DNA from: a virus
Length of the DNA: 33,560 nucleotides
Reading direction: 5' to 3' (one strand)
Virus record (IMG/VR): IMGVR_UViG_3300051212_000499
Location: 1-33,560 of that record
Made by a program: the position numbers and the translations under genes. Of the stretch, positions 1 through 33,560 are shown one piece after another. Within the stretch, counting starts at the first letter, position 1. Each line of letters opens with the position of its first letter. The notes below the pieces were generated by a model that had not been told where the DNA came from, did no database searches, and saw only the letters and a list, made by a program, of their open reading frames with translations.

Positions 1-2
1 TG

Positions 3-722
3 ATGGAGCAACTCGGCAGGATCGCGGCGATTCGTGGAGAGGTCGGCGGGTTTCTATCCATGCCGTCGTTGGGATCGTTCGCTGCACTCGGAACGACGGC
101 GACGGAAACAGGCGCGATGCTGGCAGGTCTGACCGGGACGCTGGCAATCGCTGCTCCCGTGTTCCTTGGAGTCCTCGCTGCCGCTGGCGGCGTGGTGGTC
201 GGATTCAAAATGCTGTCGACCGCTGCGGAGGTAGTGGAACGGCGCATTTCCGACCTCACGCGATTCAGCGGTGCGCTGATGGTGGCGACGGCGCAGGAGC
301 GGCTGGCGGCGTTCCAGCGGCAACTGGCCGATGCTACGCAGAACGGCGCGGCCTACGCGCAATCGCAGCGCATGGCGACGCTAGCGTCGGACGCGCAGGC
401 AGCGGTAATGCGCGATCTCAACGGGGTCATCGCTATGGCCGCGACGACGTTTCATGCGTTCCGCGCTGCGTTTTTCTCGGTGGCACGGCAGTTCACATCG
501 TTCGTCGGTCGTCTGACGGATCTGGCGAAGTACATCGACGTTTTCATGGGAGCCTTCCGCATGGCGGGAGGTCTAGCCGGATTCGTCGCCTACATCTATC
601 AGGCGATCAAGAGCATTCTCAACTATCTCGGCATCATCATTGCGGCGAACAAACCTGCAGCCGGGAACGTGAACGCTTGGTTCATGGCTGACTATCAGGC
701 GATCACGGGACGGAGGTATTGA
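3..722 (+). CDS. Tail tape measure protein, C-terminal part (truncated by window edge)
   Basis: 239 aa are visible; the reading frame is open to the window edge, so the ATG at 3 is probably internal. There is a long hydrophobic stretch at about residues 38-72, an alanine-rich helical middle and further hydrophobic segments at about 185-215, as in tape measure proteins, which set tail length and contact the host membrane. It lies directly upstream of tail-tip genes. The matching N-terminal part is inferred to be the glycine-rich start at 33469. Both pieces together give only about 270 aa, short for a tape measure, so either sequence is missing at the junction or the tail is short. Family assignment rests on composition and position, not on a recognised motif. 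Confidence 0.55.
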   Translation: MEQLGRIAAIRGEVGGFLSMPSLGSFAALGTTATETGAMLAGLTGTLAIAAPVFLGVLAAAGGVVVGFKMLSTAAEVVERRISDLTRFSGALMVATAQERLAAFQRQLADATQNGAAYAQSQRMATLASDAQAAVMRDLNGVIAMAATTFHAFRAAFFSVARQFTSFVGRLTDLAKYIDVFMGAFRMAGGLAGFVAYIYQAIKSILNYLGIIIAANKPAAGNVNAWFMADYQAITGRRY

Positions 723-2600
723 ATGTCCGTCACCATCGAACTCCGAACACGCGATTCGGCCATCGAATATCTGCACAACGCCGATCTGGAGTCATACGAC
801 AGCACTCCGATACTCGCGGAGGACGGAATGATTCCGGTCGCGAGTCGGCTGAACGCCGTCGTGACGGCCACGATCAGCGTGGCTGATTGGCAGGCGATGC
901 AGGCGTTTTTGAACCGCGCCGGAAACCGAATGCAGCACGTTCGGATGTACGAGCCGCACACGCCTGCGTCTCGTCTGGTCGATTTCGTGTACACGGAGAC
1001 GAGCGACGGGGGGCCGTTCGTCAAGGCGACTGCGACGGAGGTCATCGGCACGACGTTCATGCTGGTGCGGCTTGACATCCATCAGGAGGAGCCGTGGTGC
1101 AAGACGCGCCCGTTGCTTTCCCATGTCTGGCGACAGTCGATGAGCCTAAATCCGACCGGACGACTGTCGCGCACCGTGGATGGACAGATCCGCGCATTCA
1201 TGCCGAAGGATGGCGTACAGGGAATCGCCACGACCGCAGCATGGACGGACAAGGTAGGACATGCGGATCTGTTCCGGAATCTCGTGTGGAGCGACGTTCC
1301 CGGAGAGGGGTGGAGACGCACGTCGGCATCGTTCGCATACGATCCGACCAACACCATCCTGACGTATCAATACGTCGATGAGCAGCACCAGCACGATCTG
1401 CCGAACTGGGTGCGAGCCGGAGACATGGAGTTCTCGTACGAACGCTCTGCCGAACAGGCTGGCGTTGCAAACTGCTCCTTTTCCTGCGAACTGGAGGGTG
1501 ATCTCCGGGTTACCTACGGAGGAGTCAACGGCACGGGAAATCGCGTTCTCGTTGATGCAGCGGTCAAACTCAGCAAGACGAGGATCAACGCGAACTTCGG
1601 AAACGTCATCGTGACGCGACTGCGGATCACGGAACGCAACATCCTGACCGGGCCGTCGATCCGATTTGAACTGGACGCGACCACATTCCCTGCAAGCACG
1701 TCGGGAACCAGCGCGGCAATCGTTCCTCTTGCGTACATGATCGGAAAGCCGTTCACCATCACGCGAACCATGAATCGAATGGTGAACCCGTATGGCGCAT
1801 GGACTCCGGTCACCTCCGGAGATCCCCCGACGACCGTGTATCGGTATGTGTCGATGGTTCCACATTGGTTGAGTGCGGCACTCAGCGGCATGGAGAACTG
1901 CGATGCGAGTCCCGCACCTTCACCCGGCGTTTCCGCCGTCGTTCTATTGCAGCAGAATCTGACAGATAGCGGCGAGATCACCGTCACCTACGGTTCGCAG
2001 GTAGATGGAACTACCGCGATGAACACGGAGTTCAACGGCAAGTATGCGTCAGCGCAGTATCAGGATCAGAACAGCAACGACAACTATGTTCAGATCGTCG
2101 CGCACAACATCTCCGTGACGAACGCAGGATACAAAAGCGGCCTTGTGCGCCTCTCTCCCATGTACGTCACGGGCGCGGATCTAGTGTTTCAGACCCAGAA
2201 GCCGCTCGCGACCGTTCGTGAACGGATTGAGGTCGCGAAGGCCAACGTCGCTCCGGGGAAGGTGTTGCGCCCTCTGCCGACCGGAGCATTCGTGCTGTCG
2301 GAGGATTGGAACGTCACATTCGGCAAGTTCGACGCGCAGGGCAACCGCGTCTTCGTCGGCACGTTTGAACGCACCTACGCGATGATTGACGACGGAAATG
2401 CAGGACGCGGATTCGCCACGCAGGCGACGGGAGCGTTTGGCAACGTGCGAGCATGGGGTGCTCCAAGCAGCACGCTGGTTCCGACCATCGCTAAGGTCGC
2501 GACCACGGCATCGCAGGACACCAGCGCGAGCGTTTTCGCCGGAAGCATGTCCGCCGACCAGAAGTATGGGACAGGCGCAACGGAAACCTTCGTCACATGA
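723..2600 (+). CDS. Tail tip / baseplate structural protein
   Basis: 625 aa, no signal peptide or membrane segment. The start at 723 directly follows the upstream stop, with GGAGG just before it. The protein is rich in Thr, Asn, Ser and beta-forming residues, as expected of a virion beta-structure protein, and has no catalytic motif that I can see. Its place right after the tape measure end is where siphoviruses encode distal tail and hub proteins. The next gene overlaps it by 4 nt (ATGA), so the two are translationally coupled and probably made in similar amounts. I do not recognise the family; the role is inferred from position and composition. Confidence 0.6.
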   Translation: MSVTIELRTRDSAIEYLHNADLESYDSTPILAEDGMIPVASRLNAVVTATISVADWQAMQAFLNRAGNRMQHVRMYEPHTPASRLVDFVYTETSDGGPFVKATATEVIGTTFMLVRLDIHQEEPWCKTRPLLSHVWRQSMSLNPTGRLSRTVDGQIRAFMPKDGVQGIATTAAWTDKVGHADLFRNLVWSDVPGEGWRRTSASFAYDPTNTILTYQYVDEQHQHDLPNWVRAGDMEFSYERSAEQAGVANCSFSCELEGDLRVTYGGVNGTGNRVLVDAAVKLSKTRINANFGNVIVTRLRITERNILTGPSIRFELDATTFPASTSGTSAAIVPLAYMIGKPFTITRTMNRMVNPYGAWTPVTSGDPPTTVYRYVSMVPHWLSAALSGMENCDASPAPSPGVSAVVLLQQNLTDSGEITVTYGSQVDGTTAMNTEFNGKYASAQYQDQNSNDNYVQIVAHNISVTNAGYKSGLVRLSPMYVTGADLVFQTQKPLATVRERIEVAKANVAPGKVLRPLPTGAFVLSEDWNVTFGKFDAQGNRVFVGTFERTYAMIDDGNAGRGFATQATGAFGNVRAWGAPSSTLVPTIAKVATTASQDTSASVFAGSMSADQKYGTGATETFVT

Positions 2601-4432
2601 TCGAAGCATGGTTTGAACTGACCTCCGGTGCAATCGTGCCTGCTCTCGTTCCCGACGAGCAGGTGCGGGAAATCGCACGGATGGCAGACCTGCCGATCAG
2701 CGATCTGTTCTGCATCGACGTTCCCGGTGGCGCGACGAATCGCGCACGCATTCGCGTGCTGATAGCGCAGTCCGCGCTCGCAAACCTCTATGCGAACAAC
2801 GGATGGCTGGGAACAGCGTCGTGCGTGTTCAAGTGGCGGGAAAACAGCGCGGCGACTGCGTTTGCGATGAACGTGCTGCTGCTCCCGCCGCGTCCGTTGT
2901 TCATGGTCGGAGGAGGCTCGGGCATCGCGGTGGTCGAGGCCACGGACATACGATTCCATTGGGCGCGAACGTCTACCGATGCATCGAATACTGCGGCGAT
3001 GACTCCGCGACAGTACAGCAGCGACGGCAGGTATGTTGACAGCGCGACATACCCGACCTCCCTGCTGGAACTGGTGCAGGACATCAAGAACGACCTTAGT
3101 ACGGGTGGCGGCGCAGCCCTGCTGGAGACGTTCCCGACGACGGGATACGCGCCTAACGCCGCGCTGCTGGATCGCGTTGCCAACTACAAGTGGCCGCAGC
3201 AGGCTTCTCTTGCGTTGATGTTGGACACCGTGCTGTCCCTGTCGGGGTACGCCCTGATCTGGAATCCTGTCGCCGCAGCGGGAGCGGAAAAGTACCTGCT
3301 CGTCCCGATTGAGAACAACGGAACTCTGCTCGCAACGTGGATGACGAACAACAAGCGAGCCGTCGGCTCTGGTCTGGAGCCGCCTAGCATCGTCACCGCG
3401 ACGGCGGAACCGCTCTACGATCTCTGGGAGGGATCGGACGCGATGCAGTACAACCGCAGCCCCGGTGCGGTGGACATCGTGTATCCGCTGCGTGCCTGCG
3501 AGGGTCAGACCCACTACCCGAACAACCGTGCCGCTCTTCCGGCCAACGGAGTGCGGTCGCCGGAGTTCGCGGAGACGACGTACAACGTCGCGGTGACCAC
3601 GCCGCGCAGCAGGCGATCCACGTTCGTCGGAATGGTGCATGAGTCGCGAGCGGTCGCCAAGAACGTCGCCACCCCTCCGAACTGGAGTCCTGCGGCTGCA
3701 AACACGCAGATCGCTGCGAATCTCGTCAACCGGGCGCAGGCGAGCCTTGGGCGCGTCGTCTGGGGAGGATGGGTGGCACTCCCGAACGGAGTGTTCCGGC
3801 TGTCGATGTACCGATTCACGCTCGGTGAGCGCGACGGGCAGGTCGTTCCCATTACCCTGAGCGAATGCGCGGAGGAGGATTGGAGGCTCGGGCCGGACGG
3901 CCTGCTGCCGAACGACCCTCGCGAAATCGTCATCGGGACGGGCATGGTGCAGGCGAGGCGGTTGTCATCCGGAACCATGACGTTGAATGTCATGGAGCCG
4001 ATGTGCAGGATCTTCCCGGCAGAGATCCTGTCAAGCGAGCCGTGCGGAGCAAGCGGAAACAGTCTCTGGCAGTACCGATACACGTTCCGCGAGATCGAAC
4101 CGGATCCGACGGTCGTATGCCCTGCGGGTGTCACCATCGGCGCATTCGCTCGCAGCACGACGGCGAGCACGCTGAAGGCGCGGAATCTCTGCGAGACACC
4201 GAACGTATATCAGGGGCCGGGCAATCTGAACAACGTCATCGGGCCGGGAGTACGGCAGAGCGACTATGACCCGACCAAGATCATCGTGGAGCCCGTAGCG
4301 ATCATGGCGGGAACCATCGTGATGATGTGCGAGCAGTTCCCGACCAACTCGTACACTACGCAGAACCCGCCAGCGGAACGAGAATACTGGTTCTCCATGC
4401 CGCAGGCGATAAAGACGATCTGTCTGGAGTGA
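2597..4432 (+). CDS. Tail tip / hub structural protein
   Basis: 611 aa starting in an ATGA overlap with the gene before. No membrane segment. It is a mixed alpha/beta protein with scattered cysteines towards the C-terminus (for example around residues 450-515). Size and position, second large gene after the tape measure, match tail hub or tail-associated structural proteins, but I see no lysozyme or peptidase motif that would make it a tail lysin. Function is inferred from synteny only. Confidence 0.55.
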   Translation: MIEAWFELTSGAIVPALVPDEQVREIARMADLPISDLFCIDVPGGATNRARIRVLIAQSALANLYANNGWLGTASCVFKWRENSAATAFAMNVLLLPPRPLFMVGGGSGIAVVEATDIRFHWARTSTDASNTAAMTPRQYSSDGRYVDSATYPTSLLELVQDIKNDLSTGGGAALLETFPTTGYAPNAALLDRVANYKWPQQASLALMLDTVLSLSGYALIWNPVAAAGAEKYLLVPIENNGTLLATWMTNNKRAVGSGLEPPSIVTATAEPLYDLWEGSDAMQYNRSPGAVDIVYPLRACEGQTHYPNNRAALPANGVRSPEFAETTYNVAVTTPRSRRSTFVGMVHESRAVAKNVATPPNWSPAAANTQIAANLVNRAQASLGRVVWGGWVALPNGVFRLSMYRFTLGERDGQVVPITLSECAEEDWRLGPDGLLPNDPREIVIGTGMVQARRLSSGTMTLNVMEPMCRIFPAEILSSEPCGASGNSLWQYRYTFREIEPDPTVVCPAGVTIGAFARSTTASTLKARNLCETPNVYQGPGNLNNVIGPGVRQSDYDPTKIIVEPVAIMAGTIVMMCEQFPTNSYTTQNPPAEREYWFSMPQAIKTICLE

Positions 4433-4435
4433 CCC

Positions 4436-4774
4436 GTGGCAACCGACCGTTTTAGCATCATCTTCAACAAGGGCGCGACGTACCGCACGGGCATCACGAT
4501 CACCGGAGTCGCGGACATCGCGACCGCGACGTTGTGGAGAGTGCGGTGCGCGATGCCGAACGAAGCGGCATTTCTGGAGGCCACGACGGCCAACGGCATG
4601 ATCATCGCGGGTACGGGAGCCAACAACAAGGTGCTGGTCGTGCCTGCAGCGACGACGGCAGGCTTCCCGCTTGGCAACGGGCGATACGACCTTGAGATCG
4701 AATGGGCTGGCGGCGTGGTGATGCGTTACCTCGCAGGCCAGCCCCTGCAGGTCGTGCCGAAGGTAGGAGCCTGA
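4436..4774 (+). CDS. Small tail-associated protein, baseplate-appendage-like
   Basis: 112 aa starting at GTG 4436, 3 nt after the upstream stop; the GTG follows from tight packing and from the next in-frame methionine being far inside. It is beta-rich, and the C-terminal pattern of a short strand ending in YDLEIEWAGG, then RYLAGQPLQVVP, resembles the Ig-like N-terminal domains of phage baseplate and appendage proteins, where an alternating strand ends in a 'GxVxxxP' edge. That is recalled family resemblance, not a search. It probably links the tail tip to the fibre proteins encoded downstream. Confidence 0.5.
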   Translation: MATDRFSIIFNKGATYRTGITITGVADIATATLWRVRCAMPNEAAFLEATTANGMIIAGTGANNKVLVVPAATTAGFPLGNGRYDLEIEWAGGVVMRYLAGQPLQVVPKVGA

Positions 4775-4776
4775 CG

Positions 4777-5076
4777 ATGCCAGATACGATCACCGTCACG
4801 GTCACGGAGACAAACGCAACCATCGACGTTTCCCCGGTGGACATCGCGGTCTACGTCAGCGGATCGCAGGGCGCGTTTACGCCGTTGAATCCCAATCCAG
4901 CCGGATCGTTCGTTGCGGCATCCCTTACGGTCGATGCCTATGGGCGGGTCACGACTGCCAGCAACACGCCCGACATCGCGAGCGAGGCGACTCAGCAGCA
5001 GATACTGCAGCAGGTGAACGATCTCGTTGCGGATTTCGCAGACATCGGAGTCATCGGTGGGTTGACGTGGGGCTAA
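4777..5076 (+). CDS. Small fibre-associated protein
   Basis: 99 aa. The ATG at 4777 is chosen over the upstream in-frame ATG at 4702 because AGGTAGGAG lies at the right distance and the longer version would overlap the previous gene by 73 nt. Residues 1-30 alternate Thr and Val (a beta strand). The middle contains LTVDAYGRVTTASN, a signature common in phage tail fibre proteins. The C-terminal 30 residues look helical (QQQILQQVNDLVADF) and could trimerise. A fibre connector is likely; the exact role is unknown. Confidence 0.55.
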   Translation: MPDTITVTVTETNATIDVSPVDIAVYVSGSQGAFTPLNPNPAGSFVAASLTVDAYGRVTTASNTPDIASEATQQQILQQVNDLVADFADIGVIGGLTWG

Positions 5077-5079
5077 CCG

Positions 5080-6135
5080 ATGCTGATTGCCTATCAATAC
5101 GTCCCCGCGCTGCATGATCTCTGGTTGTACGAGGATCATGTAATCACATGGACGTTCCCGACAGCCGGATCGGCCAACATCAAACGACCGTATGCGTGGA
5201 ACCCCGGTTCTGCGCTGTATCCGTATCGCAAGAGCATTCAAGCCATGCCAGCGGTATACCGGATTCTCGGTAGCCCGTCCGGGTTTCCGTCCTACGGTGT
5301 CAATCTGGCGAGCGATCCGGTAAATATTCCGGTCTTCTGGAACTCGTACTGCCCGTGGAAAGCGTTTTTTTTCAGCAACACTCTCGGAATCCAGAGCGAG
5401 CATTGGCAGGCGACGGACAACTACAGGACACCAGCGAACAACTTCTCCAACGTATATGTCGCCGGGAGTTTCCTGATTGCATCCACCAATGTTCGATACA
5501 TCGCGCATGACGATACGATCTACGATCTGCCGCTCGACGCGATGATGTGGCCATATCGCCGTACATCGGCTGCATTTGGTTCCGTGTGGGCGTTTGGGAG
5601 TATGAATCAGGCGGACATCGCGATATGCGAATGCCCGTCCGGGATACCCGTTCCGCCGATGCAGTTGATAGACGCACGAAAGGCGCGATTCGGCGCACCA
5701 TGCTGGATGGTGGACAGCAACTTCAAGGTTGTGCAGTTGAACTGGAATGGCTGCTACGACAGCGTGGAGTTTCCTGCTCAGGATTTCTCTACACGCACCT
5801 CTCCGACTCTGCCTCCGGTGCAGTTGTTCACGCATGATTCCGGAAGCGTGGCATTCGTGGAGATCCGGCCTCCGACCAGCGCGGCAGCGGGTGATGGCAT
5901 CCTCGGTCTGCTCGGCGTGAGCGTCAAAAGCGCAGGTGATCTCGTTACGCCCGTGCCAATGCCAATCGCGCTCATCCCGCCGGAGGATCATGCAAGCGAA
6001 CCAGCGGTGCTGTATCAGCAGTCGCTCGGCAATCAGTTCCCGCAGGTGGTTCCTCCGCAGCGCGAATCCGCGCAACCTCTTGCTAGTCAGTCTATTGCTC
6101 TTCAGATTTCCAACCTGCTTACGCAGATCGGATGA
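5080..6135 (+). CDS. Tail protein of unknown function
   Basis: 351 aa, starting 3 nt after the previous stop. It is rich in aromatic residues (many Tyr, Trp, Phe) and Pro, with no membrane segment and no enzyme motif that I recognise. An aromatic-rich surface is common in carbohydrate-binding and receptor-contact proteins, so a role at the tail tip or as an adhesin is possible, but this is inference. It sits between two fibre-type genes in an unbroken tail operon and is spaced 3 nt from the following gene. Confidence 0.5.
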   Translation: MLIAYQYVPALHDLWLYEDHVITWTFPTAGSANIKRPYAWNPGSALYPYRKSIQAMPAVYRILGSPSGFPSYGVNLASDPVNIPVFWNSYCPWKAFFFSNTLGIQSEHWQATDNYRTPANNFSNVYVAGSFLIASTNVRYIAHDDTIYDLPLDAMMWPYRRTSAAFGSVWAFGSMNQADIAICECPSGIPVPPMQLIDARKARFGAPCWMVDSNFKVVQLNWNGCYDSVEFPAQDFSTRTSPTLPPVQLFTHDSGSVAFVEIRPPTSAAAGDGILGLLGVSVKSAGDLVTPVPMPIALIPPEDHASEPAVLYQQSLGNQFPQVVPPQRESAQPLASQSIALQISNLLTQIG

Positions 6136-6138
6136 CCT

Positions 6139-7467
6139 ATGTCGATGCAGGGATCCATCGTTCCACGGCGATACAGCAACGATTCTGCGGCTGGCCCGTA
6201 TCCGACCCAAGCGGTTCCCGGACTCGCGGGGTTGGAAGTCGGGGAGATTTTCACCTGTTCATATACAGGTCGGACATGGTTACTGTCGGATGTAAGTCCG
6301 TTCTATCTGCCGCTCGCATTGCAATATCAGACGACCAGCGCGGGTGCGGGAACGACGACCGCCAACATTCGGCGCGTGAACAGCGGTGCGGCAGGAAACG
6401 AGGTCGCTGGGTTTGAGCACACGGGCGCGGTGCAGTTGACCGATCTTCCGTCCGCGCCAATGCTCGGAACAAACGCGAACGGTCGCATCGTTTCGGTGTC
6501 CACCGCTCCCGTAGCAAGCACGGCAGACTCTGTTCGCATTCTTGCTCGGAACAACACCGGAGCACAGATCAACAAGGGCGCAGCGGTGCGGATTTCGGGT
6601 GCGCTCGGACAGAACCCGACGATTGCGCTGGCTCAGGCAGACGCATACGCGACGACCGATGCTATCGGCCTCGCTGCTGCGAACATCGCCAACAACGGCA
6701 CGGGCTACGTTCTGATTGCCGGAACGCTGACCGATTTGGATACGCAGGCGTTTGCCGATGGAGCCTCGGTCTATCTAAGCGCGACCACGCCCGGCGGTCT
6801 GACCGCCACCGAACCTGTCAAGCCAAACTGGCAGATGCAGATTGGAACGGTGGAGCACGCGCACCCGACGCAGGGGAAAATCCTCGTACATGCGAATCTT
6901 GAGAGCACGAAAACAGAGTACATCGCAGACATGACGAGCGCAGGCGAGGCTCTAGCGACGCTCGCGCCAATGAACGAGGGAACTCTCCTCGGCAGGCAAA
7001 CAGGATCGGGAGCCGGGAATCCGCAGGTGGTTTCTCCCGGATACGGTCTCGGACTCCTGAGCAATCTGGATGTCGTGTTGCTCACGCAATCGTCGGCTTT
7101 GGCTGCGACGGTCAGCATGACCAACGCCAATACATGGTACGACGGGCCATCGGTGACATTGGGGGCAGGTAAATGGCTGATCAACGCTCATGTGACCCTC
7201 CGAAAAGCCGCCGTATCAGGCATTTCGCTTTGTTCGGCGCGGGTATCAACCGGGACGACTCACTATGCGTCGGCGGGAAATACATGGGCAACCCTTTCCC
7301 AATCGCAGATGGCATTCGCCATGAACGCCATTGTCACGCTCGGAGCGAGCACTACCATCAAAATCCAAGCCAATAGTGCGGTCGCTGGCGGATTGATTCT
7401 GAATGCAACCGATCATCAGTCAAGCGGAAACAACGCGACGATTATTTGTGCGACCCGCATGGCCTGA
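6139..7467 (+). CDS. Tail fibre / receptor-binding protein
   Basis: 442 aa. Residues about 130-255 form a repeat-like domain seen in many phage fibres: 'NNTGAQINKGAAVRISG', then 'IGLAAANIANNGTGYVLIAG', then 'GASVYLSATTPGGLT', ending in 'GKILVHANL'. The C-terminal 130 residues alternate short strands (WLINAHVTLRK, SARVSTGTTHYAS, NATIICATRM) as in C1q/TNF-like trimeric head domains that bind receptors. This is the last gene of the tail operon before the lysis cassette. Domain calls come from pattern memory; the fibre role is fairly secure. Confidence 0.75.
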   Translation: MSMQGSIVPRRYSNDSAAGPYPTQAVPGLAGLEVGEIFTCSYTGRTWLLSDVSPFYLPLALQYQTTSAGAGTTTANIRRVNSGAAGNEVAGFEHTGAVQLTDLPSAPMLGTNANGRIVSVSTAPVASTADSVRILARNNTGAQINKGAAVRISGALGQNPTIALAQADAYATTDAIGLAAANIANNGTGYVLIAGTLTDLDTQAFADGASVYLSATTPGGLTATEPVKPNWQMQIGTVEHAHPTQGKILVHANLESTKTEYIADMTSAGEALATLAPMNEGTLLGRQTGSGAGNPQVVSPGYGLGLLSNLDVVLLTQSSALAATVSMTNANTWYDGPSVTLGAGKWLINAHVTLRKAAVSGISLCSARVSTGTTHYASAGNTWATLSQSQMAFAMNAIVTLGASTTIKIQANSAVAGGLILNATDHQSSGNNATIICATRMA

Positions 7468-7475
7468 TCCGCTCG

Positions 7476-7511
7476 GGTAGGTAGAATCCCACCGGGAATC
7501 CACCCCCTACC
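7476..7511 (+). other. Compact two-helix element between tail and lysis operons
   Basis: GGTAGG (7476-7481) pairs with CCTACC (7506-7511) and encloses a smaller TCCC/GGGA hairpin (7487-7497, loop ACC). No U-run follows, so it is not a standard terminator. TAGAAT at 7482-7487 resembles a -10 box but has no good -35. It could be an RNA processing or attenuation element for the lysis genes, or chance in GC-rich DNA. Confidence 0.3.
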
Positions 7512-7527
7512 AATCACGGACACGACC

Positions 7528-7797
7528 ATGAGCGATCAATCCCGAAACGTGCAGCAACTCATCGCCACATGGGCTTCATTCGTCGCCCTCTGCTCCGGAA
7601 TCGCCATCGCGTTGATTCAGATGGGTCGCCGTGACGCACAACTGACCCAGACCGTTGAGGAGGTTCGCGAGATCGGCAGCATCGTGGCGGAACTTGCCAA
7701 GACGCAGGTTGCTCTTACACTCACCGACGCGCAGATGGCCGAACGTCTGCGCGATTTGACCGAACGCTTGAATCACCTTGAAAGGAACCGACCATGA
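7528..7797 (+). CDS. Small membrane-anchored coiled-coil protein, lysis cassette
   Basis: 89 aa. One membrane segment at residues about 10-29, then a charged region with heptad-like spacing (VEEVREIGSIVAELAKTQ, then MAERLRDLTERLNHLERN). This N-in membrane anchor plus periplasmic coiled coil is the shape of an inner-membrane spanin or a holin accessory protein. It overlaps the next gene, a holin-like protein, by 4 nt. A nested lipoprotein gene lies at 8090, which would be the outer-membrane partner. The specific family is not recognised. Confidence 0.5.
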   Translation: MSDQSRNVQQLIATWASFVALCSGIAIALIQMGRRDAQLTQTVEEVREIGSIVAELAKTQVALTLTDAQMAERLRDLTERLNHLERNRP

Positions 7798-7994
7798 AGG
7801 CGAGTTGGCGCACAACGACGGCAGGGCTTGGTGCGATTCTGGTGGCGGTTGGATCGGCAATCGCGGCGCATTTCGATTCCGATCCCACGACCGTTTCCGA
7901 TTGGGGTGCGGTCGTCGCTGCGATCATCGCAGGCGTTGGCCTGATGCTGGCGCGGGACGACAAGGTCAGCAGCGAGTCTGCTGGAGCCAAGTGA
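7794..7994 (+). CDS. Putative holin (two membrane segments)
   Basis: 66 aa with hydrophobic segments at residues about 8-26 and 37-54, separated by an acidic turn containing DSDPTT, and a short charged C-terminal tail. Size, two-helix topology and ATGA coupling to a membrane coiled-coil gene fit a class II holin, which forms holes in the inner membrane at the end of infection. GAAAGGA upstream gives a good SD. No endolysin is recognisable beside it. It could also be another small membrane protein. Confidence 0.55.
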   Translation: MKASWRTTTAGLGAILVAVGSAIAAHFDSDPTTVSDWGAVVAAIIAGVGLMLARDDKVSSESAGAK

Positions 7995-7998
7995 TGCC

Positions 7999-8256
7999 AT
8001 GTTCGACCGCATCGTCGCGCAGATCGCGCTCGCCCTCATTTCGTACCTCGACCGCCGCATCGAACGCGGTCACATCGCGGTGGAGAGCGATGCTGACGAT
8101 GCTCGCCTTCGTCGCGCTGGTGCTCGCGTGCGCGAGTGGATGCGGCAGAACGGTGCTGGTGAAGCAGGGAAGCCCCCTGCGGATCGGCCCCAATGCCCAT
8201 GCTCGCGTGTATGCGCTTGTGAACGGCGAATGGAGTTTGAGCGGGAATCAGGTTGA
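7999..8256 (+). CDS. Small amphipathic lysis-cassette protein
   Basis: 85 aa. Residues 1-18 form a hydrophobic or amphipathic helix (FDRIVAQIALALISYL), followed by a charged helix with many Arg and Asp (ADDARLRRAGARVREWM). The C-terminal 25 residues are Cys/Arg-rich and lie where the sequence also codes for the lipoprotein at 8090 in another frame, so that tail may be free to vary. GGAG lies about 13 nt upstream, rather far. It may be a spanin-like or peripheral membrane protein; function unknown. Confidence 0.45.
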   Translation: MFDRIVAQIALALISYLDRRIERGHIAVESDADDARLRRAGARVREWMRQNGAGEAGKPPADRPQCPCSRVCACERRMEFERESG

Positions 8257-8320
8257 GATACCGGAGGGGTGGTATCTCGTTTCGCCGGATTACGTCGACA
8301 TGCACGGCATGGAGTACTAG
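8090..8320 (+). CDS. Putative outer-membrane lipoprotein, o-spanin-like, nested start
   Basis: 76 aa starting inside the gene at 7999 in a different frame. GGAG at 8082 serves as SD. A hydrophobic signal (residues 1-13) is followed by two possible lipobox cysteines, in VLAC (Cys14) and ASGC (Cys18). The mature part is short and polar and ends in a Tyr/Pro/Trp-containing C-terminus. A lipoprotein gene starting inside another small lysis gene is the arrangement known for Rz/Rz1 pairs, in which the lipoprotein joins the inner-membrane partner to disrupt the outer membrane. This would imply a diderm host. The function is inferred from signal type and context. Confidence 0.55.
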   Translation: MLTMLAFVALVLACASGCGRTVLVKQGSPLRIGPNAHARVYALVNGEWSLSGNQVEIPEGWYLVSPDYVDMHGMEY

Positions 8321-8322
8321 GC

Positions 8323-8577
8323 GTGACGAAGGCGAGAAATCGCATCGTTCCAATGCTCGACCGTCCCGGCGAGATGAATGTCAAGTGGTTGTCTACGCAG
8401 CAGATCGCTACCCGGCTGGGCGTGGCCGTCCGCACCGTGACGAAATGGATAGATAAGGGCAAACTGCAGGGGATGCGATTGCCGGGCAGCAAGCACCGCA
8501 GGGTTCATCCGGACGTGCTCGCGGAGTTTGAGAGGCACTACGGTTTCGACCGGGCGAGAGGAGTCCGCGAGGGATGA
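8323..8577 (+). CDS. Excisionase/MerR-type helix-turn-helix DNA-binding protein
   Basis: 84 aa from GTG 8323, 2 nt after the lipoprotein stop. The core (residues about 17-64) reads WLSTQQIATRLGVAVRTVTKW, then IDKGKLQGMRLPGSKHRRVH, which is the classic small winged HTH of the excisionase/BldC-like family: helix-turn-helix, then a 'G.l.g.r.pG.hrR' wing. It probably binds DNA as a regulator or recombination directionality factor. No integrase was found, which favours a regulator. A shorter version could start at ATG 8353 or 8374. It is coupled by ATGA to the cysteine-rich gene. Confidence 0.75.
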   Translation: MTKARNRIVPMLDRPGEMNVKWLSTQQIATRLGVAVRTVTKWIDKGKLQGMRLPGSKHRRVHPDVLAEFERHYGFDRARGVREG

Positions 8578-10502
8578 GTGCCACCACGGTCGTCGCCTGT
8601 TGCTGCGGAGTTTCCGAACGCTACTACGCGCTCAAATGCCCGGATCTATTCGTTCCGTGCTGCAACTTCAACAACTGCGAGGGTGCGCCGGATCGGATCG
8701 ACCTTTGCACGCCGTACATGCAGTCAATCGGGATTCCCGTTCCACCAGATCCCACCGTGTGCTATGTGCTCGCGTACGACTGCTGTCTCTATGTGCTAAC
8801 GGGGACAGATGTCGGCCCCTGTCCGAATCCGTCCTCTCCGTGGCCGACGAACGTGGGAACGCTGGTCGGCACGTTCGCCAAGGGAAATGAACCCTGTTGT
8901 CGGCCTCTTGGCCTAGGGACGCAGCAACTGCCGCCGGGAACGATGGGAGACGTGACCATCATCGGCTGCGGCCCTCTGGTGCAGAATCCTGATCCGATTG
9001 AGGCTCCATGCACGGAACTGATCGCGGATTGCTACGACCTCTGCGACCAGTACGGCCTAGTCCCCGGCAAGCACATCACCGTCGAAAGCACGCTGTCGCT
9101 TTGCGTCAGTCTTCCCGGCGTACCTCCGAACGTGCGATGCGATCACGGCCCCCCGGATCAGATCATCACCGTGCAGTTTGCTGCCAGCGCGAAAATCGGC
9201 AGTTGCGAACCGTGCGAGTTTTTGAACGGTAATCCGGTTCCGAATCCGGGTGGAGGCTATGACTGTCTGCCATCTCCGTTCAGTTGTCCCAACCAGATCG
9301 AACAGGTCTATGAGGTTGAGGCTACATGCCCGAACTGCTGGGCATTGATCGCATCCGACTGCTGCGGGGGACAGGATCCCTGCGATACGGATCCCAACGC
9401 CTGCGCCGGAGTGCTCGACCCGTACGAGAGTTTTGTGGTCACGACGTGCTACAGCGTCAACGATTGCACGCTCATGGGAACGCAGTATCACGTTGAGGAT
9501 TTGCTGCTGCTGACCCTGAATGAATGCCTTCCGTTGAACGATGGATTCGATCCTGCCAATCCAGCGTCGTTGCAGACATGGGTGCAAACGCAGTTCCTGA
9601 CGTGGTTGCCCGGCGTGTATCCGACGTGCTGGGGTCAGATGACAACGCTCGACGTGTTCATCTGCGGTCTGGAAGTCCGATTCATTTCCGGCACGGCAAA
9701 GACACTCGCGGAAAAAATCAATGCTCGGATCGGGCCGCAGGTGCAGGCTACGGTACTGAACAAGTGGGCGGATTTCTTCTGGTTCGGGAATCGTCAGCCC
9801 TGCGACAACTGTCCGTGGGATCTGTACGTCACGCGAGCCGCGTATCTACCGGGCGACGAGTTTGAACTAGGCCCGATCACCTACGACGCGGCGACGGGAA
9901 CGATCACGGTCATCCTACGCGGCAAAAGCCCGAAGAAATACTGCTGCGTCTCGCAACGCCTTGAGGCGTTGCATCAGGGTACGTTTGCGCCGAACTGCCT
10001 GCAGGATCAGGCGGGAACGGGACAACTGGCGACGACGGTCTGCAAAATCACGGCGACCGATCTCCCCTACGTCATCGACTGCCTGTCGATGCCGGAGTAT
10101 GCGAGCGGCGAGCGGTACGATTGGCTGGAGGTCGAGCAGGAGGCGACGACGCAGGACATCTGCGTCGATCCGGGCAACATCGTCACCGTCCCGAAATGCC
10201 CTGCCCGATCCGGCTGGCCGCTGGAAAACATCGTGGTGACACCTCCGGTGGATCCGCCGTACGTCAGTGTGTACGGCTGGCACACGCTCTGCGGGTCGAT
10301 GCCGGATCCATCGTACGAGTGCAGATGTCATCCGCTCATCTACAATCCCGCGCCCTGTTGTCCGGTCGATTACCCGGACTGCGAGGTCTGGGAGGCTAAC
10401 CATCCGCTGCCTGTCCCATGCGTCACGGCGTTCCAGAACGGCGGCGTGTACTGCGAGACGCAGGCGACCGACCTTACCGTGCATGATTGTGGAACCGTAT
10501 GA
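8574..10502 (+). CDS. Very cysteine-rich protein of unknown function
   Basis: 642 aa with about 53 cysteines by eye (around 8%), spread over the whole length as CC, CxxC and CCC groups, for example VACCCG, PCCNFNNC, CPNCW, DCCGG, PCDNCPW and ECRCHP. No signal peptide or membrane segment is evident. It is also rich in Pro, Asp and Gly. Such density suggests either extensive disulfides in an exposed virion protein or many metal sites. The position, after lysis genes and just before a strong terminator, does not decide between a late accessory virion protein and a host-interaction protein. I do not recognise the family. Confidence 0.7.
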   Translation: MSATTVVACCCGVSERYYALKCPDLFVPCCNFNNCEGAPDRIDLCTPYMQSIGIPVPPDPTVCYVLAYDCCLYVLTGTDVGPCPNPSSPWPTNVGTLVGTFAKGNEPCCRPLGLGTQQLPPGTMGDVTIIGCGPLVQNPDPIEAPCTELIADCYDLCDQYGLVPGKHITVESTLSLCVSLPGVPPNVRCDHGPPDQIITVQFAASAKIGSCEPCEFLNGNPVPNPGGGYDCLPSPFSCPNQIEQVYEVEATCPNCWALIASDCCGGQDPCDTDPNACAGVLDPYESFVVTTCYSVNDCTLMGTQYHVEDLLLLTLNECLPLNDGFDPANPASLQTWVQTQFLTWLPGVYPTCWGQMTTLDVFICGLEVRFISGTAKTLAEKINARIGPQVQATVLNKWADFFWFGNRQPCDNCPWDLYVTRAAYLPGDEFELGPITYDAATGTITVILRGKSPKKYCCVSQRLEALHQGTFAPNCLQDQAGTGQLATTVCKITATDLPYVIDCLSMPEYASGERYDWLEVEQEATTQDICVDPGNIVTVPKCPARSGWPLENIVVTPPVDPPYVSVYGWHTLCGSMPDPSYECRCHPLIYNPAPCCPVDYPDCEVWEANHPLPVPCVTAFQNGGVYCETQATDLTVHDCGTV

Positions 10503-10978
10503 GCCATCTGACCGGAACCAGCATCACCGTCGGAACTCTGACGCTTCCTATCGTGGATTGCCGGGCGTGGCACGTCTGCGGACGGTCGGCGGCGTGCGAA
10601 AAAAACCTCGACGTTTCCGGCTGCGAATCCTGCTCGGAGCGCGTCAGTAGAGGCGGGGATCTGGAGGATCCACCGATCTACGGCTGCGGCAGGCCGGGAA
10701 TGCCCCGTGGAGCCGTCCGAACAGCAGGGAGGGCATCTGACCCGTCTACGGTCGCGGAGGCTCCAGCAGCCTCTCCACGCCCTCAGAAATGGCGAGGGCT
10801 GGGGGACGTGATCGAATCGGCTACCAAGGCAGTCGGATTTCGACCGTGTGGCGGGTGCGCTCGCCGCCGGGACGCGCTGAATCGCCTGATACCCTTCAAG
10901 GGCGACCCGCAGGCGCAGGATGCTGCCGGGGCCGCTCCGCGACCCGAACCGGAGACGCTAGGCGATCCGGAGGAGTGA
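10499..10978 (+). CDS. Zinc-ribbon-like small protein
   Basis: 159 aa, with the start at 10499 in an ATGA overlap with the cysteine-rich gene. The N-terminal 55 residues carry six cysteines (DCRAWHVC, ACEKN, GCESCSERV), continuing the cysteine-rich character upstream. The middle is low-complexity Pro/Ala/Arg. The C-terminal motif IESATKAVGFRPCGGC followed by ARRRDALNRLIPF resembles a CxxC motif I remember from short phage proteins, with a helix before and an Arg-rich helix after. Function unknown; metal binding is likely. Last gene of its operon, followed by a terminator. Confidence 0.65.
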   Translation: MSHLTGTSITVGTLTLPIVDCRAWHVCGRSAACEKNLDVSGCESCSERVSRGGDLEDPPIYGCGRPGMPRGAVRTAGRASDPSTVAEAPAASPRPQKWRGLGDVIESATKAVGFRPCGGCARRRDALNRLIPFKGDPQAQDAAGAAPRPEPETLGDPEE

Positions 10979-10992
10979 CGCGCCATCGCTAC

Positions 10993-11029
10993 CGCCGGGG
11001 GAGGTCACGGACGACACCCCCGGCGTTTT
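10993..11029 (+). terminator. Rho-independent terminator, + strand
   Basis: A 9-bp perfect stem CGCCGGGGG (10993-11001) / CCCCCGGCG (11017-11025), 15-nt loop, then TTTT. It follows the stop at 10978 by 14 nt and ends the tail, lysis and cysteine-rich gene transcript. Confidence 0.85.
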
Positions 11030-11035
11030 GCATGA

Positions 11036-11069
11036 TGAAACAACCCCCGGCGGATCGGATCGCCGGGGG
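11036..11069 (-). terminator. Rho-independent terminator, - strand
   Basis: CCCCCGGCG (11044-11052) pairs with CGCCGGGGG (11061-11069) over an 8-nt loop. Read on the - strand it is followed by TTGTTTC. It ends the three-gene - strand operon and has the same 9-bp stem as the + strand terminator just left of it. Confidence 0.75.
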
Positions 11070-11112
11070 TCGCATGGGGGAAAAGATGTCCGGGCCGGAG
11101 TGTAGCGGATCC

Positions 11113-11433
11113 TCAGTCCAGTTCAACCGGGAGGTCGCGCATGAACACGGGAGTGTCGTCGCAGGTTGCCGCCGGGCCGCAGCGGGGGCCACGGATCCCG
11201 TCACGCTTGCAGCAGGTCTCGCAGAGCGCGATCTCGGTCAGGTCGAGCGCGTCGTCGCTGCAGACGAGTTCCCCGCACCCGTCGCAGGCGATGAGGTCGA
11301 GGGCGTGCGCCAGCCGGATGCGGAAGGAGGAGAGTTCCCCGCGTACGGTGGCGGGGATGGCTGGGTTGCTGCGGATCGCGTCGAGCCGCTTGACGAGTTC
11401 GATTGCGTTGTGTGTGGCCTGATCGTGCTTCAC
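11113..11433 (-). CDS. Small zinc-ribbon-like protein, early - strand operon
   Basis: 106 aa, third gene of the - strand operon, starting in a 4-nt overlap with the gene before. The N-terminal 50 residues are helical. Then come CDGCGELVC and LCETCCKRDG, a CxxC...CxxC pair about 20 residues apart typical of a zinc ribbon, with two more cysteines further on (PRCGPAATC). It may bind nucleic acid or protein. The upstream promoter belongs to the same family as the early + strand promoters, so it is probably an early gene. No specific family is recognised. Confidence 0.65.
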   Translation of the reverse strand: MKHDQATHNAIELVKRLDAIRSNPAIPATVRGELSSFRIRLAHALDLIACDGCGELVCSDDALDLTEIALCETCCKRDGIRGPRCGPAATCDDTPVFMRDLPVELD

Positions 11434-11654
11434 CTTGCACCTCCCATGAGACGCATCTGCGACACGCGGGAAACCTCGCGAGCGTCGGCAGCGATGCAGT
11501 TGGCGAGCCGTTCAATCTCGTACGCGACGTTGTTGACCGTGTTGGCATCGGCGGTCGCGAGCATCCGGTTGAGCGCATCCACGCGCCTGCGGAGATTGAG
11601 CGCGTCGGCCTTCATGCGGCCTTTGACGCGGGGGTAGGTCGGGATATTGCTCAC
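11430..11654 (-). CDS. Small helical hypothetical protein
   Basis: 74 aa, middle gene of the - strand operon, with 4-nt overlaps at both ends. It is basic at the N-terminus (RVKGRMKADALNLRRRVDALNR) and fully helical in character, with no cysteine cluster or membrane segment. Coupling suggests a role shared with its two neighbours. Not recognised. Confidence 0.6.
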   Translation of the reverse strand: MSNIPTYPRVKGRMKADALNLRRRVDALNRMLATADANTVNNVAYEIERLANCIAADAREVSRVSQMRLMGGAR

Positions 11655-11923
11655 GCTGCACCTCCCTTCAGCGCGGTGACGATGATTGCGATATCGCGAG
11701 CCTCCACGACTTCGCCGTCAATGACCGCGTAGAACACGCTGCGTCCCTTGCGGCAGAGAACACCGATGCGCGGGTCGGTTGCGGCGGCGAGGATTCCCGC
11801 CTCGTCGCAGGTCATGCCATGCTTGGCGCGGCGAGTCGCGGCAGCGCGGTCGCACATCGCGTTGAAACGATCCTTCGCGTCGTGACGGTCTTGCGCGGCA
11901 TCCTGCAGGGTGACGATCTTCAT
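11651..11923 (-). CDS. Small hypothetical protein, first gene of - strand operon
   Basis: 90 aa, with SD GAAAGGA 10 nt upstream of the ATG. A helical N-terminal half (residues 1-35, rich in Asp/Arg/Ala) is followed by a beta-type C-terminal half (RIGVLCRKGRSVFYAVIDGEVVEARDIAIIVTAL). No family is recognised. Its leader has the promoter, 5' hairpin and CCGAAAGGA arrangement shared with 12686 and 19044, which links it to the early regulon. Confidence 0.65.
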   Translation of the reverse strand: MKIVTLQDAAQDRHDAKDRFNAMCDRAAATRRAKHGMTCDEAGILAAATDPRIGVLCRKGRSVFYAVIDGEVVEARDIAIIVTALKGGAA

Positions 11924-11935
11924 GGGTCGATTTCC

Positions 11936-11965
11936 TTTCGGGTTGGGAAACGCGGCGTGCGTTTC
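11936..11965 (-). promoter_or_regulatory. P1 leader: 5'-end hairpin with ACGCC loop
   Basis: Read on the - strand, GAAACGC (11965-11959) pairs with GCGTTTC (11953-11947) around a 5-nt loop ACGCC. It begins about 10 nt after the -10, so at or near the transcript 5' end. The SD segment downstream, CGA-AAGGAAA-TCG, could form a weak 3-bp hairpin with GGA in its loop. Confidence 0.6.
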
Positions 11966-11974
11966 GATGTCGGA

Positions 11975-12003
11975 ACGATAGCCTGTATCGGCGCAGGGTG
12001 CAA
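11975..12003 (-). promoter_or_regulatory. Early-family promoter P1 (- strand)
   Basis: On the - strand: TTGCAC (12003-11998), 17-nt spacer beginning CCTGCGCCGATACA, -10 TATCGT (11980-11975). An A/T-rich block lies just upstream (12022-12050), suitable as an UP element. Same family as P2-P6. Confidence 0.75.
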
Positions 12004-12051
12004 CCCGACTTTACACTTAGGGACGAAAAATCGGAAAAAGTTTTTCGCCGC

Positions 12052-12091
12052 AAAAAGGGAGCGACCCGGTTGCAAGGCAAATCCGGGTCGC
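12052..12091 (-). terminator. Rho-independent terminator, - strand, with no gene upstream of it
   Basis: GCGACCCGG (12061-12069) pairs with CCGGGTCGC (12083-12091), a 9-bp perfect stem. On the - strand it is followed by TCCCTTTTTG. No credible - strand gene lies between it and 12685, so it most likely ends a non-coding RNA. Confidence 0.7.
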
Positions 12092-12570
12092 TACGCTTCC
12101 ACCCGCTGTTCGGCCAAGCCTGCCAAGACAGGGCCGTGCAGCGTTCAACTTGAGGCGTGAGCAGCATACCACGCAAACACGGGGAAGCAACGCGGTCAGA
12201 CCGCAACGCTGCAGCCTTGCGAGAGGCTCCGTATCTCGGCTAGACGGGCGCGGCGAATGCCGCAGAGTCGCGGGGACTGACCCTACCCCGCGCCAGCGCG
12301 AACGCGCTGCGCTCCTGCATCGTGGAAGCGGCTGGCCCGGCGAAATGGTGGAAACGATGCCTATGGGAAACCTCGCTGCGGCTCCGTGCGGCTGATCCCT
12401 GACCTCGCGATCCGGGGTCATGGTGTTCCTACCGCCCACCATGCAACTGATTTCAACCGCGCCGAAGGCGCGGCGAGTGCGCGGAGCGCAACTGTCTGGA
12501 AGGGCCGTCGCCGGACGAATCCCGCCCCCCGCCGGGGCCATCCCAGCAGCCCAAGGCGGGGGGGCGGAAA
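12092..12570 (-). ncRNA. Candidate structured non-coding RNA
   Basis: Nearly 480 nt without a believable gene, packed with perfect local stems. Paired arms are 12522-12533/12555-12567 (one bulge), 12457-12463/12467-12473, 12419-12425/12437-12443, 12400-12406/12414-12420, 12317-12323/12354-12360, 12294-12300/12303-12309, 12269-12275/12286-12292, 12250-12254/12259-12263 and 12213-12217/12224-12228. Two pairs are neighbours that compete for a few bases. The - strand is preferred because a terminator with a T-run follows on that strand. No promoter was found, and the sequence matches no tRNA, tmRNA, RNase P or group I intron signature that I know. It could be another kind of structured or repeat-rich DNA. 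Confidence 0.4.
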
Positions 12571-12608
12571 GAAAATGGCAAAAGCGGAAAGATTTTCCTG
12601 CAGGCCGC

Positions 12609-12637
12609 TTGCACCCTATGCCGAAGTAGGGCATACT
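12609..12637 (+). promoter_or_regulatory. Early-family promoter P2
   Basis: TTGCAC (12609-12614), 17-nt spacer beginning CCTATGCCGAAG, -10 CATACT (12632-12637). A-rich DNA lies upstream (12567-12596). It drives the gene at 12686. Confidence 0.7.
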
Positions 12638-12643
12638 TCGCAC

Positions 12644-12683
12644 GTCAGGCACGTCGTCTGACTCAACCCCGAAAGGACTTTCG
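12644..12683 (+). promoter_or_regulatory. P2 leader: ACGTC-loop hairpin and GGA-loop hairpin over the SD
   Basis: First hairpin: 12644-12650 pairs with 12656-12662 (7 bp, including one G-U), loop ACGTC, at the predicted +1. Second hairpin: CGAAA (12670-12674) pairs with TTTCG (12679-12683), loop GGAC, so the SD GGA is in the loop 8 nt before the ATG. The G-U pair argues for RNA rather than a DNA palindrome. Confidence 0.6.
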
Positions 12684-12685
12684 CA

Positions 12686-13267
12686 ATGCTGACCCCAACC
12701 GACCCCATCGCCGTCGCCCTCCTCTCTCGTCTTGCGGATGTGAAGGAGCAGATCGCGAGCACTCTCACGCAGCAGTACGTCACCATCAGCACGCGCTACG
12801 CGCTGCCGGGCGGTGGCTGGGGGCTGACCCGTGAGCAGTCGTTCCGAATGTCGTCTGCAGTCGCACAGGAGTTCTACGAGGCGACTAGTTTTTCTGCAAC
12901 GATCCAGCGCAACCCGTTCTCCACCGATTCGCAGGGCGTGAACTACACCTACGGCGCGATGGATTCCGCAAAGATCAACGAGACTGCGGAACGCAAGGCT
13001 CGCGAGACGTGCCTTGAATGGCACGCCAAGTTGCTTGGCAAACTCGGCGCGGTCGAGTCGTGCCAGATCCTGCACGACGGCGGATACAACTTCCGCATTC
13101 AGGTTTGCAAGGCTGGCATCGCGCAGCCCATCACGATCATGCAGCAGATCGTCTGGAAGGTCGCGAAGCGTCGTGGAAACTGGTTCGCGCAGTTCCCGTC
13201 GCGCATCTACGTCGGCGGCACGTTCGTGCCGGAGAAGAAGTTCCGCGAGATGTGCGCGGCGATCTAA
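12686..13267 (+). CDS. Early hypothetical protein
   Basis: 193 aa, sole gene of the P2 transcript, with start fixed by the GAAAGGAC SD in the leader. Helical N-terminal 35 residues (AVALLSRLADVKEQIASTL) precede a Tyr/Ser-rich section and a basic C-terminal third (VWKVAKRRGNWFAQFPSR). There is no membrane segment. Having its own promoter and hairpin terminator suggests strong or separately timed expression. I cannot name a family; a DNA-binding or host-takeover role would be guesswork. Confidence 0.7.
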   Translation: MLTPTDPIAVALLSRLADVKEQIASTLTQQYVTISTRYALPGGGWGLTREQSFRMSSAVAQEFYEATSFSATIQRNPFSTDSQGVNYTYGAMDSAKINETAERKARETCLEWHAKLLGKLGAVESCQILHDGGYNFRIQVCKAGIAQPITIMQQIVWKVAKRRGNWFAQFPSRIYVGGTFVPEKKFREMCAAI

Positions 13268-13279
13268 CCCGGAGTCGGC

Positions 13280-13304
13280 CCTCCCCGGCATCGGGCCGGG
13301 GAGG
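13280..13304 (+). terminator. Strong hairpin after the 12686 gene, no U-run
   Basis: 10-bp perfect stem (13280-13289 / 13295-13304), loop ATCGG. It lies 13 nt after the stop and before the next promoter, but is followed by AAATCGAAAA rather than T residues. It may act as a 3'-end stabiliser or a weak terminator. Confidence 0.5.
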
Positions 13305-13341
13305 AAATCGAAAACACGCGCAGGATTCTCGGCTACGCGCC

Positions 13342-13370
13342 TTGCACCCTGCGAGAACACAACGTACAAT
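13342..13370 (+). promoter_or_regulatory. Early-family promoter P3
   Basis: TTGCAC (13342-13347), 17-nt spacer CCTGCGAGAACACAACG, -10 TACAAT (13365-13370). Best consensus match in the window, together with P4. Confidence 0.85.
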
Positions 13371-13376
13371 CTTGGT

Positions 13377-13413
13377 GTCGGGAATGACCCCGGCCAAATC
13401 TGAAGGAGTCAGA
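13377..13413 (+). promoter_or_regulatory. P3 leader: 5' hairpin plus SD hairpin with AGGAG loop
   Basis: First hairpin: 13377-13382 pairs with 13389-13394 (6 bp including U-G), loop AATGAC. Second hairpin: TCTGA (13399-13403) pairs with TCAGA (13409-13413), loop AGGAG, which is the SD. It ends 1 nt before the ATG at 13415. A GGA in a small loop over the SD is the known binding form of CsrA/RsmE. Confidence 0.7.
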
Positions 13414-13414
13414 C

Positions 13415-13669
13415 ATGGATATTCGCGTCAATCGACAGAGTTTCCGCGCAGGTCTGCGCCTCAAGAACCATTCGGACAGGCTGATGTTCACGGAGTGCGA
13501 GGTTGTGCGCGTCACGGATCATACGGTTGTCGTGCGATGCCGCCGATGGTCACGCGACTCATGGTCGGAACCATTTCGCTGCCGTGATCGTGGAGGCAGT
13601 TGGACTGAGCAGCGGTTTTTCGTGCTCGGTTTCGGAACGCTGCTGGTTGACTTGGGAGGTGCGCGATGA
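13415..13669 (+). CDS. Small basic hypothetical protein
   Basis: 84 aa, first gene of P3, with AAGGAG 7 nt upstream. Short beta-type segments (CEVVRVTDHTVVVRCRRW) with a high Arg content; no motif recognised. It is followed by an ATGA-coupled gene of similar Arg/Trp-rich composition. Confidence 0.65.
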   Translation: MDIRVNRQSFRAGLRLKNHSDRLMFTECEVVRVTDHTVVVRCRRWSRDSWSEPFRCRDRGGSWTEQRFFVLGFGTLLVDLGGAR

Positions 13670-14001
13670 AATGGTCGCAGGATCGCGTGACACGATTCGT
13701 TCGCGATGGACACATTTCGCTGCTTGCGGAGTGGGTGTCCGTTGATGGGAGATGGGTCGGAACCCGACTCAAGCACGATTGGGAGGAAGGGTTTGAAAGC
13801 AACTGGTGGACTGTTCAAAACGGCAAGGCCGTCGATCATCGGTTGTTCCCTCGTGGAGAGCGCGTCCGCATCGTGGATGTGGTTGATCCGTGGGACGGTA
13901 CGCGCACGTCAATCATCGCGTTCCGAATCAACGACCTAGAGGATTGGCGCAGGAATCTGCGCGAGGACTCGCGGCGAGCGCGGGAGAACGGCTGGCTATA
14001 G
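13666..14001 (+). CDS. Small hypothetical protein
   Basis: 111 aa, coupled to the gene before by a 4-nt overlap. Beta-type with many Trp, Arg and Asp; the C-terminus is a charged helix (DLEDWRRNLREDSRRARENG). No family recognised. It ends the P3 transcript unit; the 134 nt after it hold no clear U-tailed terminator and then promoter P4. Confidence 0.65.
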   Translation: MKWSQDRVTRFVRDGHISLLAEWVSVDGRWVGTRLKHDWEEGFESNWWTVQNGKAVDHRLFPRGERVRIVDVVDPWDGTRTSIIAFRINDLEDWRRNLREDSRRARENGWL

Positions 14002-14062
14002 CGATCACCGCCGCCCAGCCGCCGGGCATTCTAAAAAATCTCAGGATTCTCGCCTGCACGTC

Positions 14063-14091
14063 TTGCACCCTACGAGAACACAACCTACAAT
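14063..14091 (+). promoter_or_regulatory. Early-family promoter P4
   Basis: TTGCAC (14063-14068), 17-nt spacer CCTACGAGAACACAACC, -10 TACAAT (14086-14091), with TAAAAAATC upstream (14033-14041). It drives the operon that includes the CsrA-like gene. Confidence 0.85.
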
Positions 14092-14097
14092 CGTCGT

Positions 14098-14134
14098 GCC
14101 GGGAATGACCCCGGCCAAATCTGAAGGAGTCAGA
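14098..14134 (+). promoter_or_regulatory. P4 leader: 5' hairpin plus SD hairpin with AGGAG loop
   Basis: GCCGGG (14098-14103) pairs with CCCGGC (14110-14115), loop AATGAC, at the predicted +1. TCTGA (14120-14124) pairs with TCAGA (14130-14134), loop AGGAG, holding the SD of the gene at 14136. The operon encodes the CsrA-like protein, so autoregulation is possible. Confidence 0.7.
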
Positions 14135-14135
14135 C

Positions 14136-14423
14136 ATGAAGAACCGATCCCAACGCAATGCTGCCGCCGCGATTGCGCGTGCGGAGTCCACGCAGCGACC
14201 GCACGAACGTGATCTTGCCGTAGCCCTGTGGAGTACGAAGTCCTGCCTTGCGGAATACGACACTTGGGCCCGGAGATACGGCGCAGTCTGGACGGCGTGG
14301 CGGCTGCGATTCGCGACGAAGCGATTGCAAAGCATTCTGGACGGCACGGCTGTCCCGGGGAACAGGTACATTGCAGCGCAGCAGTACAGAGCGATGACCG
14401 CGCAGACGGAGGGAACCCGATGA
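14136..14423 (+). CDS. Small hypothetical protein, first in the csrA-like operon
   Basis: 95 aa, basic and helical, with an Ala/Arg/Gln-rich N-terminus (NRSQRNAAAAIARAEST) and a Trp/Arg helix in the middle (ARRYGAVWTAWRLRFATKRL). The start is fixed by the AGGAG loop SD. It overlaps the next gene by 4 nt. Not recognised. Confidence 0.65.
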   Translation: MKNRSQRNAAAAIARAESTQRPHERDLAVALWSTKSCLAEYDTWARRYGAVWTAWRLRFATKRLQSILDGTAVPGNRYIAAQQYRAMTAQTEGTR

Positions 14424-14773
14424 CCCGGCGATGGAATCAGATCACGCTCGCGGATCCCACGGAGCCTCCGTCGTTGGAGATCCTCGACATGATCGGCGTG
14501 TGTGAGCGCACCAGCACGATGAGCGTCAATACGATGCATCCGCACCTGCACCGGATGACCGACAACGACGCTGGCACGGTCGAAACGGAATGGCGGCTGC
14601 GAGCGTGGATCGTCCTGCCGGACGGTCGTGCGCCGATCTACGTTGAGGGCAGCACCCCGGCGGAAAGTCAGGACGACAGCAGCGCGGTCGCGGAGGCGTT
14701 CGGACGCGAGGTCGCGACGAAGTTCGTGCAATCGCTGATGCGTCTGCTCGCGGACACGGGAGGCGACGAATGA
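14420..14773 (+). CDS. Small hypothetical protein
   Basis: 117 aa. The start at 14420 in an ATGA overlap is preferred to an upstream in-frame ATG at 14228, which would lie deep inside the previous gene. A central strand-turn-strand section (TEWRLRAWIVLPDGRAPIYVEG) precedes a C-terminal helix (AEAFGREVATKFVQSLMRLL). No family recognised. Coupled on both sides by 4-nt overlaps. Confidence 0.65.
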   Translation: MTRRWNQITLADPTEPPSLEILDMIGVCERTSTMSVNTMHPHLHRMTDNDAGTVETEWRLRAWIVLPDGRAPIYVEGSTPAESQDDSSAVAEAFGREVATKFVQSLMRLLADTGGDE

Positions 14774-14967
14774 GCGAGGATAAGACGTGCGTGGTAGTCG
14801 GAATCCGCGATCACCGCGAGTTCGTCCGCCTGCAGACATCGCAGGGGGAGGTGGATGTGGAGGTGCGAGCGGTCGGCGCGAAGCGATGCCGCGTGTGCGT
14901 TCGCGCACCACGCGAGGTGAAGGTGCATCGCGTGGTGCGGGAAACGGAGGTGACGGATGACCGATGA
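14770..14967 (+). CDS. CsrA-family RNA-binding regulator
   Basis: 65 aa, close to CsrA length (about 61). From residue 26 it follows the CsrA pattern: GEVDVEVRAVGAKRCRVCV, then RAPREV (45-50), then KVHRVV (51-56). E. coli CsrA reads [32 protein letters not shown]. The Arg of VHR, essential for RNA contact in CsrA, is present. The usual LTRR start is replaced by a divergent VVVGIRDHREFV strand. CsrA dimers bind GGA in hairpin loops and control translation or stability. Leaders of this phage show such loops (13399-13413, 14120-14134, 12670-12683), and this gene is third in the P4 operon. Homology is judged by eye. Confidence 0.75.
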   Translation: MSEDKTCVVVGIRDHREFVRLQTSQGEVDVEVRAVGAKRCRVCVRAPREVKVHRVVRETEVTDDR

Positions 14968-15163
14968 CATCGTGGCGCGGCTGCGCTCGACTGGTGGATT
15001 AGACGCGAGACTCCTGTGCGCCGCCGCCGACGAGATCGAGCGGCTACGCGCCGAGCGCGACGAGGCGAGGCGCTTGATCTGCGATTTGTCATGGGTTGAT
15101 TCGCGAGAAGTCGCAAAACAGATGGGATGGGACTGCTTCAAGGGGGTGGCGAATGAGCAATGA
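14957..15163 (+). CDS. Tandem coiled-coil paralogue 1 (WDCFK tail)
   Basis: 68 aa, overlapping the csrA-like gene by 11 nt. Pattern: DDIVARLRS, AADEIERLRAERDEARR (coiled coil, residues about 24-41), GWDCFKG near the C-terminus. It is the first of five neighbouring genes sharing the coiled coil and the WDC(F/Y)K tail. It resembles the phage early proteins with 'eaADEIerLRae' coiled coils, whose role is unknown. It overlaps the next paralogue by 11 nt. Confidence 0.7.
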   Translation: MTDDIVARLRSTGGLDARLLCAAADEIERLRAERDEARRLICDLSWVDSREVAKQMGWDCFKGVANEQ

Positions 15164-15425
15164 CATCGTGGCGAGGCTGCGAAACTGCAACTGCATTCCG
15201 CATTGCCTATGCGCCGAAGCCGCCGACGAGATTGAGTTGTTGCGCCGTCAGGTCTGCCGAATGAGTGACGAGCGCACCGAAATGCTTACGGAACACGGCA
15301 AGATCGTAAAAACGCTGATGGCCGAGCGCGACGAGGCGCGGCGAGAGGTGTGCGCCATGTCGTTTGACGATCAGCGCAGGACGGCGGAGGAGCGCGGCTG
15401 GGACTGCTTCAAGGAGGAGCGATGA
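15153..15425 (+). CDS. Tandem coiled-coil paralogue 2 (WDCFKE tail)
   Basis: 90 aa. The start at 15153 is chosen because MSNDIVARLR matches the paralogue start MTDDIVARLR and because GGGGG lies upstream; the longer frame from 15096 lies inside paralogue 1. It carries a CNCIPHCLC cluster (residues about 13-21), two coiled-coil stretches and a C-terminal ERGWDCFKE. The DNA coding for FKEE gives the AAGGAGG SD of the next gene. Confidence 0.7.
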   Translation: MSNDIVARLRNCNCIPHCLCAEAADEIELLRRQVCRMSDERTEMLTEHGKIVKTLMAERDEARREVCAMSFDDQRRTAEERGWDCFKEER

Positions 15426-15841
15426 AGAACAACTTCTCGAAGACATGGGACGAGATGACGATCCCGCAGAGGATCGAGCATCTCCTCGCAGACTGGAAGA
15501 CGTGCAAGGACACGCAGGATCCGATGATCCTTCGCGTCGCCGCGACCGTCGCTCATCACGTTCTGAAACAAGCGCGAGACAAAATCGAGGAACTCCAACT
15601 CTCCAGCGAGGAACGAGTCGCGAATATCAAGTCGGCGGACTGGGAACTTCGCGAACAGATCAAGCGGCTCCGCGTCGATTTGAAGTTGATGACGGAGGAG
15701 CATCGCGCAGCGTGTGAAGATCGCGACTTGATACAGCGAGAGCGCGATGAGGCTCGGCGCAAGTTCTGTAGCACATTCGTGAATCCAGAAATCGAAGCGG
15801 CTGCTCGCGGTTGGGACTGCTTCAAGGAGGACGGCAAGTGA
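15422..15841 (+). CDS. Tandem coiled-coil paralogue 3 (WDCFKE tail)
   Basis: 139 aa. An extra N-terminal helical domain (residues 1-55, TWDEMTIPQRIEHLLADWK) precedes a long coiled coil (about 56-115, ending DLIQRERDEARRKF) and the ARGWDCFKED tail. It lacks the DIVxRLR start of the others, so the head has been replaced or lost while coiled coil and tail were kept. Coupled by 4-nt overlaps at both ends. Confidence 0.7.
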   Translation: MKNNFSKTWDEMTIPQRIEHLLADWKTCKDTQDPMILRVAATVAHHVLKQARDKIEELQLSSEERVANIKSADWELREQIKRLRVDLKLMTEEHRAACEDRDLIQRERDEARRKFCSTFVNPEIEAAARGWDCFKEDGK

Positions 15842-16248
15842 GCAAAACCGAAGACATCGTGACGCGGCTGCGTGCTGTTCTGCACAACGACAAAAGCGTT
15901 GAGTTGATGAACCGCGAAGCCGCCGACGAGATCAAACGGCTTCGGCAACTATCCGGCGATGCCGGAAGGTTGCGAGAAGAACGTGACGAGGCGAGGCGGG
16001 AGGTCAATGAACGCAATCGTCGTTGCGTTGAACTGCAGTACCGACTGCGCGATGCAGCGGAGACTGAACTGCTACTGCAGCAGGAAATCTGTCGGCTGGT
16101 CGCGGAGAGAGCCAACATGACCAGCGTCGATGTCGCGCAGAATCGCGGATGGGACTGCTACAAGTGCAGGTTCTGCGGCGTGGTCGATACGGTAGATCGC
16201 AAGCGGAGTTGCCCGGCCTGCAACAAGGACTTCCATGCCGATGAATGA
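15838..16248 (+). CDS. Tandem coiled-coil paralogue 4 with C-terminal zinc ribbon
   Basis: 136 aa from GTG 15838 (GTGA overlap), giving VSKTEDIVTRLRA, the family start. A coiled coil spans about 25-100. The family tail appears as NRGWDCYK and then continues into CRFCGVV...SCPACNKDF, a four-cysteine zinc ribbon that the other paralogues lack. It looks like a fusion of the paralogue with a ribbon domain. Role unknown; nucleic-acid or protein binding is possible. Confidence 0.7.
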   Translation: MSKTEDIVTRLRAVLHNDKSVELMNREAADEIKRLRQLSGDAGRLREERDEARREVNERNRRCVELQYRLRDAAETELLLQQEICRLVAERANMTSVDVAQNRGWDCYKCRFCGVVDTVDRKRSCPACNKDFHADE

Positions 16249-16417
16249 CACGGACTACGACCGATTGCGCGAGGAGCGCGACGAGGCGCGGAGATGGGTG
16301 TGCCGACTCGTGTCGGCCATCCGCCGCGAGACGCAGGGAACGGATTGCACGCATCTGCAGGTTGCGCGTGAGCGTGGATGGGACTGCTTCAAGGAGGTTC
16401 AGCATGACGCTGTTTGA
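16235..16417 (+). CDS. Tandem coiled-coil paralogue 5 (short, WDCFKE tail)
   Basis: 60 aa, overlapping paralogue 4 by 14 nt; ATG 16241 is an alternative start. It consists almost only of the shared coiled-coil segment (DRLREERDEARRWVCRLVS) and the ERGWDCFKE tail, so it is a minimal family member. The tail DNA again carries AAGGAGG, the SD for the gene at 16404. Confidence 0.65.
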   Translation: MPMNDTDYDRLREERDEARRWVCRLVSAIRRETQGTDCTHLQVARERGWDCFKEVQHDAV

Positions 16418-16802
16418 TCTGGTGGAGGCTCAACGACGGCGGGACGAGGGCATCGACCGTGCCAGCGATGCCAGAGGCACGCTGCTGGCGCAGGCGCAGG
16501 CCATCGCCATCGAACTGACCGCCCACGGGCGCGAGGTCACCAGCGACGAGGTGGCGGCTGAAATGCAGCGGCGTGGGCTTGCCTACGACGGCCTCGGCAA
16601 CGCCGCCGGGGGCGTGTTCCGGTCGCCGCTTCTGGAGTGGACGGGCGCGATGAGGCCGTCCAGCCGGGTATCGACGCACGCACGCCTGATCCGGGTCTGG
16701 CGACGAAAGCCGCAGATCGGGGACGGCGCAGGCCGTCCGGCGTGTATGCTCCCCCGGCATGACCGACCAACGACCCCGCCGTCGAAGGTTGACGCAGGAT
16801 GA
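16404..16802 (+). CDS. Hypothetical protein, winged-helix-like phage protein
   Basis: 132 aa, with AAGGAGG 8 nt upstream of ATG 16404. Residues about 28-90 (LLAQAQAIAIELTAHGREVT, then SDEVAAEMQRRGLAYDGLGNAAGGVF, then PSSRVSTHARLIRVWR) look like a small helical/winged-helix domain that I remember from early regions of other phages, usually annotated hypothetical. The C-terminal 30 residues are low complexity and partly overlap the HTH gene at 16759 in another frame. A DNA-binding role is only suggested by the fold guess. Confidence 0.6.
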   Translation: MTLFDLVEAQRRRDEGIDRASDARGTLLAQAQAIAIELTAHGREVTSDEVAAEMQRRGLAYDGLGNAAGGVFRSPLLEWTGAMRPSSRVSTHARLIRVWRRKPQIGDGAGRPACMLPRHDRPTTPPSKVDAG

Positions 16803-16926
16803 GGTCGAGCGCATCCGAACGCTCAAGGCGCAGGGAGTCCCGCAAAAGGCCATCGCAGCCGAAATGCGCGTCTCGCAATCCTGCGTCTCGCTCATCCTCA
16901 ACCACAAGCGGCGGTTCAATCTCTGA
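16759..16926 (+). CDS. Small HTH DNA-binding protein (55 aa)
   Basis: 55 aa: a basic N-terminus (QRPRRRRLTQ), then DEVERIRTLKAQGVPQKAIA, then AEMRVSQSCVSLILNHKRR. This is a Homeodomain-like/resolvase-type HTH: first helix, second helix, turn at RVSQ, recognition helix SCVSLILN. It starts inside the end of the previous gene (44-nt overlap) with no SD, and TATGCT (16745-16750) lies 8 nt before the ATG, so it may be read from a leaderless mRNA. It ends 4 nt before the RusA gene. Likely a regulator. Confidence 0.7.
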   Translation: MTDQRPRRRRLTQDEVERIRTLKAQGVPQKAIAAEMRVSQSCVSLILNHKRRFNL

Positions 16927-16930
16927 GACG

Positions 16931-17359
16931 ATGCACCACCTTGAGGTGATCGGAGACGTTGCCACGCAAGGAAGCAAGCGGATCGTCCGCCTGCGGAACG
17001 GTCGCACCGCCATGATGGAGGCCAGCCGCCGGATCCGTCCGTGGCGGCAGGCCGTCGCGGAGGCGGCAATGGCGCACGGCATCCCGATGTTCACCGGGGA
17101 CGTGACGCTGGAGATCGTGGCGCGATGGGTGCGCCCCGCATCGCACTACCGGAAGGACGGAACGCTGCGCGGGAACCTGCCGCAGAGACCCGGATACGCG
17201 GATGCCGACAAGATCGCTCGGGGCGTGTGCGACGCGCTCGCGGGGATCGCGTATGCGAACGACAGGCAGGTCGCCGTCCTCCGCGTCGAGCGCAGATGGT
17301 GCGAGCCGGGCCAGCCGCCCGGAGCGGGAATAGACATCGGCGGCATCCCGAAATCGTGA
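16931..17359 (+). CDS. rusA: RusA-family Holliday junction resolvase
   Basis: 142 aa from ATG 16931. The catalytic segment follows the RusA pattern PDxDNLxKxxxDAL: residues 90-103 read ADADKIARGVCDAL with Asp91 and Asp93, then Asp111 in AYANDRQVAVL. The usual Lys four residues after the second Asp is Arg97. RusA-type enzymes act as dimers, cutting four-way junctions made by recombination and packaging-linked replication. It stands just before the ERF annealing gene, so the pair forms the phage recombination module. Family call by motif; confidence high. Confidence 0.85.
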   Translation: MHHLEVIGDVATQGSKRIVRLRNGRTAMMEASRRIRPWRQAVAEAAMAHGIPMFTGDVTLEIVARWVRPASHYRKDGTLRGNLPQRPGYADADKIARGVCDALAGIAYANDRQVAVLRVERRWCEPGQPPGAGIDIGGIPKS

Positions 17360-17369
17360 CACGCACGGG

Positions 17370-17397
17370 TTGCACCTACGCCGGGAAAGGCTATAGT
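17370..17397 (+). promoter_or_regulatory. Early-family promoter P5
   Basis: TTGCAC (17370-17375), 16-nt spacer beginning CTACGCCGGGAAA (one C shorter than the others), -10 TATAGT (17392-17397). Drives the recombination operon from 17453. Confidence 0.8.
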
Positions 17398-17403
17398 GTC
17401 GAA

Positions 17404-17446
17404 GGGCGCGACGTTCGCGCCCGTGAATGCAAGGAACTGCAAGGAG
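17404..17446 (+). promoter_or_regulatory. P5 leader: ACGTT-loop hairpin, GGA-loop hairpin and SD
   Basis: GGGCGCG (17404-17410) pairs with CGCGCCC (17416-17422), loop ACGTT, at the predicted +1. TGCA (17428-17431) pairs with TGCA (17438-17441), loop AGGAAC with a GGA, next to the true SD AAGGAG (17441-17446). Confidence 0.6.
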
Positions 17447-17452
17447 AAGACC

Positions 17453-18217
17453 ATGCAGCAGAGTCAGAGCATCGGAGCGTTGGTTGCGGCAATCGCCAAG
17501 GCGCAGCAGGAGATCCGAAATCCCGCGCTTGACAAGGCGCATCCGCATTTCAAGGGCTTTCGCTACGCATCGTTGGGAAGCCATATAGACGCGATCCGCG
17601 AGCCGTTTGCCCGGAACGGGCTGGTGATCTCGCAGGGAGTCAACAGCGACGACATGAGGGTCAGCGTCACGACGCTGATCGCGCACACCAGCGGCGAGTG
17701 GATGAGCAGCACGGTCGGGATGAACATCGCGGAGAAGGCCACGGCGCAGAACCTCGGCGCGTGCGTGACGTACCTGCGGCGTTACGCGCTGGCCGCGATG
17801 TGCCTGCTGACCGGAGACGACGACACCGACGCGGAGGAGGATCGCGAGGCAAAGGTCGAGCGTCCAGCCGTCCGCGCACCGCAGCGTGACGTGTTCGATC
17901 CGACCCCTGTCAACGCACCGACAGGCGCGGCCCGGCCTCCGGCCAAGTCATGGCCGGACAGCGGCAAGGACGTGGTGATCGTGGAGAAGATCGTGCCGCG
18001 AGGCGAGACGAACGCCGTGCTTTGCAGGCACGCTACGCAGGGATCCTGCTGGGTGTCCGTTCCCGTCGCGGGAATGATGCCGCTCGCCGTCGATGATCGG
18101 ATCGAACTGACATGGAAGTTCAACACCAAGGGAGACAAGCCCTTCGCGGAGGCCGTGCAGATCGACGTGCCGCCTACCCTCAAGCGCGTCCGCAAGGAGC
18201 AGGAGATTCCGTTTTGA
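17453..18217 (+). CDS. erf: ERF-family single-strand annealing protein with SSB-like tip
   Basis: 254 aa. The start at 17453 has AAGGAG; an earlier ATG at 17396 lies before the predicted transcript start. Residues 1-125 are the ERF domain, with the diagnostic AQNLGACVTYLRRYAL (98-113) and the acidic GDDDTDAEED (121-130). ERF proteins anneal single strands in phage recombination. After a Pro-rich linker, residues about 165-245 form a beta-type domain (VVIVEKIVPRGETNAVL, CWVSVPV, RIELTWKF) that may be OB-like. The C-terminus ends QEIPF, like the DDIPF tip of SSB that recruits repair proteins. Partner of RusA and Gp157-like neighbours. Confidence 0.85.
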   Translation: MQQSQSIGALVAAIAKAQQEIRNPALDKAHPHFKGFRYASLGSHIDAIREPFARNGLVISQGVNSDDMRVSVTTLIAHTSGEWMSSTVGMNIAEKATAQNLGACVTYLRRYALAAMCLLTGDDDTDAEEDREAKVERPAVRAPQRDVFDPTPVNAPTGAARPPAKSWPDSGKDVVIVEKIVPRGETNAVLCRHATQGSCWVSVPVAGMMPLAVDDRIELTWKFNTKGDKPFAEAVQIDVPPTLKRVRKEQEIPF

Positions 18218-18378
18218 ACGCCTTCTACGAACTGATCGGATGCTTCTTCATCCTCGTCTACATCGGGATGTTCATCGGGATCATCATGTGCGAGTTCCGA
18301 CTCTCCAAGTTGCAGCGCATGATGGAAGCGCACCTGCGTGCGCTTGAGGCGCAGCGGCGGAAGGAGGGGCAGCGGTGA
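18214..18378 (+). CDS. Small membrane protein (54 aa)
   Basis: 54 aa starting at TTG 18214 inside the ERF stop (TTGA overlap), with AAGGAG/AGGAG 12-20 nt upstream. One strong membrane segment (residues about 4-26, ELIGCFFILVYIGMFIGII) is followed by a charged helix (MMEAHLRALEAQRRKEG). No other start fits, so the TTG is supported by coupling only. Small membrane proteins inside recombination operons have no single known role. Confidence 0.55.
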   Translation: MNAFYELIGCFFILVYIGMFIGIIMCEFRLSKLQRMMEAHLRALEAQRRKEGQR

Positions 18379-18884
18379 GCCTCTACGCGATCACGGAGGA
18401 GATGCAGCGGCTGCTGGATGTATTCGACCAGCACGGCGACAACGGCAGCGAGACTGCCGATGCGATGCAGGAACACATCGCGGCACTCGCGGAGGCGTTT
18501 GACGCGAAGGCCGATGCCTATGCGGCCCTTATCCGCGTGTGCGAGGTGCGGTCGGAGGCCCGGAAGGAGGAGGCGCAGCGGTTGATCGCGCTATCCGCGT
18601 CCGATGCCTCGCTGGCGGACAGGCTGCGAAACGCGCTCATGCAGGCGATGCAAGCCACCCGGCAGACGAAGGTGGAGACGGAGCGGTTCCGGCTGGCGGT
18701 GAGACAGAACGGAGGCAAGCCGCCTATCCTGATCGCAGACACCGACGCGATCCCGCAGACATACCGGATCCCGGTCGTGACGGAGAAAATCGACAGGGAC
18801 GGCATCCGCGCAGCCTTGGAGGCCGGAAAGACCGTTCCGGGAGCCAGCCTAGGGGTACGCGGGTTCCGCCTCGACCTGCGATGA
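18375..18884 (+). CDS. Siphovirus Gp157-like protein
   Basis: 169 aa from GTG 18375 (GTGA overlap, GGAGG upstream). It follows the Gp157 family closely: a helical N-terminal coiled coil (MSLYAITEEMQRLLDVF; EEAQRLIALSASDASLADRL), then TKVETERFRLAVRQNGGKPP, then the end pattern IPQTYRIP...KIDRDGIRAALEAGKTVPGASL. Family members were first named from a Streptococcus phage resistance locus and are often near recombination genes. Biochemical role unclear. Last gene before a strong terminator. Confidence 0.85.
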   Translation: MSLYAITEEMQRLLDVFDQHGDNGSETADAMQEHIAALAEAFDAKADAYAALIRVCEVRSEARKEEAQRLIALSASDASLADRLRNALMQAMQATRQTKVETERFRLAVRQNGGKPPILIADTDAIPQTYRIPVVTEKIDRDGIRAALEAGKTVPGASLGVRGFRLDLR

Positions 18885-18897
18885 CCGGGCCGATCCG

Positions 18898-18935
18898 CGC
18901 CGGGGGAGCACCCGCCCCCGGCGTGGGTCTTTTTT
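18898..18935 (+). terminator. Rho-independent terminator
   Basis: CGCCGGGGG (18898-18906) pairs with CCCCCGGCG (18915-18923), 8-nt loop, then TGGGTC and six T residues. Same 9-bp stem as the terminators at 10993 and 11044. Confidence 0.85.
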
Positions 18936-18966
18936 GACAATCCGGCAAAAATCTTGTGCAGCGGGG

Positions 18967-18995
18967 TTGCACCCTACGCCGACACAACGTATCAT
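18967..18995 (+). promoter_or_regulatory. Early-family promoter P6
   Basis: TTGCAC (18967-18972), 17-nt spacer CCTACGCCGACACAACG, -10 TATCAT (18990-18995), with an A-rich block GCAAAAATC upstream (18945-18953). It drives 19044-19733. Confidence 0.85.
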
Positions 18996-19002
18996 CGTTT
19001 CA

Positions 19003-19040
19003 TCAGGCACGTCGCCTGACCCAAACCCGAAAGGAAATCG
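19003..19040 (+). promoter_or_regulatory. P6 leader: 5' hairpin with ACGTC loop
   Basis: TCAGGC (19003-19008) pairs with GCCTGA (19014-19019), loop ACGTC, at the predicted +1. The SD region CGA-AAGGAAA-TCG (19028-19040) could form only a 3-bp hairpin. Confidence 0.65.
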
Positions 19041-19043
19041 ACC

Positions 19044-19244
19044 ATGACCCTCTCCGCTCTGCACACCGAAGTCGTCGAACACATCGTCTCGCTCGGATTC
19101 GACCGCGTTGATGCCGAATCCATTGCCGAAATGGATTTGGATTCTCACGAGGAGCGTGAGTCTCATTATCACTACGTCCTTGAATGTGACGCTGCGGACA
19201 TTGCGGGATGGATCGGAATCCGACTGAATGGGGGTGCGGCGTGA
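19044..19244 (+). CDS. Small acidic hypothetical protein
   Basis: 66 aa, first gene of P6, with start fixed by GAAAGGA. Strongly acidic in the middle (IAEMDLDSHEERESHYHY). No motif recognised. An acidic small early protein could act as a DNA mimic or inhibitor, but nothing here proves that. GTGA overlap with the next gene. Confidence 0.65.
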   Translation: MTLSALHTEVVEHIVSLGFDRVDAESIAEMDLDSHEERESHYHYVLECDAADIAGWIGIRLNGGAA

Positions 19245-19498
19245 CCCGCTACGAGACCGACATCGTGATGGGGATGGCGGCGCAGTACGCCGTCGCCTCC
19301 GCAGAGTGCGTTCGCGAGAACAACCTGCGCGAGGCGCAGTCGTTTCTGGAACGGGCTGACGCGATCCTCGACGTAGCCGTAAGCCTATCCATCGCGCCCG
19401 GCAGGATCGAAGCCCTGCGGCGAGCCACCCAGCCGCAACGGGACAGTCTGGAGAAGTGGCGACGAGAACAGGAGAATCAGAGTGAAGCGACATCTTGA
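19241..19498 (+). CDS. Small helical hypothetical protein
   Basis: 85 aa from GTG 19241 in a GTGA overlap. Helical throughout (IVMGMAAQYAVASAECVREN; EAQSFLERADAILDVAVSL) with a TPR-like spacing of small residues, though too short for a firm call. It overlaps the next gene by 17 nt. Confidence 0.6.
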   Translation: MTRYETDIVMGMAAQYAVASAECVRENNLREAQSFLERADAILDVAVSLSIAPGRIEALRRATQPQRDSLEKWRREQENQSEATS

Positions 19499-19733
19499 GA
19501 TCACCGACCCGTCCGATTGGAAGGCCGCGATTCGGCAGCAACTCGACAGGCAGGGGACAAGCCGATACGCATTCATCAAGCGGTGCGTCGAGCGCGAAAT
19601 CTGCAGTCAGCACAACGCGCAATGCCTGCTGGCAGACGACGACACCGTGACCGGAACCCGCCGACCGTCGTTTAGCACGGCGATCCGCATGGCGAATGAG
19701 GCAGGTTTCGATGTCATATTGCGTCCACGGTGA
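19482..19733 (+). CDS. Putative HTH-type regulatory protein
   Basis: 83 aa from GTG 19482, with GGAGAATCAGA upstream. Residues about 12-75 (WKAAIRQQLDRQGTSRYAFI; HNAQCLLAD; RRPSFSTAIRMANEAGFDV) look like a short phage regulator with an XRE-like helix arrangement. The resemblance is to hypothetical proteins that I remember, not to a characterised repressor. Its stop codon is part of TGATAGGAT, a possible extended -10 for the terminase operon, so its expression and that of the late genes are physically linked. Confidence 0.5.
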   Translation: MKRHLEITDPSDWKAAIRQQLDRQGTSRYAFIKRCVEREICSQHNAQCLLADDDTVTGTRRPSFSTAIRMANEAGFDVILRPR

Positions 19734-19739
19734 TAGGAT
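19731..19739 (+). promoter_or_regulatory. Possible extended -10 fused to a stop codon, leaderless late start
   Basis: TGATAGGAT: the TGA is the stop of the previous gene and TG-A-TAGGAT fits TGnTANNNT. The next ATG (19746) is 6 nt downstream. Only a weak AGGA inside the box could act as SD. No -35 seen. Same pattern at 21584 and 28010. Confidence 0.4.
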
Positions 19740-19745
19740 TCCCGC

Positions 19746-20153
19746 ATGACCGATGACACCACCAACGCCGGGGGTGTGGGGGGACTACGCGACCCCGCAA
19801 AGCGATGGGAGCAGCGGCAGCACCTGCGGGTGCTGGAGCAGGCCGTCTATCAGGGATGGGAGATCCCGGAGACGGCCTACGCGACCATCCCAATCGACCT
19901 GCTGAACATCGCGCAGGACGAGGAGGCATCGCCACGCGACCGGATCCGCGCCACCGAAGCCCTCATGCATCTGGCCGGGCAACGGATGGATGCAGCCGTG
20001 CAGTACGACCGGATCAAGCGGCTGGATGCCGACATGGCGACTGACCGCGTGGAAATCTCGTCGTCGGTGTCCGATTCCCAACTGGCAGCGGTTGCTGCCG
20101 CCCTACAGGCCAAGCCGTTATGCCCCGCAAAGGCCAAGCGAAAGCGACTTTGA
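19746..20153 (+). CDS. Putative terminase small subunit
   Basis: 135 aa, overlapping the large terminase gene by 34 nt in another frame. Helical N-terminal two thirds (WEQRQHLRVLEQAVYQGWEI; SPRDRIRATEALMHLAGQRM), then a charged linker and a basic tail (KPLCPAKAKRKRL). Small terminase subunits recognise the packaging site, form rings and are usually encoded just before the large subunit. No sequence motif proves the family; the call is by position, size and helix pattern. Confidence 0.55.
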   Translation: MTDDTTNAGGVGGLRDPAKRWEQRQHLRVLEQAVYQGWEIPETAYATIPIDLLNIAQDEEASPRDRIRATEALMHLAGQRMDAAVQYDRIKRLDADMATDRVEISSSVSDSQLAAVAAALQAKPLCPAKAKRKRL

Positions 20154-21586
20154 CCGCAGCCGACGCGGTAGTGGCCGCACGCGAGAACCCTCTGGCGTGG
20201 CTCGCGCTCGCGCTCGGGCGCACGCCGTCCGACCTGCAGCGTGAACTCGTCTCACACGCGCTGACCAACCTTTCGTGGTACGCCGAACTCCCTCGCGGCC
20301 ACGCGAAGACCTCTACCATCGCCTACCTGATCGCGTGGTGGCTGGGGATCCGGCCCGACGCACGCATCAAGGTCATTTCGCAGACCGACGACGCAGCGAC
20401 CGCAACCAGCCGCTTCGTGCGCGAAATCGTCAGATCCGATATCTACCGCGCCGTCTTCCCGGCAGTACGCCTGCGAGCGGGGGAAGACACCGTGACAGGC
20501 TGGACGGTGACCGCCAAGGGCATCGTCCGGGGCCGCGACCCCAGCGTCAGCGCGTCCGGCATCTTCGGGCGCACCGGAGGCCGTGCGGATGTCTTGTGGT
20601 TTGATGACATCTGCGACCTGCGGAACGCCGTCCTGCAGCCTGCGCTCCGGCAGCAGGTCAAGGAGTCCGTCGCGAACATCTGGATGCCGATGCTCGACCC
20701 CAGCGCGGCGAACGAGCCACGGGTCTGGAAGACGGCTACGCCGTTCCACACGGACGACGTGACGGCGGATTGGAGGAGTTCCCACGCTGCCGACGGCAGT
20801 CTGCTGCGACGACCCTGCACCGAATCGCTGTCACCGTGGCCGGAGGTGTTCACGCCGGAGGTGCTGAAGGCACGCCGTGACGACATGGGCGCGATGGCCT
20901 ACGCACGCGCCTACGAACTCGTCCCGCTGTCGAGCGACCTGCTGGTGTTCCGACCGGAGTGGCTGGGGTACTACCGTCCCGGCCAGCGACCGGGGAACGC
21001 CCGGTGCATCGCGGCGGTGGATTGGGGGTACGGCAAAAAGGAGCAGAGCCGGGACGATCCCGACTACAGCGTCTGTATCGTCGGGGAGGTCGGCCCAGAC
21101 CGCAAACTGTACCTGACCGACATCCTGCGGATCCGCGAGCCGTTCCCGGCCTTCGCGAGGCAGGCGGCGGCATTGCTGGAGCGGCGCGGCGCGTCGGTCG
21201 TGTTAGCGGAGGCCAACGGCCCTCAGCGCGGTATTTTCGACCAGTTCGCGGAGATGACGCACCAACCGATGGTGGCGGTCGAGCGCGTCAACGACAAGCA
21301 CCTGAGAGCGACGGGGGCGCAGCCGTTCGTGCAGGCCGGGAAACTCATGTTCCCGACCGACGACACCGGAGCCGTGCAGCCAGCGTTTCAGCCCGTCATT
21401 GACGAGATGCTCGCGTTCCCCGCCGGAGCGCACGACGACACGGTGGACGTAGTCGTTGACATGGTGGCGGAGGCAACACGCGGCACGCTCACGAAGGCAG
21501 ACATGAATGTCAATCGTATCGAACGCCCCGATGCGATCTCGCGGATGTTTGGCAAGGCGGGAGTGAAACGTCCGTTCTTCTCCTGA
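20120..21586 (+). CDS. terL: Terminase large subunit
   Basis: 488 aa. ATPase domain: Walker A-type PRGHAKTS (58-65), Walker B VLWFDD (158-163) with the coupling acidic residue. Nuclease domain: AVDWGYG (299-305) with Asp301 as first metal ligand, an acidic residue at Glu364 in LAEANG, and the AHDDTVD motif (437-443) near the C-terminus. This is the motor that pumps DNA into the prohead and cuts it. The start at 20120 overlaps the small subunit gene. It ends 13 nt before the polyprotein-like gene. Confidence 0.93.
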   Translation: MPRKGQAKATLTAADAVVAARENPLAWLALALGRTPSDLQRELVSHALTNLSWYAELPRGHAKTSTIAYLIAWWLGIRPDARIKVISQTDDAATATSRFVREIVRSDIYRAVFPAVRLRAGEDTVTGWTVTAKGIVRGRDPSVSASGIFGRTGGRADVLWFDDICDLRNAVLQPALRQQVKESVANIWMPMLDPSAANEPRVWKTATPFHTDDVTADWRSSHAADGSLLRRPCTESLSPWPEVFTPEVLKARRDDMGAMAYARAYELVPLSSDLLVFRPEWLGYYRPGQRPGNARCIAAVDWGYGKKEQSRDDPDYSVCIVGEVGPDRKLYLTDILRIREPFPAFARQAAALLERRGASVVLAEANGPQRGIFDQFAEMTHQPMVAVERVNDKHLRATGAQPFVQAGKLMFPTDDTGAVQPAFQPVIDEMLAFPAGAHDDTVDVVVDMVAEATRGTLTKADMNVNRIERPDAISRMFGKAGVKRPFFS

Positions 21587-21592
21587 TACACT
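21584..21592 (+). promoter_or_regulatory. Possible extended -10 fused to the terL stop, leaderless start
   Basis: TGATACACT: TGA is the terL stop and TG-A-TACACT fits TGnTANNNT. The ATG at 21600 is 7 nt downstream and has no SD. No -35 seen. Confidence 0.4.
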
Positions 21593-21599
21593 TCCGCTC

Positions 21600-24593
21600 A
21601 TGTGCGAAAACCGTCACACCTTCTCACGAACCGAAACGAAGTATTTCGTCGGCGCAACGGAGATTCCCGCCAACCAGTTGCGACAGATTCCCGGTTATAT
21701 GTTTGCGGAACTGTTTCCGAATCGCCGTGACGGATTCACAATCAAGTACGGCACGAAACCCGTTCAGATTCCTGACAGGGATCGCATCCCCGTTGCGGAA
21801 CAGAAGGCAGACCATCTAGCGACCTTGGGGCATTGGAAGCACCGCAGGGTCGAGCGCGGCGAGATGACCGAAGCGCAGTACGCGGCGGAAATGGCGAATG
21901 CGGAGAAAAACTGGTCTCCTAGTTCTGCATTTGCCTACCTTGTCACAAACGCGACACCTCCGCAGGCCATTGACCGTGTGATCAAGTGGGAGCGAAAGGA
22001 AAAGCAGACGATGTGCGGAGCGAAGTGCCGCAATGCAAGGGGGCCGAACTGCGACTGCGTTTGCGAAGGAAAGTTCCACGGTGTAAGCGTCGGAATGTCT
22101 CGCGCACGGTTTGCTTCTTCGGACATCGACCTGAAGCCGACCGCAGAGATGGCGGCGAACGCTGAACGCGGTCTGAGACTGCGCGAGGAACACGGGCGCG
22201 GCGGAACCGCTGTAGGCGTGGCTCGCGCTCGCGACATCAAGAACCGCTCAAACCTGTCGCCTGACACGGTAAAGCGAATGCACTCGTTTTTCTCGCGTCA
22301 CGAGGGGAACCAAGCCGGGGGAGAGGATGACGCAGGCTATATCGCGTGGCTCCTGTGGGGAGGAGACGCGGGGAAGGCGTGGGCCGCTCGCAAGGTCGAG
22401 CAGATCAACAAGACGCAAGCCGCCCGAACGGGCAGAGGCTCAGACATGGCATCGAAGAACGGCGCAAAGGAAGCGTTTGCACAGATCGACCCGAGCGTTT
22501 CAGGCGTTCGGATTGACCCGTATACAACGAAGGTTCCGCTGATCCTCAAGGACGGGCGCAGCGTGACCGCCATTCGCACCAATGGACAATGGGGCATTGC
22601 TGAAATGCCCGAGATTGCCCCGCGATGGAGTCGCGACATCTACGGTTTTGTGGAACGGCTGAATCGTGATGGCTTCTCCCGCCCCGGCGCGAAGGCGAAG
22701 TTTGATCGTCGGATGGAACTGGATCATTGGACAAGCCCCAAGGGAACGCGGTACACCGCAGGAATTTGGGTAAGCGGGGATGGCCTTGGATTTCAGCCGT
22801 TTGTCAGCGCGATTTACGCGGACGGCGGCGAGCAACTGATGAGCATGAATACGCCGACCCTGAAATCTGAAAAAGGCGCACGAAAGTGGCTCGCCAAGTA
22901 CCTCGCGCAAAACTATTCGCGCACAGGAACATTCTCCCGCCCCGGCGCAAAGGCGAAGTTCGGCAACGGAGAAAACAACCGCAGGCTTTTGCAGGTGTTG
23001 GGGAACGCCGATTACCAACTTGCGAATAAGGTTGTGCAGAACATCAAGTCGCACTACGGCATCAGCGACGGGGAGGTATACAACGAACTGTTTTCCGACG
23101 ATGCGGAACATCTCCTCGACTATGTGACGGAACCAGTTCGCTCTGCGGCGGCGGTCATCTTGAAGCGCAAGGGAATGATGTCCCGCCCCGGCGCGAAGGC
23201 GAGGTTTGACTACACCGACGCGAAGGTAGAAGGCGATTATGTGGTTTGGGGAAACGGTCAACGAATGAAGATCGTTTACCAATCAACCATTGAGCAAAAG
23301 CCGCAAGCAACCCAAGAAGTCATCCGTCGCAATCCGAGACATTGGATTGGCGATTACAAACTTGAAGGCCCAAAGGGTGCGGTCTACTCGTTGGATTATT
23401 ACACCACGGGCAACTATCAGTTGACTGGGTCGGGGGGTCGAGTAATGATGAGGGGAAAGTTGTTGTCCTCCCGCCCCGGCGCGAAGGCGAGCATGGGACG
23501 AACGGAGGAAGAGTTTGCGGAGGATGTTCAGAATGCTGCGAATATCCTCGTGACATGGGCGACTGCTCTCAACCGTGCGTTGGGCATAAGGGACTACGAA
23601 ACGGCGAAGGGTTTGCTGAATAACATGAGCAAGACAATCAAATCGCTCGCGGGTGAACTCTCGCGTCCTGTGAATCGGATGTCCCGCCCCGGCGGCAAGG
23701 CGAAGTTCGCGCATTGGACGGAAACGACCCGCGTAGTCGAGTCCCTGAGTTACGAGAACATTCACACGGGACAAAAGGTGTCGGGTGGCGGTGCGGTTCC
23801 GTGGACAACCGAAGCGGGGAAAAACGATTGGAAGCCCGTTCGCTACTTTGTTTTCATGGACACGGCGCGGGGAACTACTTTTGGTGGCCGATACAACACG
23901 CAGGCAGGAGCGCAGGCGGCTTTGGACAAGGCAAAGCGCGATCACGCCGCCGAAGTCGCAAAGTATGTGACGGCCCCTGCGATTCGGAAGCGCATCGGTG
24001 AAATCGAAGGGGAACTTGCGGGCTTGGACAACCAGCCAAGTCTTGCGGGGCGCGTCCCGCGCATGGAACGGTTGCACGAGGAGTTGAACCGCCTTCGTAA
24101 GCAACTGACTTCGCTTGGCTTCTCCCGCCCCGGCGCGAAGGCAGAGATGGCGACGCTTGATGGCTCATATGCGAAGATTGAGGTTCGCTATGTGTTTCCC
24201 GACGGTACGGAGGACAGGGAAACGATGAGCGGTCCCGCCCGTAATGCTGCGACAAGTGCGATTCGTCGCATCAAGGCACGGGGCGTAGGCTCAAAGGCGT
24301 GGGTGATTGGCTTTTATCCTGCCCACCCCCGTGGTGCATACCCTGCGGGAACGGTAGAGATTTGGAAGGGCGAGGTAGCGAACGATGGCAGCGTGTATGA
24401 GCGCGGCGGGTCTTTTTCCCGCCCCGGCGAGGCAGAGGCGTTCGCCATCGGCGCGACCTCCGACATCGCAGATCCCGCCAAGGACGAAGCCCTGACCGCT
24501 CTGGCCGCGAAGGTCGGGCGAGAGCACACCGTCAACCTGTTCAAGCGTTGGAGCGAGGGCAAGGCGAGCATGACCCGCTCGGAAGGAAACTGA
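21600..24593 (+). CDS. 997-aa modular protein with seven SRPGAKA linkers
   Basis: N-terminal region (1-135) of mixed alpha/beta type; a Cys cluster CGAKC (139-143) plus CDCVC (151-155) ending in GKFHG, as in some phage head-region proteins; a helical domain (about 206-265) with NLSPDTVKRMHSFFSRHEG and WLLWGGDAGKAW, which I remember as a stand-alone domain in phage head operons. From 360 on, unrelated modules of about 60-140 aa are separated by SRPGAKAKF-type linkers at 360, 446, 528, 624, 695, 842 and 940. There is no membrane segment or protease motif. The position between terminase and portal suggests a virion or injected protein. The linkers could be cleavage sites or scars of module joining. 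No SD before the ATG. Confidence 0.75.
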   Translation: MCENRHTFSRTETKYFVGATEIPANQLRQIPGYMFAELFPNRRDGFTIKYGTKPVQIPDRDRIPVAEQKADHLATLGHWKHRRVERGEMTEAQYAAEMANAEKNWSPSSAFAYLVTNATPPQAIDRVIKWERKEKQTMCGAKCRNARGPNCDCVCEGKFHGVSVGMSRARFASSDIDLKPTAEMAANAERGLRLREEHGRGGTAVGVARARDIKNRSNLSPDTVKRMHSFFSRHEGNQAGGEDDAGYIAWLLWGGDAGKAWAARKVEQINKTQAARTGRGSDMASKNGAKEAFAQIDPSVSGVRIDPYTTKVPLILKDGRSVTAIRTNGQWGIAEMPEIAPRWSRDIYGFVERLNRDGFSRPGAKAKFDRRMELDHWTSPKGTRYTAGIWVSGDGLGFQPFVSAIYADGGEQLMSMNTPTLKSEKGARKWLAKYLAQNYSRTGTFSRPGAKAKFGNGENNRRLLQVLGNADYQLANKVVQNIKSHYGISDGEVYNELFSDDAEHLLDYVTEPVRSAAAVILKRKGMMSRPGAKARFDYTDAKVEGDYVVWGNGQRMKIVYQSTIEQKPQATQEVIRRNPRHWIGDYKLEGPKGAVYSLDYYTTGNYQLTGSGGRVMMRGKLLSSRPGAKASMGRTEEEFAEDVQNAANILVTWATALNRALGIRDYETAKGLLNNMSKTIKSLAGELSRPVNRMSRPGGKAKFAHWTETTRVVESLSYENIHTGQKVSGGGAVPWTTEAGKNDWKPVRYFVFMDTARGTTFGGRYNTQAGAQAALDKAKRDHAAEVAKYVTAPAIRKRIGEIEGELAGLDNQPSLAGRVPRMERLHEELNRLRKQLTSLGFSRPGAKAEMATLDGSYAKIEVRYVFPDGTEDRETMSGPARNAATSAIRRIKARGVGSKAWVIGFYPAHPRGAYPAGTVEIWKGEVANDGSVYERGGSFSRPGEAEAFAIGATSDIADPAKDEALTALAAKVGREHTVNLFKRWSEGKASMTRSEGN
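22677..24443 (+). repeat. Seven interspersed linker repeats (SRPGAKA-coding)
   Basis: Units begin at 22677, 22935, 23181, 23469, 23682, 24123 and 24417. The DNA is nearly the same each time: TCCCGCCCCGGC, then usually GCGAAGGCGAAG, including at wobble positions. The fifth has GGC for GCG and the seventh diverges after PG. Units three and five are directly preceded by ATG. A weaker SRPVNR sits just before the fifth. Confidence 0.9.
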
Positions 24594-24594
24594 C

Positions 24595-25443
24595 ATGAGC
24601 ACCGCAGGAAACACACCGAACTTCATCGCGGCAGAGGCCGTGCTTCCGTTCCGCGTCGTCAAGATGCAGGATGCGGAAGCCTTTTCCGTGAAGCATTTCC
24701 CCTCGGGTGACCCCAGCGACGCGGTGATCGGAATCACCGATGGCAGCGTGCGGTCGTTCCGCTCCAACAATCATGCAGACGCGGGTGATCCCGTGGTGCT
24801 GCAGAATGGCGAGTTCGTGCAGGTGACCTGCGGCCCGTCGGTACAGATTGTTGCCGGAGATGTCCTGTCCTGCGGAAACGCCGGAACCGTTGAAAAGGCT
24901 GCGATTGATCAACTGTCCGGAACGAAACGAGCGTATTTCGTGGCGTGTGAGAACGCACAATACGGGGAGATTTTGTGGGCCAAGCGGATTGGAGCGTACG
25001 AATCCACCACCGTGCAGGCGGATTTGGTCTATCCGTCATCCACGATCACTACGACGGATGCTACGGCTACGAATCTTTTGTTCCTCTCGGAACTAACAGG
25101 CCGGGCGCAGGGAATGGGGTTGACGCTGGGTTATGCGTCGTTTGGATTTTCCGCGATCCTGACGGGGACTACGGCGACGGGAGCAGTAGGCGGTGCATAC
25201 CTATTCCAAGGGTATATAAGGTCTGCTGGACTTGGCTCGGTCGCTCCAGCCGCTCCAATGGTCATTGTCGCCTCGACCAAAACAGTTCTCGGAGAGACCA
25301 ACGCCGCGATGAACGCGAATCTGGTGATCGACGCAGCAAGCGGTGGCCCTGCGTTTGAGTGCATCGGCCTCGCCGCAACGGAAATCCGCTGGTCGTATAG
25401 CATCAACGTCGCACTCGCCGGATCCCTCAGCGGTACGTTCTGA
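24595..25443 (+). CDS. Capsid decoration-like protein with added beta-sandwich domain
   Basis: 282 aa. The N-terminal 130 residues match the small protein at 29266 in pattern: LPFRVVKMQ / INPFRFVELN; VIGITDGSV / ILGVTDGSV; then alternating strands ending in ILWAKRIGAYES / IIRAFRIGTRVV. This is the DUF2190-like decoration fold. Residues about 140-282 (TITTTDATATNLLFLSEL ... ECIGLAATEIRWSYSINVAL) form a beta-sandwich of the type found on phage fibres and capsid appendages. It may sit on the capsid surface and bind cells or glycans. It overlaps the portal start by 1 nt. Confidence 0.65.
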   Translation: MSTAGNTPNFIAAEAVLPFRVVKMQDAEAFSVKHFPSGDPSDAVIGITDGSVRSFRSNNHADAGDPVVLQNGEFVQVTCGPSVQIVAGDVLSCGNAGTVEKAAIDQLSGTKRAYFVACENAQYGEILWAKRIGAYESTTVQADLVYPSSTITTTDATATNLLFLSELTGRAQGMGLTLGYASFGFSAILTGTTATGAVGGAYLFQGYIRSAGLGSVAPAAPMVIVASTKTVLGETNAAMNANLVIDAASGGPAFECIGLAATEIRWSYSINVALAGSLSGTF

Positions 25444-26897
25444 TGTCGCAGGCATCCGACAATCCTCTCACGAACGGGTTGCCTCCGGAAAAGCGACCGC
25501 GCAAGCCGCTCAAGCCTCCGGTCGAGCGCGGCATCACGCAGCCGCTCGCCACCGCCGTCGAACTGCAGCGGTCGTTCTTCACGACGGCTGACAAACTGCT
25601 GCGGAACAGCAGCCTTGCCTACAGGCTGAACCCGCAGTACCAGCAGATGATGCGTGCGGACGCGGACATCGAAGGTGTCCTGCGATCCCTGCAGGTCACG
25701 CTCGCGAGTCTGGAGTGGACGGTGGCGTGCGACGACGAGGAGAACGACGAGGCAATGCAGTACGCAAAGAGGATCGGTGCGATCTTCGCCGCGATGCCAC
25801 GTCGTTCCGATTTCGTGCGAGCGATGCATGAGGCGGTCTGGTACGGGAACGCAGCGTGCAATCTCGTCTACATGAAGGATTCGCGCCTAGGCGTTGCGGT
25901 GCGCGAGTGGTTCCCGTTCCACCCAGACACGCTCGCGTACGATCAGCGCGGCAACCTCGCGATGCGTGTGGGCGCGGACTACTCGGCGCACGGGCCTTCG
26001 GCGCAGAACATCGGTTTCGACAGCCGCGTCCACATTTTCACCGAATCGGAGCGCAAGGCGATCATCCTGCACCGGGTGTTCATCAACGCGCCCGACTTCA
26101 ACGATCCGAACAGCACGGAGTCGATCTACCGTGGAGTCGGAGCGCGTGACGTGTGCTGGTTCATGTGGCTGGCAAAGCAGGAGATTTTGCAGGACGCGAT
26201 CACCTACGCGGAACGCTACGCGATGGGTATTCGCGTCGGCTACTACCCGCTCGGGCAGGATCAGGGGCGGACGATGATGGAGAACGTCCTGTCCAACCTG
26301 ACCAACGACAACAGCGTGCTGTTGCCGCAGAGCGGGACGGAGAAGATTTACGACATCGACATTAAGGAACCGAACGCTGGTCGCGCTCAGGTGTTCATGG
26401 AACTCGTCAACTGGTTCAGCGGCAAGATCAAGGAGGCGATCCTCGGTCAGTCGTTGAGCAGCGAGACGGGCAGCACCGGACTCGGATCCGGTGTCGCGAG
26501 CCTGCACGCCGACACGCTGTCGCGCATCATCCGCTATCACGCCGACGCGCTCGCGGACAGCATGACCTGCGATTTCGTGCGCGTCGTCGCAAGGATGCTC
26601 GGAGCGTCCGACGAGCAGGCCAGCCTGCTGCGCTTTGAGTTCGCGCCGGAGCGTCCCGATCCGAAGGAGAGGCTTGAGGCGATCAAGGCGTTTGTGGAAC
26701 TCGGCGGTCGCGTGGCGGAATCTGAGGTTCGCGACCTGCTCGGCCTGTCCGCGCCCTCCGAAGGCGAGCGGACGCTCGGCGGCGGGTCGGGCGATCCGAC
26801 AACCGTGGCCGGGTGGCTGGAGTCGGGGCAAGCCCCGGAGGGCCAGCCCCCCGCGCCGGACGCGCCTAAAGCCTTCCAGCGGCGTTCTCTCTGGTAA
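25443..26897 (+). CDS. Portal protein (Mu gp29 / DUF935-like)
   Basis: 484 aa. The N-terminal GITQPLATAVELQRSFFTTA and RLNPQYQQMMRADADIEGVL, followed by LQVTLASLEWTV, is the conserved start of DUF935-type portals. A long mixed core carries the SSETGSTGLGSGVASLHADT segment before the C-terminal helices (LEAIKAFVELGGRVAESEVRDLLGL). Portals form the 12-subunit ring through which DNA passes. Length fits the family (about 450-520). The next genes (head morphogenesis, protease, capsid) support this. Confidence 0.85.
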   Translation: MSQASDNPLTNGLPPEKRPRKPLKPPVERGITQPLATAVELQRSFFTTADKLLRNSSLAYRLNPQYQQMMRADADIEGVLRSLQVTLASLEWTVACDDEENDEAMQYAKRIGAIFAAMPRRSDFVRAMHEAVWYGNAACNLVYMKDSRLGVAVREWFPFHPDTLAYDQRGNLAMRVGADYSAHGPSAQNIGFDSRVHIFTESERKAIILHRVFINAPDFNDPNSTESIYRGVGARDVCWFMWLAKQEILQDAITYAERYAMGIRVGYYPLGQDQGRTMMENVLSNLTNDNSVLLPQSGTEKIYDIDIKEPNAGRAQVFMELVNWFSGKIKEAILGQSLSSETGSTGLGSGVASLHADTLSRIIRYHADALADSMTCDFVRVVARMLGASDEQASLLRFEFAPERPDPKERLEAIKAFVELGGRVAESEVRDLLGLSAPSEGERTLGGGSGDPTTVAGWLESGQAPEGQPPAPDAPKAFQRRSLW

Positions 26898-28012
26898 TGG
26901 CCTCTCAGACCCCTCCAGCAGTCGCAACGCTCCTAAAGGCCGGGGAATCCGCCTACCGCGCAGCGGTGGCCCTACAGGTGCAGAACCGCGACAGCACGGA
27001 GGAATGGGACGCATGGGAACAGGTGACTGCGGCCCTGCTGCTGGTGTCATGGGCGGAGGGTGCAACCGCGACCCTCAAGGCGGCGGGAGCGAACGTCCCC
27101 ATGCCGGAACCCCGGATCACGTTCGTCCGATTGGATGAGCGGGTGCGCGTCGGGGATGCCGCGCTCGACGTGGCGATGAGGTTCGACCCCGGCCCGGCTC
27201 GCGAGGTCGTGGAGCGATACGTCCGGCTGCTGCCGATGACTCGGGAACGATGGGACGCATTGATTGAACACGCGCTGCAGGCCGCAGGGGAAATGCGTGA
27301 CGACGAGGCGGCGAACGCTCTGGAGGCGATTCTGGAGCGCAGCCCGGCCCTCCGCGCTCTGGTGCAGGGCAAGCCGCAACCCCGGAAGGGTACGCTACCC
27401 CGCGAGGTCGAGGTGCGCCGCACGCCGGGGGTGCAGGCGGCGGTGCAGGGGTCGTTTTTCGTGACAGGCATGACGCAGGAGCAGGTGGAGGAGACGCGGG
27501 ATCTGCTCGCGCAGACCATCCGGGGAGAGGTCACGCAGTCGGTGGCGGGGAAGCGGTTGGAGCGGCTAGGGGTCGGAGACTTCGTGGAGCAGGCCACGCT
27601 CGCGACCGGAACCGACCTGACCGCAGCACGGCTGGAGACGGTGTTTCGCACCAATCTGAACCGGGCGCAGACGCAGGGCCGTCTTGACATCTGCCGCGAT
27701 CCCGTCGTCAGGAAGTTCGTGCCGTTGATGAGATTCAACGCGACGAAGGATCGACGCACCCGTGACACCCATCGGCAGATGGATGGGTTCATCGCGACGA
27801 CCGATCAGATCGACTCGTACGGGATCCCGGCCCCGCTGGGGTTCAACTGCCGATGCAGTTGGTCGCCCGTGTCGATTGCCAAGGCGTTTGCTGCAGGCTG
27901 GTGCGACGAGGAGGGAAATCCCGACCTTGAGGCCATCCGACGGCACAACGGACAGCGGCAGACATTGATTGACAAAGGTCTCGTTCCCGATCCCGGATTT
28001 ATCAGCGGCTGA
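26897..28012 (+). CDS. Head morphogenesis protein (Mu F / SPP1 gp7-like)
   Basis: 371 aa, start in a TAATG overlap with the portal stop. The helical N-terminal half is followed by the family signature at the C-terminus: ETVFRTNLNRAQTQGRL (residues about 250-266), MRFNATKDRRTRDTHRQMDG, then PPLGFNCRCSW-like PAPLGFNCRCSW (about 312-323), with the His/Cys residues conserved in the gp7 family. This minor head protein binds the portal and takes part in head assembly or DNA ejection. Confidence 0.85.
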   Translation: MASQTPPAVATLLKAGESAYRAAVALQVQNRDSTEEWDAWEQVTAALLLVSWAEGATATLKAAGANVPMPEPRITFVRLDERVRVGDAALDVAMRFDPGPAREVVERYVRLLPMTRERWDALIEHALQAAGEMRDDEAANALEAILERSPALRALVQGKPQPRKGTLPREVEVRRTPGVQAAVQGSFFVTGMTQEQVEETRDLLAQTIRGEVTQSVAGKRLERLGVGDFVEQATLATGTDLTAARLETVFRTNLNRAQTQGRLDICRDPVVRKFVPLMRFNATKDRRTRDTHRQMDGFIATTDQIDSYGIPAPLGFNCRCSWSPVSIAKAFAAGWCDEEGNPDLEAIRRHNGQRQTLIDKGLVPDPGFISG

Positions 28013-28018
28013 TACGAT
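28010..28018 (+). promoter_or_regulatory. Possible extended -10 fused to a stop codon before the protease gene
   Basis: TGATACGAT: TGA is the stop of the previous gene. If transcription starts about 7-10 nt later, the ATG at 28029 would be at or near the mRNA 5' end. No SD precedes 28017 or 28029. Confidence 0.35.
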
Positions 28019-29255
28019 GAACGCGCAAATGTCTCAACCATCGCACCGGATCACCGACGCAGGAGACAAGATCGTCATTCACGATCTTGAGGTGTTCTGC
28101 GCGTACGACCCGAACATCGACGGCGATCACGACGACGAACTGAAGGCGTTCACCAACGAGCGCGTGCAGGACATCGTTGCCAGCACGCAGCGATACATGG
28201 AAAAGGGTTCCTATCCGCGACTCGTCGTCATGCACGAACGCGATGGCAAGGAACCCAAGTCCTCCGTCGGTCGGTTCACGAACATCGCGTATCAGGATCG
28301 CGATGGTGTCGGCTACATCGTCGGTGACTGCGAGGTCGAGCGCGGCGTGTTCGACAAGTTGCTGGCGACGAACGCATTCCCGCGCCGCAGCGCGGAAATC
28401 TGGCAGGATCACAATCATCTATCTGAGGTCGCGCTGTTGGGTCGCGAGACCCCGCGCAGGCCGCTTCCCGACACGCATTTTGCTCGCAAGGGCGAGCGCG
28501 TGACCTTCAGCAGATCACTCCGCTTCGACATGGGGACGGTCGGCGGCGGTCTATCGACTTTCGTCCCCGGAACGGAAAAAACCAAGATGGCAGACAACGA
28601 CATCCGCAGCGAGATGTCCGCGCTGAAGGCATCGCTGGAGGAACTCGCTAGCGAGTTCAAGAAGCGGTTTGCCGACGATGCGGACGACAAGGACGAGATG
28701 ATGTATCACGAACGCGAGGAGAACGACACCAAGGAGACGATGGACGCGGACGACATGCTGGCGCAGCAGTTCGCGGAGGAGGAGGGCGACGGCGATGGAA
28801 TCCACATCGACATCGACTCCCACGGCGATGAGGATGAGGAGGAAGAGGAGGATCAGATGATCACGGCGAGCCGTCGTGGTCGTCCGGATGTATTCGCTCT
28901 CCGTCGCGAGAACCGCCGCATGGCGCGTGAACTCGCGGAGATCCGCGCCGAACTCAGCCGCGAGAAGTTCAGCCGCGAACTCGACGCGATGGAGCAGGAG
29001 GGATATCGCATCCCGACCGACCGTCGTCCGCAACTCATCTCCGAACTGTCCGCGAGCGTCGATCCCGCCGCTCTGCTCGACACTTGGCGCGAACTCTTCG
29101 CACGCGACCCGATGGGTGTTCGCATCGACATGAGCCGCGCCAAACTTCCCGAAAGCGACATCGACTCCCGCCAGATCGGTGATCTCGTCCGCGAGTTCGC
29201 CGGGAAGCCGGAGGAGTTCCGCAAGGCAATCAACAACCGCATGAAGCAGCGGTAA
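28017..29255 (+). CDS. Prohead protease fused to scaffold-like region
   Basis: 412 aa from ATG 28017; ATG 28029 is equally possible and ATG-less upstream sequence back to 27969 overlaps the previous gene. Residues about 1-165 carry the protease-type pattern VVMHERDG, VGRFTNIAY, FPRRSAEIWQDHNHLSEVAL and LLGRETPRRPLPD, as in phage I-like head maturation proteins. Residues 210-285 are coiled coil and extremely acidic (EEGDGDG, EDEEEEEDQ). The C-terminal 120 residues are a charged helical scaffold-like part. Protease-scaffold fusions guide capsid assembly and then digest the scaffold. Catalytic residues cannot be assigned by eye. Confidence 0.7.
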   Translation: MNAQMSQPSHRITDAGDKIVIHDLEVFCAYDPNIDGDHDDELKAFTNERVQDIVASTQRYMEKGSYPRLVVMHERDGKEPKSSVGRFTNIAYQDRDGVGYIVGDCEVERGVFDKLLATNAFPRRSAEIWQDHNHLSEVALLGRETPRRPLPDTHFARKGERVTFSRSLRFDMGTVGGGLSTFVPGTEKTKMADNDIRSEMSALKASLEELASEFKKRFADDADDKDEMMYHEREENDTKETMDADDMLAQQFAEEEGDGDGIHIDIDSHGDEDEEEEEDQMITASRRGRPDVFALRRENRRMARELAEIRAELSREKFSRELDAMEQEGYRIPTDRRPQLISELSASVDPAALLDTWRELFARDPMGVRIDMSRAKLPESDIDSRQIGDLVREFAGKPEEFRKAINNRMKQR

Positions 29256-29265
29256 GGAAAAAAAC

Positions 29266-29658
29266 ATGGCAGACTTCGGATTCACCCCCAATCTCACCGC
29301 AAGCGGAACGATCAATCCGTTCCGCTTCGTGGAACTCAACACCGCAAATCCGTTCACCGGGCAGTCGGCCAACGCCGCGTCCGACAACATTCTTGGCGTT
29401 ACGGACGGCAGCGTGTATCAGTACGATCAGACCGCGCACGCGATTGCTGGCCGTCAGATCACGCTGCAGCCGTCCAACACCGTGCAGGTGCAACTCGGCT
29501 CAGGCGGCGCGGCTATCGCAAACCTGCTGACCTCCGACGCAAACGGCAGGGCCGTCGTCGGAACCACCGCGCAGGTGTGCTACTACATCGCGCTAGAGGC
29601 TGGTAGCGAGGATGAAATCATCCGCGCCTTCCGCATCGGTACTCGCGTCGTTCCGTGA
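29266..29658 (+). CDS. Capsid decoration protein (DUF2190-like)
   Basis: 130 aa, with AGGAAAAAAAC as SD. Beta-rich small protein between the protease/scaffold and the capsid gene, where phages of this type place head decoration proteins. It shares the pattern NPFRFVELN, ILGVTDGSV, QITLQPSNTVQVQLG, IIRAFRIG with the N-terminal domain of the protein at 24595, so the two are paralogues. Confidence 0.75.
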   Translation: MADFGFTPNLTASGTINPFRFVELNTANPFTGQSANAASDNILGVTDGSVYQYDQTAHAIAGRQITLQPSNTVQVQLGSGGAAIANLLTSDANGRAVVGTTAQVCYYIALEAGSEDEIIRAFRIGTRVVP

Positions 29659-29678
29659 TCGTTCACCCCTGATTCCTA

Positions 29679-29690
29679 GAAGGGACTTTC
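29679..29690 (+). promoter_or_regulatory. Small GGAC-loop hairpin over the capsid gene SD
   Basis: GAAG (29679-29682) can pair with TTTC (29687-29690, one G-U), loop GGAC, 4 nt before the ATG at 29695. It resembles the P2 leader hairpin (CGAAA-GGAC-TTTCG). Only 4 bp, so weak. Confidence 0.35.
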
Positions 29691-29694
29691 AAAC

Positions 29695-30732
29695 ATGGCA
29701 TTCTCAGTCGTCGGTGGTGGACTTTCGACGTACATCCCGTCCACCAATGATCTCGCTACTGGTGCGCTGCAGGTGGAGTTCACCCGCAGCGTCAACTCCT
29801 TCGCGATCTCGCGCTACGCGCAGATCGTCCCCGTCACCAAGATGACGGGTTTCTATCTCCGTCAGGACGTTCCCGACAACGTGCGGCTCACGAATGATCG
29901 TGAGTTCGCGTGGCCGCTCGGCAACGACCGCCCGACGGGCAAGCAGAACGCTTTCGACTTCGTGCAGTATTCCACGCAGCGGTTTGCGTTCCCGTTCTAC
30001 ATCCCGCAGGAGACCACGCAGCAGGCCGCGTGGGATGTCGTCGCGCAGCACGCTCGCAGTAAGGCGCAGTTGGCGATGACCTCGCGCACGAACCGCGCTG
30101 CGTCTGTCCTGACGGCGACGGGCAACTGGGGAAGCAACTTCGTTGCGGATCCGACCGCTTCTCCGATCTCGGCGGGTTCGTGGGCTAACTCCTCGGAAGC
30201 AAACGGCTACATCCAGAAGAGCATCCAAGCCGTCATGCGGCAGGTCAGCCTCTCGACGGGTGGAGCGGTTGCCCCGAACCAGTTGATCATGGTCATTAGC
30301 CCGACCGTCGCGCAGGTCATCTCGCAGGCTCCAGAGGTCAAGGCGTACGTCAAGAACTATCCGCAGGCTCTGAACTTCCTGCAGGGTTCCGACACGTTCA
30401 GCCGCTGGGGTATCCCCTCGACGCTGTTCGGTCTTGGCGATGTCGTCGTTGACGATTCGGTCAAGGTGACGAGCAAGAAGGGCGCGGCCTCTCTCACCAG
30501 CGAGTACATTTTCGGTGATAGTGCCGTGTTCGTGTCGCGTCCGGGTGGTCTGGTCGGCGTGGAGGGCGCAACGTCGTTCTCGACCTGCCAGATTTTCGCA
30601 TACGAGGACATGACCGTCGAGCAGTTCAACGATCCGATGAACCGTCGTATCGAAGGCCGGGTGATCGACAACAGCGTTGCCGCTGTCGTCGCCCCGGTCG
30701 GCGGCTACCTCATCCAAGATGTCACCCCGTAA
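29695..30732 (+). CDS. Major capsid protein
   Basis: 345 aa. The N-terminal segment (AFSVVGGGLSTYIPSTNDLA) precedes a core with FTRSVNSFAISRYAQIVPV, GFYLRQDVPDNVRL, a long helix QAAWDVVAQHARSKAQLAMTS, and the C-terminal EYIFGDSAVFVSR, AYEDMTVEQFNDPMNRRIEG. Length and gene order (protease/scaffold, decoration, capsid, connector) fit an HK97-fold capsid protein. No N-terminal delta domain is obvious, consistent with a separate scaffold. Own SD AAGGGA. Followed by two strong hairpins. Confidence 0.88.
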   Translation: MAFSVVGGGLSTYIPSTNDLATGALQVEFTRSVNSFAISRYAQIVPVTKMTGFYLRQDVPDNVRLTNDREFAWPLGNDRPTGKQNAFDFVQYSTQRFAFPFYIPQETTQQAAWDVVAQHARSKAQLAMTSRTNRAASVLTATGNWGSNFVADPTASPISAGSWANSSEANGYIQKSIQAVMRQVSLSTGGAVAPNQLIMVISPTVAQVISQAPEVKAYVKNYPQALNFLQGSDTFSRWGIPSTLFGLGDVVVDDSVKVTSKKGAASLTSEYIFGDSAVFVSRPGGLVGVEGATSFSTCQIFAYEDMTVEQFNDPMNRRIEGRVIDNSVAAVVAPVGGYLIQDVTP

Positions 30733-30743
30733 TCCGGGGTGAC
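30721..30743 (+). other. Hairpin with the capsid stop codon in its loop
   Basis: GTCACCCCG (30721-30729) pairs perfectly with CGGGGTGAC (30735-30743). The 5-nt loop TAATC holds the stop codon TAA of the capsid gene. No U-run follows. Confidence 0.75.
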
Positions 30744-30770
30744 TGACTCGCCATCTTCTCCCCTTGCGTA

Positions 30771-30797
30771 GCCGGGGGGGGCTTGTCCCCCCCCGGC
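30771..30797 (+). other. 11-bp GCCG8/C8GGC hairpin after the capsid gene
   Basis: GCC plus eight G (30771-30781) pairs with eight C plus GGC (30787-30797), loop CTTGT. No U-run follows and the next start codon is 16 nt on. It is very stable and suited to blocking 3' exonucleases or limiting read-through from capsid to connector genes. Confidence 0.8.
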
Positions 30798-30812
30798 CAC
30801 GATGGAGACGCA

Positions 30813-31298
30813 ATGCCCTACGCAGACTACGCGGATCTGGAACACGCTCTGGATCAGGGCATCATCGCTCAACTCTGCGGTGATGGCGGCGTGCCGATGC
30901 CGGGGCCGAATCCGATGACGGACGCGGCACTTGAGCGCGGCACGGCAAGCGTGCGAGCCTACATCAAGGTCGGGAACATCTATTCCGACGACGAGATCAA
31001 CGCCCTTGCGGCGGCGCATGATCCGCTGCTGGTTGCGCTGGTGGTCGATCTTGCAACGGAGTTCCTGTTTCAGCGGCGTGGTGCGAAACTCACTCCGGCA
31101 ATCGAACAGCGCATCAAGCAGTCCTATTCCTATCTGGAGGGTCTGCGTGACGGCAAGATGCTGTTTGGCTCGGTGGCTGGCAACATCGCCGCCGGAACAC
31201 CGAAGGCGGTAGCCGTGAGCACGTCGAATCTCTACTGGTACAACGAGGCGAGCAACTCGCAGTTCTTCCCGCCACGCCGGGGGACGGTGTATCCGTGA
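30813..31298 (+). CDS. Head-tail connector (Mu gp36 / DUF1320-like)
   Basis: 161 aa from ATG 30813, GGAG upstream. Helical N-terminus (YADYADLEHALDQGIIAQL), RGTASVRAYIKVGNI..DDEINALAAAHDPLLVALVVDLATEFLFQ, then RIKQSYSYLEGLRDGKMLFG, the standard layout of DUF1320 connectors joining portal and tail. Position right after the capsid gene agrees. Confidence 0.75.
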   Translation: MPYADYADLEHALDQGIIAQLCGDGGVPMPGPNPMTDAALERGTASVRAYIKVGNIYSDDEINALAAAHDPLLVALVVDLATEFLFQRRGAKLTPAIEQRIKQSYSYLEGLRDGKMLFGSVAGNIAAGTPKAVAVSTSNLYWYNEASNSQFFPPRRGTVYP

Positions 31299-31981
31299 GC
31301 GCGTGGGCCGCGAAGGTCAAAGCGGCCCTCAAGGATCCCCGCGTGCTGCAGGGGATTTCCGCTGTCGCTGCGGAATGGATGGAAGAACACATCCAGCAGA
31401 ACATGGGACGGGGGCCGGGTGGAACGGCTGTCGAGCACAAGCCGTTGAAGACGATCACGGCGCAGACGTGGACTACCAAACGGCAGAAGAAGGGCGTGCT
31501 AGGGACACGACTGAAGACCAGCATCGTGACCACGCGGCGCAGGATCCGCAAAAACGTGTTCATGGTCATCCGTCGCAAGAAGTTGGAGACGGAGTATCTG
31601 GTGGAGACGACTTCGTTCCGTGCAGGCGGTCAGCCGCTTCGCGATACAGGCGATCTCGCACGCAGTCTCGGAGCCACCGCCACCAGCACGGGAACGCGAA
31701 TCCGGCTTGGAATGCTCGGCAACAGGTACGGGCTGTATCAGGATCGCGGTTTCAAGACCAAGGGGCCGAACTACATCCCACTCACAAAGAAGGGAAAGCG
31801 CGGTCACGGTACAGGGCAAAATCCCATCGCAGAGGGACTGACTCGGAACAAGGATTTCAAGATGGCATGGAAAGGCGTGACCGTGCCGTCTCGTCCGTTC
31901 ATTCTGCCGACGCGGGACGATATGCTGTCGTTCGGTAGAAGCATCTATCTCGGCCTAAAGGCCGTTTTGAAAGGCCAGTAG
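31295..31981 (+). CDS. Virion morphogenesis / neck protein (Mu GpG-like, HK97 gp10-like)
   Basis: 228 aa from GTG 31295 (GTGA overlap). Basic protein with the signature LRDTGDLARSLGATAT (residues about 115-130), YGLYQDRG, and near the C-terminus VPSRPFILPTRDDM, which mark the phage virion morphogenesis/HK97 gp10-like family that completes the head-tail junction. Ends one nt before the next ATG. Confidence 0.8.
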   Translation: MSAWAAKVKAALKDPRVLQGISAVAAEWMEEHIQQNMGRGPGGTAVEHKPLKTITAQTWTTKRQKKGVLGTRLKTSIVTTRRRIRKNVFMVIRRKKLETEYLVETTSFRAGGQPLRDTGDLARSLGATATSTGTRIRLGMLGNRYGLYQDRGFKTKGPNYIPLTKKGKRGHGTGQNPIAEGLTRNKDFKMAWKGVTVPSRPFILPTRDDMLSFGRSIYLGLKAVLKGQ

Positions 31982-31982
31982 C

Positions 31983-32507
31983 ATGGCGAAGACGATTCAA
32001 GTTCCCGGCCCGACCATCGTGCAGTACATCCTTGCCAATACAGGCACGGGATGGCTGGATCTTGGGTATGCCGACAATGACAATCTCCCCTCCATCCAGT
32101 TCACCGATCATCAGCAGGAAATCAAGACGAGCGTATCCGGAGCCGTGCCGGAGGAAATCGTGCTGACCGGAAGCGAGGCGCGGATTTCCTGCGCTCTCGT
32201 CAAGTGGGATGAAACCAACTTCGCCAGCCTGTTGTCCTACGTCCGTGGTGGACAGGACTACAGTATTCCCGGCGCACGGATCGTCGGAACGACGGACACG
32301 CCGAATCGACTCATCTCGCTTCGTCTCCTCGGTGCTGATACCAGCAACTGGGTTTTCCGCAACGTCTACGTTCAGACGGAGTTCGTCGGGGATTCGCAAT
32401 GGGGGAACCGCGAACGGGTTCTGACACTTGCATTCCGAACGACGTGGTTCAAGGTTCCGTCTACCGGAATCGTCTCTGATCCGTGGGTCTACACTCCTGC
32501 GCCATGA
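31983..32507 (+). CDS. Major tail tube protein
   Basis: 174 aa, beta-rich, starting 1 nt after the neck gene stop. Features of tube proteins: an N-terminal strand (TIQVPGPTIVQYILANTG), LGYADNDNLPSIQFTDHQQEI, loop with ISCALVKWDETNFASLL, and a C-terminal WVFRNVYVQTEFV / RVLTLAFRTTWF strand pair. Placed between neck and tail assembly chaperones, as in siphoviruses. It overlaps the chaperone gene by 4 nt. Confidence 0.8.
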   Translation: MAKTIQVPGPTIVQYILANTGTGWLDLGYADNDNLPSIQFTDHQQEIKTSVSGAVPEEIVLTGSEARISCALVKWDETNFASLLSYVRGGQDYSIPGARIVGTTDTPNRLISLRLLGADTSNWVFRNVYVQTEFVGDSQWGNRERVLTLAFRTTWFKVPSTGIVSDPWVYTPAP

Positions 32508-32767
32508 TCGACCTAAACGACGACAACGACCCGTATCTGTTCGCAGTCACGTTTCCCGGTGGGAAACTCGTGGTGCAGTACATGGAAGTGCTGGCTGCGA
32601 TGCGAGAGGCCATCGTCGCGGATGCGACTCCAACCAGCGAGGACATTGTCGCTGCGATTCGCAAGGCGGCACGAACGCCGGAACTCGCGGACAAACTCGC
32701 AGACTACGAGATCATCGCCGCGTGGCATCGGATGACGAAGGCGATGGAAAAGGCGGGAAACGTCTAA
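32504..32767 (+). CDS. Tail assembly chaperone, short form (gpG-like)
   Basis: 87 aa, start in an ATGA overlap with the tube gene. Beta N-terminus (YLFAVTFPGGKLVVQYMEVL) and a helical rest. It ends soon after a slippery GGGAAAC, so ribosomes that do not shift make this short form. In lambda the G protein of this kind binds the tape measure and tube proteins during tail assembly. Confidence 0.8.
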   Translation: MIDLNDDNDPYLFAVTFPGGKLVVQYMEVLAAMREAIVADATPTSEDIVAAIRKAARTPELADKLADYEIIAAWHRMTKAMEKAGNV

Positions 32768-33018
32768 GGGCATCCGCTAGGTTCCTTGCGACCTACGGGC
32801 GGATGCCGAACGAGTTCGACCCGGATACCGCAATGGGCCTTGCTGCGAACATTCCCGTCATCGAAGCCGACCGCACGCTCGCGATGGCGAGGTCTATTGC
32901 TATCGCATTCGGTGACGAGAAGGCACTCGCGCAGGCGATCTATATCACCACGGGGAGCGCACGCGAGGCGCAGCGCGTAGAGGTGCAGTTGCAGATGCGG
33001 AGAGCGATGAATGGCTAA
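32504..33018 (+). CDS. Tail assembly chaperone, -1 frameshift form (gpGT-like)
   Basis: Reading shifts -1 at GGGAAAC (32755-32761): 86 residues in the first frame, then 85 more in the -1 frame from CGT at 32761 to the stop at 33018, 171 aa in total. The extension is helical (RFLATYGRMPNEFDPDTAMG ... MARSIAIAFGDEKALAQAIY) and has no start of its own with an SD. It corresponds to the T part of lambda gpGT, which recruits tail tube protein. Confidence 0.8.
32755..32807 (+). promoter_or_regulatory. -1 ribosomal frameshift signal: slippery site and stem-loop
   Basis: Slippery heptamer G GGA AAC in the zero frame, then a 7-nt spacer, then GGCATCCG (32769-32776) paired perfectly with CGGATGCC (32800-32807). 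Inside, TAGGT (32778-32782) pairs with ACCTA (32791-32795). The zero-frame stop TAA is at 32765-32767. All parts of a standard -1 signal are present. Confidence 0.88.
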
Positions 33019-33469
33019 CGTACCGGACATCATGTACACCATGCGCGGCGATCTGGCTGCATGGATGTCGGAGCGCGGCTACGGCGACACGGTGTACATC
33101 GTGGAGGCTCGCATCGACGAGGTGGTCGGGCCTTACGCCATTCAGATCATCCCCGGCGCAGACAATGCCGTACACCCGAACTCCGGCGTTGGGCTGGTCA
33201 GAACCGCCGTGGATATCGTTGTCTGGTGGCGCGGGATGCTCGACCCCATGCAGCGAGGCACGGAGCGCATCGCGGGGCAACACGGCATCCAGCAGTTCGT
33301 CGCGGAACTCCGCGAGTATCTGGTGCAACGCACATACGACGGCATGAAGATTCCATTGTTGTTCCGCAGCGGCGGCACGGTCGAGGCCATCGCGGAACTA
33401 GAGGGATGGCTTACGCTCCGCGATTCCTATGATTTCGCGTATGAAATGGAATGGACGGTGAAGGCGTAA
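33011..33469 (+). CDS. Tail completion / terminator protein
   Basis: 152 aa, overlapping the chaperone extension by 8 nt. Mixed alpha/beta (MRGDLAAWMSERGYGDTVYI; VGLVRTAVDIVVWW; IQQFVAELREYLV), the size and layout of gpU-type tail terminators, though these are more often encoded before the tube gene. The stop overlaps the next ATG (TAATG). The call is by size and neighbourhood. Confidence 0.55.
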   Translation: MANVPDIMYTMRGDLAAWMSERGYGDTVYIVEARIDEVVGPYAIQIIPGADNAVHPNSGVGLVRTAVDIVVWWRGMLDPMQRGTERIAGQHGIQQFVAELREYLVQRTYDGMKIPLLFRSGGTVEAIAELEGWLTLRDSYDFAYEMEWTVKA

Positions 33470-33560
33470 TGGAAGACCTTGGAAATATCAACATCACCAT
33501 CCGCGAGCAGGGCGGCGGCGGTGGCGGCGGCGGAATGGGGCCGGGCGGCGGTGGTGGTGG
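33469..33560 (+). CDS. Tape measure protein, N-terminal start (cut by window edge)
   Basis: 30 codons are visible: MEDLGNINITIREQ, then an almost pure glycine run with one MGP. 'DLGNINI' is a common start of siphovirus tape measure proteins. The window ends within GGN repeats, a typical assembly break point. Probable continuation is the frame at 3-722, but a direct join of the ends is out of frame (2, 5, 8 ... extra bases would be needed). Confidence 0.6.
   Translation, partial: MEDLGNINITIREQGGGGGGGGMGPGGGGG

Follow-up and report, generated by a model that had tools for sequence, protein, structure and literature searches.

Polyvalent proteins, in which 2-15 disparate domains are joined in one polypeptide, have been described from phages and conjugative elements (Iyer et al. 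2017, PMC5512222), in a paper that does not use the word "linker"; in phages, their genes are located near late virion genes and the products are thought to be packaged and injected (PMC5512222). The internal proteins of phage T4 are small and variable, share a short leader (CTS) for head entry, are cleaved by gp21 and are ejected into the host; one of them, IPI, blocks a restriction enzyme (PMC9026906). The ejection or inner-body proteins of phiKZ and SPN3US are head proteins that are cut by the prohead protease before ejection (PMC9026906, PMC10052503). By layout, the gene examined here, in which small modules alternate with a repeated linker, comes closest to the first two of these kinds, the polyvalent proteins and the internal proteins of T4. 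In the literature that we searched, neither the string SRPGAKA nor this layout was found, and papers outside that literature may exist.

An array gene in the head block

The stretch of DNA analysed, referred to below as the window, is the IMG/VR virus record IMGVR_UViG_3300051212_000499 (33,560 bases). Its listed head genes are TerL, a Mu-type portal, MuF, a protease-scaffold gene, a small head protein and the major capsid protein. The array gene and its parts are as follows; other loci are cited by number with the prefix L.

21600-24593, +, cassette-array polyprotein gene, open for 997 aa from an ATG
21600-21974, +, N-terminal segment, residues 1-125 (90% identity to L002/L003, 37-38% to L101/L009)
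Residues 8-16 of the N-terminal segment, +, short linker-like FSRTETKYF
22011-22082, +, cysteine cluster MCGAKCRNARGPNCDCVCEGKFHG, residues 138-161, a possible zinc knuckle
22095-22115, +, short linker MSRARFA, residues 166-172 (same short form before the next domain in L006 and L009)
22119-22427, +, head-associated WLLWGGDAG domain, PHROG 2859, residues 174-276 (phrog_2859, E = 1.7e-10)
22449-22481, +, degenerate linker ASKNGAKEAFA, residues 284-294 (PSSM score 6.5)
22677-22697, +, linker 1, SRPGAKA
22698-22934, +, module 367-445 (88% identity to a module in another array, L009; also in L029, L101 and L159)
22935-22955, +, linker 2, SRPGAKA
22956-23180, +, module 453-527 (linker-free, stand-alone small genes in Variovorax phage V45v66, 41%, and L210-L214)
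23181-23201, +, linker 3, SRPGAKA
23202-23468, +, module 535-623 (53% identity to an L020 module)
23469-23489, +, linker 4, SRPGAKA
23490-23681, +, module 631-694 (73% identity in L006)
23682-23702, +, linker 5, SRPGGKA
23703-24122, +, module 702-841 (88.6% identity in L006)
24123-24143, +, linker 6, SRPGAKA
24144-24416, +, module 849-939 (48% identity to an L033 module)
24417-24437, +, linker 7, SRPGEAE, exact restart point of DNA similarity to L015
24438-24590, +, C-terminal module 947-997 (96% identity to L015, 72% to L007/L009)

The first-pass annotation had placed this gene between the terminase and the portal region and its linkers at residues 360, 446, 528, 624, 695, 842 and 940. Both statements are borne out: the gene directly follows TerL with a single 282-aa gene before the portal, and seven serines open linkers at precisely those residues. 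The description of all seven as SRPGAKA is accurate for five of them, the fifth being SRPGGKA and the seventh SRPGEAE(A). All seven score 20.7-34.6 against a matrix built from the linkers of other phages, whereas 200 shuffled proteomes reached 14.2 at best, and no SRPG..A linker occurs in any other gene of the window. Degenerate or short forms that the earlier annotation did not include (ASKNGAKEAFA, MSRARFA and FSRTETKYF) extend the array to the N-terminus of the protein.

Most substitutions in the array gene relative to its relatives fall at third codon positions (40/35/130 and 12/7/30 over the three positions), which indicates that the gene and its modules are translated and under selection as proteins. 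The cysteine cluster CGAKCRNARGPNCDCVCEGKFHG (22011-22082), which precedes the constant domain, is kept in 13 matches among relatives and is possibly a zinc knuckle. A structure model of the whole protein, with a 15-row alignment as input, is of low confidence (mean pLDDT 50.6) and places all seven linkers in coil with values below 50; it weakly suggests that the protein folds as separate beads.

Two further observations concern the surroundings of the gene. The 282-aa gene that precedes the portal (24595-25443) resembles, over its first ~135 residues, a 130-aa head gene at 29266-29658, before the capsid gene, and copies of this pair are found at both places in relatives. In the left-hand part of the window (positions 1-15000), the scanned open reading frames, several of them longer than 600 aa, gave no usable Pfam or PHROGs match.

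A family of arrays with mobile modules

Array genes were collected by a protein search of viral contigs together with a degenerate DNA search for the linker, and the resulting figures are lower bounds. The family has at least 71 genes with 2-9 linkers, in related uncultured phages, and the modules differ from phage to phage. The linker logo among these genes is [F/A/S/M]-SRPGAKA-[K/T/A/R]-[F/M]-[A/G]. Loci with real arrays have in common a head block of the type seen in the window, and among the matches listed the array genes with visible flanks occupy only two slots, one between TerL and portal and the other between MuF and protease. Genes in the latter slot share a leader, MS..R..I..RLG..ARPGAKA, in place of which the window gene has a domain.

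Modules are mostly 60-170 aa long, and module families reappear in different orders. A homologue in another contig was found for every one of the window gene's final seven modules, and in L006 two of them are reversed, module 631-694 coming after module 702-841. Module 453-527 exists as a small linker-free gene of its own in Variovorax phage V45v66 and in L210-L214, and stand-alone genes matching one module of the L003 array are found in phages of Rhizobium and Agrobacterium, amid many small hypothetical genes. The earlier suggestion of a growing chain of captured modules is thus strongly supported: homologues are reordered elsewhere, some stand alone in unrelated phages, and breaks in similarity cluster in the linkers.

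Pfam and PHROGs assign almost no function to the modules; for Pfam, searches of 68 members returned only DUF7678 and weak, chance-level matches. An end cap, ...DKAVSxKIRxLxxEGKPQxQAVAIALDxKRRGE, is frequently shared among array genes (L019, L021, L122, L103, L112 and others); it is probably PHROG 2423, which is matched by 38 of the 68 members. Occurrences of SRPGVK in L054-L081 and of SRPG in GC-rich antisense frames were rejected as linkers and judged to be chance matches.

A search of 257 Gb of genomes gave ten single matches, nine by chance and one (L205) a true relative. L205 (OMJK01000020.1) is a 6.5-kb contig of this phage lineage in a Nitrospiraceae bin, with the linker variants SRPGKPDTF and SRPGEPDRF; this is a weak hint that Nitrospiraceae are hosts of the L205 clade, too weak for a host to be named. 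No cultured relatives of the protease were found, and the best TerL among the matches listed stood below 27%.

The linker is conserved as DNA

At the nucleotide level the linker is a hyperconserved element of ~20 bp (TCCCGCCCCGGCGCGAAGGC), at either edge of which information content drops sharply; the first-pass annotation had noted neither this nor the recurrence of the linker in the scaffold protein. At the residues S, R, P, G, A and K, two linkers taken as a pair share their codon with a frequency of 0.83-0.98. The corresponding background is 0.86 for K, and for the five degenerate residues (S, R, P, G, A) it is 0.22-0.33. The loci in this test were fetched by protein similarity only, and the result is therefore free of bias from a DNA pattern. 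Linker DNA is 96% identical within genes and 95% identical between them, where codon usage predicts 75% and 73.5%, respectively; identity stays at ~95% even where the phages' MuF proteins share only ~40% and homologous modules have diverged to 40-50%. The phenylalanine at position +8, with a same-codon frequency of 0.51 versus a background of 0.60, shows no such codon conservation, so this position is constrained as protein only. The scaffold-protein counterpart of the linker, which is considered below, varies normally in its DNA. The linker appears to work at two levels, as DNA in exchange and as a peptide in handling of the protein.

Two other functions were considered for the element and rejected. 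An RNA hairpin is not indicated, folding energies of the linker being no better than those of shuffled sequences. An internal ribosome-binding site with a start codon does not fit either, position +8 being F and not M in about half of the linkers.

Exchange between phages at the linkers

When array genes were compared as DNA, similarity ended at 344 distinct points, 58% of them inside linkers, compared with 9.7% for random points; since linkers are alike, similarity ends tend to be placed in them for that reason too, which leaves the crossover short of single-base precision. The closest relative, L015, is 93% identical to the window on both flanks of the array gene, and its modules are almost wholly different; from the opening base of linker 7, the last one, the two are nearly identical again. 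Exchange of cassettes between phages at the linkers is well supported by these alignments. The window encodes two proteins that would be suited to it:

17396-18217, +, ERF-family single-strand annealing protein (PF04404, E = 1.5e-17)
16799-17359, +, RusA-like Holliday junction resolvase (phrog_140, E = 4.8e-20)

ERF was detected in 15 of the 19 relatives, the other four having none in records that may be incomplete. Two papers on relaxed recombination describe phage annealing proteins as recombining short or diverged tracts (PMC3945230, PMC2327257), and the ERF protein is a candidate driver of cassette exchange.

A protease-scaffold gene and the link to the head

The first-pass annotation had proposed that a head protease encoded at 28017 might cut the array protein at its linkers. 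Three features bear on this proposal.

28017-29255, +, predicted head maturation protease-scaffold fusion, 412 aa, from a Foldseek/BFVD fold search; candidate processing enzyme
28479-28511, +, linker-like FARKGERVTFS, residues 155-165, at the protease/scaffold junction (best of 2165 aligned head-protein windows)
28866-28898, +, linker-like ASRRGRPDVFA, residues 284-294, before the long scaffold helix (third of 2,165 windows)

In the fold search, the product of 28017-29255 matched the capsid maturation protease of Gordonia phage Jumbo (E = 7.9e-8), a scaffolding protein (E = 2.5e-5) and prohead serine proteases (E ~1.5e-3), and its residues H73 and S125 are invariant. Pfam, NCBIfam and PDB searches gave no match and PHROG one weak match, so that the predicted assignment as a protease-scaffold fusion comes from the fold search. 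In the structure model, a folded domain (residues 9-141) is followed by a disordered stretch (142-194) containing FARKGERVTFS and by a helix; next come another disordered stretch (220-288), with ASRRGRPDVFA, and a long helix (291-327).

When head proteins were scanned with the linker matrix, a capsid window (MCP 280) ranked second of 2,165, between these two sites. In relatives the second site reads ASRPGKADTFA or ASRPGRADVFA; the window's own scaffold site scores weakly (1.4, versus a chance 95th percentile of 4.9) and that of the other clade lacks PG. In L169, an array-type module (47% identity, E = 4e-14) is inserted in the scaffold protein at the point equivalent to ASRRGRPDVFA. The linker-like scaffold sites would fit a processing site shared with the array, but also a shared scaffold-binding motif. 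Cleavage of the polyprotein at its linkers by the predicted protease at 28017 is plausible, given the fold match and these two sites, which lie in predicted disordered connectors. The capsid segment FTRSVNSFA was rejected as an additional cleavage site, as it looks like ordinary capsid sequence and is conserved in all.

In Roseobacter and Synechococcus phages (including a CRP-811 sequence), the PHROG 2859 domain is fused ahead of what is annotated as the major capsid protein. Its presence in the array protein, the position of the gene and the analogy with known systems suggest that the array protein may be packaged and injected, as the first-pass annotation had also supposed. Separately, the scaffold half of 28017-29255 and the N-terminus of the capsid protein (29695-30732) have in common a motif, GGGLST[FY][IV]P (GGGLNT in the other clade), which is possibly a common head-assembly signal.

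Alternative explanations

The linker might be a capsid- or scaffold-binding motif and nothing else, within a multidomain chain that stays uncut and is either packaged or a core protein. This we regard as unlikely, while giving it real weight: a linker-like motif also lies beside the scaffold helix, the array gene is located in the head block and the scaffold protein of L169 holds a module, yet for binding a single copy would suffice where every module border has one, and binding by itself leaves the codon-level conservation unexplained. That conservation, sharp over ~20 bp, would be expected of a true site-specific recombination site, as would the cassette layout and the breaks at the element, and the gene would then be an integron-like array within one open reading frame, worked by a phage or host recombinase. 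But no tyrosine recombinase or integrase (PF00589) is present in the window or its 19 relatives, as far as these possibly incomplete records extend; resolvase (serine recombinase) matches fall below the cut-off and are broken by stops; and dyad symmetry of the linker is not significant against a synonymous (codon-constrained) null (P = 0.15), while the ERF annealing protein is common. With no integrase, no credible resolvase and no significant dyad, site-specific recombination was rejected as the main route, and we consider it improbable as an account of the linker.

The gene might instead encode a polyvalent protein of the ordinary multidomain sort, whose low-complexity linkers owe their identity to recent duplication; this is disfavoured and in our judgement very unlikely. 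Phages commonly have multidomain proteins linked to the virion (PMC5512222), but recent duplication sits poorly with linker DNA that is nearly invariant across phages as diverged as these in MuF and in the modules, and ordinary linkers do not account for the clustering of similarity breaks. Finally, since every array comes from metagenome contigs, the arrays might be assembly chimaeras formed at 20-bp repeats. Arrays recur nearly unchanged in independent samples (L032/L039, 99.9% over 1964 bp; L030/L040, 99.3% over 1468 bp), which argues against this, and the frames are open with third-position bias kept; we assign it almost no probability.

Proposed mechanism and its implications

On balance, we favour the reading that the array gene encodes a late, virion-directed, in-frame polyprotein whose modules are swapped at a linker that acts both as DNA and as peptide. 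The steps would be these. Linker DNA of ~20 bp stays near constant while modules vary, and exchange almost certainly breaks within linkers and in frame, to judge from the alignments; such breaks allow cassettes to be gained, lost and reordered while the gene stays intact. The exchange itself would probably be homologous, by annealing at short identical tracts, with ERF and RusA as its likely agents. The N-terminal head-associated domain would carry the chain into the prohead, or, for genes in the slot between MuF and protease, the short MS..R..I..RLG leader would make that delivery instead; taking both routes together, we think head entry a good prospect. In the head, the phage protease-scaffold enzyme could then cut the linkers near the F or M at +8 and free the modules, for which we see the chances as about even; the same enzyme would likewise cut its own two linker-like sites. 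Modules might lastly exit together with the DNA and act in the newly infected cell, for instance by countering host defences, a step on which we are evenly divided. Certainty falls in the order of annealing-driven exchange, head entry, cleavage in the head and action in the next host. More tentatively, and with rather more doubt than conviction, we suggest that one DNA element serves as both recombination tract and protease site, giving a quickly renewable in-virion payload of host-takeover proteins.

Arrays of this kind move gene-level mosaicism into a single protein, at its linkers, and make testable the long-standing question of how functional modules can be exchanged among phages with the genes left intact. 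Array exchange may explain how the set of proteins that these phages deliver to a new host changes so rapidly. Should the modules prove to be packaged, each array would list small phage proteins that are required as infection begins, and candidates for anti-defence and takeover functions could be read from the arrays directly; the SRPGAKA linker could also become a tool for head-packaged fusion proteins.

Comparison with known systems

Like polyvalent proteins, the array protein holds several unrelated domains in one polypeptide, and its modules also occur separately and reordered; array genes, too, lie near late virion genes (among the matches listed, in the TerL-portal or the MuF-protease slot). 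Unlike them, arrays lack MPTase, ART, primase, PBECR, LPD and similar domains (Pfam, 68 members), and consist of small orphan modules with one repeated, DNA-conserved linker that coincides with the points of exchange. The T4 internal proteins are separate genes with one leader each, cut after L/I-X-E, whereas an array is one gene with another motif, for whose product packaging and cleavage are proposed. The array phages are far smaller than phiKZ and SPN3US, in which, to our knowledge, no shuffled array with a uniform linker occurs.

Two systems of exchange resemble the arrays at the level of DNA. Lambdoid phages have conserved boundary sequences between genes, with annealing recombinases as the agents of exchange, and array modules similarly are bordered by short conserved DNA at which exchange takes place; the array linkers, unlike the lambdoid boundaries, lie inside one open reading frame and are also a peptide motif. 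Integron cassette arrays likewise consist of small units that can be exchanged, with a recurring site between them, but an integron differs from the array described here, which is one open reading frame of in-frame units, with no integrase found and no significant palindrome.
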